A stretch of 64,000 bases of DNA from contig NC_037269.1 in assembly GCF_000002425.4 (NCBI RefSeq), forward strand, positions 5,461,834 through 5,525,833. Direction: 5' to 3'. This DNA is from Physcomitrium patens. Lineage: Eukaryota; Streptophyta; Bryopsida; Funariales; Funariaceae. Below are positions 1-64,000 of the stretch, piece after piece. Made by a program: the position numbers and the translations under genes. The stretch's first letter is position 1, and the number at the start of each line of letters is the position of its first letter. The notes below the pieces were generated by a model that worked only from the letters and a program-made list of their open reading frames with translations, had not been told where the DNA came from and ran no database searches.

Positions 1-1250
1 GTTCATGGGAGATTATGGATCAGTATTCTTATGCGTCATAGCGATTGTGTCTAAATTCATAGCAGGGGTGTAGCGTTTGCTTGTCACACCCATGCCGATT
101 AAATCCAACCCCGCCCCGAAAAAGAAAAGCAAAGGAAAAGAAATAACTTTTGACTGGAATTTTCACGAAACTATGTGTCTAAGATGTGTAGGGACCATTA
201 CAAGTACTTAAAAGCCTTTTTGATTTCGCATAAATGAGACTTCCCTCTCATACAGTCAATCCCCGAGTCCAACAAAATTAATTACCAACATGAATTGCTT
301 AGAGCTTGTGAAAGTTTCATGATCATTGTATTGCATGAAGGGTAAGGGCAAGCGAGTAACGCTCCCAAGCAGTAAGCCATCTGAAAAAGATGATTAGTGT
401 TGTATTTTTTGGAAAATTTGCAGCCAAATGAATGATTGAATGTTATTTTACCCAAAACCTGACATCCTGGAGCCCGTGCCTTCATGTAGTGTAGTTTTAG
501 TTGTTCGTTGATAATCATTATCGCCGCCACAAAATACCATATTTTCACGTCCATGATCTGAATAAATAGTATCTAACATGACAACTACAGACTCGACCAA
601 AGGCGAAAGAATCGATGCAGGCACTTTAGTGTGCAAAATTCGCATACTCACAAAGCTGCAATCAAATTCTGTCCACGTCCCTCGTTTAACCAGCAGTAAA
701 TATGATTTCATGACCTTCACACCATGCAGACTGACAGAGACCAGCTTTGAATAGGTTTCTTAGAAACTATATTCAACACATGGAAATTGTCCCAACTTTA
801 AGCCAAGCATCCTAATTGTGGCCTTGTTGCTATGCGCATCAACAGCTCGAAGCGTGTGAACACGAGCGGTACCTTTTCCGAGATTATGATGCAGCGAAGG
901 TGACTTCCCTTGAACACCATCCAAACTCGGTACCTACCCGAGACCTTACGTACTTCCAGATGTCAGTGCTGCAGCGAAAGTTTAGTTTCATGATTTGCAG
1001 CAGGGCGAATCAGAATTATGCTAAGAATTCTGTTCCTTGGTCAGAAGAATAGGATTTCACACAGAAGAGCGAGTAGGCAATGGGGCCACGTTTCTACAGT
1101 GTGCCATGAAGGGCGACAGCCGTTATAAGCGCCACGCCTGTGGGGCCATAAGCGTGGTCGGTTAGCTATCAGAACGTATCAGCCTAGTAAGGAGAAAAAA
1201 ATCCTAGGCACTTCATTTTCACAAATATCTCCTCTAGTTCAAGATTTCTT
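1..1250. other. Mixed-composition DNA without a recognisable gene
   Basis: This stretch is less AT-rich than the retrotransposon fossils that follow it. Short open frames of up to about 90 codons exist on both strands, but they overlap, match no family I recognise and lack convincing splice structure. It could be the edge of a gene island, such as a UTR or a non-coding transcript, whose coding part lies to the left of the window. No promoter or RNA gene could be supported. Confidence 0.4.
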
Positions 1251-4200
1251 CCTTTTTATACTTTCATGTGGAGAAACTATACTATGATGTTGTCTTTTTT
1301 CATGCGTGTGCTGAGCAAGCAAGTTGATTGTCTCTGACTGATAAGTTCCCTTTATTCCTTATTTTTCTTATTTTTTTGTTGATCTTTCTTACTATTTTTT
1401 ATAATTCATACTCATATTGATTTAGCATGAGATATTTTGCTAGGTGTATGGTTTTTGGTGACATTTTTAAAGAGAGGTTGTAATTCCATAATTACATGTA
1501 TTCATCACTTGTTATGCCAATCCCTAAACATATTTAAAAATTCTTATCTTAACAATAGGCAAAGCTCATCCTATAGTATAGATTTTGACCCTGATATTTA
1601 TTGTGAAACTTATAAAAGTCCTACTACTTCTAATCTACTACTTTCACAATTAAGAGTTAATATAAATTTTATAAGGAGAGAGATATTGAGTGAACTTTTG
1701 AGAATTAATAACATTTTTCTTCTTATAAGTTTATATGATTTAAACAAGGACTAGATGACAGAGATAGAATCTACCAATTACTAAAGTATTTTGATATTTG
1801 TAAAAGTTAACACGTTTCGCTATGGACAACATATCATGGCTAAAAGCATAAGACCTAGGCATTTATTACATAGATTTAAGAATAAATATAGTTTGTCTAT
1901 GATAGTCTATAAAACAAATATAGAAGAGCTTATCAAGTAAGGTTTTTGTTTACATATATAGGTTATAATTTTAGTATGCAACAAGCATAGATTTCAAAAA
2001 AGAAGATGAGTTAACCCATCTTTTTTATTAGCTTGACATGTTACATTTTGCTAATTAGTTTATTCAATATATTTACTAGTTACTTCTTTGTCTAAATATA
2101 TAAAACTTTAACTTCTCTAAGTTGAGTCTTTCTTTTTGATGAAATAAAAATGCATTTCAATGTATTTGATTCTTGCATGTAATATTAGATTGGCTACTAT
2201 GATATAAAACTTGTTTAAGTTTGCAAACCTTTTTGCTATTTCAATATCCTTCAAAGCCAGGTGGAATAATCATGTATACTTCTTCTTCTAGTATGTTGTT
2301 TAAAAAAGCTGTTTTAATATATTATTATCATTATTTTATTTTCTATTATTAAAATACAGCTAGTGCAATAATTATTCTAATTGTGCTCCATCTTATGACA
2401 AGAGAAAATGCTTCAAAGAAATCTTCTTCTTCTCACTGTTCAAATCCTTGTGTAATAATTCAAACTTTGTATTTTTTAAGACTTCTTTCAACTCTAGTTT
2501 TCTTTTTGAAGATCTATTTGGATGTTATGAGCTTCTTTCTAGTTGACAAATCACAAACTTCCTATGTAACTTTTTTCTTTATATTTTAAATTTCTTATTC
2601 AATAGTCTATTTTTAATTTCTATTTTTATTTACTTAAAAATAATCAATTGAATTTAATTTAGAATATGTATTTAATAACCAATTGTCTTTGAATTTAATA
2701 GAAGATTGTTTGTACGTGTTCATTCTTAAAATAATTTTTGAGCTCGAGTGGATAAAACATGAAATTGTTGATGAATGCACAATAGGAAAAGATTGCCCTA
2801 TTGTTTTTATTGGCATTTGTGGATGAAAAGAAAAGTCTTTTGGTTCTATGTATTGAATTTTATATTATCTAAGTTCTTCTTTATCTTATATTGGTGTAGT
2901 ATTTCTACTTGTATTATTAGTTAGTGTAGAAAATATATCTTAAAGGTTTTCATCGTCATTTTTGTTTTTAAGATTTTGATATCTAATTCTTAATTTGTCA
3001 AAAATTACATCCTTGTTGATAATTATCTTCTTCTTTATAGTATTATAAAGTCAATAAGCTTTGCTATTAGAGTCATGTCTAACAAAAATGTACTTCTTTA
3101 TTTTACTATCAAGCTTTGAACATTGTTCTTTTAATATATATATAAATAAGTTATACAACCAAAAGTCAATAGATGATGTATATCAAATTTTCTTTTGTCA
3201 TATAATTCTTTAGATATCTTTCTATTTTTAGAATTTATTTGACATTAGTTCACAAGATAATTTGTTGTATTGATGGCTTTAAGCCATAAGATTGAAGATA
3301 GCTTGCTTTGATAAAATAAACTTCTTGCTTTTTTAACAATGGTTCTATTGTTCCTCTCAATAATTTTATTTTTTTGAAAAGTAAATACTTAGATTAATTG
3401 TCTTGCTATTCCATATTTTTGACAAAAGTTCTAAAATTCTTGTAATAAGAATTATTTTTCTTTGTTTGTCTTTAACATCAATAGTTTTTCAAATATTTTA
3501 TTTTTTTCTTATATCTTAAATATGAAAAATTTGAAAAAAGCTTTATCTTTGAATTTAAGAAAGTAAATCCAACTTCTTAGAGAATAATCATCAATAAACT
3601 TAATAAAGAATATGGTGCCACTTAACAATTGTTTAGAAATAGGTTCAATTAAATTGACATGAATTAATTATATAGATTTTTCGAATTTATTAAGAATTTA
3701 TTTAGAAAAATTATTTTGTATTAATAATAAATATTACAATCATTACATACTTCTTTAGGTACAATATGAATAAAAGATAAGCCTCTAATTCTTTTATTTA
3801 TATAAAGTTGTTTCAAACTTAAATAAGCAAGATGTCCAAACCTATTGTATTATAATTTGGATTATTTTTATAACAATAGAATTATTATCTAATGTAGTTT
3901 GATTTATATTATGCAAACCTTTATTTGGTTCTTAAAATCTAATGATAATAATACTTTTTTTTTTCTCTTTGATCAATAACCTAGTGCTTGTCAATTGAGA
4001 AGATCACAATGTCTCTTTTGTTTGCAAAGAAACAAATTGACAACAAGCTCTTTCTCAAAGAAGTTATAACTAAAATATTGCTTACCTTCTTTGATTTTCT
4101 ATTATTTATTTTTATAAGAACTTTTTTCTTTTCTAGATGTATTATGTAGTTCACTACTAGCAGCTCTGATTTTATAAAATTGACTTATTGATTTGAAAGA

Positions 4201-4263
4201 AATCAATACTGACTTGTTATGTATTAAATGTTGTGAAGCTCTATTATTAAAATATCAATTGAA

Positions 4264-4264
<1 letters not shown>

Positions 4265-4300
<36 letters not shown>
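4265..4300. repeat. (TA)n microsatellite
   Basis: An uninterrupted TA dinucleotide run of about 18 units inside the copia fossil. Confidence 0.95.
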
Positions 4301-4303
<3 letters not shown>

Positions 4304-4387
4304 AAATTCACCTTTATTTCTTGAAATACTTTTTTTTATTCAAAATTTGATGAGTTAATTTTTACTTCAATGATACTTGTTATAGAT

Positions 4388-4544
4388 TTATTGACATTTG
4401 GTGGTCTATTTCTAAACATGTTGTCTTTTGTTGTATAGAAAATCAAGTCACATAGCAAAAGACAACATGTTTAGAAATAGACCACCAAATGTCAATAAAT
4501 GTGTCTATGTGACTTGATTTTCTATTTTCTAAACATGTTGTCTT
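4388..4544. repeat. Perfect 43-bp hairpin with an interlocked second inverted repeat
   Basis: Arm A (4388-4430) is perfectly reverse-complementary to A' (4456-4498). The 21-base B (4435-4455), lying in the loop, is reverse-complementary to B' (4505-4525), which lies just beyond A'. A third, partial direct copy of A follows at 4526-4544. The order is A-B-A'-B'-partial A. Arm identity is perfect although the surrounding copia fossil is heavily decayed, so the structure formed long after the element died, probably by replication template switching. Confidence 0.93.
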
Positions 4545-4920
4545 CATGTTCAATTATTATATCTACTAAATCATCTTTTATAACAAAAATTAGTATCTTC
4601 ATTGCTTTTGCCATCATTTCTTGTATTTGGATTTTTGACAACATATGCCCATTGTATGATCATGGATATATTGATAGTGAGAGTTTTTCAATAAGTTTTT
4701 AGCTTGCAAAAAAGTCTTCAACTTTAAGCTCCATACATAGAAGTTATTTTCACCAAAAACTTGTTGATCTCATCAACTTGTAGAAGATTATTAAAACTTG
4801 ACATTTTATTGAGTTTCATTAATTTCTTTCTTTAATAAAATATTATACACAAAAATTACTCTTTAGTAAGAAATAAGGTATTTTTCTTATAGATTTTCTA
4901 AGCCAAGCTTTGATGTTATG

Positions 4921-5324
4921 TAAAACTTTTATACATATGAAATACAAAAGATGAATTTATTTTAAAAAATATAGAAATGATCAAAGATTTTGTTAAATTA
5001 ATTCATCCAATCTAACCATCATACAAAAAAAATTGACCTCTAGATTCTGTTTTCTACTATTGGATCCATAATCAATAAAAACTATTAGCATTTATCATTA
5101 TTTTAATTTTAATTCAAAAATCAATCATAGTGGCTGGCCAACTTCTTACTTCTTATAAAAAAAAAATCTATATTTGTATTTAAAAGGAAGTCCGAAAAAA
5201 GTCCTAATTTAATCTTCTCTCTATGCCTTCCATCTCCTTCATGCATTCTACTTTGCCTCTTGTATTGTGCTTTGTTTCTTATATAATATTCTTGCTCTAT
5301 AATTGACATGATGATGTGCAAAGA
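4921..5324 (-). repeat. Probable 5' LTR of the copia fossil, approximate
   Basis: It begins with TGTTATG next to a primer-binding-site-like sequence on the minus-strand copia fossil. No intact partner LTR was found to the left, so the extent is a guess bounded by the minisatellite at about 5325. Confidence 0.35.
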
Positions 5325-5880
5325 GGTGATCCTACTATGAAGCGTTGATGCATAGAAAGATGATTATGCTATAAGATAATACTATTGCAAGAAGATGATG
5401 CTTAAGAAGATAATCCTATTATAAAGAGATGATGCATAAGGAAGTGATCTTGCTATGAGGAGATGATGGAGAAGGAGATAACCTTACAATGAGGAGATAA
5501 TATACAAAGAGGTGATCTTGCAATGAGGAATTGATGAATAAAGAGATGATTATGCTACAAAGAGATCATATATAAGGAGGTGATTCTACTACAAGGAGAT
5601 GATATATAAAGAAATGATCCAACTATAAAAAAGTGATAAATGAAGAAATGATGCATGAAGAAATGATCTTGGTGCAAGGAGATAATACAAGAAGAAATGG
5701 TCTTATTTTAAGATAATTCTACTGTGAAGAGATGATGCATAAGATGGTAATTATGTTACAAGAAAATGATGCACAAAGAGACAATCAAGTTGCAATAGGA
5801 TGATGCATAAGGAAGTGATTTTATTGTCCTATTGCTAAGATGATGATACAAAAAGAGGTGATCTTGCTACCTCATTGCTG
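5325..5880. repeat. Degenerate minisatellite, about 34-bp unit
   Basis: Purine-rich repeats share the core AGATGATGCATAAGGAAGTG and a second half resembling ATCTTGCTATGAGG, recurring about every 34 bases for roughly 16 units. Copies are diverged by substitution and small indels, so the array is old. The period is not a multiple of three and no long open frame is maintained, so coding is unlikely. Confidence 0.8.
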
Positions 5881-6160
5881 TAACTAAGACAAATGAGGCA
5901 TTGGTTGCCTTAAGTCCTATTAGGCTTATTCATAATGACACATAATTTTTTTTTTTTTTTCTTTTTTAGATTGATTTTATATTTTTATCTAATCTCTGAA
6001 TAAATATTTTTGATGTTATATTGTGGTCATATCTTAATCACTCCTAATATTATCATTAAAATATAATAAAAATTAATTATTAAAAAAAATTAGAATGCTT
6101 CATATAAATAAGTTGGAATTATTTTGAAGCTATCAATTGTATACCTTTTTATAATGTATG

Positions 6161-6693
6161 TGTTGTTGTCATTGATATACATATTTATTAAGATAATAAA
6201 TATTAGATAGAAGGTAAATATGAGTAGATTTGATATTATCTTATGATTAAGCTTCTTTGAAGCTACATAGATATATATTAATTTTTAGATATATTTTTAA
6301 TTGATTAGTGGATTAGAAACTTAGCCAATAAATTATTCATGTGTTGCATATGCTAATAGCTTATAGAATAAGCTAATTACATGAAACACATATAGAAAAC
6401 ATGTCTTGTAAGTTAGACACATGTCTCGTAAGTGAGACATGTGTCGGAGGTCCTATAGAATGTCGCCATGTAGATTCTAGTTAGATAGTATATATAGAGG
6501 CAAGAATGAAGCATTTTTTTTTATCAATGTTTTTTTAGTCTTTAGTCTTATTTTAAGAATTTTTAGTCTTCTTATTTTTGGCAATAGCCATTTTAGTTTT
6601 AATATTATAATGATTTTGAATAAATATATATTCTCTTTGAGTTATACAAGAATATTTTGAGTTTTTGGTTCTTCAAGATTCATGTCTTTAATA
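6161..6693 (+). repeat. LTR-B family copy 1 (decayed)
   Basis: It is similar along its length to the copies at 9316, 17190 and 58762. Shared blocks include the region after ATACATATTTATT, GGAGGTCCTATAGAATG, TAGTATATATAGAGGCAAGA (a TATA-like promoter block) and a U5 ending near TTCATGTCTTTAATA. Its downstream sequence resembles that of the 58762 copy. Boundaries are by comparison only and no target duplication was seen. Confidence 0.7.
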
Positions 6694-9315
6694 GTTATTG
6701 CTAAATAATCTGGGATAATTTATATTTTGTGCCTTAGTATAGCACTTAAAGTTGTTTAGTAAATTTTTAGCTACTTATTAATTATTAATCAACTTGATTA
6801 AATTTTTTGTAGTTTTGGCTTTAGAATATATAGGTTTAGTTTTTTAGTGGTTTTTGACAAGAAAGTCTAATATACAATGGAATTTTTAATTGATATTATG
6901 ATGAAGCTTTAATAATTTGCTACAAATTTGAAACATCGATGGACATAAAGACATCAAATAAGGATCTTTTTGGATATTTTTTGATAGAAAAAATTTATAA
7001 TTTATTTGGATATGATATATTTTTGTATAATTTATAAGTACAACAACATTGCAACCATTGAAAGAGGTGAAGTACTACATCATATCCATGTTGTTATTGT
7101 GACACTAAGATAGTTTTGAGAGATAATCTAAAAAGATATTTTTATTAATTTTGCTTTATTTTTTGTATTTCTAAAGATACTTTAATTGATCCTTTGATAT
7201 TAGGATTTTAGATACCTATTGGCTTTTTTGTATTGACTGTTTTAAAAAACATATGCTTATATTATCTCATAAATTTAGTTGTTATCTACTGGTGTAGGGG
7301 CTTGTCCAATGAATTTGTATATAATTGTTGTATATGTTGTATTGATGTGCTAGTTTGTGCTGTTGAAAAATATCTAGAAGAAAATGTTTTATTAGTGATG
7401 ATGCACACTTATTTGATGTGATTCAAAGAAATAGGGTGGATCTTATTGCATAAATATTATTGAAATGTTAAATTATACTTGAAATTTCTTCATAATTCTA
7501 TGTATACAAGTCAATCTAATTCCACTAATTAAATGCACACATTCTTAAGATTGTGTAAGAATTGAAAGTAAACTTCTTGTACAATCATGATCAAAACCTC
7601 TTCATGTCATTGAACAAAATTATTCTTCATCAATTACATATAAATATTTTTTTATTAAATAAATATCTATATATAATTGATACATGCTTGATAATATTTG
7701 AGAACTTCTTGTAGATATTTGTGGATTTATCATAAGTTATATAGAATAAGTTTGAATATTGCATTTGTATCCATGTTATTTTTAGAATTCCTTCTATTTT
7801 TTGCTTGTTTAACAACTTCAAATTATGAAGCTATCTATTGAAAAGAACATTTTTTTTGTCTTGCATTATTAGGTATCTCTTGTGATTGTCCTTTTGGCTG
7901 AATCACAATTTGATTTTTTAACCTTATACTTGTTAATTCAAGCTCTAAGAGCTAAGTACAAACTCTTTCTTATTAAAGCACTGATAGTAATTCAAATGTG
8001 CAACCAATAGCATCAAAGACCATTTGAAGATCATCAAATGTTGCAAATATATGTCTTTTTAATAGTAGAAGTAAAAGACTAATAATATTTACCATGTAGC
8101 AATGAAGATGGAAGTTGTCTATTATTAAAACACCTTCTTAGAAAACCATAGTTTAAGTTTTATATTTTCATAGAATTTCTAATATCTTTATTAATGTGCT
8201 TGTACTGGAGTTGACATCAAACATCTCTTTTGTACCTTTAAATTGCTCAAATTTAAGGTTGAAAGCAAATATAGAGAATTTTTTTATAAAATTTGTGAAA
8301 AAAAAGATGTTAAGTTGATAACATACATGAGTTCTTTCTGAACTTTCTTTAGCATTTATTTCTTTTGTTGTACTTTTAAAAAAATAAGAGAAAATTTTTT
8401 ACCTCACATAAAACTTTAGTGGAAAATTTTAAATATGGTTTTAAGGCTAATTATTGACCCTCAATCCTAGATGTAGTTATACTTTGAAAGTACAAATAAT
8501 TATTTGTCCAAGTCTTTATAAAATACCTTATTTGTGGTATCTAGGTATTTTGTAAATATTTGATTGCTGTATGTGCATTGATGGGAGTATATTTGATAAA
8601 GAAGATATTCCACTCTTAATTATAAAGTGCCTCTATAGTGGCATCAATCACATTAATTCAATGTGCCAAAAATGAAAATAAACTTTTTTTTAATCTTATA
8701 AAGAAATACTTGTAATTTACTATGATATGTTTTTGAATATGCTATATACAAAATAATATATTAGACATAAAAAATAATTTAAATGGCATTTTTTAATATT
8801 AAATTCTAATAAAATCTAATATAGATCTGTTTAATATTTCCATATAAATTGGCAAGTTGTATTAAAGTCTAAAAAAAACAACAAAAATTATAAATAAAAT
8901 ATTAAAATTTATTATTCCAACTACAAGAAGGATGGGTATTATAATAATTTTGTTTTATAAGTACAATCCATAATAATAGAAGATGAATATTCCTTTATTA
9001 ATTTAACACATTTTATATAAGTAAGAAAAATAATAGATATTTACATTGATAAAAAATTGTTATATATACCATTACATAGGATTTTCATGAATGAAAAAAT
9101 GAGAGAAGAACCATGAAAAGCCATTTGACACAATTCGTGATGCTTATTGTAAATAAAGCATGTAATAACCCAATTACTAGGATTTCTTTTACATAGTATA
9201 GTTATAATATTCTTTGATAGAATTCATGATAAAAGCATTTGAATTGTCATCTTCTTTTGTACTAGTTGCAATCTTTATTCCACCAAATATCGTATTAAAA
9301 AAAAATGAAGGGCCA
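6694..9315. other. AT-rich retroelement-like DNA, not resolved
   Basis: It lies between two LTR-B copies in the same orientation, so it may be the wreck of an LTR-B element's internal region. I could not identify gag, protease, RT or integrase motifs in it, and no gene is supported. Confidence 0.35.
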
Positions 9316-9841
9316 TGGTATCATAGACATACATATTTATTCTAATATATATCTAAATAATATAAATAAATAGAAGTAAATAAAAATACATAAATGTGAT
9401 AATATCTTATAGAAAATCTTCTTAGATGCTTCATAAATGTAGATTTAAATTTACATGTGTTGGTAGTTGATTAATAGGTTAGAAATTTGGCCAATAAATT
9501 AGCCACATGTTGCATGTATTGGTAGCTTATAGTACTAGCTAATTATATGGTGCATATATAAAAAACTTGTCTTGCAAGTTAAGACATATGTCTTGCAAAT
9601 TAGACCCTTGTTGGAGGTCCTATAGAATATTATCATATAGCTACTAATTAAATAGTATATATAGAGGCAAGAATGAAGCCTTATTCACTCTTGTCAATTC
9701 CTTTCTCACTTCTAGTCTAGTTTTAAAGGTCTCTTATTTTCTTGTCTTTTTGTAATAGCCATTATAGTTTTTTTTTTTTTTTTTTTTTTTGAAAAAAATC
9801 TCACTTCTTTATTTGCCTTCATCAAGTTCTTATCCTTGACA
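9316..9841 (+). repeat. LTR-B family copy 2 (decayed)
   Basis: It aligns with the LTR-B copy at 17190-17750 through the start block (GACATACATATTTATTC), the GGAGGTCCTATAGAATA block, the TATATATAGAGGCAAGAATG promoter block, and an end near TTATCCTTGACA. A poly-T run of about 22 bases at 9769-9790 interrupts it. The flanking five bases are not duplicated, so it is not a clean solo LTR. Confidence 0.72.
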
Positions 9842-10806
9842 GATTGACAAGAGTTGTAAGTAACCAAGTTAAATCACTAGTTGTTTTAGAACCAAAGAAG
9901 GAATTTAGAGTGCCAATAATGAAATTTTTAGAAAAAAATTAATCTAAAGAAGTTAGAAGAAAGCAAAATAATATTAGTACAAAAATTACAATTTAGTATA
10001 GAAAATAAATTTAAAATCTACAATACAAAAGTCATTTTGGAGGTATCAATGAAAAATCATGTCTAACATCTAAAGAGCATCTAAGATAAATCTAAAACTT
10101 GTATATGAGACTATCAAGTATTATCTTGTAGGTATTGAAGCTTGGCTGCTAGCCATTTTTTTGATAAAAAAACTATGGCCAATAAAAATTCGAGTCTAGA
10201 TCATAATTTTTTTTTTTGTCTTGAGACAACTTAAAGCTCTCAAGGTGGCGGCAATTGATTGAAGTAGAGTGACAATATCTAATTCATTTTTTTCCTTGTA
10301 CAATTATAGTATTAAATCATTTGAGTTCAGTAGCTATTTTTTAATTGAGCCTTTCTTTCATTTTTTTTTGCTTTAGTAGAGTAGAAAGTTCCATAAATTG
10401 TGGTGTAAATTATTTTATTTTGTGTCATTTTTCTTATTTTTGTTCATTTATTCTTACAATCAAATTAGAGAGTTGTTACTTTTTTTAATTATGATAACAA
10501 TGACATTAGTTCATACAACAGTAAGGTAACAAGAATCATTGGTCTTTTGCAAGGTTTGCACTGTTAAGCATGGATTTATAGTACAATATAGAAGATAATT
10601 GATTTCCTCGGCTACTAAATTTCTTCTCATGCCTCAAGCTTTTGAACTTCTCAAGATGCCAAATATCCTCATTGAACCATGTTGTATTGCTAATATTATT
10701 AGAAAAAGCATTAAAGTTGCATCTTATGTAGTATTATTAATTTTTCTTCATTTTGGCAACCCTTTTATGATGCAAAATTCTTGCATCTTTCTAGTTGCTA
10801 ATATAG
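9842..10806. other. Unresolved AT-rich DNA, part repeated elsewhere
   Basis: Bases 10665-10806 recur in reverse orientation at about 16980-17110, so this is repetitive, probably the internal end of an LTR-C element. No gene or protein motif is recognisable in the remainder. Confidence 0.4.
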
Positions 10807-12367
10807 TGTTGTATTACTTGTGTTCTTGATTGAAAATGCTTAAGGCATTTAAGCATGGAAGATAAGTAAAAATGCAATAATAATTTTACTAAGTCTAATA
10901 GAGCTTTAAATAACCTTCAAGTAATCTCTAATAAATCTAATTAAACTTTAATCTATCAAAATAAATTTAAAAGAAGTCACAAAAGAAATACAAAGAAATC
11001 ATGATTTAATTAAAAAAAATAACAAAAAATCTTTAAAAAATATAAAAATAAACTTTTAAAGGAATAATAATAATCTTAAAGAAATATTAGAAATAAAAAA
11101 TCTAAAGAAACAAAAAAGAATTTTGAAATTGAATCATAACCAAATCCTAGGTCAAATCCTAATGAAATCTTAGATAAATTCTAATCAAATTTTAGTTAAG
11201 TTCTAAAATAAATCCTAGTATTAATAAAATCTTAAATCAAATCCTAAGCCTTAACCAAACTATAAACAAATCATAAATCAAATCCTAATCAAATCCTAGA
11301 TCTTAAATAAACTCTTAGTAAATCCTTTAGCAAAATAGAACCTCAATAGTTAATGATTAAATGATTGATATCAATTCAAAATTTGCACACTTCTTTATAT
11401 TTTAGTTAAAAACAAGGATAAGAAAGATGAAGTCGATTGCACTTATTAATTGAAAGAAATGTAAGATAATCCAATTAGATATTGGATAGCTTCCTACTCC
11501 AATCTAAATGCTGAATTTCTACTACCAATATCTCTTTTTTAAACTATTGAATTGATCTAAAATTTCATCCATATGTTGGATTTTGAGTCTAATATCTATA
11601 TAAAAAAATTTACTTCAATCCAATTGACAAATTGCTGAAGATCTTAGAAATACACATTAACCTTCAAATTCCAATTTTTGAGACCTCAACCTACAAAAAT
11701 CCTCATATTCTTTAATTTAATTGTTTTAGTGACATCAAAATTTTCATACATATTTATAACTAGCACATCAATACACTATCCAAATTTCACATGTATATAC
11801 ACTACAAAACTCAAGAAATCTTTAAAATTAAAAACATATTTTTATTTCTTAAATCCTAATTCTACAAAGAATATTATTAATTTTGAAAATCTTTCTAAAT
11901 CTCAATATTAATTCAAATGAAAAGAAAATAATGCCTAAAAATCTTTCTTTAATTTTTTCTTCAAATTCCACTCTCTAATCTATAAAAGAATCCTAACTTC
12001 ACCATAAGCGCATGGTTTTGTACCTTGGGTTTTGATTTTGACTCAGGTTGATAATTGGTCTTCTCCAGGTATTAATTCTTAGCTTCTTGAAATAAATTTT
12101 GCTTAAATCTACTCTTAATTTCTTTATATATATGTCTAGATAATTTAATTTTAACATCTACTTTGTTTTTTCTTATTTAAGGCCTTATAAAATAAATAAA
12201 AGTCCATTTTATAAAAAAAAATATATTAACACTTTTTAGTTTTACTATCTTTTTGACTATTATAAATATTTCTAAGATAATTTGATATAATATCTTAAAA
12301 TAGGATCTTCTATAATATATTTTTTTCTTCTTTCTTTCATTCATTAGCCATGTTACATTATAACAAT
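10807..12367 (+). repeat. LTR-C family repeat, copy 1 (about 1.56 kb)
   Basis: It starts TGTTGTATTAC and ends near ATAACAAT. The first 250 bases match 35492 onward and the reverse complement of 16640-16990; the last 350 match 35900-36232 and 61470-61820. The shared blocks include AAATAGAAGTCCATTT-like and CTTTTTAGTTTTACT sequences. The middle is a monotonous AAATCCTAA-rich tract. Length and position, abutting degenerate Ty3 sequences at two of four sites, suggest a long LTR. No proteins are encoded. Confidence 0.65.
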
Positions 12368-13009
12368 AGTCATTTTTAAAGTTATGTATTGATTTGGCTA
12401 CAAATTAAATTAGATTCTTATTGGAATATGGTTTGGGATTTTAATTAGATTGCTCCAAATAATTAATTGATATAGAAATTAGCCTTCAATGATATGGAAA
12501 TCTTCTTATTTTTGATGGAGTGAAGGCCCTCAATAAATTGATATTAGTTTTTATTGACTTTTTATTGTTGTAGAGACAGAGTTTGCCTTGAAAAAATACT
12601 AGGCTTCTAATTGCTATTAATTGCTCTACTATCTTGTATCTTTAGAACATATATAATACTCTATAATATAAATCTTTTATAAATTCACTTATTTCTCATA
12701 TCAAAAAATCCCTTTCATTAAATATTTACAAAAAAAAAATACAAGACAACAAAAAAACTTCTTTAAAATGTCATTATATCTTTGTCTTGACAAGGTTGCT
12801 ATTCTTTCAAAATCCTAAATCCTAAATCCTATTTTATTTTAAAATTTAAAATTTAAAATCCTTTTCCAAATCCTAAATCCTAAAATCTATTTTAAAATCC
12901 TAAATTCTAAACTCGAAACTTTACTCTGAAATACTAAATCTTAAATCCTAAATCTTATTTGTTTTTATTTTTATTTGACTTTGCATATTTCTTAAAAAAA
13001 ATTAAATTA
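12368..13009. other. AT-rich DNA with CCTAAAT-like tracts
   Basis: At 12810-12960 AATCCTAAATCCTA units recur irregularly. No gene is visible in this interval. Confidence 0.5.
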
Positions 13010-13386
13010 AAGATTCTAGAAAATTTATACTATTTCATTTTAAGCCATTTGATCATTAATTATCTTAAATAAAAATATAAATTCTATTAATTAATTATTC
13101 TAAAGTATATTTTTTCTTTATATAAACTTAGTTTTTTATTTCTAATAATTACAAAATTTCTTGCTAATATAATTCATCTATTTTTATATATATATATATA
13201 TAGATGATATTCTAAATTTATTTTTATTAATATTTAATTTAATCTAATAATTAATTAATTAATTAATTAATTAATTTATAATTATTTTTCAAATATTTTA
13301 GTCAATAAGAAAATATAAACTAAAAACTAATATATTTTATAGTTCTTATCTAATTTTTATAAATTGTGTACAAATACGACACAAAA
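13010..13386 (-). repeat. 3' LTR of a minus-strand Ty3 fossil (LTR-D)
   Basis: It is a direct repeat of 19380-19745, alignable over about 350 bp including TTTGTACA near the right edge, an (ATTA)n run and a (TA)n run. The pair brackets decayed gag and pol sequences read on the minus strand, which fixes the orientation. The left boundary is approximate. Confidence 0.72.
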
Positions 13387-16300
13387 TCCACTCCGTCTAA
13401 TCCTGCATATCCTCCAATATGTGCCATTAATCTTCTTCATTTTTTTCAGATTTTTGCAATATTTTCTTAAATTCTTCATCTTCTTAATCTTTTTCTTTTT
13501 TTTCTTATAAACAGCCAATATTATCTTCTTTATTGTGCCTTATATTTCTTTGCTTAAAAACCTTGACTCTATTGCCTACCATTGGATTTTTGATAATTGT
13601 TCCATCTAACTCATGTAAAGAATATGTACCATTATTATAGACTATAGTTACTATATAAGGCCCAAATCAATTCTTTGTAATAATTTTATTATACTATGTT
13701 GATGGATCAAGCTACTATCATAAATTAAAAATCTAATCTCCAACTATTATGGATTTAAATCTTAATTGATGTGTCTTATCAAATCTTTCTTTGTTTTTGA
13801 ATCAAGTTGCTTTTAATCTCTTTTTTGTTACTTCCAAATTTTTTATTAGCCTTCCTAATTATTAAATTTGAAGTTCCAATAGGCTTTCTCTATCAATTCT
13901 ATCTTTCCAAGATAAAAAAAATCCATATAGAATAAGATTTCTCAGTTGAAATCATTGGTTTTTGTCCTAATATGAATTCAGTAGACATATAATCAATCAC
14001 CATACTATAAGTAGTCCTATCAATCCACAATGCAAATAAAAGTAATTTTGGCTATTGTATTGACTTATCTTTATAAGCTTTCCTTAATGCATTAATGATA
14101 GGAAGATGACTTCTTTTAATTTTATCATTTCCTTTCAAATTATAAGAAATAGTAAATTTTAATTGAACTTCATATCTTTTGAAGAATTCCCTTGCCTCTA
14201 TTGCATCTAATTTTTTTCTATCTGCTCTCATTCTTCTAATACTCTTGCATTAGATAAAGTTATCTTTGAATATAAATTGACATACTCCTTCTATAAACTT
14301 GGTCTTTAAAGACCTTCCTTCAAAAAAAATTGATAGTTCTTTCTTTGCTAAAATCAAATATTTCATGTCCAAAAGTCCAAATGGCATAGCTACTAAATCA
14401 ATCACCTATTGAAAATTTATAGAAGGTGGATAGGTAGGTCAAAGTCTATTCCTGTACTTAAGCTTGGATTATATTTGATAATCTATATAAGAGCCTACAA
14501 AATATTTTATATCTTTGAATAGTGCTTTCTACCAATACCTCTCTTTGATTTTGATAAAAGTGGCCCAAACTTCACTATGTCCAATTCAAAGTGTATTATG
14601 AAATTCTTCTAAAACCTTATTTTTAGTTATTAGTTCTCTTACTATCTACAATGGAAACTTATCATCCTTCTTTGGCCTCTTCCGTAAAAATCTATCTTTG
14701 AGAAAATAGTCATAAGATTGATGTTGAATATCTTTAAAAAATTTATTCATTCAACCTTATTGCCTCTTTATTATGCTCAAATAAATTCTAATATCTTTAA
14801 GCCTCTCTTCATATGAATCTTCTTAGAAGATTTCAATCCTATCTTTGCAACTTACTTCTTTGATGGCAAATGAATATCTATAAGCCTTTTTATCTCCATA
14901 TTTTTCATCTTCATAAGCTATCATCTTTTCTTCACAAACATATCAAGCTTTAGATAACATATCTACTATTAATTAATCTTTTCCAATAATATGCTTCAAA
15001 ATAAATTTTAATATTTAGATGTAAGTTATCTATTTCTACATAATAATATTTAGAATATAACAATTACTTAGCATATTAAATAAAGATAGATAATCTATTT
15101 CTAAAACCACATTGATTCCAATCAAATAATTCACCTGAGCCTTTAAAGCCATAAATGTTCTTCAAAGTTCATGCTTAGCTTGTGGATATGCCTTTTGTCT
15201 ATCTATAAAGTTTTTGACTCCAAACCTTATTATAAATCTCTTTATTTTTTTTATTATTTTGTCCAATAGTCTATCCAATTGATATTGGATTAGTATCTAC
15301 TATCACTACTATTGGCCTTCTACATTCATAATCCACTTATCTAAAGATGGATGGTGAAGTTAAAATCTTCTTCAAATTTTCCATACCTTCTTTATGTTCT
15401 TCCTTCCAAATAATTTTTTTAGCTTTTTTCAATAGCTTATATAGTAAATTTGAAATATTGGCAAAATAAAGCATTCAAATATGATAAAAACATACATGCA
15501 TCCAAAAATCTTCTAACTTCAGTGATACTATTACATGCTTTCATTTTGAATATAGCACTAATCTTATTTAGGTTTAATTTCTTGCCATATTTTCCATACA
15601 TATGTTCTACAATTAGAATTTCTTTAATTTTTTTTTAAAGATAATGTCAAATTTACTAAATAAAACTTCTCCAATATTTGAGCCACATCTTCAATATGTT
15701 TTTTAATAAGTATTCTACAACCATTTGTATCAATAATTTATTATTATTTTTTTATTATTATTTTTTTCATACTTGAAACCTTTCATTGATATATCATCCA
15801 AAAGTGGAATAATCTTCTTTGGCACAAATTCTTTTAATATATGATTCTTTGTATTTTATATATGAGCTACTAAATTGGTTGCACTTTGAAGTAAAGTATA
15901 CATCTCTATCAAATCCAAAGAAGTCTTCATGGTTGTAAGATCTCTACTTTCTTTTGTCAATTGGAATTGATCATATCTTGAATATAAGTCTTTAATAGAA
16001 TAAATAGCATGACTCGCAAATTCTTTTGCTACTTCATTTACAACCAATCTAAATCCCATATTTTTAAGAAATCAAGAGCATTGATATTCATTTAAGATAT
16101 CCAACTAGTAAATCAAATCCATATATTAAAAGTTTTTATTTTATTTTATTTTATTTTATTCTTCTTCTTTCTATTTAATTCAAATCTTTATTTATTTTTA
16201 AAATTTTAAATCCACTATCATTAAAACTTAAGATCTATTATAAAAAATATTTATATTGAGATTGTTATAATTTTTATTTGCACCTTTATATTCTTTTTTT

Positions 16301-16639
16301 ATAAAGGTGGTCTCTAGAAATCCATAAATCTATCTTTGGATTCTAAAAGCATTTCCCTTAATTGATCTTGATGTCACTTATGAATACTTTTAATCATAAG
16401 AAATTGCATTGTTTTTTTTCATCACAACTATGGATTCTAACATAATAGAAACTTTCATCCAAAACTCTAATTTCTATTCTTGCAACAATAATATAAGATT
16501 GACTAAGAATTATCAAATATGTAGCTAAATTTTACTTCAAATATTTTTATTCCATCTGTACATCTCCAATCCTTGTCTTTACTACTAAGCAAGCTCCATA
16601 AAGATTTCTTTCTTGTTTATTTTCTATTCTAATTATCCA

Positions 16640-17110
16640 TCCATGATTCATTAGGATCCTTTGTTGTTTCTTTAAAGTTTTTATTTCTAATATTTCTTTA
16701 AAATTATTATTATTCCTTTAAAATTTTATTTTTATATTTTTAAAAATATTTTCTTGTTATTTTTTAAAAATTTAATCATGATTTCTTTGTGTTTCTTTTG
16801 TGACTGCTTTTAAATTTATTTAAATAGATTAAAATTTAATTGGATCTATTAGAGATTACTTGAAGTTTATTTAAAGCTCTATTAGACTTGGTAGAATTAT
16901 TGTTGCATTTTTACTTATCTTCCATAGCTAGGTGCTTGGTGCATTCTCAAGCAAGAACATATGTAATACGATACCGTAGTAACAACTAAAAAGAAGCAAG
17001 AATTTTGCATCATAAAAGGATTGCCAAAATAAAAAAAATTAATAATACTACATAAGAGGCAACTTTAGGGTTTTCTCCAACAATATTAGCAATAGAATAC
17101 AATGCATCAA
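16640..17110 (-). repeat. Inverted LTR-C fragment with flanking internal sequence
   Basis: It is reverse-complementary to 10665-11060, including AAGCTCTATTAGACTTGGTA-like and TTTTACTTATCTTCCAT blocks. It lies inside the Ty3 fossil in the opposite orientation to the copy at 10807 and is evidently a nested or rearranged insertion. Confidence 0.7.
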
Positions 17111-17189
17111 TTATCTATTAATTGGCCACATATTCTTTTTATATATCTTCTTTGATATGATATTAATTTTTGATCTATGATCAACCAAC

Positions 17190-17750
17190 TGTCACGGACA
17201 TACTCATGTAAGCTAGTAATTACATATACAAATAGGTAGAAGTAAGTAAAAGTAGATAAAAGTAAGTTAATTCTATAGTATTTAATATGGAAGCTTCTTA
17301 GAAGCTTCATAGATGCTGCTTTGACTTCATAGGTGTCTTTAATTGACTTTTTGGATTAGAAACGTGGTCAACAAGTTGGCCATGTGCCACACATGTTATT
17401 AGCTTGAAGATCAAGCTAACTATGTGGCCCACACGTAGAAAAACTTGCCTTGTAAGTCAAGGCATGTGTCCTACAAAGTCAACACATATTGGAGGTCCTA
17501 TAGAACGTTGCCACGTAGCCCCTAGTTAGATAGTATATATAGAGACAAGAGTGAAGGCTTCTTCACTCTTGTCAACTCCTTTCTTGCTTCTAGTCTAGTT
17601 TCAAGGGTCTCTAGTTTTCTTGTCTTTTCACAATAGCCATTCTAGTTTCTCTTTCAATATACATACTTATTTATTTATATTTTGTTACCTTTCTTTGAGT
17701 GAAGGCTCACTTGTTTGGATTATTTTTTCATCGAGTTCTTCTCCTTCACA
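17190..17750 (+). repeat. LTR-B solo LTR, 561 bp, with target duplication
   Basis: It starts TGTCACGG and ends CTCCTTCACA. The five bases CCAAC occur immediately before (17185-17189) and after (17751-17755). A TG...CA sequence with a perfect 5-bp duplication and no internal region is the signature of a solo LTR left by recombination. It carries GAAGCTTCTTAGAAGCTTC at 17290-17308 and a TATATATAGAGACAAGA promoter block. It interrupts the minus-strand Ty3 fossil and is the least decayed LTR-B copy here. Confidence 0.88.
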
Positions 17751-19379
17751 CCAACGCTAATACTTAATCATTTAAATCACTAAGCTTCACTTGTGTCTTT
17801 GTAGTTGCTTTAGTCCAATAAGAAATTGAATAGCTCATTCTATCTTCTTTATGATCATCACACTTCATTTAATTTGTAAATAGAGCTTCTTTTGCTTGAT
17901 GTACTCTCATAAGCATATTATTATTGATCAAATTTGTATCTTTTAAGTTTGCTTCTTTTCTTACTCTTGATACTACAAATTGAATAATTATATATCCTAT
18001 CTCTTCTTCTTCATCTTAAGTCATTCAAGTATCTAACGCCTCAATTATAATAGCCTAAATTGTTATTTTTCTCTTTCTTTTTATTACATCAATAACCAAT
18101 TCATGAAAATCTTTCTTTACTATACCAAAAGCTTTCTTTAAGATAAATTCAATTTTTGCATCCAAAATTTTTTTCTTCCTAAATATTCTTCATATCAATA
18201 GATATTTCAATATCAGATTGGAGTTTATAATTGAGATTTTTATCTTTGGCCTTTTTTATGCATCTTTTTTATTTATTTATTTTTTTTCCAATGTTCTTTT
18301 TTTATTGGGAAGTTTGGTAGAGTTTTCTTGTTGAGTAATTCTACTTTTTTTTTCTTCAACCACAATATCATACACACTAACAATTTATTGAACTTCATCT
18401 TAAAAAGCTCTAATGCTCATAGCATCAACCAAATCTTTCCACTTAGTCATTCTCCTAATAACCTTAGTTCTTCTCTTTATAGTATTAATTATTGATAAAT
18501 CTACAACCTCCACTTTTCTTTATCCTACTTTAATGGCATAAGATTCTACTTCTTTTTTAGATATAATACTATTCTTATTGATTTTTTCCTCCACTAATTT
18601 CTTTATACCTCATTTCTTGAAGTTAGTCCTAAAAAGTTCATTAGAGCTTGAAAGTCTTATCTTTCCTTCCTTGAAATGAATAATACCTTCTTTAATTACT
18701 TCTTTATAGTTATCACATTCACCATACTTATAGATTGGACAATCACACTATATACATCTTTTAATATATTTCCTATGTCCTTTCGAAACATTTGATGCAC
18801 TAGGTTTTTGAGATCTTTTTAATTTATCATTTCCATTTCAAAGTCTCTCATACTTTTGGTTAATTCTTCCAATGCTTTATCATGAATAATCTTGCTCATC
18901 TTTTGAGTTGATGAGGAAGTTTGAACAATAGGCACTAGATCTAATTATGCTAGATAACTCCAAGTCTTAAGCTTTTGTTGCTTAGCTAAAAGTCCAAGTG
19001 TCTCTTTCATCTTTCTCTAATTGTTAATAAAGCCATTCTTACATGCTTTGTGTACTAAATAAAAGAGTAATTTGTTCTCCAAATTATCATTTGTTGCTTG
19101 CAAAAACAACTCAATTTTCCTTGTATTAAGTAATTACCTTTTATATCCTAGTAATTGCCCAAATTTCTTCTCAAAATCTTTAATTAATTTGCTTGGATCC
19201 ATTTGACATCCATATCTTTATTCAATCTATTCTAAAAATTATCTCTTCATTATTCTTTTTGAATCTTCTTCAAAAAATTCATATTTGAGATATTCTATTA
19301 ATTTGATTCAAGAAATAGAGTCTTCATGCAATTCTTTCTCTAATCTCAAGAACAACAAGATCAAAAACAAAGATTATCT

Positions 19380-19540
19380 TTATCTCTAAAACTTAAAAAT
19401 TAAATTTCACTTTAAACCACCTAATAAATAATTTTTTTAAATAAAAATAAAAATTTTAATTATTAATTATCCTAAATCATATTTCTTTTATAAACTTTGC
19501 TTTTTTATTTCTAACAACTACAATATTTTTTGCTAATAGA

Positions 19541-19578
<38 letters not shown>

Positions 19579-19745
19579 TATATTTTTATTAATATTTATT
19601 TTAATCTAATACTTAATTAATTAATTAATTTTAATTTCTAATTATTTTCTAAATATTTGATTTAATAAAAAAATACAAACTAAAAATTAATATATTTTAT
19701 AATTTTTATCTAGTTTTTGTATATTTTGTACAAATACAATACAAC
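19380..19745 (-). repeat. 5' LTR of the minus-strand Ty3 fossil (LTR-D)
   Basis: Read on the minus strand it begins TGTTGTATTGTATTTGTAC and is repeated directly at 13010-13386. It includes a (TA)n run at 19544-19574. Confidence 0.72.
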
Positions 19746-20308
19746 ATTATTGGATTAGTTCATCTTTACTCATCTCTATTGGACTTGGAAGCTTGGAACA
19801 TATTAAGGTTGATTCAAGTGGTTGTAGTCACATCAAGTTGGATTGTAGTTGAAAGTTGGTTGTTTCATATTTTGTCAAATAAAAGCTACACTCGGTGCCT
19901 TATGGCAATTATTTTCTTGTACTTGTGACTATAAAATATTATTGCTACCAAAAGATATTTTGTAATTTAATTCTTCTTGATTCTTCTTCAATATGCCGGT
20001 AGACTCCTTAATTGTCATCGATTTTACATTGTGTTCTTTTCATGGTTCAGTACTAGAAAACGATTTTTTGACAAGACATTATAATTAACATCAAATTAAG
20101 GTGAAAGAGACTAAGATTCTTTTTGCTATTGTGAAGTGGTCTCATTGAACATTGATGTCCTCTGGATTTTTATGGATCATTACTATTCAGGAAGTTATGA
20201 CTCTTCTCAATCAACAACACACAACTTCTTTGCTATTTCAATCTAGTTGTCATTGTTGTCTTTATACATCCTTACTATACTAGTGGTTGCTCTTATGCTT
20301 TCTTTGAT

Positions 20309-20345
<37 letters not shown>

Positions 20346-22517
20346 TTGTCTAATTTCTTTGAAGCTGTCAATTACTAGTATTTAATTATTTACTTTGATC
20401 AAGCTCTAATTCTATTACTATAGCCTCAATATACTTGTTGCTATAGTGAAGTTGTGGCTATCGATCTAAAGCCCAAAAAATCTTATAATAATAAGTATTA
20501 ATAATAGGTAGTTGATTAGTTGCTAAATTAGATTATCAAATTTTTATAGAGTGTTGTAATCTTTAATAGATAAGTAGCAAATTTAAAAAATAGAAGAATT
20601 TGAAATTGTGATCAGCTGAAGACATATTGAAGTTTAGCTCCAAACTTGAAATAGTGTTTAGATCTACCATTTTCAAAGGTCTCAATATCTTAGATATAAG
20701 GAAGTCAAGGTGTACATATAAAATTCACTTCTTAATCCAAATTATAAGATGGCTTTAATTAAAAGTTGCTTGTAATTGGTAGTATGAAGTAAAAGTAGCA
20801 AGAAATAAGACAAAAGGAGAAAAATACAAAAAAAATAAGTGAAACAAGAGCAATCAAGCAATTGTACACTACAAAACTAGTCACAATCTGTTCATTGAGT
20901 TTTTACATAGTAAAAAGTAAAAAATATATTTTTAAAAAGAATTTCTTTTATCTTTTTAATGGTGTAAGAAACATATAAATTTGAATTATTATGAGTAAAT
21001 TATGAAGATTTGAAAAATAGTAAGTAAATAAATAAAAAGTTAAGTAAATAATTATACCTCAAGGATAACTTGCTTAAGAGATCAAGAGTTCGAACCTCAC
21101 CAAGGCTCACAAGTAGTGCATATGAGTTCTTAAGAGAAGCCATGAGACCTTAGTCTTATCTTCCTAACTACCTTCAAGGTGCTACAACCCATATGGAATT
21201 TGTGCACCTCCCTTCTTATAAGGACTATACTAGTTGCTAGTCCTCCTATTTTCTACTAGTAAAATCTATAATTTTTCATTTTTGACTTCACCATGGTGTT
21301 TAAAAACACCTAATCAGCCTAGGAATTTAATGTGGTCTTCAAATCTTACTCCGTTTCTTCATAATGGCTCCCGAAGTGGTAAAACTCATTTTATCAAAGT
21401 CTTGGAAATTACTCTAAAATTTCCTAAAATATTCTAAATAAATTCTTAATAAATTCTAAAAATTATTATAATAGTTTTATAATACTAATATCAATTGAAG
21501 GCTAAAATTTCCTATCTTGATGATTTTTATAGTAATAAAATCAATTTAAATCTACTATAAATTCTAATTTTTATATATATAACTAAAAAGATATGAGGTT
21601 CTTTTAACTACTAACTAACATTTATAGTTTTTCTTATCAATAATATGTATAGATAGAAGGCCAATATAAATATTGACTTTAGTAAACATCCTTAAATACT
21701 CAATAATAAGTAAAAAAAATACTAAACCAACTAAGATAATTGCCTCCAAGACTTACTTAGTCTCCAATTCTACAACTAATATTCTAATTTTCTATCCAAA
21801 GATTTTTATACTATTCACCATATATTGTGGTTCTAAGCATTCTAAATATATTTTTTTATCCTAAAACAACTCGTGACTCAATTTGATGACTTACACATGG
21901 CCATATCAAAATTTAAACAAAATTTTTAAGCTGATGTCATTGAAATTTTTATTTAAATAAAACTTAACATTCAAATAAAATCACTTAGTGAATTAGGTCA
22001 AAGTGAATGAAATTAGAATATGATTGGATGAATTATTTTAGATGAAATCAATGATGAATTTTTAGCTTGGATTATTTTATTATTAGAAAATTTAAAAAAT
22101 TAAATTAAAATTATATTATATTATAATAAAAATAAAAATAAAATAAATCAATTTTTTTCTAAATATATGATTTTTGAATTATTTGTATTATTTTTATTAT
22201 TATTGTGAGGTATAAGTGGCTAATGAATTTAATTTTAAAAACTTAAGTTTAAATTAAAAGAGTATTTTTATATAATCAAACTTTAAGTTAATTATGGATG
22301 TGAATTAGTCTTAATCATCTATTAGAAGGATTTATTTATCTCACAATTAGAGAATTTAAGATTTATTAGATATTAATTAAATAATAATTATAAAATAATA
22401 GAATTAATAGGTAATAAAATTTTTATAAATTAAGATAGACTTCCAATTAGTGAGAATTTATTTTAGCTCATAAGACTATACTTAAAATATTAGAGCTTTA
22501 TTTTTTTTAGTTAAGAG

Positions 22518-22586
<69 letters not shown>

Positions 22587-22735
22587 TATATTAGAAGTTA
22601 TAAATTATCTTCTTCTAAATTGATATTATTTTTAGCATTTTTTTTATTCTCAAGTCTTCTTTTTTTCTTGTCTTCAATAATATTAATTTTTTTTTTTTTT
22701 TTTTTGTATTATAGTATTTTCATAGCACAATATAT
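19746..22735. other. AT-rich DNA, mostly unresolved
   Basis: It contains a poly-T run of about 36 bases (20309-20344), a tRNA-like B-box at about 21087-21098 and a 64-bp (TA)n at 22521-22584. Short open frames of up to 67 codons have no similarity I recognise. It is probably old retroelement debris. Confidence 0.4.
22521..22584. repeat. (TA)32 microsatellite
   Basis: This uninterrupted TA run is the longest simple repeat in the window. Confidence 0.95.
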
Positions 22736-22740
22736 TGAAA

Positions 22741-25560
22741 TGAAAACTGCAATGGCACAAATGTAAGAGCAATTGAAGGAGTTAATACTTGCAATGCATC
22801 AATCCAATTTATTACAATACGAAACAACAAGATTGGCATGAAGTGAAGATATAGAGATGATTGGAGTTGCTTCAATAATTGCACTAAATCATGTTACTTT
22901 TTTTATAATGGAAAAGTATTCAATCATTAAAAAGCGAAGAATTATCTTGTCCAAAAAGTTTGGTTGCATTAGATCAAAGTTTTGAGGATTCATCAATCAA
23001 GTAAAATTTGGGATTAAACTTCAATCTCAAAGCTATCCAATTCCATAATCACAAATCAAGTTTATTTAAATACTATTTTAAAGTTTTATATTATCATAGT
23101 TTTTATCTTTTTTTAAATAATAAGATCTAATATAAGATAATTTAGTAGTTTTTTTAGCTCAGTTTGATCCATGTATAAAAAACATGATGCAATTGGTCTT
23201 ACAACCAATAAAATCTATATTTTGCAACAAGATAATTGATTAATAATATTATATGCTTCATAGTTTTCATAACTCACAACTGATATCAAATGAGATAATG
23301 CTATACTTATTAATTAGTTTTTTTATGGTGTCATGTTATGATTTAGCTACCATGTGAAAATAATGTACATATATATTTAATATACAATTTATTATAAAAA
23401 TATAGTGAAAGCAACCTCTATCAAATATTAATGACTTTTCAAATCTTCTTTTATTTCTTTTATTTGGTATTTAAGGCACATACTATGAAAAAATTATTAG
23501 AAAAAAGATTAAAGAATGTTTTTTGTATAAAAAAGAGTAGTTAGGCCAACCATAAGGATGAATGGAAATAGATGATAAAAATCTCCATTCCTATTGGCCA
23601 AAATTCATGCCCAATGGGCTTCAAAGAGGCTGTTTGAAGCCTTATTAGGAATTAGGATTACTTTTTTGAGGCCATTTGAACTTAAGAGACTAAGATCAAA
23701 AAAATTAGATTTTTGGCTATGGTTTTGTTACAAATTTTGAATAGTTTGGAGTTTTTATGAAAGAGATATAGGTACTTAAAATTAAGGTGTTGATTTTGTA
23801 CCTATTATCACTCTATTGAATGTAACACACGCATATAAAAAGCAATGAAGAATCAACAATTGGGATTGGAGAGAATACTTTTTATAGCTATATTTTTTAT
23901 ATATAGGTTGGTGAATTCTAAGTTGAAATTAAGGAGATATAAGAAGTTGAAGTCAACACTTGCAATCTAAAGGCAATAAGTTACTCGATTTATTAGTGGT
24001 TGTATTTTGAGCTATATCTTGAGCAATTTGATAAGATTTTGGCTCAAAATTTTTAAAAATGTGTATTATCATGTTACTAAACTTTATAAATAAATTTTTT
24101 AGTATTTAAATTTTGGATTTTTGAGATATAAAGAAAATAGTATTTGGGTGCTTATAAATTAGGATTTGGAGTACCTACTAGGATTTTCTTAGATGCCAAT
24201 CAATCTGTCATAGATTTATAGTTTATTTTTTTATAATAAAGCATAAAAATAAATTCTATATTATCTAAAAATTTGAAGTAACTTGAACAATTGGATCAAG
24301 AGATATGATATTCTAAAATTTAGAGAAAAAAAATCCTTTGTAAAAAAAAATACTTTGAAAGAATTTTTTCTATAATTTAGAAATTTTATGCAAAATAAAA
24401 GGATTTTTTGGAGTCAAGATTTTATATACATGTTAAAGATGGAGATATAGAGCTATAGAAAAATTATGGAACAAAGATGGATTTTTGTAAAGAAATTATG
24501 GATTTTCTTTGAATTTATGAGAAATCTAACTTATTAGCAAATAGTTAGTTATGATTTGGTATAGCTAAGGATGATAGGGCATTTCTAAAAGCTTTAAAAA
24601 GCCTTTTATTTAAATCTTTTTAAATATAAAATATTTTTATTATTAGAATATTCTTTTATATTACTATATTTATTTATATTCTATAATAGAAATAAATCAT
24701 GTCATACAACAACAGATTATAATATGAGGTAAAGAAATTGATGCTCAACTTATCTAATCCTTAAACATTCAGTCAAGCAATTGACTTTATAGTGAAGTAT
24801 GAAAATTAGCTTTTTGAATTTTAATCTGAAAGTTGCACAAATAGACCTCAATATTTTTGTAATTCAATAACAATATCAATGTCTTTTTAACACCTACATT
24901 TGAAAGTGGAAGTTATACAAATTAATGTGATACATTTTAAATCTCTCATTGAGCAAGAAAAAACTTGTCGTCAACAAGAAAGATTATTCTTATATTGTAG
25001 AGAACTTAAACATACTACTCAACATTATTCAAAGAAGTGACGCAACTACAAAATGAAGAGTATGGTTGTCAAAGAAAACAATATATCAAAAAATAAGTTT
25101 ATCCAACTACAATAGAAATCATGAACTTATAACCTTGTACCATACTTGGTGACGGTCATATTCTCTTCTCAAAATCTTCTCCTTATTTTATAATAGATAT
25201 TAGTTTAGAACCTAAACATCACAAAGCATTTGTTTTATTAGATTTAGAAGCTTCATCATGTTTCTTAAATAAAGAATTTGTTAAGAGACATAGCACATCC
25301 TTAGTGAAAAAACTAAACATGTTTATATAGAAATCAGAAGTCTAGTACAATCAAATTCATATTTATAGGTTTAAGAGCTTTCTTACATATTGCAAAAGAA
25401 AGATTACCTTGTGTCATATATGCTACACTTATTTCTAATAGTTGTATAATACTTCAATAAGATTTAATGTTGATTTTATCTCAACATTTGTATAAAGGGT
25501 TGTTTTAGAGATGGAACAATATATGCGAGATATTTTTTGAAATATTATAAAAAAATTATA
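22741..25560 (+). mobile_element. Fossil chromovirus relative: gag, zinc knuckle, protease
   Basis: At about 22940-23030 the plus strand encodes FGCIRSKF.GFINQVKFG, matching DGMRSKFRGFVNQIRLI of the young chromovirus at 52.2 kb. The rest of gag resumes at about 24740 (AIDFIVKYEN matching AISQAVKCDN), followed by a worn zinc knuckle near 24980 and a protease segment near 25230 (LLDLEASSCFLNKEF). Roughly 1.6 kb of unrelated AT-rich DNA (about 23070-24700) splits gag. RT and later domains were not found. It is a dead, diverged member of the same family or a sister family. Confidence 0.78.
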
Positions 25561-27422
25561 AATATATACCTCAGAAATTTAAATGGATTAATTGCTAAAT
25601 ATTAATCCTAATGATTAAACATATTCATTTAATTTTGATGCAGACTATGAAGGTTGTATGAGCAATGAGTGACTATTTGCTAGTTGGTATCCATAGTGAT
25701 TAAATATTTAGACGCCAATATTTTGTTTAACTTTCAATGAAATTGCTAAATGAATGGCAAAGTCTTCATTGCAATATTTTTGTTTGTGTTATTGAAAGCA
25801 TGACATAGTCTACCTTGTTTTGGTATATATTGAATAAAGCAATAAGATTGTGTTCAAAAGGGTGATGGAATTTTTTGAGGTAGTTGTGAATTGATTCAAG
25901 GACTGTGTTTATTTGCAAGCAATTCTCATCATTGCCCACATCATCCAATCATGTATGTGCACAAATGTAGTCTAAATGTGTTGACATGCTGCTATGTAGA
26001 CAACGTCGTTATTGGAGCCCCATGGAAAGTGGCCAAAGATATAATATATTCTTCTGGCTTTTGGTTTTGTACTAAAGATGATCTTCAATGTATTGTATTC
26101 TTAAAGCTTTTGGATTGTAGCTTCTATTATTAGTAGTACTCTTATTAGTATTATTCTTTTGTAATTATGATACTGTTGTTCATGTGTAAATGTAGATAAC
26201 AACCTTAGACATTTCATTGGTGGTTCAAGAAACATGTGCTGAGGTGAACAAGTTGAAGAATGTATGCCCAAGCTTTTAAGTCCAAATATTGCATGACATC
26301 TTTAGTAAACTGTTAGAGCCAAGCAACTTTTTGTGGGTCATGGCCTTACTCTTCCTTTTTAGTGGTTTTCTGCAAGTTCATGTGCCCACCAGGTATCTAT
26401 GTCCTAATCACATGGATGCATTGTGATAGAAAATGTTGATGATTGTTTCCTGTTGGTGGCAGGGAGAGAATGATCCTTAAGCAGCCCCCAAGACAGAGGG
26501 AATCCTCACTGTAATAAAGAGTCCTCTAGATATGACAATGTCTACTATTATCAGTTGCATAGTTGCCAACTTCAAAGCTTACCATGTACAAAATGGTTTT
26601 ACATTCTAACCTGCAGTAAGTGATATAGCAGAGAAAATGGTTGCTACACCCAATTTTTGTGACACCCTCATTTCATGTTTCCCCAAACCTGTCACATTAC
26701 CTATCATCAATAATATATGCAGGAGGATTATTTTGATCATTCTTCCTGAATAAACAAAGTGGCTATTAAGCATGGATTATTAAAATACTTGTGCTTATGG
26801 GTACTGTGTTCAGAAGGGAAACCTGAAGGAGGAGGAGAGTGAGAAGCAATACTACTAGTCAATGACATATGTGATCTGTGATTAGTTTAGGTTCACACCT
26901 CCTTTTGCTATCTCCTGGTGTGGCATGGCTTTGTGGCAAAAATTGAAGCATGTGGGAGTGGATGTGAGAGTTAGAGGGTCAGTTGTCTCAGATGTGAGGA
27001 ACTTGTTAGAAAACAAATTATTTGATTATTGATCATCCAGTTTTTGGTGCCCATAATTTGATGGGTGGATTAAACAAGTACTGCTAGGTCCATGACACTT
27101 GTGTGATTCTAGATTGTCTGACATTTTGGAGGTAACCATGTATATCTCATACAGCATCAAGGTCTTGAAAAAACCCTAATCCATCTGATTGGGTTGAGGA
27201 TGCAGGAAAAAGCATGGTCAAATCTATATGAAAAACTGGAGATAGAAAAACTGTGTGAACCATCTGTCCACAATCAAGTTGTGGTATACCAATTGTTTGC
27301 CTGCTCATCACCGCATTAGCAACATTATCACACTCATTTATACCAATAGACATGTTAATAATCACAACAGAACTTTAGAAGTATCAGATTAAAAGAAATA
27401 ATCAATTTCGACGTAGTCTTGA
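25561..27422. other. Transition into a gene island, no gene recognised
   Basis: GC content rises after about 26.2 kb. Only short frames are present, of at most 80 codons, and none has recognisable features. The tract may hold UTR or intergenic regulatory sequence. Nothing further is supported. Confidence 0.35.
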
Positions 27423-27495
27423 GCGCCTGTAGCTCAGTGGATAGAGCGTCTGTTTCCTAAGCAGAAAGTCGTAGGTCCGACCCCTACCTGGCGCG
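27423..27495 (+). tRNA. tRNA-Arg (anticodon CCT)
   Basis: The 73-base cloverleaf can be drawn by eye. The acceptor stem GCGCCTG pairs with CTGGCGC, with one T-T mismatch at the sixth pair, and the discriminator base is G. The D-arm includes the A-box TAGCTCAGTGG. The anticodon stem-loop TCTGT-TTCCTAA-GCAGA carries CCT, reading AGG codons. The T-stem is GTAGG/CCTAC. There is no intron. The T-loop reads TCCGACC, with C instead of the near-universal T at position 55, so the B-box is GGTCCGA rather than GGTTCGA. The first TTTT downstream is at 27528-27531. It is probably a genuine nuclear gene, though the B-box change could weaken transcription. Confidence 0.9.
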
Positions 27496-28685
27496 TGAAA
27501 CCTCTGTTCAAAAAAAAGATTACTCGGTTTTAGATGCAATTTCGACTTTGATTTTCGACTGTTTCTCTTCTTGCATGCTCTTTGAAGTAAATCCTTCAAA
27601 ATACTCTCTTAAGATGTAAAGGATCTAAACTGAATCTCGCTGAGTTTGCCAACCAAGTTAGTAACGAATTTTTAAAAAACGGGATTAGGGCCGTTACTAC
27701 TTAGTTGAGCTCCGCTGGACACCGGGTCAAGGACTCAAATTTCAGTCCAGAAAGCACATCATTGGTGGGGATGTCTGTGCGACATAAACAGCTCCGTCTT
27801 GAAGCCCATTAGAAGCTCTGAAAAGCTCTTCTTCAGTGCCAAACGCTTAAAATGAAATATAAATGCAGTGCCTGAAGATGGTCAGCTATGATGACCTGTA
27901 CTTGGCTTCATCTCAGTATACTGCACATCTCCAACTTATTGTGGCTTCTCAGTGTCAAACAAATCCGTGCCAGATTTTCATTCTGTTGGTCCTGGGAGAC
28001 AGCCCATTCCAGTAAACGGTATGATTGGCACGTTTAAAACTCCAAATTTAAATTGCCACTTTCGATTTGATCTTAAATTAACTGTATCATACCACTTTGA
28101 AGTTTCTAAAATATATATAAATGGATTGGATAAATGTCACAAGCATATTCAACGCCTTGTGGGTTTCTGCACACGTATTAAAAAGTCGGTTCTGCTCAAT
28201 TGCAACAATGGAGTTGATAAGAAATTGAAACTAACAGTAACGAACTTGACACCTCAGTCATGGTGTCAGCTAGGAAGAGATAGTAATAAGAATATTAGTA
28301 ACATTTATCTTCATACAGCTAAAATTTGTGACAAAGGATTCCAAATAAATGCAACTTGCTTGCCAGAGCAGAGCAAGTCCTGTAGGAAATTGAAGGAAGT
28401 TCAAATGCGGCGGAAGGTTGGGCCAAAGCCTTAAGCACTAAAATGAAAGTGAAATCTCAAGGCTCTGGAAACAGATAGGCAAAAAAGATACCTGCGAAAG
28501 AATACCCAGCCACCTGTTGCCTCCAACAAATGATTGGCAGTGAAAATGACTTGTCAAAAACAATAGCAAATTGCCTCATGCTCCTCCAAGCCCCTCCAAG
28601 CGTCACAACCTTAGATTAGCCTCAGTTAAACACCTAACTTATATCAATCTACAAACAATGCTTCTCACAAACTCAATGCCAGAGA
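27496..28685. other. Intergenic region and likely 3' UTR of the ankyrin gene
   Basis: It lies between the tRNA gene and the stop codon of the minus-strand ankyrin gene. The right-hand part is presumably that gene's 3' UTR. A plus-strand open frame from 27952 (GTG start, 160 codons) has no recognisable domain and is not called. Confidence 0.4.
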
Positions 28686-31567
28686 CTAATTGTTAGTGTC
28701 CACATCCTGTGAGGATGGAGGTCGGGGAGGCTTCTTAACCTTCTTGCTTCGGCCCTTCTTTTCGCGTAAGCGGCGTTTCTTCTCTTCCATGTCAATCCAT
28801 CGATAGTTGGGAGGAATCATGAATGGATCAGCCTCTTCCTCAAGCTGCTCCTCCAAGCTGCTCACTGTAGCACTCTTGCCTGAACCTGGAGCGCCTCTCA
28901 TCCAGTACAACCAGGAGCCCTGAGACGGGGCTGGCGCTGCGTCTGCCTCTGACTTGGCATCACTGAAGTGCCTGGGGCTGGATAAAGGGGTTGAAAATTC
29001 TTCCGCCGGTTTCAGTTCCTCGAATTTGGTGAAGGTGATAACCACTCTGATTGTCGGCACCACGGGAATAGCCACCTGTAGAAGCATGCAGATCAGCTAG
29101 AGAATGTCCTTCAAACTATATATGTCCATAAATGGATGGGATTTGTAATCAGCTTTCAGGCATTAGAATTTGTCAGGACAAGAAACAAAATACTGGCATT
29201 GAAAAGAATAATTGATCTTAGACATAAACCAAATGCATTGACAAACCTTAACAGGGAAGGTTCCTGGAGGCAACTTTGTAGTAAGCAATTCACGCAATCG
29301 CCGAACTGCCTTGACCTTGTTTGCTAGAATGTCCAGGAGCGGTAACAACTCCTCGGTCTTCAAAGGGTAGTCAGGTGTCAGCCACAAAATTGGTCTCAGC
29401 CCCTTTTTGTACTCACTCTCCGATGTAGCCTCAGGCTTGGGAGTACCACGACGGGACTTGCTCTTGATCAACTCCTTACTACTGGTACTATGTCTGCCAC
29501 TTTTCAATTCTTTCCCCTTTCCTTTTGCTGACAGCAGGTCATCAACATTCGACGGTCGCCGATCTACAGACGGCCGATTTTGGTTCTCATAGGCAGCTAA
29601 CTGACTATCTACAGACCTGCGCCCATCCACGGATTTCCTTTGCTTTAATAGCTTTAGTTGGGAGTCAGGTGTGGGTAAACCAGGACCTTGTTTAGATTTC
29701 CTTGGGGCCTCGGCACTTGAATGACCTGAATCAGAACCTTTGTCACTAAGCGAATCCAGCTTCTTAGAAGCTTTCACACTCTTCTTTCCCCAAGCATACC
29801 ACCGACTCCTTTTTTCATCTTTGGAAGATCCAAGCAATTCACCATTCCCGTTCTCATGGGGTGATTGCCTAAGATGTGAGTCGGATTCGTCATCTGAATC
29901 TTCGTTCAGGTAAACAAAATTCCCATTCTGCAACTCATGGTCTAGCCTTTCTGCACCACCGGTGCGGTTCTCATCTAAATGCTCCGCCTTCAGAACATTT
30001 TCCAGCTGCTCTTTCTCTGCAGTTGTAAGTAAATTGCTATAATCTTCGTCTGCCTCTGTATCTACCCTGTCACTATCGAGTGCAAATAGCTCCTCATCCG
30101 TCATCGCACCAGGAACTCTTCTAGACCTAACGCTCACCTGTACATAGATTTTCCATTGTCCACGAATATGAATGAAACCGAACCAATTACAAGAAACAAG
30201 ACGCATATAGCGCTAGGTCCTTGAGTAACGTCAATTCAATGTCAAAGTAAATATAGAGCACGATAGAAATCCTAGGATTCAGAAAGTAAAGCGACACAGA
30301 ACTTTCTGGATGCAGATAGACACATTCTATCCCAAAATAAGGATATACGCAACCCTTGCCAAAGAGCTCGTTGAGTGGGTTTGACCAGAATGAAGACACA
30401 AAACAGATCATTCTGATGCGCTCGGATTTACCTGAACATGGTGCATGTCATGAACTTTTGCCTTCCATGCTCCCACCATTTCTGTCTTTTCTTGTCGCCT
30501 CCACGACGTTTGAGCGACCAGCTCTGCCTCGGTGACATCAATGCCTGCATTGATGTGTTCACATCAGATGATAAATAATTAATGAGCTGAAAGCCGGATC
30601 AAATAGTTCACAAAATAAAATCGTCATATGAAAGAACAAAATGACCAATCAGCTCGAGGCGAGGAAGTAAAAGTTTCTTGTTCACGTACTCGCTTCTTCA
30701 CGCTGAATGACTCAGGCTAAATTTGACTCCAAAGCAACAAGACACCAGCGTGGAATAGATATTACCTGGCCTGTACATGTTAGTCCTTGACATGGCAGCG
30801 ACTTCTTGTGCAATCTCATTCTCTGACGGTTGTACCCCAGCACCCTCCAATGCATTTGCAACTTCCTTATCCTTGTGAGTCAAAACACAAAGAGTACCAG
30901 GTGCAAGTTTCCCATCTTCGCTTCCATCACCCAAAAACACAAAGCTCTGATCGGATCTGTGGATTCGGAATCCATCGAAGCCTGCGAGAGTCATATCTGC
31001 CCTAAGATTAGAGCCCCGTTTCCATATCCGGTAAGTATCAGACGGTGCAATGCGACCTATGAATGGTATAACAGAGCTCTCGAAATGAAAAGAAATCTCC
31101 ATGTAAAAGTCCCGCATCCGATGCATGGTAGCTGAAAGGCGCGGCAACCGACGGCACCACTTCGCCCACGCCATGGGTTGATAGTGCCGCGTGATGATGA
31201 TGGCAATTCCCTCCTCCCTTGCGCACACAGCCTCCTGCAATGCACTCCAACCTTGCTCATTTTGCAAACTCCAGTCTGCGCCAGCACTCATCAACATCTC
31301 TACGGCATCTGCGTCTCCGAGCCTCACAGCTAAATGCAAGGGCGTCTCACGCCCAGGCACATCACGCCTATCTATAACCTTCGAAATCTCGTCCGCTCGC
31401 TCCTCCGCTGCGATAGACTCTGCTTCCGTTGTCACCTCTCCCGCCTTCACAGGGCGTGGCAGCTTGGACAGAATTCGCTGCAGAGTGATGTGGTCTCGCC
31501 GTGCGACAGCGGCATGCACAGGGCTCTTGTCATAAGCTGCCAGCTCCAAACCCGAAAGCTGTGCCAT
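28686..31567 (-). CDS. Ankyrin-repeat protein with GPCR-chaperone domain (ANKRD13-like)
   Basis: Four exons give 731 codons: 31567-30766, 30544-30432, 30137-29247 and 29075-28686. All three introns are GT-AG with compatible phases (1, 0, 0). The start MAQLSGLELAAYDKSP precedes ankyrin repeats at residues about 14-45 and 71-128 (GRETPLHLA, GADWSLQNEQGWSALQEA). From about residue 150 (RDFYMEISFHFESSVIPFIG) to about 620 is the GPCR-chaperone/ANKRD13 domain, split by a Ser/Lys-rich linker and ending with WLTPDYPLKTEELLPLLDIL and a VVPTIRVVITFTKFEEL-type strand block. The C-terminus is basic (EKKRRLREKKGRSKK). Plant homologues share this organisation. Animal ANKRD13 proteins bind ubiquitin and act on endocytosed receptors; the plant role is not settled. 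No signal peptide or membrane segment is evident. The exon structure is inferred from homology and splice sites. Confidence 0.93.
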
Positions 31568-32624
31568 TTTCTCCTAATCCCTCACTCCTACACCTCGCAA
31601 CAATATGAACTCCAGAAAATCCCTATCTTTGCAACGTAATATGTTGCCTTGACCACATCTGTTTCCGGTTACCCTTGCTTTCCAGATCCGCTGTCTCCAG
31701 TCAGTCCAGCCCTAGTGAGACCCTCCAGCTCCGTGCTTAACCCTAGTAACCAGACCTCCTAGTGGTCAGACACTCTTACAATCATAACCTCAGACTAATG
31801 AAAAATCACTGTCTCCTCTCCCCCAAAAATATCTCGTGCACCACATGCGTCTTGAAATCGACGATAACACCATTCTCTACACCCGCCAAACTCCTTGAAG
31901 ACTTCACAGGCAAAGAGAAGACAAAAACCAATTTCGAGAATTTGAAATCTTTCTTGGATGGCTTGATCATACTAATACAAAAACTGAGTCGTCCGCACCT
32001 CGACTACCAGTCCGTTCTTCCTCGCCCGGGTTACATAAGAAGGTTTGAGTAACACAAGCGCTCGCATGATGACCGCCAGTTCTAGCTTGCACCTCTTCTT
32101 CCCCTTCCGCCTGTCTAAGGGTCCACTCCAGTGGTCAAACTGAGCTGTCGACGATTCCTTCCCCTTTCCCTTGCTCTCCCCCCGGTCTCGCCGAGAATAC
32201 TTCGCGTCTCCACGGCATACATATGATACACACCCCTAAGTACCAGAAGGCCCGGAAAGTAGGTTACAGAAACATCTACACCCTCCGATAACCGTCAATA
32301 ATCTTCTTTTTCCTCTTTTGCTCCCCTACACCACCAACTCAGGCGCAATCTGCACACGCCACCCACCCGGAGCAACCATCGCTTCTCCGCCCTGACATTG
32401 CATCCCAAACATCACTATCCACCTTCCGTATCAATGTCGCCGTGCCCCAACGCACAACCACCATAGGGCATTCCGTCACATCCACCCCCAAAGTCACACC
32501 ACCCAGAACCAACCCCCAATAGACATGCCGACACCATATCCCAAGTCCATCTCTTCCCCCCCTAAGCCCCCAAATATTCAAAACATCGCAAGCCTCCTTA
32601 CCCCTTCCCCTCTCAGAAGAAGAA

Positions 32625-32657
<33 letters not shown>

Positions 32658-33235
32658 AAAAAACAAAACAAAACAAAAAAAAGGGGAACCCAGAAACACA
32701 CACACACAACTTCAACACCCAGAGTCTCGTTCGGCTGGTTCTCTTCGACCTCTCAAATCCCGTCCACCGTCAAAGCTTCACAGGACGACACCGTCAGCGG
32801 CGCATTCAGTACCATGAAACGGATCCCAATGTCTTCTGCTTCTTCTTCTGCTTCTGTATGGTATGGCGCACTCTGTGTTGCGAGCCTGGCTCCGGAATAT
32901 GGCTCCGATTGCGGCAAGATATGGAGGTGGGTATCGCTGTGGAACCCACCTGACGGAGAAGAAACGCCGGATATGGATCGGAAGCGAAGATCTCCGCGCC
33001 CAGTGCTTGCGAATGCGAATGGAGCTTCCCTTCCCTTCCTTTCCATTCCTTCCCTGCGATCTCAGCTCTGCTAGGTTTGCTCATCTTCGCCCTTTGCCCG
33101 CCCCCCGTGTTGCGACCCCACTGCTGTCTGTGCGGATCGCAAACTTACATACCTACCGCGCCGGTGCTACTTACCTACCTTCATCACTACCGACTACATC
33201 GTTTTTCCTACCCTCCTCGACGGTTTAGTGGGGAG
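31568..33235 (-). promoter_or_regulatory. GC-rich upstream region and likely 5' UTR of the ankyrin gene
   Basis: About 1.7 kb upstream of the ATG is GC-richer than the rest and then switches abruptly to AT-rich DNA near 33240. It includes a (GAAA)n/(CTTT)n tract at about 32617-32680, pyrimidine-rich on the gene's sense strand, as often seen in plant core promoters and 5' leaders. Several overlapping open frames of up to 142 codons on both strands show no homology or codon consistency and are treated as non-coding. The transcription start was not determined. Confidence 0.5.
32617..32680. repeat. (GAA)n/(GAAA)n/(CAAAA)n simple repeat
   Basis: The order is GAA units, then about eight GAAA units, then A-rich CAAAA units. 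It lies in the presumed promoter or leader of the ankyrin gene. Confidence 0.9.
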
Positions 33236-35491
33236 TTTGATTATTACACGATGGCAAAACAATTAGGAATTTGTTTTTTTATTTTATTTTTTGGTATATG
33301 GTTTTTTAATTTTTTCACTGTTAGTGGATTAATAATAATGATGATGATTTCGGCCCAACTCATAGAACAACCTTAAAAATAAACCCCATGTCTATTCTAT
33401 TAACATAAAAGGGTGAATCTGTTTACATTATTGCTTTTGATTGATTTTGGCTTTGGGCTTTTAGTGCCACAAAGGTTGGATTGCTTGCCATTAGTGTGAG
33501 GTGCAATGCAAGCTCCACTATTTCTTTAATGAGAAAAATAATATGATTTTATTACAATTGTGTCTTTTTTATTATGCATATTGATAAAATAATAATAATA
33601 ATAATTTGGATTAATGATAGAAAGTTTAGCAAGGATTCTAGAAACTATTGAAAAGAAAATGGATATTTTGATGATGGAGAAAAAGACAATGAGAATGTGT
33701 AGGAAATCCATAAGAAACACAAAAGGATAGCAATTGAATTGGAGTTATGGTGCGGATCTTGGGGTAGAATAGGATTTTATCTCCTCACCAACATTGCTCC
33801 ACCAATTTTTTTTTTCTTTTTGTTCTCCTTGGCTAGTTAATTACTTACATATTTAGATGGCCATTTCTTGACCAAGCCCCATTCAAACATTGCTTCGTAC
33901 TTATTGTCTAAATTTAGAAACCAACATGGTCTTGCAAACCTTGTTGATGTAATAGAACTATTAGGACCAAGATGCTCGAAGTTGTGAAAAGGCATCCTAT
34001 GTGTATCAGTCAATATTTAATCTTTTTTATTGATTGATTGATATATATATATATATATATAGATGTATATTTACACAGATGAGTGTAATGATTTTGGCTT
34101 TACAACATGTTTTCCACAATTTCTGCATCTTTTCTATATTATTTTTTAATACCATTACTGGAGGAGATTTGTCTGAAACCACTTGGATTTTTTTAATTTT
34201 TTCCCCTCTGGAATCCAATATCAGACAAATTCCTCAGTTTTTCCAAATCATGTGTTCATGCCTCTGTTTTTCCGAACATTAATTTATAGTTATTTTTAAA
34301 AATTATATTATTATTATTTTTTTTTCAGTACTGTGGGTGCCGTGGGTTGCCGCGTCTGCTTAGTGCATATCTTTTTTGGTTGTGTGTGTAAGAATATAAA
34401 ATCCTTGCATGATCTTGAAAAGGGGGTACGCTGTCTTCACAACCTTGAGAAAGAAGAAATTGGGTGGAAACTAATTCAAATGGAGATTTGTATTTATTTT
34501 AAATTTTAAAGCCATGGGTGAGCACCAGTTTTGTTTGGTGATTTGTAGTCATATATGTAGACTGCACATTACATCATTTTTAAAGAAAACCAAAAGGATA
34601 ATAGCACCTTGTTTGAACAAACGTAAAATCTGATTTTTTTTTTTTTTTTTTTTTTGTTAATGATATTGTTATCATTATAATTTTCTATACTTATCTAAAA
34701 TAAAATGAGAGTAATTCTCTATTGACAAGATAAAATATCCTTTTCAGAAAAATATGAATTAAACTATGTAACTGTGTTTGTATTTATTATTTAAAATATA
34801 TTTTAGAAATTACGATTTATTTTAGAATTAATAATCTATACCTGAGAAGTATTGAATTTAATAACATGCACATATTTCAAGATATAGAAATACAATGTAA
34901 ATGATATTATGTAAAAAAGATGCATATCAATAATTTAAAGTAAATATATTAGATACTGAACTTGGATCCCTTGACAAGTGCTGCAACTAATTAAACGATC
35001 AATCAGAGTCCTTCAACACTGACAGAAGAATTCATAAAAACTCAAAAGTAGACCAAGTTTATATATTAAACTGTAGAATTGTGTTTGATATTCCTTCCAA
35101 ATGTGAAAGCCAACAATGGAACTTAACTCTAACTTCCTCAAGAGCAAAAAAAAAATAGTAATTAGTGTTCCATTTAAAATAAATTAATAAAAATAGAATT
35201 GAATTATATATACATCTATTATATGAAACAACTCAAGGGATAAATCAATGGGATGAACAAGACAAGACAAAAACCATCTTTAATTGGTTACATCTATCAT
35301 TTTTTTCATCCAAAGTTTTCATCAAAAGTAAAGCAAAAGTTGAGTTCACATGGCCTTAAACAAAACTAAATTAATGTTGATCATATCAAAATATTGTATA
35401 CAAATGCATGATATTAAGAACAATGCAAGCTAAAAGCACAATCCTATGTAACGAGTACTCACATTATAATGGCAAGCATGACTTTTAGCAG
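33236..35491. other. AT-rich intergenic DNA
   Basis: No gene or recognisable retroelement protein was found. It contains short (TA)n and poly-T runs, including a 22-base T run near 34635. Composition changes sharply at about 33240, marking the edge of the gene island. Confidence 0.4.
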
Positions 35492-36232
35492 TGTTGTATT
35501 ACATGTGTTCTTGCATAAAAATACACTAGGCACCTAGCTATAGAAGGTAAGTAAAAATATAACAACAATTCTACTAAGTCTAATAGAGCCTTAAATAAAC
35601 TTCAAGTAATCCTCAATAAATCCAATCAAACTTTAACCTATCAAAATAAATTTAAAAGAAATCACATAAGAAATATAAAGAAGTCATAATTTAATTTCAA
35701 AGAAAAATAACAAGAAATCTTAAAGAAATACTAGAAATAGAAACTTTAAAAAAAAATAATAAAGTATCCTAAAGAAATATTAAAAATATAAATTTTAATA
35801 TAACTCTAATTAAAATTATAATTAAATCTTAAGAAAATCTTAAATCAAATTCTAATGGAACCTTAATAAAATCTTAGGTCAAATCCTAATGTCATTAGGA
35901 TTTGATTTCAACCTAAGTTGACAACTAATCCTCTTCACGTATCAATTCTTGGCTTCTTGAGGTAAATTTTACTAAAATCTACTCTTAATTCCCTCTTATA
36001 GATGCTTATATCATTTAATTTTCCAATCTACTTTGTTTTACCTTATTTATGGTCCTACAAAGTAAATAGAAGTCCATTTTGTAAAAAGCAGCATTAGCAC
36101 TTTTTAGTTTTACTTTCTTTTCGACTATTATCTATATTTTAAAAATAATTTTTTATAATATTTTAAAATAAGATAATTTATAATATAATATTTTTTTCTT
36201 TCTTTCATTTATTAGCTATGTTACATCACAAT
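35492..36232 (+). repeat. LTR-C family repeat, short copy (about 741 bp)
   Basis: It starts TGTTGTATTACATGTGTTC and ends ATCACAAT. It matches both ends of the 10807-12367 copy but lacks much of the middle. AGCAG lies just before (35487-35491) and just after (36233-36237), compatible with a 5-bp target duplication and a solo LTR, although the terminal dinucleotide is not the usual CA. Confidence 0.68.
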
Positions 36233-36688
36233 AGCAGAGAAGTTGAAAAGACAAAGAAACAAACAAAGAAAAATGCATTGATGGTAATATGGTCCATACT
36301 AAAACAATGTGAGTAGAGTCTTAAGGAACTTGAATGTAAGTGTGAATGCAAATGTAAATGTGAGTGGAATGAAATGGGAGGAAGGAAAAATTGAATGTTA
36401 GAAAGGTGGAAATTAATGAGCAGGATGGGATTATAGCAAAAAACAAATAGTAGTAGCAATGAAAAAATTGAGGTAGAGATGGCATATAAGATATAGATGT
36501 AGAGACGGATTGTGGTTGTGGTAGAGGGAGGACTTGGTGGTTGAAGATGTAAAGAGAATTGAAAATAATGTGTGGGGTATTTGTAGAGGCAAGAATGAAA
36601 TTGAGGAGTTGTATGTTGGTAGTTGCTAATCTAAAGAAAAGCATAGCAATAGAGGCAATAAAAATCAAGGTGAGCAAGGAGCAAGAAT
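36233..36688. other. Non-repetitive AT-rich stretch before a minisatellite
   Basis: Purine-rich on the plus strand, with open frames of up to 118 codons on the minus strand that run toward the minisatellite. They are low-complexity, match no family and are not called as genes. Confidence 0.35.
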
Positions 36689-37210
36689 AGAATAGAATTG
36701 TGAGAGTGTTGATATAGCAAATGTTGTAGGTATACTAGAGAACATTAGAATAGAATTGTGAGAGTGTTGATATAGCAAATGTTGTAGGTATACTAGAGAA
36801 CATTAGAATAGAATTGTGAGAGTGTTGATATAGCAAATGTTGTAGGTATACTAGAGAACATTAGAATAGAATTGTGAGAGTGTTGATATAGCAAATGTTG
36901 TAGGTATACTAGAGAACATTAGAATAGAATTGTGAGAGTGTTGATATAGCAAATGTTGTAGGTATACTAGAGAACATTAGAATAGAATTGTGAGAGTGTT
37001 GATATAGCAAATGTTGTAGGTATACTAGAGAACATTAGAATAGAATTGTGAGAGTGTTGATATAGCAAATGTTGTAGGTATACTAGAGAGCATTAGAATA
37101 GAATTGTGAGAGTGTTGATATAGCAAATGTTGTAGGTATACTAGAGAACATTAGAATAGAATTGTGAGAGTGTTGATATAGCAAATGTTGTAGGTATATT
37201 AGAGAACATT
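36689..37210. repeat. 58-bp minisatellite, exactly nine copies
   Basis: The unit begins AGAATAGAATTGTGAGAGTG and ends ACTAGAGAACATT. Nine head-to-tail copies fill 522 bases exactly. I see only two single-base variants, GAGCATT in one copy near 37090 and TATATTAG in the last copy. The near identity implies recent expansion or homogenisation. 58 is not divisible by three, so the array cannot keep one coding frame. Confidence 0.97.
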
Positions 37211-39470
37211 GGAAGGCATGATGTTGATCAAAGTGATGTATTTGAATAGTAGAATGAGGTTGCAGCTTGGATTGCAATAATTGAGTGAGGGTCATTAGAA
37301 TCTTAGTTGAATGATCTATTAATCGATTAATAATAGCAGTGGTATATGCAAAATTAAGAATATGCAAAGATAAGAGCTGTAGATGGAAGCATGACTCAAT
37401 ACATAGGATAGTGGTACAACAAAAGAAATTCACACAATGGCATGTGAAGGGTGTGTGAATGGTAGTTGGCATAGATTCAAGATCTTCTTTGTGGCCAATG
37501 GCATGGATTACTACTATTATATATATATATATACACACACTTGAGCTTTAATTTGAATATATTATTTTTTTAAGAAATTTATTTACAAATTCATATAAAT
37601 ATGATATTTTTATTATATTTGAAGTAATTTTTTAAATATAAAATAAATAAATTTCATATTGTGATTTTTTTTAAGTATCAAAATTTATTCAAACAATTAC
37701 GTTAAGACTTTTTAAATTCTTATTTTAATAAAAAATAACATTTTATTTTTTTGACATATATATAAATTTTTTAATTTTTAATTAACTTTTTTATTTAGTT
37801 TATTTTTTCTATTTTATTAAAGAAATCACATTATAACATAGAAAAAATAATAATCACATAAATTAAACAATAATGTTATAATGTGATTTATAATTCTAAT
37901 GAAAAAAATCAATTTTTGGAATTTAATTGCATGATTTTTTGAAAATAATGTAAATAGTGAAAATTTCATCTTTATGCAAAATAGTGTCTTATAACTACTT
38001 CAACCTATTTGATTACTATCCAATATATTACAAAATTCTACATTTTTCATAAAAATTAAAATTTAAGTTCTTTATATCTAAAATGCTATTATATAGATGC
38101 TACTTATATATATTTAAGATTCTTAAATATTCCTTCTTTCTTTATTGCATAAGTTAATTGCTTATTAGAATAATATTAGTATATCATTTATCATTCACTA
38201 TACTTTTAAATTCATCCATGTGAAAGTATCAAAGTAAGACATTACATATTATTAAGGATTTGGAATTATATTTGTTTGATATATTTATGTGGGACCTAAA
38301 ATATAATTTCTTTAAAAATTTCATATAATATTTGAAAATTTTAGACTTTAATGATTAAAAAATATTTTTTATTTATTATTTTATTAATATATCTTATATG
38401 TCTTTCTATATATATATATATATATTTCAAATTTTAAGCATTTATTATTTGATTAAACCTAAAAGAATGTTAATTTTAATTTAATAATATAATTTTTATT
38501 ATAGATTTTTAAATATATATATATATATATCATAATAATAAAATATTCAATTATTTAAAAGAAGTTAATATCTTTGTGAAGATTTTGTTTTAAAAAAAAT
38601 ACAATAGAACTATGCCACTTTCATATCCCTGGTTATAACTATTTTAAATTATTTATAACTTTTCCACAATATGTTTAAATATGATAATTGTTTTGGTGTT
38701 GTAGATTTATTATGCAATGAGCTGTTATTTTTTATGTTGTTTTAGATATATATCCTAATCATTAGGCATTATTTTGATGGCTCACACTACAAGCACACCC
38801 CAAATTGATATACAGACATCCATTATGTTTATATACATATCCAAGGTCTCTAATTGGTTGATCCAAATCTTTATTTCCTTGTTCCAACGTGGGCCTCAAA
38901 CCTCCTCCATTTCGTCTTTACTTTGGTGCATGTCTTGCTACTAGGACACGAAAAAAAATAAAAAAATAAAGAGGGAATTGGGACAAGGAAGAAAGGAAGG
39001 AAGGAATTTGGACAAAAAAGAAGAAAAAGACGAGACTAAGATCTACGTCAGGGCAAGGAAGACAGGGAAGAGGTCTAGCACTCATATTAGGACAAATAAA
39101 AAGGGATTTGGATTTGCCAATCAAATGCCTTGGATGTGTGTATGGACATAATAGGTGTGCATATAGCAATTTTAGGTGTGCTTATAGTTTGAGCCTATTC
39201 TGATATCTTATTTGCATTTGAATTTACATTTGGACTTTTGAAAAGAAGCTCTACAATATTGTTTTGTATTTTATAATTAAAATTTTTAATTCAAAAAATA
39301 ACTAATTAATATATATATATTAGAAATTGTGATTTAGAGCATTTAAAGCAATTTGTAAAAAGTAAATTACAAAACTTGAAGGTATAAAATGATATTGCCG
39401 AAGTACATAATGAAGTAGAAATCACAAGAAGTAAGACATCCAAAAAAAAACAACACTGCCCAGATCAAAA
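37211..39470. other. AT-rich intergenic DNA
   Basis: Several short (TA)n tracts occur, and nothing resembling a gene, RNA or alignable LTR family was identified. Confidence 0.4.
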
Positions 39471-39831
39471 GTGGATTCAATCTTCCACGCATGCATACTC
39501 TCTATCACAAAATGTTGCAATAGAATATTGTTTATACTAAAATTATCTCTGAAAGAATTTTTTCACGGCAATGTAGGGCTTCCAAGTAAGCTTCCACAAA
39601 CAATACTGTGCAAAAGAATCTGGTTAAAAATACACAGCACTCCCACTATCTGATCAGTTACAGCTGCACAAGATCACCAACAATCAAGCGATCAGCTCCA
39701 AGAGCACAAGATCACGGGGATCGATCTCAACAGAAAATGGAGCAGTCTGGCATTCTGATTCCCAGAAACGCAATCTTCAACTGGTGAGATCCGGAAGATG
39801 GTGGCATTCGGCGATCTCGTTGCCGCGTGCA

Positions 39832-40260
39832 TCAGTGAAGCCCGCGCAGGGCGAAGCGCCAGCAAGTGAGCAGCAGCCCCACAGCAAACAAGGCAGTATA
39901 GGCTGCAACAAAAGCTGCCAAGAATGGGGAAGATTTCGGCAATCGGTTGCTAAACTCGATCCATTTCTGTGTTATGCCATCGTAGGTGCCGGTGGTGATC
40001 TCCCGGGCAATGACACGAGATGCTTGACGGACCTCCTCGGTGGTGGCGAGATTGGAGATCACCCTGGTCTGGGTTTCGAGGATGTGCGTAATGGCGTCCT
40101 CACCATCGGGGCCTTTAAGGTATTGGATGAGTGCTTGGACAAGGGAGATGCCGATAACATTGACAAGGTCTTCGACTTGTGGGTGAGGGTGATCCTTGTC
40201 ATCTTGGAAGTTGATTTCGGTGCCAAGGCCAGTTGCGCCTTTGACGATCTTCCCAGCCAT
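39832..40260 (-). CDS. Small tail-anchored-like protein, function unknown
   Basis: A single exon of 142 codons starts at a strong context (GCGATGGC), with an in-frame stop 19 codon-sized bases upstream (TAACCTAAGG). The N-terminal 110 residues are soluble and partly helical (VEDLVNVIGISLVQALIQYL; EEVRQASRVIAREITT). Residues about 113-135 (AAFVAAYTALFAVGLLLTCW) form one hydrophobic helix, followed by only seven residues, the layout of a tail-anchored membrane protein. GC content and third-position bias exceed the surroundings. A longer frame on the opposite strand (39784-40356) looks like a shadow: it has no domain and an implausible composition. I do not recognise the family. It could be lineage-specific. 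Confidence 0.68.
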   Translation of the reverse strand: MAGKIVKGATGLGTEINFQDDKDHPHPQVEDLVNVIGISLVQALIQYLKGPDGEDAITHILETQTRVISNLATTEEVRQASRVIAREITTGTYDGITQKWIEFSNRLPKSSPFLAAFVAAYTALFAVGLLLTCWRFALRGLH

Positions 40261-41550
40261 CGCGTGGCCGTTCCGTGGTTTCGCACCCTTAGGTTACTGG
40301 CACTTAGGAAAACAATCCGCAGTGTGGAACTTGTTGGAAAAGACAGCACTAGATGACTAATTAATGATGACTAACTAGTGATCCGGGAAATTTTCGCTAC
40401 CGATTTTGATTGGTGCTCCCACGCTCGTGACAAAAAGGAAACAACGTTGTCATGGTGAAGCTCTCAAACGACCTGAACAAGCGGAAACCTAAAGGCTCAA
40501 AGATTGTTGGAGTTCTCCAACAAAGTAGTACCCACATACATTTTATTCGCGAAAGTTAGAATCTGGCAACGCCGACAAAAACAAACGACACTAATCCGCA
40601 ACTATATGCAGCTCCAGAACTACAGCTTACGATTCGCAGTCGATCCACACACGGACAAACACAATCAAAACAAGCCGTGGATGAGCAAATTGGAAACGAT
40701 CATGCGGACGAGCAGCCTCACAAACTAGAACCTGCCGTCACAAGCTTGATGACCGCGAATCTAACCACGATGGACAGTAACATCGCAACATCTTGCACGT
40801 GTAGGGTAGGTCCAGCACCGGCACCTGCACAGCAACCTTGAGGAAAAGAATAAAACATTATTGCCACACTTCCAGATGTCGCATAGGAAGATATGACAGA
40901 CGTAGCACTTGCAGGGATTGCGTAGAAAGTTCAACCAGTTTAGAGCATGAAACTCTTAATTTCATGAACCCTATCTATCACCGATTGTTACCGATTGTTA
41001 CCGTTTGCTGCTGCTGCGTTGTTGCCTGTCCCTACAAGCTCTGGCACTCACTGATTGAGCAATCACCGGTGACAAGGTGCGGATTTGATCAGTGGGGGAG
41101 CAGTGCACAGTCCAGCGGGAGTCTCGTACTAGTCAGTCCAGCTACGTGTGAGTAAACGAACGTAGTCTTCCAAAGAATCAACAAAAAGGTTTACCGAAGA
41201 AGTTTCGCAGCTGTCGGAGGAGACATGGTCTATCGTGATTCGGCTAGTTTCCATCGATGGGTCCGTCGATGTCGATTTCCTGCTCACGATGATGAAGAAG
41301 AAGGCGAAGCAATTTTGCGGAGGATATTGAGGAATTTGTTGTCGAATGATGCTTTTGATGTGTGTATGTATGTATGTATGTATGTATGAATGGATGGATC
41401 ACAGCGATTCTGTACGTAAGTTTCGTATTTTCCTGTGTAGTATATACGTACTGACAAGTGTGTGTGTATTAGTGGTGACGTTTGGCTGTTGGATCCCACA
41501 TCGTATCCTTCTCAATGGATTGTGTCTTTTTGGCACTGAAAAAAACAAGA
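40261..41550 (-). promoter_or_regulatory. Upstream region and 5' leader of the small membrane-protein gene
   Basis: This GC-richer island extends to about 41.5 kb. On the minus strand, an ATG at about 41226 opens a short frame that runs into a GTAAAC donor-like site at about 41195, which could be a leader exon or upstream ORF. I could not find an acceptor that joins it in frame to the 142-codon protein. A (TGTA)n run lies at about 41362-41387. Confidence 0.35.
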
Positions 41551-41861
41551 TTCAGAAATAGAAGCTTAGAAAAATAAAAATCGTTTTTGTCTTCCTTGCA
41601 ACATTGTTCATTTAAAGTTTTATTCTTTCAAATTAAAGGTTTTTCAATCTTCTTGTTTTATTTTTGAAGTATTTTAGCTTTAGAAGGGATGGAGGTCAGA
41701 GGAGGAAGAAGAAAAAAATAAAAATAGAACCATTCACTTACATTTTTTTTAATTTTACAATGCTAATTACTACCTAAATTGAAAAGGTAAGTTGAAACTT
41801 ATAGATTACCAAATTGGCTAATAATTTGAGACAATATACAATAGCCAAATGTTTTAAGTAT

Positions 41862-41892
<31 letters not shown>

Positions 41893-41897
41893 TTGTA
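41551..41897. other. AT-rich spacer between gene island and foldback element
   Basis: It holds a (TA)n run at about 41862-41886, which is the insertion context of the foldback element. No gene was found. Confidence 0.45.
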
Positions 41898-42772
41898 TAG
41901 GGAGTTGATAAAGCTACACTCTAATGTTTTTAAAGCCATACCCCCCTCCTTGCCATCTCATCATTAATTTTGTTTATCTTCCATTTCCATCTCTCATTTC
42001 TAGTCCTCCAACTTTTGTTCCCAATACCCGTTTCCCAATTCTTAGTTCCCATTCTCGAGTCTTTCATTACCCAATCTACTACTCCTAATCCTCTTATCCA
42101 TCGTTTCCATTTCTAAATTATCTATTCCTTAATCTCATGGTATTTGATATTTTTACTTTCATCATCTCATACCACATATTTCATAAACAATGAAATCTTA
42201 TACAAACTTTTTCAAACAACTAAAATCAATGTATAATATGCTAGTTTATGGAAAACAGACAAATTTTTGGTTTGAAGTCTTCAAAATTTAGCACCACAAA
42301 TTTGTAAGTGTACATACAAACTTTCTAATTTATAAAAATGCTCTATCTTCTACTTTTACATCATTTATTTGCATGAAATTATTTATATTAAATTAAATTA
42401 TTCATTAATATTTATATATTCACTCACATACATACATACATACATAAAATATTTCTATAGAAATGAGTTTAATATCATATGTTTAAACTTGTAAAAGCAG
42501 AAAGAAAGAAAAAATCTTGAAATGCAAAATTATTTATTTCGATCAATTTATTTTTTAAAAATAAATTTCTATATAATCCCTTTATCTTTCTTCATATTGA
42601 AAATTAAAGAGATTACACTAAATTGATGCACTATGAAATTGACGTTATTAAATACTATTTTAATGAAATAAAGAAATATAAAGCAAAAAAAATGTATTTA
42701 TTTTTTAATATGTATATTTATAATAGCAAAAACTTAAAGACAATTGAAGTGAGTGTATAAATAAATAAATAA

Positions 42773-42803
<31 letters not shown>

Positions 42804-43580
42804 TTTTATAATTAGTGTATATTTTTGTAATACTTGAGACTAAAATAATGTTAAAAAAGAATCATTAAAATTGTAGTATTGATTTTAGTTAGTCTTTTGT
42901 AATCATTTTAAAAAATTCGTTTTTCATATTTGAATCTTTAAATATATTTTTATTATTTTATTTTTTAAAAAATAATTTAAAAATATTTATTGCATTTAGT
43001 AGTAGAATTTTAAAATATTTATAATAATTTTATGTTTTATAAATCATTTTAAAATGATATAATGAAATTAAAAAAATCAAATATAAAAGAACTAGAGAAT
43101 ATAGAATTTAAGTGCCATAATTAGTTTTTCTTAATTAACATCCAAAATATTCATTTGGAAAAATTCCTTAAAATAAGGGATAGGCTTTGGAAACAAGAGA
43201 TTGGAAAATAGGAGATTGGAGGATTAGGAAGGGAGGACTGAAGCAAATAGTTTGGAAATGAGAAACAGAGGACTAGAAAATAGGAGATTGGAGAATAATA
43301 GATTAGAGGACTAGGAAGGAAGAACTAGGGAACAATGAATTAGAGGGCTAATAAGGAGGGACTTCAAAACAAGGGTTGGGAACAAGAGATTTGAAACTAA
43401 AGAACATGAGTTGAGAACGAGAGATTTGGGATTGAAAAACATGAGTTGAAAACAAGAGACTTGAGACTAGAAAATAGGGATTGGAAATGAAAGATGGAGA
43501 ACTAGAAAAAAAAGGATAAAGGAGCTAGGAAGGAGGGATTGGAGAATGAAAGATTGGAGTGTGGGTTTATCAATTCTTAA
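41898..43580. mobile_element. Large foldback/MITE-like element, copy 1
   Basis: The left end GAGTTGATAAAGCTACACTC and the reverse complement of the right end, GAATTGATAAACCCACACTC, form terminal inverted repeats. Inward of these, the left side is pyrimidine-rich (CCCATTC, CCTCCAA) and the right side (about 43180-43560) purine-rich (GGAGATTGGAGGAT units), so the arms fold for roughly 300 bp. The interior is AT-rich with no transposase. It is flanked by TA-rich sequence. A non-autonomous DNA element is the likeliest reading. Confidence 0.62.
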
Positions 43581-44953
43581 ATACATATAATTTTTAGAAT
43601 AAAAATACTTGAAAAAAATATATTTGAAACTTTAATAATATATATTTTATTTAATTTGCTATTAAAATAAAATTTTATGTAAATAATAAATGAGATAATA
43701 AATAAAAAATTTATCTAAAGAATGATTCTTTTTTAAAATTGAAATTTCTTATTATAAATTGGTATGAAAAGAAAAAGAATTAAAAATAGAAAAAAAAGAG
43801 ATAAAGAGATATAAAAGAAAATTGATATTTAATGCCAAAAAGAACATTATAATGAAACAAAAAACTTTAAGTATTGTAAAGTGATGCAAAGAACTGAAGA
43901 ATCTTAATGTTGTAAGGTTGTTTAGAAAAATCTTGAAGGTACTCTAAAACATGTTATAAATTTGTTCAATTCATTGAATTTTTCAAGTTCTTCATATAAT
44001 TTGGAAAATTTCTAAGCTAAAGTCTTAACATGATATTGTATCATGAGAAATCCTAAAATATTTATTAAGTTTCTAAAGAAGTCTCAAAGATGTAGTTATA
44101 ATTTGTTACTAAAATTTATAGATGATATCTATTATAAGAAATAATCTTATTATATTGCCTTATAGATTATTCTAAAGAAAAAATATAAGATAATTTAATA
44201 TTATGCCAACGATTATAAATGGATATTTTTTTAATTTAAAAATATATTATATAAAATATTCAACTATATTATTGTGTATCAAAGAGAATTTAAAGTATAC
44301 ATCATGAAAAATACTTAAAAATAGCATTTCTACTTTTGAAAAAATAATGTAGAAAATTTGTTTTAGAAAAGTGAAGTTCAATATAATATTTTCTTTGTAC
44401 AAGTATAGATTTTATTCCTACTCTTAAACAAGCTAAATAAGAGCCTTATTTGAAGAAATATATAAGTAGAATAAGTTTATGCTACATTTGCTACTATCTA
44501 AGTTCATCTTATAGACCATATGGCTATTAAAGAGAGCCTCACAAACTAATACAAGTTTTGCAACTATTGTAATCTTTGCCACATTCAAAATCATGCATCA
44601 AAAGAATAATCCAAACTTGCCTATTGTCCAAAGTAGCAAGCAAGCATTAGGCACATAATGGATTGGTAAAAATCCTATGTAGATCATAACCAAGGCTAGC
44701 ATCTTAGGATTCAAATCTTTGAGGAGCATCTAATAGAGATAGGACGAAGAGGACAATTAATTTTGGATTTATAAAATGTAAGTGGAATTATGTTTTGTAA
44801 TCAAGTACTTAAAACAATAATAAAGACAAAAATGGAGCACCAATCAACATATTAGATAACATATAAATGTTATATATAGATGAATCTAGATAGGGTTTAG
44901 AAGTCCCAAAGTAAAGATTGCAAATATTGTACTGATATATATATATATATATA
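43581..44953. other. AT-rich DNA between two foldback elements
   Basis: No gene was recognised. Worn repeats may be present, but none could be assigned. Confidence 0.4.
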
Positions 44954-45213
44954 TAGGATTGATAAAGCGACCCAAATCTTTACTAAAGTGACCCACTCTA
45001 TCTTAAGCATCATTACACCCTTAGAACTCCCATTCCTATTTCTAGCCGTTCCTTGTTCCTCACTGTTATTAAGGATGGGGGTGGGGAGCTGGGAACATCA
45101 GGAATGGGTGCAGCAGTTGGAAACCAAAGAATGGCTCGGAACTAGGGAATAGCTAGGAATAGAGCATGTGAATTGACTTAGTAAAAAATTGGGTTGCTTA
45201 ATCATTTCCCTAT
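44954..45213. mobile_element. Small foldback/MITE-like element, copy 2
   Basis: The left end ATTGATAAAGCGACCCAA pairs with the right end, whose reverse complement reads ATGATTAAGCAACCCAA, followed by AGTGACCCACTCTAT against AGTCAATTCACATGCTCTAT. The central GGGTGGGGAGCTGGGAAC tract is the mirror of a CCCATTCC-rich left arm. It shares terminal consensus TTGATAAAGC-AC-C with the 41898 element and is likewise inserted in a (TA)n run. It has no coding capacity. Confidence 0.68.
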
Positions 45214-45387
45214 ATATACATATGTATGTGTATAAAGATTAGATCTTCAATTAAGAAAACAGGCATTTGTTTGTAACAAATTTTTAGTGCATTTTACAAA
45301 AATCAACAATGCTTATATCTACAAAAGCACACATAACAGCAAATGTCTTGAATATATATTATGAGATAATGCTTTAAAGAATTATAG

Positions 45388-45483
45388 ATTTTCCACCTTT
45401 TTATTTTTCATTCTCTTAATAATAGTGTTAATAAAAAGGTGGAAAGTCTCTTAAGGATGGGGGTGGGGAGCTGGGAACTTTTT
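45388..45483. repeat. Small hairpin next to a duplicated MITE fragment
   Basis: TTCCACCTTTTTATT at about 45390 is reverse-complementary to AATAAAAAGGTGGAA at about 45430. It is followed at 45452-45478 by TTAAGGATGGGGGTGGGGAG, a near-exact copy of a piece of the foldback element at about 45070. Confidence 0.7.
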
Positions 45484-46036
45484 TTTGATAGCAGAACAAA
45501 TGTATCATTTTCTGAATATAGAATATAATTACGATAAAATAAAGACCATTTTCGTGTACATTCTCTCAATAAACTGAGTTTGACGTGAAGCTTGACGTCT
45601 GTCTTACCAATTCATTTCAGCTGAGCTCGCCCACTGTCATAAAAAATCACTAATTATGTTTATGTAGTGTACAAAGTTTAACTACTTATCCACATTTACA
45701 TTCAGCATCGCTTCCCTTCTCTAAAATGGCTCATTCTTATGTTAACTTTTTACTGATGGGCTTTTTCAGTTCTTGTCATATAACCAGACACCTTGTTAGC
45801 CTTGTGAGCCCCAGACTAATCCAGATAATCATGCCTCAAGTGTCCAACTTGGACCAAGCCTTAAAGGGAGGGCCTTACCACAGCAAGAGGCTTGAAGTAA
45901 GAGAACAGCCAAAGCTCTACATGCTCACGTCCTTCGAAAGTAAGCGTTCAAAAATGAGATGAATAATACAATCGCCTACACTTGTCGACTAACTAAATAT
46001 TCTCGAATGAATAAACTAATGCAACTGCAACCAACT

Positions 46037-49000
46037 TTACTTTCCCGGCTTTCCAGCTTTCCTCTTAAGTGATCGTACCAAAGACGATAGTTCAGCTTTT
46101 CTCTTACGATCCTTCGAGCCCTGAGCGGCATCATCAATCTCAGGGTTCAAGTCACCAGATCCAGTATTTTCAACCTTAGAGACTCCACCATCTTCAGATT
46201 TCTGCATACGTCTTCGTTGGGCTTCTGCTAGAATTTTAAGTTGAGCGGCAGACTTCCGAAACTGCGGATTGGTAGGGTCAATGGCGTAGTGATGATTGTT
46301 AAAAAGAGGTGCAAACCGTGGATCAGTCAAATCTGCAGAGGCCAATTTGTCGTCTTCCTGGTCATCGTCGTCTTTCCCACCTTTTTTCGACTTCCCTTTG
46401 CCCTTTTTCTTACTCTTAAGATTGAAACCCCGCGCTGCACCCTGTATCCCTTCGTCATCCATGAGAAGAAGCTCTAATTCGGCCTTTGTCCTCTCCTTTT
46501 CCTTCTTCTGCTGCTCCTTTTCTTCTCTTTTCTTTAATCTATCAGAATCGGCCGATTGCTTAGCCTTGCTCTTCTTTGGTGCTGCCTTTGATTCGTCTGG
46601 GAATTCATCAGCCTCAGCAAAAAAAGGATCATCAAACCCATTATCATCATCTGCTGCTCCCTGTTCTACGCGTGGACTGGCAATATCCTCGTCAGAGGAA
46701 TAATCATCATCAGAGTTCTTTGCATTCTTACTCCGTTTCTTCTGAGATTTCTTTTCTTTTTTCTTTCGTAAATAAGCTTCCCATACAGTCTCATCACCAC
46801 GTTTTTTAGCCTCTTTTTTCTGCAATAGCTTTTCACTAAGTTCAGATAATCCTGTGTGGAAGGTCACCTCCATGTCCACATCCCCTTTCTTTTTCTTCTG
46901 TCCATGTGGCTCGACCTCCTCTGTAGAATCCCCGAGTAGTAAAGAACGGTACTTGTCCTTTTTCGACGTGGCTCCTGAATATGCATCATTAGAGGCAGTG
47001 CCTCGCTCCGGACTGCTTGGACTCTCACCTTCATCAAGTTCTTCCGACGATGCTGATGCAAGGTAGTCTCTGTAGTGAGAAAGCAATTTCAGCATTAGAA
47101 TTCCAGCTCTTAAAACACAACTTGGGTGGCATGTTTTGTAATCGTTGATCCTGTACATCTGAATTAATCTCATTACGTAAAAGAGTAGTTCTACAGTACT
47201 GAGAATATATATACACCAACAACAGCTAAATAATTACAGAAGGTAAAGCAAATAAGCCTTAAGGTACACCTGAAATCCATTTCATTCAGTTCGTCTGCAT
47301 TGAACTTTTTCCGCAATGCCTTCACTCGTGTTGGTTCGTCATCGTCCCATGTCAGTTTCACAGTGCTATGTTGCAGCGCTCGTGTCTCAAACTCAGGAGC
47401 TTTGTACCCCTCTTGGGGCACCTCCTTGGCAACATCTCGGGGCTCTCTCACGAATTTCATGTCATCAGGAATGAATCGAAGATCAAGGGTGTTCGATGTC
47501 CGCTCAAACTCCATACCATCACATTGCGTGTACAAATGGTTGGCAGTTTCTTTTGTGTCACACTCAACTACAGCATAGTAGTACTTAAGCTTGTTTCTCT
47601 CATATGCACGAAGCTTCTCCATGTTCACTTCCTTGTCCTCGTCCTCATCGTCGTCATCATCATCGAAGATCATATTAGGACCATGCGCCTGGCACGTACG
47701 TAACACACAAAATCATATTATTCCTACTGGATAAACCATTATTAAACCACTATTGAATCACAAGTTAATGGCAACACGCAGTTTGGCCCTTTAATGGAAC
47801 TCAGCAGCTCCACAACATGGTGTCCAGTAGACTGCAAATGTAACTCAAGTCCCAGTTAAGCTCCAATTCGTTAACAAACTAGTGACTCGTTGAAAATACA
47901 AAGAAAACGAAATTGGACTTTTGATGTACAAGGTCTACCGTGATATGAATTATTCTGAAGAACTCCTGGTCAACAAGGGAAATAACCCATATACTCAAGA
48001 GCTAGGCACAAACCTCCTCTGCCTTCATTTGTTCGATGCCAAACTCCGAGGGGTAAATAGTTACGCATTCAACATTTCCACACTTTGGCTGGAAGGACCG
48101 CATCAGCATTAACAAGTCTACGGCCTTGATATGGTCCCAATCCATGTTCATCATTGCAATTCTCCGAGTCTCTGCACCTGAAGCTGTCGGAACCTTTTCC
48201 TCCTCCCTAGGGTCGTCAATCTCATCCTCTGCCTCACTTTCCGACGATGAACTGGAAGAAGAGGATTCTGCATCGCTAGCGGATACATCATCTTCATCAT
48301 CTTCCTCTTCCTCAGAAACACTATCCTGCTCCGCAATAGAAACTTTGGCGGTTCTAGACTTTCTACCAGTGTTTATTTCTAAATCCTCTTCCTCATCGCT
48401 ATTCAGATTAATTTCGTCGGCACTATCTTCTTCCTCGTCACTCTCTTCCTCATCACTCTCTTCCACAACAAGCCTAGAGGGTTTTGGTCTAGCTAATTTC
48501 TTTCCGTCCACACTCTTCACAGCCTTTCTGCCCGCAACCTTCCCTTTCAACGTCGGATTAACAACAGAGTCCTCATCGCTCTCATCGCCACTGTCCTCGT
48601 CATCACTTACTTCCAAACCGAGCTTTGAAGGTGCTACAGGCCCTGGGAATTTAGGCCCAGTTACAATCTTACTCTTCGCCTTCTCACCTCCTTGCTTTCC
48701 TTGCAAAGCCTTGATCGATGTTTTGCTCCCGTCCTTGCCTTTAGACTTCGTCTTCTCCACAGTCTCTTCACCACTGCTTCCATCGACTTCTGCGTTCCCC
48801 TCAGCTTCATCCTCGTCTTCACCTACCTTGTAATACCGCTGCAACATGTGCTTCTCCTTCTTCTTCTTCGCACGTCCTCTCTTATCCGCCCCTAACGGAT
48901 CAGAAAAATTCTTGTCCGAAAACATGTGCGAGAAACGCTTATCAATCGACACCTTCGTCTTATTTGTCGGCATACGCATGAACCGAGGGTCCGTATGTAC

Positions 49001-49069
49001 CCTAGCAAACCTCGGGTCAGATATGGTCGCAGGCGCAGGCCCGCCGCTGCCATCCTTGTTCTTCTTCAT
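46037..49069 (-). CDS. ESF1: ESF1 homologue, pre-rRNA processing protein
   Basis: Three exons give 835 codons: 49069-48014, 47688-47270 and 47069-46037, with GT-AG introns (phases 0 and 2). The chosen start MKKNKDGSGG leads directly into paired DPRF motifs and SIDKRFSHMFSDKNF, the conserved ESF1 N-terminus. An in-frame ATG 26 codons upstream (49147) is less likely, because a splice-acceptor-like sequence lies between. Residues about 100-300 are acidic/Ser and Lys-rich. Residues about 307-470 form the RRM-like core (MNMDWDHIKAVDLLMLMRSF, then YYYAVVECDTKETANHLY and FERTSNTLDLRFIP). The C-terminus has a NUC153 motif at about 741-780 (DPRFAPLFNN, AIDPTNPQF). Yeast Esf1 is a nucleolar factor needed for 18S rRNA maturation in the small-subunit processome; the same role is inferred here. 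Confidence 0.95.
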
Positions 49070-49301
49070 GATTCCAAACCACGCCAAACTGCGAAACAAC
49101 AAAGCTTCACCAGAATCATTCACCACCTTTCCGCTAACACGAGACACAAGACCTCAGTACCTTCAAAGGAACAACACAACAGGTCGCAAACAACCAATTC
49201 AATTCCGGGATTACTGCCAAGACATTACTCTCGAACATAAGAGCCCCTGTAAAATCTCACACTCCGGCTCTGGTGTCAACTAAGCGCCGGCAGTGAACCC
49301 G

Positions 49302-49330
49302 AAGGCTACCCTAAAACATAAGCCCTAAAC
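49302..49330 (-). promoter_or_regulatory. Telo-box-like motifs upstream of ESF1
   Basis: ACCCTAA at 49308-49314 and GCCCTAAAC at 49322-49330 lie about 240-260 bases upstream of the ESF1 ATG. Telo-boxes (AAACCCTAA) are characteristic of plant promoters of ribosomal-protein and ribosome-biogenesis genes. The fit here is to the core, not the full nine bases. Confidence 0.45.
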
Positions 49331-49494
49331 CCAGGAACCAAACCTCTAACATCTGCGAACAATTCACCCTCCAGTACTTGACAAGAAGACGCCTCGGCAA
49401 CCGGCGGCCACCAGTTACCCCGTCCTTTGCGACCGGTGATCACCAGTATTGAGAGCTCTGTTCACGCTTGCACGAGTTGGCGTGTGAACCTCTC

Positions 49495-49502
49495 TCACGT
49501 GA
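49495..49502. promoter_or_regulatory. G-box palindrome TCACGTGA
   Basis: A perfect CACGTG core with symmetric flanks, at the right edge of the GC-rich ESF1 promoter island and about 430 bases from the ATG. bZIP and bHLH factors bind such sites in plants. No functional evidence is available here. Confidence 0.4.
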
Positions 49503-49509
49503 GTTTCAT

Positions 49510-50673
49510 GAAGACATTTTGTATTTCATGAATGACATTTACTGCAGAAATATTGTAAAAAGAAATGATTTTGGTTATTACCTGATGTGGTATATTCAAA
49601 TCTTACATAAAATGCGAAGCCAATTGAGGTTGAAGTGTGTGTGAATGAATATAGTATTCTTTTTCTTCTAAAATTGATACTAATTTGATCAAATTCTTAG
49701 TATAGAAGATGTAGACCAATTTGACATTAATTTTCTACCATCACAAGAATTTGAGATAATCTCTATGCTGGTGGATTACCTTAATAAATTGATGTCTTAG
49801 AAAAAAGTAGTATTTTAAATTATGATTCTAGAATATTTTTTTAATCAAATATAAATATAAAGCTATTTTTAGAAACTATGTTCTTACATCTTAAAAATAA
49901 AAAATATATAATATTAAAATCAAACTATTATAAGCTATACAATTATTGCCATAAATATACAACAAATTATAATCATAAAAGCATTGATGAATATTATAAA
50001 ATCTTATAAATAATTATTCTATTTTTCATTCATTTAAAAAGTTAAACAACTTTTTTGAATTTTTCAAAATGTTTTATGAATCTATACTAATTTAAATAAA
50101 TATTAAGAAGAAAGAAACAACCTTTTAAAAAATATATCATTTTAGAATATGAATGTATTTGATAGATTATTTTTAAATACAATAAAATCATAGAATTTTT
50201 AATAAGAAATAAAATAATAAAATAAAAAATGATATAAAATCTTTTTAAAACTATGAGGTTTGTAGGCCAAATATCTAACTTGCAAAAGAATTAAATACAA
50301 ACTTTCTAGATGTAAGGAACTTTAATATTTTATTTACAATCTCTAAGAATTATAAATTATTAAGATTTATTGAATGAAATCTTTATTTTTTTCAAAGATC
50401 ATTAATAAATATAGCTAGATGAATTTGATTAATAATTTTTTATTCAAATTTATAATGTATATATAAAATATCTATTTAGTAAGTATTTGTGCTTGAAATG
50501 ATGAAACTTAAATTAATCTTGATAAAAATATTCCTATATGAATAAGTCTTAAATTTTTAAATATTACAACTATTTCCAAAAATAAATTAAGCATATAATA
50601 TATAATTATTTAATCTAGTTAATAATTTGAAGGAATTACATTTGTACAAACATAATATAAAATTCAATCTAAG

Positions 50674-50722
<49 letters not shown>

Positions 50723-51476
50723 TCATTCTATATACTAAAAAGTTAAGTGTGAATAAAAATGAATGCTTACTAAAATATAAAGTGAAGTTCAATCCACATT
50801 AAAAGTTAACAATTATAGTATTTTGCAAAATGGGTTCCATTATCATTTACAAATAGAAAAATTCTAAAATCAGCATTATTGTGATTAAAAATAAATAAAA
50901 TTCTATAATCCATACTCTTTCTTTAAAAGAAGAAGAAGAAGAAGAGTTTTCTTCATAGTATTTTCTTTTATATTGTTTGTGAATGATTTCTTTCTTTAGG
51001 AGATATATTGTGGTCTTTTTAGCTTATACTAGTTTCATTAAAGCTAAAGCTTAGACTGGCACCAAGCTCGTGATCCTTAAGATGGATGAATATAAAATAA
51101 TTCTACAATTATTTTTTTAAAGTCACACAAATTTGTCCACGATCCTAAAAAAATGTAATAGAGCATTAAAATCATTTCAGCTGTGAGATGGCATGATATA
51201 TGACATAAAATCACAAATTTAGCTTTATTTTTTTTAGAGGCAATGGAATTGAGCTACTATTCCTATGTCTTATCTTTTATAGATAGAATTCATCCAATCA
51301 TTCCATCTATCATAACTAAAATTCTCTCAATTGGCTTAATTAGTGGTATAGTATGATTAAATTAGCACCTTAATATAAACTATTCTAAATATTTCATATA
51401 TTATAATATTTATTTATAAATCAATATTATTTTTATATAATTTATTGTTTCATACATGCATCAACATATAAACTAT
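49510..51476. other. AT-rich intergenic DNA
   Basis: No gene was found. It contains a 44-bp (TA)n at 50676-50719 and a short (GAA)n near 50930. The composition shift at about 49500 marks the end of the ESF1 island. Confidence 0.4.
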
Positions 51477-52027
51477 TATCATATGGTGACATGAATCTTA
51501 GAGAACTAAAACATCAATACATTCTTACGTCACTCAAAAAGACTAAAAAATCATTCAAAGATCTTATAATATTAAACTATAATGGCTATACCAAAGACAA
51601 AATGATTAGAAAGTCTTGAAATAAGACTAAAAATTAGTAAGCCATTGATAAGAGTGAAAAAGGCTTCATTCTTGTTTCCATAAATATATATGTATATATA
51701 TATATAATCTAATTAGGAATTACATGAGAACATTATATAGGATATCTAACATGTATTTAATTTACAAGAAGAATGTATTAACTTTCAAGATAAGTTTTCT
51801 ATATACATACTATATTATTAGCTTGTACCACAAGTTATCTATACATATGATACATAGCTAATTTATTAGCCAAGTTTATAACCTACCAATTAATTATAAA
51901 CATGTATAAAATCAAATATGTATCTATGAAGCTTTTAGGAAGTTTTGCCATAAGACAATATCAAATCTACCTACATTTATCTTTTACTTAACACTTTTTA
52001 TCTAGATAAATAAGAATGTTCACAACA
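51477..52027 (-). repeat. LTR-B family copy 5, minus strand
   Basis: Read on the minus strand it starts TGTTGTGAACATTC, then shows the GCTTCATAGATACATATTTG, TATATATATTTATGGAAACA and AGAATGAAGCC blocks shared with the other copies, and ends near TTCATGTCACCATATGATA. It lies 217 bp left of the young chromovirus and in opposite orientation. Confidence 0.7.
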
Positions 52028-52263
52028 TCACCTCTTTTCCATTTCTTTTAGAAATAAGTTCTATGAGGAGAAATCATCATATGTTCAAAAAGTACAAGAT
52101 ACAATAAATTGTATTTGCCGCATACTTTGATCTTTGTTCTCTTTGAAGGTGATTGATAGGTCTTTTTAGCCATCAATATTCTTTCATATAAGGGCAAAAA
52201 GACCACCCTATTATTTAATTATTATTGAAACCTTCATAACTTTCTGTTAGGGACATAGTCCTT

Positions 52264-52427
52264 AGAACCTTCTAGAGACAAGTTTCTAGAACCTTCTAGA
52301 GACAAGCTTCTAGAACCTTCTAGAGACAAGCTTCTAGAACCTTCTAGAGACAAGCTTCTAGAACCTTCTAGAGACAAGCTTCTAGAACCTTCTAGAAGCA
52401 AGTCTCTGGAATCTTCTAGAAGCTTCT
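52264..52427 (+). promoter_or_regulatory. Heat-shock element array, distal block of the 5' LTR
   Basis: Four tandem 24-bp units (52284-52379) each contain TTCTAGAACCTTCTAGA, matching the alternating TTCnnGAAnnTTCnnGA pattern. A fifth variant at 52380 extends to a complete TTCnnGAAnnTTCnnGAA. At 52409-52426 GGAATCTTCTAGAAGCTTC gives GAAnnTTCnnGAAnnTTC. These are ideal heat-shock-factor binding sites by consensus. Binding itself is inferred. Confidence 0.85.
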
Positions 52428-52460
52428 TAGTTGATAGAAGATGTTAGGGACATAGTCCTT

Positions 52461-52527
52461 AGAACCTTCTAGAGATAAGTTTCTAGAACCTTCTAGAAGC
52501 AAGTCTCTGGAACCTTCTAGAAGCTTC
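52461..52527 (+). promoter_or_regulatory. Heat-shock elements, proximal block of the 5' LTR
   Basis: At 52481-52497 TTCTAGAACCTTCTAGAA forms four perfect alternating pentamers. GGAACCTTCTAGAAGCTTC at about 52509-52527 forms another four (GAAnnTTCnnGAAnnTTC). The block is about 45-110 bases upstream of the TATA box. Confidence 0.85.
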
Positions 52528-52568
52528 GTAGTTGATAGAAGTTGCTTGAGAAGCTTCCTAAATAGGAG

Positions 52569-52576
52569 TATATATT
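52569..52576 (+). promoter_or_regulatory. TATA box of the 5' LTR promoter
   Basis: TATATATT in GGAGTATATATTGGAA lies downstream of the heat-shock elements and is preserved in the 3' LTR at 58308-58315. Transcription would start about 25-35 bases downstream, defining the U3/R border near 52605. Confidence 0.65.
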
Positions 52577-52761
52577 GGAATCGAGGTTGAAGAGTTCTTC
52601 AGTCTTGACAACACATCTCTTGGAGCTTTAGCTCACCTCTCTGGTGTTGTTCTTGTATTCATTTGATTAATCTAGTTCTTGCCAGTTCTTCTTGAACTTC
52701 TTGGTAGATATCAAGTTTGTATTCTGTGTACATGACAGTTTGTCGAGACTTCACTCAATTT

Positions 52762-52773
52762 AGATATCAGAGC
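52762..52773 (+). other. Candidate primer-binding site
   Basis: AGATATCAGAGC matches 10 of 12 bases of TGGTATCAGAGC, the complement of the initiator-Met tRNA 3' end. It starts 25 bases after the LTR end, farther than usual, so either two mutations and a spacer have accumulated or another primer is used. Confidence 0.4.
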
Positions 52774-52828
52774 TAGTTCTTCTTTGTTAGAGTGTGGATT
52801 ACCCCTCTACTTGGAAGTGTACTAGCAT

Positions 52829-52972
52829 TTTAGAGGTTGCGGATTACCCTCCTCTAAATTGATACTTCTTTTGTTACAATATTGGAGTCTTATTCTTCTT
52901 GGAGAGAGTGGATTACCCCTTTTCATGAAGCTCTTAAGGCATTTTAGAGGTTGCGGAGTACCCTCCTCTAAA
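52829..52972 (+). other. Two repeated hairpins in the element leader
   Basis: TTTAGAGG pairs with CCTCTAAA at 52829-52858 and again at 52943-52972, each enclosing a loop with TTGCGGA-TACCCT. The hairpins are 114 bases apart, and each is preceded by GTGGATTACCCC. They lie in the transcribed leader upstream of gag. A diverged relative at 59360-59510 retains a similar pair. Confidence 0.7.
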
Positions 52973-53016
52973 CCAATATTGTCTTCTTGTAGAGTCATTT
53001 CTGTCCTTCTCTTAGA

Positions 53017-54041
53017 ATGGCCGGGGGTCAAGACATTAGTATGATGGAAAGTTCAGAGTCCAAGTTAGATGCTATCATAAATGCCCTCACTATATTATCG
53101 CAAAGAACTGCAGAGATTGAAGGAGTCATGGCAAGGCTTCATAATGATGGAACATCTGGAATGGGACAATCTAGGTTGCACCAGCCTCAAACTTCTGCAC
53201 TTGGAGAAGCAACTTTGCCTCATGTTCGACAAGCACCGCTGGTTCTACAACATAAGGAGCCCCGAGTTAGCCTTCCGGACAAGTTCGATGGTATGCGTTC
53301 CAAGTTTCGAGGATTCGTCAATCAAATCAGGTTGATAACAGTTTTACAACCCGAATGCTATCCAATGGAGGAGTCACGTGTTGGGCTTGTTGGAACCTTA
53401 CTTACAGGGCAAGCTCTATTATGGTTTGCTCCTTTGTTTGAGAAACGATCGTCCATACTAAACAACTTTGAAACCCTTTTGGAGGCGTTTGCAGAAGCAT
53501 TTGGTGAACACGATAAGGTTCAATGGACTACAACAAAGATCCGGTCACTACGACAAGGGATGCGTTCTACATCAATCTATGCATCGGACTTCAAGCAATT
53601 AGCATGCTACATCAATTGGGACGAAGAAGCGTTGATGAGTCAATTCTATTGGGGTTTAAGGGACGATGTGAAGGATTTATTGTTAACTCTTCCTGATCCG
53701 CAAACGCTCAACGAAGCTATTAGCCAAGCTGTGAAGTGCGATAACCGCCTATTCCAACGTCGCCAAGACCAACGTTCAAGACAACATACGATTCACCACA
53801 TCCCAATTATGTCGGCAAGCAGCGTGAATTCACATTCAGTGGTAGAAGACATGCAAATTGATGCGATACGTGTCAAATCTCTTACTCTAGAAGAAAAAAA
53901 TGGCGTATGAAGGAAGGTCTATGCTTGTATTGCGATGAAGAAGGCCACAAAGTTGGAAACTGTCCCAAGAAGCAAAATCGACGTATTATCAAGACTAGAG
54001 GTGCGTTTATTCAGGAAAACGAGGATGCCCAGCGACAATAG
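53017..54041 (+). pseudogene. gag: gag polyprotein, frameshifted
   Basis: ATG at 53017 opens 298 codons ending at 53910. Capsid-type residues run from about 88 (PDKFDGMRSKFRGFVNQIRL) through GTLLTGQALLWFAPLF and EAFAEAFGE to FYWGLRDDVKDLLLTLPDPQ, typical of the Retrotrans_gag domain. At 53894-53900 a run of seven A's ends the frame. The -1 frame continues from 53901 and contains an intact zinc knuckle, C-x2-C-x4-H-x4-C, at 53922-53963 (CLYCDEEGHKVGNC), stopping at TAG 54039-54041. A one-base loss from an A8 run, or programmed slippage, are both possible. Gag would form the cytoplasmic particle that packages the RNA. Confidence 0.88.
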
Positions 54042-54046
54042 GAACT

Positions 54047-57000
54047 GTGCGGCTGGACAGTGAAATATCGCAACAACAACCAGGTTCCTTTCTTTCCGCT
54101 CAACCTGTCCTTTGTTTTACAATCCTTTTGTTTATTGGCCCTCAGAAACTGAAAACCTTAGCATTATTAGATTCAGAAGCATCTGCTTGTTTTTTAGACG
54201 AAGAATTTACGAAGCATCATAAGATCCCTTTAGTACAAAAATCCAAACCTGTTCACGTTGAGGTCATAGATGGACGACCTTTATTGTTTGGTAGTGTCAC
54301 CCATAAATCAGAACCTATAGAAGTGACGTTTAAGGGCCATAATAGTCATATTATTTTCAATATTATTAGAACCCCATCAAATCCTGTTATTCTTGGTCTT
54401 TCTTGGTTGGAAAAGCATAACCCATCCATAGATTGGAAGTTGCGGAAGATGACCTTTCCCACAAAACCACCCAAGAGCAAGCCTAGTAGAAAATCCTGAA
54501 TAGAAAAATCTTTATTTATTGGAGCAAGAGCGTTTATAAGATCGTCCAAGGAAGGCACACCATTTGTCATTTATGCGACTCCAACTATTGGGGAGAAGAT
54601 CTCGACAGCAAGTATATCGGAGCAATATAAGGATTTTAAAGACGTGTTTCAAAAGAAAAATGCCGACATACTACCGGAACACAGACCATATGATTGCGCC
54701 ATAGACTTACAGGAAGGAGCACAATCGCCTTTTGGCCCAATCTACAATCTATCGCAGACAGAGTTGGTGGAATTGCAGAAGTACATTGACGAGAATCTAG
54801 CCAAGAACTTCATCCGTCATTCAAAATCGTCAACTGGAGCACCCATCTTATTTGTGAAGAAGAAAGATGGCTCATTGCGGATGTGCGTGGACTATCGAGG
54901 CCTCAACAAGGTAACAAAGAAGAATCGTTATCCGTTACCCTTGATTTCTGGTCTCTTAGAACAACTTGGACATGCAAAGATCTTTACAAAAATTGATCTA
55001 AGGGGAGCTTACAACCTCGTACAAATTAAGGAAGGAGATGAGTGGAAGAGAGTGTTCCGTACAAGGTATGGCCATTTTGAATATAATGTCATGCCCTTTA
55101 GTCTTACCAATGCTCCAACAGTCTTCCAACATATGATGAATGACATTTTTCGGGAGCACCTTGATGATTTTGTTGTCATCTACTTGGATGATATTTTGAT
55201 ATTTTGTAAAAATGAGGAAGAGCATGAAAAGCATGTTCGTTTGGTCTTGGAGAAACTATGCAAGCGAGGACTATATACCAAGTTGGAGAAGTGTTTATTT
55301 CACCAAATGGAGATGGAATTTTTGGGATTCGTTGCGACTATGGAAGGCTTGAAGATGGACTCCAAGAAGGTGGAAGCAATCGTGTCGTAGGAGGTTCCGA
55401 AGATGGTTAGAGACTTACAATGCTTTTTTGGCTTTGCTAACTTGTATCGAATCTTCATCAAAAATTATTCTCAAGTTGCTGCTCCTCTCACTCGATTGAC
55501 ATGCAAGGATAAGCTGGAATGGGGACCTCTAGCGGAGAAGGCATTTCAAGACCTGAAGACGGCATTTACTACGGCTCCAATCTTGGTACATCCAGACTTT
55601 ATAAAGGCCTTCTATTTAGAAACTGATGCTTCGGATTTTGCTTTGGGAGTTGTACTTTCACAAATGAGAGAAGATAAGAAGCTCCATTCGGTTGCATTTT
55701 ATTCTCGAAAGTTGTTTGCTGCTGAAATCAATTATGAGATCCACGATAAGGAACTTCTTGCTATAGTGGATTCTTTCCAAGAATGGCATCACTTTCTTGA
55801 AGGAGCTACACACCTAGTGACCATATACACAGATCACAAGAATTTGGAGTATTTCATGTCGGCTCGAGTTCTAAATCGACGTCAAGCTCGGTGGAGTATG
55901 TTGCTAGCTAGGTTCGATTTTGTTATCACTTATCGACCTGGAAAGCAACAAGGACTATCTGATGCCTTATCGAGGAGATCGTATCTTATACCAAAGGCTG
56001 GAGAAGCAATGTTTGATCAACAATGTACGACATTGTTGAAGCGAGAGCAATTTCAGCTTTGTGCTACTATTGTGCCAATTGATGCTGACTTCCTGAATCA
56101 GGTACGTGCCGTGACCATTGAAGATTCAGTAGCTATTGATATTAAGCAGTGTGCCAATGACGACAAGTTCAAGGTGGAGGGAGATCTTTTATACTTTGAG
56201 GAGCGATTATATATCCCAAAAGGACTAGCACGACTCCGAGTTCTTCAATCTCGCCACGATTTGCCAACTGCGGGACATTTTGGATTCAACAAGACCTTGG
56301 AGCTTATTTCTCGAGATTTTTGGTGGCCCCAAATGTGGAAAGATGTGAAAGATTTTGTCATCTCCTGTGACATCTGTTCAAGATCCAAGAATCCTCGGCA
56401 TCGCCCTTATGGACTCCTACAGCCATTGTCGATTCCACGTCGACCATGGTCTTCAATTTCCATGGACTTCATCACGGACCTGCCATCATCGAACTCATTT
56501 GACAGCATCTTTGTCGTGGTAGATCGGCTTACAAAAATGGTGCACTTTGTTCCTTGCAAGAAGACATCGTTTAGTGAAGTAACAGCAATGCTCTTTCTCG
56601 ATAATGTGTATCGATATCATGGACTACCAGATGATATCATATCAGATCGAGGAACCCAGTTCGTATCAAAGTTTTGGAGATCTCTCTTTGAGATACTGAA
56701 GGTGGATATCAAGCTTTCTTCGGCTTTTCATCCTCAAACTGACAGCCAAACGGAACGAGTGAACCAAGTCTTGGAACAATACTTACGATGCAGCATCAAC
56801 TATCAACAAGACGATTGGACCACATATCTGCCGCTAGCTGAGTTTGCATATAACAACACCCTCCCTGCATTGACCCAATATACACCATTCTTTTCCAACT
56901 ATGGGTATCATCCGAAGCTTGATTTATTGAGTCCATCAACAAATAACAATCCAGCAGCTGAAGGATTTGCGAAACAACTATCAGAGCTTCAAAATACGTT

Positions 57001-57520
57001 GAAGCTTCAATTACAATCTCCTCAAGAATCCTACAAGGCATTTGTAGATAGATTTCGGAATCAAGCACCTACTTTCAAAATTGGAGATAAAGTATGGCTT
57101 CTTCGACGGAATATCAAGACCAAGCGACCATGTGATAAGTTGGACTATCGAAGATTGGGACCATTTATCATCCAGAAGCAAATCAATCCAATGGCGTACC
57201 GTCTGGAATTACCGGCTTCTATGAAAGTACATCCAGTCTTTCATGTTTCTCTATTGGAGCCTTATCGAGAATCGTCTTTTCCTGGAAGAGTGCAATGTTC
57301 GCCACCTAGTATTGGAATTGAGAACCATGAGGAATACGAGGTTGAAAAGGTACTAGATTCACAGCGAAGGTGGGGCAAGTTGGGGTATCTTGTTCATTGG
57401 TGCGGCTACGACATTAATGAACGAACGTGGGAGCCAGCTGAAAATCTCGCCAATGCGCCGCAAAAGGTACAGGAGTTTCATCAACCACATCCTCATAAAC
57501 CTAAGCCGATTCAACGATAG
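54047..57520 (+). pseudogene. pol: pol polyprotein with chromodomain, two in-frame stops
   Basis: One frame of about 1158 codons, open upstream to 53999 and so overlapping gag by about 43 bases, is broken by TGA (54497-54499) and TAG (55388-55390). Order: aspartic protease (LLDSEASACFLD, where the usual D-S-G is D-S-E); reverse transcriptase with VKKKDGSLRMCVDYRGLN and active-site YLDD; RNase H (ETDASDFALG, YSRK, HDKELLAI, TDHKNLEY); integrase with H-H-C-C zinc site (HDLPTAGHFG, CDICSRSK) and D-D-E residues (SMDFITD, ISDRGTQF, QTERVNQ); GPY/F-like RRLGPF; and C-terminal chromodomain (YEVEKVLDSQRRWGKLGYLV, WEPAENL). The chromodomain places it among chromoviruses and probably steers integration to marked chromatin. 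Confidence 0.95.
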
Positions 57521-57552
57521 CTTCCTTCTGAAGCTTATTCATCCAAGAATAT

Positions 57553-57567
57553 AAGAAAGGGGGAGAG
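57553..57567 (+). other. Internal polypurine tract
   Basis: AAGAAAGGGGGAGAG lies 33 bases after the pol stop. It looks like a classical plus-strand primer tract but is about 490 bases from the 3' LTR, with the extra ORF in between. Confidence 0.6.
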
Positions 57568-57651
57568 CACCACCAAAATTCGTAGTTGATGTAGTTATTT
57601 TCTCTAAGATAAAATAGAATTTTTTTAGCAGCCATAGTTTGGTCTTCTGAT

Positions 57652-58005
57652 ATGGATAGCCAAGAGATAGATACTATGCCAGTCAGATTATCTCAACCAA
57701 CTAACTCACGAAGGCGATCCCCAGATGAAGAACTACCTGCACCACGACGACGACGGAGGATACCAAGTAATCGATCATTGGTGATTGTATTTGAATCCGA
57801 GCCTGCTTACGATGGTCAGCTAGAAGGCATATTTGCAGGACAATTTCACAATGAAGACACGAAAGTTCATGCTTGGTCAGAAGTTGAAGGAGTGGGCCAC
57901 TACCGTTGGCTTCAAGGGTCGATGAACCACTTACCTAGTGAACAACAGTTGGAGTTCATAGCAGACGTTATGCGACAGATCTTCATTTTCTTGCGTTGGT
58001 ACTAA
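57652..58005 (+). CDS. Extra ORF between pol and 3' LTR, function unknown
   Basis: ATG-initiated and uninterrupted for 117 codons, in sense orientation, between the chromodomain and the 3' LTR. The N-terminus is polar and proline/serine-rich, with an arginine cluster at residues 31-37 (PRRRRRI) resembling a nuclear-localisation or RNA-binding patch. The C-terminal two thirds (SLVIVFESEPAYDG, HAWSEVEGVGHYRWLQG, EQQLEFIADVMRQIFIFLRW) looks like a small folded domain. No signal peptide or clear membrane span is present. Ty3 elements normally stop after integrase; extra 3' ORFs are occasional and diverse. It carries no disabling mutation although gag-pol does. I do not recognise the family. It could be a captured host fragment or a genuine accessory protein. 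Confidence 0.6.
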   Translation: MDSQEIDTMPVRLSQPTNSRRRSPDEELPAPRRRRRIPSNRSLVIVFESEPAYDGQLEGIFAGQFHNEDTKVHAWSEVEGVGHYRWLQGSMNHLPSEQQLEFIADVMRQIFIFLRWY

Positions 58006-58043
58006 TTGACAACAACATTGCTTCTCAGAGACCTCGAAGCTAA

Positions 58044-58055
58044 ATGAGGGGGTGA
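58044..58055 (+). other. Polypurine tract next to the 3' LTR
   Basis: ATGAGGGGGTGA ends exactly where the 3' LTR begins, the expected place for the plus-strand primer. Confidence 0.65.
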
Positions 58056-58476
58056 TGTTAGGAACATAGTCCTTAGAACCTTCTAGAGACAAGTTTCTAG
58101 AACCTTCTAGAGACAAGCTTCTAGAACCTTCTAGAAGTAAGTCTCTGGAATCTTCTAGAAGCTTCTTAGTTGATAGAAGATGTTAGGGACATAGTCCTTA
58201 GAACCTTCTAGAGATAAGTTTCTAGAACCTTTTAGAAGTAAGTCTCTGGAACCTTCTAGAAGCTTCCTAGTTGATAGAAGTTGCTTGAGAAGCTTCCTAA
58301 ATAGGAGTATATATTGGAATCGAGGCTGAAGAGTTCTTCAATCTTGACAACACATCTCTTAGAGCTCTAGCTCATCTCTCTGGTGTTATTCTTGTATTCA
58401 TCTGATTAATCTAGTTCTTGCTAGTTCTTCTTGAACTTCTTGGTAGATATCAAGTCTGTATTCTATGTCCATGATA
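58056..58476 (+). repeat. 3' LTR of the chromovirus (421 bp)
   Basis: It starts TGTTAGGAACATAG and ends GTCCATGATA, the last CA having become TA. It has one 24-bp heat-shock unit (58095-58118) plus a variant, against four plus a variant in the 5' LTR, and retains the proximal GGAACCTTCTAGAAGCTTC block and the TATA box at 58308-58315. Confidence 0.96.
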
Positions 58477-58761
58477 CTTTCTACAAATAAATCTATCTCC
58501 AATAAAATTATCAAATATCAATAGTATCTTCTAAGGTTGTGATACCAAATGTATTATATCTAACCATCTATTTGAAAAAAAACATGTTGTTCTTGAAGAT
58601 CTTCATTTCTATTACATTATCTTAAAAGCTGTGAAAATTACAATTTTTTCTTTGATACATTGGCAAATAATAGTTCTTGAGTTGAATCTACTCATTGTTG
58701 ATTCTTTATCTACTTAGTGCCACAAACATACAAAAATTATAAAGAAGGATAGAAAGTAGAA

Positions 58762-59292
58762 TGTTCTTACGGACATACATATTTATTCTAATATTTACTT
58801 ATTTGATTAAGTAGAAATAAATAAAAGTAGATTTATTTTATAATATTTTTTAGATAGCTTCTTAAAAGCTTCATAGGTGTTTTTTTGTTTTAACATGTAT
58901 TTGTAGTTGATTAGTAGGTTAGATACTCGGTCAACAAATTAACCACGTGTTGATAGCTTGCGGAACAAATTAATTATGTGGCGTACATATAGAAAATTTG
59001 CCTTGTAAGTTAAGATACATGTCTTGCAAAGTCAACATATTTTGGAGATCCTATAGGACATTGGCAGATAGCTCCTCATTAAATGTATATATGGAGGCAA
59101 GAGTGAAGCCTTCTTTACTCTTGTTGATGCCTTTCTAATCTTCAGTCTTGTTTTAAGACTTTCTAGTCTTTTTATCTTTGGCAATAGCTATTCTAGTTTA
59201 ATACCATATTATCTTTGAGTAGCTTTTTAATTCTTTTGAATGACACAAGAGTGTATTAAGGATTCTTTTTTTTTAGATTCATATTCTTGATA
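58762..59292 (+). repeat. LTR-B family copy 4, 5' LTR of a fossil element
   Basis: It starts TGTTCTTACGGACATAC and ends near ATATTCTTGATA. The end is followed by GTTTGATT, as the young chromovirus LTR is followed by GTTTGTCG. A leader with hairpin remnants and decayed gag lies downstream, so LTR-B belongs to a chromovirus sister family. Confidence 0.75.
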
Positions 59293-60218
59293 GTTTGATT
59301 AAAAAGCTAACTTATTATTTTTATCTTATTTTTAGAAGTGAATAGATTATTCTACTTCTATTTTTTATCTTTTTAAGGTTGTAGATTATCCACCTTTAAA
59401 CAATCAATCTAATTTTTTAATATTAATTTTTTTCTTAAAGACAGAGGATTATTATTCTTTATGGAATTTTTTTTTTGATATTAGAGATTGCAAATTATCC
59501 ACCTCTAATTTAACTTTTTGAATTTTTTTGAGTTGCCTATGGAAGGAAAGATTATGGATGCTACTCTTAACAGAAGTAAAAATAGATTTACAACTATTGG
59601 AGATCTTCATGAATTTATTAACATTCTAAGAGTAAAAATCTCATGTATTTCTAATGTGAATCATAGAAGTACTATTCCTATGCATATGGAAGAAGTTCAA
59701 AATCTACAAGATCATGATTAAGTACCATATATACTACTGAATTCTAAAACCTCACTTGCAATGTGGATTAGAATGACAAAGCCATTATCAATCAATTTCA
59801 ATATGGATTGAAGGATAATGTCAAAGATTTATTATTGACAATATTGAAGGCAAATTCTTTACAACGATTTATTGCTTAAGCCATTGCATATAACAATCAA
59901 TTATTTGAAATACATCAAGAATAAAAACTTGCATAAAAAAAAATAAGTCAAATAATGATAGCAGCTTCTAAGTTTTCAAAAACTTATTTATCAAGGCTAG
60001 AACTAATGTAAATTGATACTCTATAATTTAAATCCCTTATAAAGCACAAAAAGATTCAACGATATCAAGAAGGCTTATGCTTATATTAAAGAAAAACTAA
60101 GTACATTGCTCAACATTGTCTAGAGAAATAATATAACCACAAAATAAAAAGCATGGCTGCCAAAAAAGATAATGTATTAAAAAAAAAGTTTCTTCAATTA
60201 CAATAGGAATCATTACCA
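59293..60218 (+). mobile_element. Fossil gag region of the LTR-B chromovirus
   Basis: The leader retains two hairpin-like blocks (AGGTTGTAGATTATCCACCT near 59378; TTAGAGATTGCAAATTATCC near 59483). A start-like ATG lies near 59539. At about 59785-59925 the plus strand reads NQFQYGLKDNVKDLLLTI and later AYNNQLFE, matching FYWGLRDDVKDLLLTLP and CDNRLFQ of the young element. Near 60000-60120 MQIDTL and QRYQEGLCLY match the linker and zinc-knuckle start, with the knuckle cysteines partly lost. Many stops make it non-functional. It is truncated at 60219 by an LTR-C repeat. Confidence 0.82.
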
Positions 60219-61819
60219 TATTATGTAAAGACTTGCTTGAGAATGCACCAAGTATGTGGCTGTAGAAGATAGAATGGAAATTGTAACAACAAAATTTTAA
60301 TTCTAGTAGAACATTAAATAAACTTTAATTAAACCTTAAAAATGCTAAGTAAGCTTTAATAAAATTCAAAAGAAATCTTAAAAAAAATACAAAAGAAAAA
60401 AATAAGAAATCTTAAATATATTCAAAAGAAATCTATAATAAACCTTAAAAGAATCCTTAAAAAATCTTAAAGAAATATTAGAATAATTAAAAATATATCT
60501 TAAGTAAGTCTCAACCAAGTCCTAGATGAATCCTAGTTAAAATCCTAATAGACTTTAATCAAAGCTTAGGCCAAATTTCAAACCTTAAATAAATCTTAAA
60601 TCCTAAATCTTAAGTAAATCCTAAATTATAAATCCTAAATCCTAATCCAATCCTAAATCCTAGTCCAATCCTAAATCCTAATCAAATCCTAATCAAATTC
60701 TAAATCCTAATTCAATCCTAACTCTAAACCAAATCCTAACTTTAAATCAAATCCTAACCAAAACCTAACTAATTCAACTTAATCCTAATATAGTTTAGAA
60801 CTTTACTATCTATTGATTAATTCATGGATCTTGCTTAAAATTTTATATACTTCTCAATAATTAAGTTGGAAATAAGCACACAAAATTTGAAGAAAATCAA
60901 ATTTATCAAATAGAAAAAAAAAATATATCAAAATCCGCTTGGATGTTGGCTGGTTTCCTTCTTCAACATTAATGTTGGTCTTCTAGTGCCAATATCTCTT
61001 TTTCACACTCTTCAATTTTTTTCAAAAATTCACATATATGTAGCAAATCAAGTTTATTAACCTTATACATAAATTTTAGGCTAATCCAATTAGTAGATTG
61101 CTAAAGATCTTGGAAATTCTAACTGCTTTTCAAAGTCCAATTTTTGATACCTCAACCAACTTGAAATTTAATAACCTTCAATTCAACCTTTTGATCAAGC
61201 TCAAACTTATAGCATATACTCCAGACAACTACTTTCATAAGTCTTTGAAATTTGAGTTATAGATCTATTACCAAACTCACAAAATTCTCCAAAACGTAAT
61301 ATCCTTCTTAATTCACAAACTCTAGAGTCACCCAAAACAACTATGACTTTGTAAAGCTCTTACAAAGTCATTATATACTTAAATCAATCAAAATCAATGC
61401 TTAAAAAAACTCTATTAAGTCAACTATCAGATTCTCTCCTTTTATTTGCAAAAAAACTCTAAACTCGTCGTAGGTGCATGATTTTATGCCTCAGGGTCTG
61501 ATTTCAACCTAAGTTGATAATTAATTCTCTTTGGATATCTATATTTGGTAATTTGAAGTAATTTTTGTTTGAACCTATTGATAATTTTTTTTAAACATGT
61601 CTATATTAATTACTTATCATATTTACTTTGACTTGAGGCATTTATGTTCCTACAAAGCAAATAGAAGTTTCTTTTTTAAAAGATAGTGTTAAGACTAAAT
61701 CTTTTATTACCTTCTTCTCATTTATCTTTATTTTTCTATTACATCTTTTTACTAGACTCTTCTATAATAACACCTATATTTTTATTTTTCAGCATATAAT
61801 CGTGTTATTATATAACATC
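60219..61819 (+). repeat. LTR-C family repeat, copy 4 (about 1.6 kb)
   Basis: The start (CTTGCTTGAGAATGCACC, then AGTAGAACATTAAATAAAC) and end (TGATTTCAACCTAAGTTGAT, then AGCAAATAGAAG) blocks match the other LTR-C copies. The middle is a long irregular series of AATCCTAA units (60590-60790). It ends at TATATAACA, directly abutting a minus-strand Ty3 fossil. Confidence 0.68.
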
Positions 61820-64000
61820 TACCTCTTCTAAACTTATGCATCCTTTAATATGTACCAAGTAATTCAAATCTTGTTTAATTCATATTATATTCTTCACACC
61901 TTCATTTAAATCTTTTTCATCATGGTCAAATTTTTGATCATCAATTTTTTATTTTTCTCTTATCTCAATGTTTTATAATGGATTTTGTTCTTTATTAAAA
62001 TAAATATCTTCACCTCTTTGTTTAAATAACTTGATTTATTTTCCTGCTATAAGTAACTTTAATTTTTTATCATTAAGTTTTTGTGACAAGTATGTTCTAT
62101 TATCATATACTTATTTGATAATATAAGGTCCAAACTACCTACTTACAAATTTCTTTGCTATATTATGTTGGTTGTGCAAAATACTATCATAAATCAACAT
62201 CCAATCACCATTTTGAATTAATTTTGGATGCAATTGATGTTTTTTTTGTCAAACCTCTATTTTTTTTTTCTTCCTTATATTTTTTAACTTTCTTCTAGCT
62301 ACCTAAATATCTTTGGGTCTTTTATTAAGTTATCAAATTTGTAATGCTAATAATTCTTCCCCTATTAAACCATCTTTCTAAAGTAATACATTCCATGGTA
62401 CAACCTCTTGTATTGGCATCATTGGTTTTTGTTCATATATCAATTCTATTGGCATGTATCATAAAATCATATTATGAGTTGTGTAATTTTTTCATAATAT
62501 AAATGGTAATAACTTAGGCCAATCACTTATTTTGCCTTTACTTACTTTAATCAATGCTTTAATAATTGAAAAGTGCCTACGTTCATTCTTGCCATTTCTT
62601 TCCGAATTATATGCAATTTTTAATACAAGTGTAATGCCCATCCTCTCAAAGATCTCTTGTACTTCATTTGCATCTAACTCTCCTCTATCTGTAGTGATTT
62701 TTTCAATACAACTATATTGGCAAATAATTTCTTTCAATATAAACCGATATATCCCTTCCATAGTTTTTATTCAAAGCACTCTCTCTTCTACTTGATTTGT
62801 TAAATCCTCTTAAGTAAGTACTAAATATTTCTTTTATCCAAATCCCATTGACATTGCAACTAAATCAACTACATATTTACAGTGAATTGCTAATAGGTAT
62901 GTTGGGTGCAATCCACCTTGATGAAGAATGTTTGAATATATTTGATAAGTCTCACAAGATCCTATAAAATCTACCACATCCTTATACATGTTCATCTACC
63001 AATATTTTTCTTTTTATCTTTGCAAATATTATCCAAACGCTTCAATGTTTAGCTTGCCAACTTTCATAAAATTCTTTAATGATATTTTGTTGAGTGCCAT
63101 ACTCACATACAATTCGGTGTGGCATCCCACCTCTTTGCTTTGGATACTTCTATAAAAATCCATCTTGAAAAAAATATCCATAAGCCTTCCTTTGAATTCT
63201 TTTTAATTCATAATCCTTCCAATCTTCTTCCCACTTTAATGTACTTAAGTACTTTCCAATGTGCAGTCATTCACCATCATATAACTCCTCCAAAAATACT
63301 TTAAGTAATGTAATCAAACACAATCCTTCTCTTATTGCACATGAAGTTGAATAAAAGTTATTGCCAATATTTTCTTTATCATCAATCATATCTTTTTCAT
63401 TATCTTATCATGTTTTCAACAACAAATTTGTAATCGTATTATCTTTTCTCAAAATATGCTTAAATTTTAGATTCATAGACTTAATTTATGCTATCCACCT
63501 TAAATTTGCAATATCGGAATTGAAAAACTAATAATCATACCTAATAGTCATAGATAATCTATTTCAACAATCTTAGTTGTATCAATCAAGTATTCTTTTT
63601 TATTTTTTATTATGATTATTGTGTCCCAACACTTTCTCTTGATCTGTGTATAAGTCCTTTTACAAAGATTTAAAACCTCTGTTCCAAATTTAACCACATA
63701 TCTATTACCTTTTTTATCATTTTATCCAATTATCTACCCTATACCTATTGGACTAGCATCAACCATCAATATCATTGACCTCCCTGAATCATAATTAATC
63801 TTTCTCAAAGTTGGTGGTGAAAAAAGAAATTTCTTCAATTTTTTCATTGCCTTGCTTTGCTAAATGTTTTATTGAAATTTAAATCCTTTTTTTTAATAAA
63901 TAATATAATGGTTCTACTATATGTACAAAATATAGAATGCAAATGTGGCAAATAATGATTGATCCCAAAAATTATTCAATTCAAATGAAAATGCCTTGTA
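61820..64000 (-). mobile_element. Second fungal-like Ty3/gypsy fossil, cut by the window end
   Basis: Minus-strand frame 62761-62492 keeps 89 codons of integrase: TTDRGELDANEVQEIFERMG, NSERNGKNERRHFSIIKALI and KISDWPKLLPFIL. At 63720-63830 the RNase H block reads LRKINYDSG and MVDASPIGIG. At 61820-61860 the integrase 3' end resembles 13390-13430. The same lineage occurs at 13.4-19.4 kb. Stops and frameshifts abound, so it is dead; the 5' part lies beyond the window. Confidence 0.82.

Follow-up and report, generated by a model that had tools for sequence, protein, structure and literature searches.

The window is a 64-kb stretch of the 470-Mb genome of the moss Physcomitrium patens, whose assembly comprises 27 chromosomes, the 27th being small. 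It contains a Ty3 element that, together with its 5-bp TSD CTTTC, spans positions 52240-58481. Exons encoding an ESF1/NUC153 domain (46037-49147, minus strand) have their upstream end about 3.1 kb from the element, and a neighbouring plant gene encodes an ANKRD13-type ankyrin protein (29163-31567, minus strand). The element presents the following features:

52240-52244, no strand: TSD CTTTC on the 5' side, same as 58477-58481
52245-52737, plus strand: 5' LTR of 493 bp, TG...CA
52569-52576, plus strand: TATA box, 32 bp before the predicted start
52601-52611, plus strand: predicted transcript start and self-primer, pairing with 52740-52750
52740-52750, plus strand: primer-binding site (PBS) for self-priming, pairing with 52601-52611
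53017-53910, plus strand: gag, Retrotrans_gag (PF03732, E 2.4e-14)
54644-55390, plus strand: pol, reverse transcriptase part (RVT_1, PF00078)
55403-57520, plus strand: pol, RNase H, integrase and chromodomain part (PF17917, PF17921, PF00665, PF24626, PF00385)
57652-58005, plus strand: additional ORF of 117 aa between pol and the 3' LTR
58046-58055, plus strand: polypurine-like tract 5' of the 3' LTR, identified by eye
58056-58476, plus strand: 3' LTR of 421 bp with four HSE runs, 72 bp shorter than the 5' LTR
58477-58481, no strand: TSD CTTTC on the 3' side, same as 52240-52244

The Pfam domains follow the gypsy order and include a chromodomain, which sets the element apart from Ty1/copia, the group of the ONSEN family itself. 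The chromodomain lies at the C-terminus of the integrase (PF00385, E 5.1e-15), as in the Tcn1 clade, to which the element probably belongs. The initial annotation of this DNA had described a Ty3 chromovirus with an amplified array of heat-shock elements (HSEs); the Retrotrans_gag, RVT_1, RNase H, integrase and Chromo domains bear this out, and the HSEs are indeed in tandem. The pol frame of the window copy is interrupted and this copy is therefore probably non-autonomous. Over 421 aligned bases, its two LTRs show 15 transitions and 2 transversions (K2P 0.042), corresponding to an age of about 2.3 My at a rate of 9e-9, as used in PMC7466625. They are further distinguished by a single gap of 72 bp, which represents exactly three 24-bp units of the array described below.

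We defined an HSE run as a series of exact alternating TTC/GAA cores at 5-bp steps, with three or more cores (3P, 4P). Eight perfect runs, four 3P and four 4P, were found in the 5' LTR within 52284-52527; at least seven TTC/GAA blocks had previously been claimed for the U3. The runs of the two LTRs are placed as follows:

52284-52296, 52308-52320, 52332-52344 and 52356-52368, plus strand: exact 3P runs of the 5' LTR
52380-52397, 52409-52426, 52481-52498 and 52510-52527, plus strand: exact 4P runs of the 5' LTR
52284-52397, plus strand: HSE block 1, a tandem repeat of four 3P and one 4P exact runs on a 24-bp unit
52409-52426, plus strand: exact 4P run closing block 1
52442-52527, plus strand: second copy of the LTR head, with two more 4P runs
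58095-58107, 58119-58136, 58148-58165 and 58249-58266, plus strand: HSE runs of the 3' LTR (one 3P and three 4P)

When the 5' LTR was shuffled with its dinucleotide composition preserved, none of the sequences reached eight runs (0/5000) or four 4P runs (0/5000), and the mean was 0.017 runs. The four runs of the 3' LTR were likewise reached by 0/5000 dinucleotide shuffles. The remaining 63 kb of the window contain one 3P run and no 4P run. Because the runs of a tandem array are mutually dependent, the 24-bp unit was tested separately: a run of three was obtained in 74 of 200,000 random permutations of the unit placed in tandem. The array presents two levels of construction, the 24-bp unit and the duplicated LTR head from position 52442 onward. 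Since the 5' and 3' LTRs differ by exactly three 24-bp units, the number of HSEs changes after or during insertion. Two further probable LTR pairs were found, with lengths of 493/535 and 502/502.

We then extended the analysis to other copies of the family. Set A consists of the window and 39 full places among 40 scored of the 1715 candidates of an array search, for a total of 41 LTRs when the window's own 3' LTR is counted, and is biased toward similar arrays. Set B consists of 20 of 39 other places with a matching leader downstream of the LTR (one of the 39 leader-matched places was already in set A), which were fetched regardless of the array. HSEs were present in 41/41 LTRs of set A, where the number of runs ranges from 4 to 11 (median 6) and every LTR has one or more runs of four; no LTR's run count was reached in 200 shuffles per LTR. 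They were also present in 20/20 LTRs of set B, where the range is 2 to 6 (median 4) and every LTR has a run of at least four cores; again no LTR's run count was reached, with 500 shuffles per LTR. Absence of the pentamer pattern from the family had been named as a possibility that would count against the initial proposal; the pattern is present in 61/61 LTRs examined, including the two of the window. As in ONSEN, the LTR thus has a 3P or 4P HRE ahead of the start in all 61 cases. Given that about four runs appear to be the usual state in set B, the 5' LTR of the window, with eight, represents an expanded version. Using a strict pattern, we found two copies of the LTR head in 25 of the 41 set-A LTRs, one in 12, three in 3 and none in 1. 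Across these 41 LTRs, the spacer between TTC and GAA is TA in 346/387 cases; a pyrimidine-purine step of this type is typical of HSEs (PMC8379338). The array 13-mer TTCTAGAACCTTC is identical to an HSE given for yeast HSP26 (PMC4214751) and is also found within a promoter probe of C. elegans hsp-70 (PMC9148306).

The abundance of the family was estimated from a random sample of 20 stretches of 10 kb taken at round coordinates (200 kb). Near-complete copies were found in 2 of the 20 stretches (L060 and L065), which by arithmetic corresponds to about 4,700 copies genome-wide, with a Poisson 95% interval of about 570-17,000 that reflects the two copies in 200 kb. The sample contained 19 runs with at least three cores and 7 with at least four; a Markov model matched in composition gives expectations of 3.4 and 0.0, respectively. 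These seven longer runs are all located in LTRs of this group: two in L060, three in L065 and two in the diverged relative L049. The weak cases are the LTR piece on the 5' side of L060 and the relative L061, with one run each, a count reached by 17/2000 shuffles in each case.

In the window, the 3' end of the array lies 73 bp before the predicted start; the HSEs begin 285 bp and end 42 bp upstream of the TATA box, in good agreement with the 45-300 bases of the initial annotation. The median span of the HSEs upstream of the predicted start is 73 to 293 bp in set A and 73 to 245 bp in set B, and the TATA box is found at -32 from this start in 40/41 and 20/20 LTRs, respectively. The U3 is poor in CpG (o/e 0.14 vs 0.79 in pol in the window; set-B median 0.10). 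With 4 CG and 4 CHG cytosines vs 131 CHH cytosines in the U3 of the window, the CG and CHG contexts are strongly depleted, not absent.

The predicted start also appears to supply the primer of the element. In the window, the self-primer and the PBS pair through 10 Watson-Crick pairs and one G-U over 11 bases, and the 11 bases on the PBS side start 2 bases inside the element, past the end of the 5' LTR. The self-primer of Tf1 measures 11 nt. In set B, the pairing was 11/11 Watson-Crick in 12 of the 20 copies and 9-10 in the other 8. Both sides are altered together in the relative L049, where CTCGATAA faces TTATCGAG (2483-2493 and 2611-2620, by eye), and L061 presents a different yet matching pair, ACTCTTGTCAA with TTGACAAGGGT, including one G-U (502-512 and 688-698, by eye). 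This joint change of self-primer and PBS between diverged moss elements supports both self-priming and the predicted start, as judged from their complementarity. The complementarity of R start and PBS across copies and relatives points to self-priming in place of a tRNA primer site, as in the Tcn1 clade. Because self-priming of plant Tcn1 elements has already been described (PMC6317226), we use it as independent support for the start site and not as a new claim.

Scanning the contigs of other genomes yielded two relatives, L069 and L070. L069 (1-3847), a contig of 3.8 kb assigned to a cyanobacterial MAG, carries the same type of element with 86% identity over residues 2-338 of the pol piece. 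Its DNA probably comes from another moss. Two 3P HSEs were found in the 128 bases before the R start, at which distance the contig begins; one of them sits at the position of the last 4P site of the window, and L069 retains both a TATA box and a self-primer pair. L070 is 38% identical and was left out of the analysis. Both contigs are filed under bacterial MAGs with a chromovirus pol (86% and 38%), and probably represent eukaryotic contamination of the bins. Scans of IMG/VR with the 24-bp unit and with the pol piece returned no relative.

A sister subfamily was recognized through a published repeat. Pp17_50 is a 50-bp tandem repeat of P. patens that occupies 285,023 bp (RepeatExplorer cluster 10; PMC6302065 Table 3) and was published as a satellite candidate (PMC6302065); that article nowhere uses the terms "heat shock", "heat stress" or "LTR retro". 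The 50-bp monomer contains one 3P and one 5P run. A 30-mer of Pp17_50 gave 1,030 matches in the genome when up to one mismatch was allowed, relative to 0 for the reversed control, which agrees with P. patens as the host, also the host of RLG1. Among the matches listed there are at least 11 pairs of places 5.60-5.79 kb apart; the LTR starts of the window are 5.81 kb apart. The three places that we read are all 5' LTRs with 5-7 HSE runs, up to 5P, and they present a similar TATA box, the exact R start and a PBS match of 10 or 11 of 11. They therefore share TATA, R start and PBS with the LTRs of the window, but their linkers are of another sequence than in the window's subfamily: CTAGAAAAGAAGCC and TCTAGAAGAGAAG were absent from the 40 set-A places, the random sample and set B, and CCTCTGGAACC occurred a single time, in L089. 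At least in these three places, Pp17_50 is thus the HSE array of a sister subfamily, which would give this "satellite" candidate a likely role as a promoter array.

Based on this promoter anatomy, an enhancer that recruits heat-shock factors (HSFs) is predicted. We consider it probable that the tandem array of perfect HSEs in the U3 is bound by HSFs and drives the element from its TATA box. Moss HSFs would bind the array as trimers, and the bound factors would then recruit transcription of the element from the TATA box. An HSF trimer recognizes three nGAAn units in alternation (PMC8379338), the LTRs of Brassicaceae show a correlation between heat induction and 4P sites, the strongest class (PMC5059998), and an artificial promoter made of tandem consensus HSEs was reported to be very inducible (PMC4326385). 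The array may have grown by duplications of 24 bp and of roughly 100-200 bp, with more sites perhaps conferring a promoter that is stronger or gated by stress. Enhancer activity, HSF binding and this cause of array growth are all inferred from the sequence. The condition activating the HSFs could be heat, another proteotoxic stress or the growing protonema; heat is the natural guess, but results in print for the probable family argue against it.

Those data concern RLG1, a chromodomain family that is the most abundant of the genome with 5092 complete copies, and that is reported to be expressed in protonema without stress, heat shock and UV-B both leading to its repression (PMC7466625). The chromodomain, the Tcn1-like self-priming and the abundance of the element suggest that it most likely belongs to RLG1. 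RLG3 is also possible, and RLG2 is less likely than RLG1. In protonema, heat and ABA strongly induce RLG2, but its 529 complete copies and its tree congruent with that of plants (PMC7466625) are a poorer fit to a chromodomain element of high copy number. The heat inducibility proposed initially is unsupported as written, and the probable family is reported as heat-repressed (PMC7466625). If the element is an RLG1, a simple ONSEN-like reading conflicts with the published RNA-seq, unless there are differences between copies, an effect of timing or a role of HSFs in basal expression.

It is conceivable, if somewhat doubtful, that HSFs bind the array without heat induction, through basal or developmental HSF activity in the protonema or through a repressor-type HSF, class B HSFs being repressors, so that heat lowers the transcript. 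Such a role agrees with the expression of RLG1 in unstressed tissue and its repression by heat shock and UV-B (PMC7466625), and the chromodomain, the Tcn1-like self-priming and the abundance (2/20 stretches) suit RLG1 over RLG2. However, the link to RLG1 is itself indirect, and the 3P/4P sites of Brassicaceae LTRs go with heat induction (PMC5059998). The number of HSEs also varies from 2 to 11 per copy, and the family average may therefore hide induced copies. The same repression of RLG1 (PMC7466625) weighs against an HSF-driven enhancer, as do the equal conservation of HSE cores and spacers within the 24-bp unit (299 units; p = 0.75), the smaller number of runs in leader-selected relative to array-selected copies (median 4 against 6) and the single runs of L061 and of the 5'-side piece of L060. 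Because the cores are no more conserved than the spacers, we do not claim selection on the HSE cores.

This lack of difference would also be expected if slippage had passively amplified a 24-bp stretch containing chance TTC/GAA words without any regulatory role, and the 72 bp (three units) by which the LTRs of the element differ in length, together with the 493/535 pair, indicate that the array is unstable. We nevertheless regard passive amplification as improbable, given that so few permutations of the unit produce a 3P run (74/200,000) and that subfamilies with other units or periods (Pp17_50 with its 50 bp; the diverged L049) also have 3P-5P runs. The array could instead act as a nucleic-acid structure, with the inverted TTCTAGAA repeats in the U3 of the 3' LTR folding in RNA and contributing to reverse transcription, 3' end formation or silencing dsRNA. 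The predicted fold of the array is stable (-141.6 kcal/mol; z -13.35), and none of 200 shuffles folded as well in the model, but such folding is expected of any tandem array of inverted pentamers. Moreover, the sister subfamilies and L069, which have other units, retain the 5-bp HSE register and the promoter position, neither of which a hairpin needs, and this structural role seems very unlikely to us. An HSF-bound enhancer remains our preferred explanation of the array.

The best-known LTRs with HSEs belong to copia elements of angiosperms. The array resembles the LTRs of ONSEN/ATCOPIA78, TERESTRA, COPIA37 and ROMANIAT5, COPIA elements of Brassicaceae with perfect HREs (3P, 4P) before the start (PMC5059998). 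The U3 of these elements is nearly devoid of CG and CHG cytosines (PMC5059998, PMC3907296), and all the cytosines of the ONSEN LTRs examined are CHH (PMC3907296); in the U3 of the window both contexts are strongly depleted, with 4 cytosines left in each. The ONSEN-type elements are Ty1/copia with one 4P and weaker sites, and their heat induction and binding by HSFA2 are proven, whereas the moss element is a Ty3 chromovirus that has eight perfect runs in tandem and is known here from its sequence. In its chromodomain, self-priming, 5-bp TSD and moss host, the element is similar to the Tcn1-clade chromoviruses of mosses (PpatensLTR, RLG1; PMC2864245, PMC6317226). The available text of these two articles does not mention an HSE array, and RLG1 is reported as heat-shock-repressed (PMC7466625). 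TCN3 and TCN12 of Cryptococcus are also LTR elements with putative HSEs and a heat-biased mobility, but they have one or two such sites instead of a tandem array (PMC12810828). Heat-induced Ty3 elements are in print, in the table of a review (PMC9780303), and together with the fungal HSE-bearing LTRs (PMC12810828) they make "first in Ty3" an overclaim. Among the matches listed in searches of one open-access library, none describes a self-primed chromovirus of a moss with an amplified array of perfect HSEs.

The present results thus place a larger HSE array and a CG-poor promoter in a self-primed chromodomain Ty3 element of a moss, in every family copy examined. They also reveal a sharp conflict between strong HSEs and a likely family published as heat-repressed. 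A speculative and rather unlikely extension is that the dominant group of moss retrotransposons has spread a self-amplifying HSF-binding array, which would constitute portable stress enhancers in thousands of LTRs, every one with several trimer sites of high affinity, and a genome-wide HSF sink. If true, such a sink would tune the heat response of the moss, and would explain the fall of the transcript, as heat would make chaperone genes compete for HSF.

Several minor observations were made in the window. The 117-aa ORF at 57652-58005 had no match in Pfam and PDB searches; it is preceded by the pyrimidine-rich TTTTTTTAGCAG, and similarity at the protein level was found in relatives of the random sample (85%, 79%, 56% and 32%), several of them with stops. 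A tandem repeat with a unit of 58 bp is located at 36688-37214 (9.1 copies; 99% matches). Finally, a 278-nt inverted repeat (10742-11019 and 16761-17038) is 86% complementary with 5.7 kb between its arms, and a similar copy lies near 35491.
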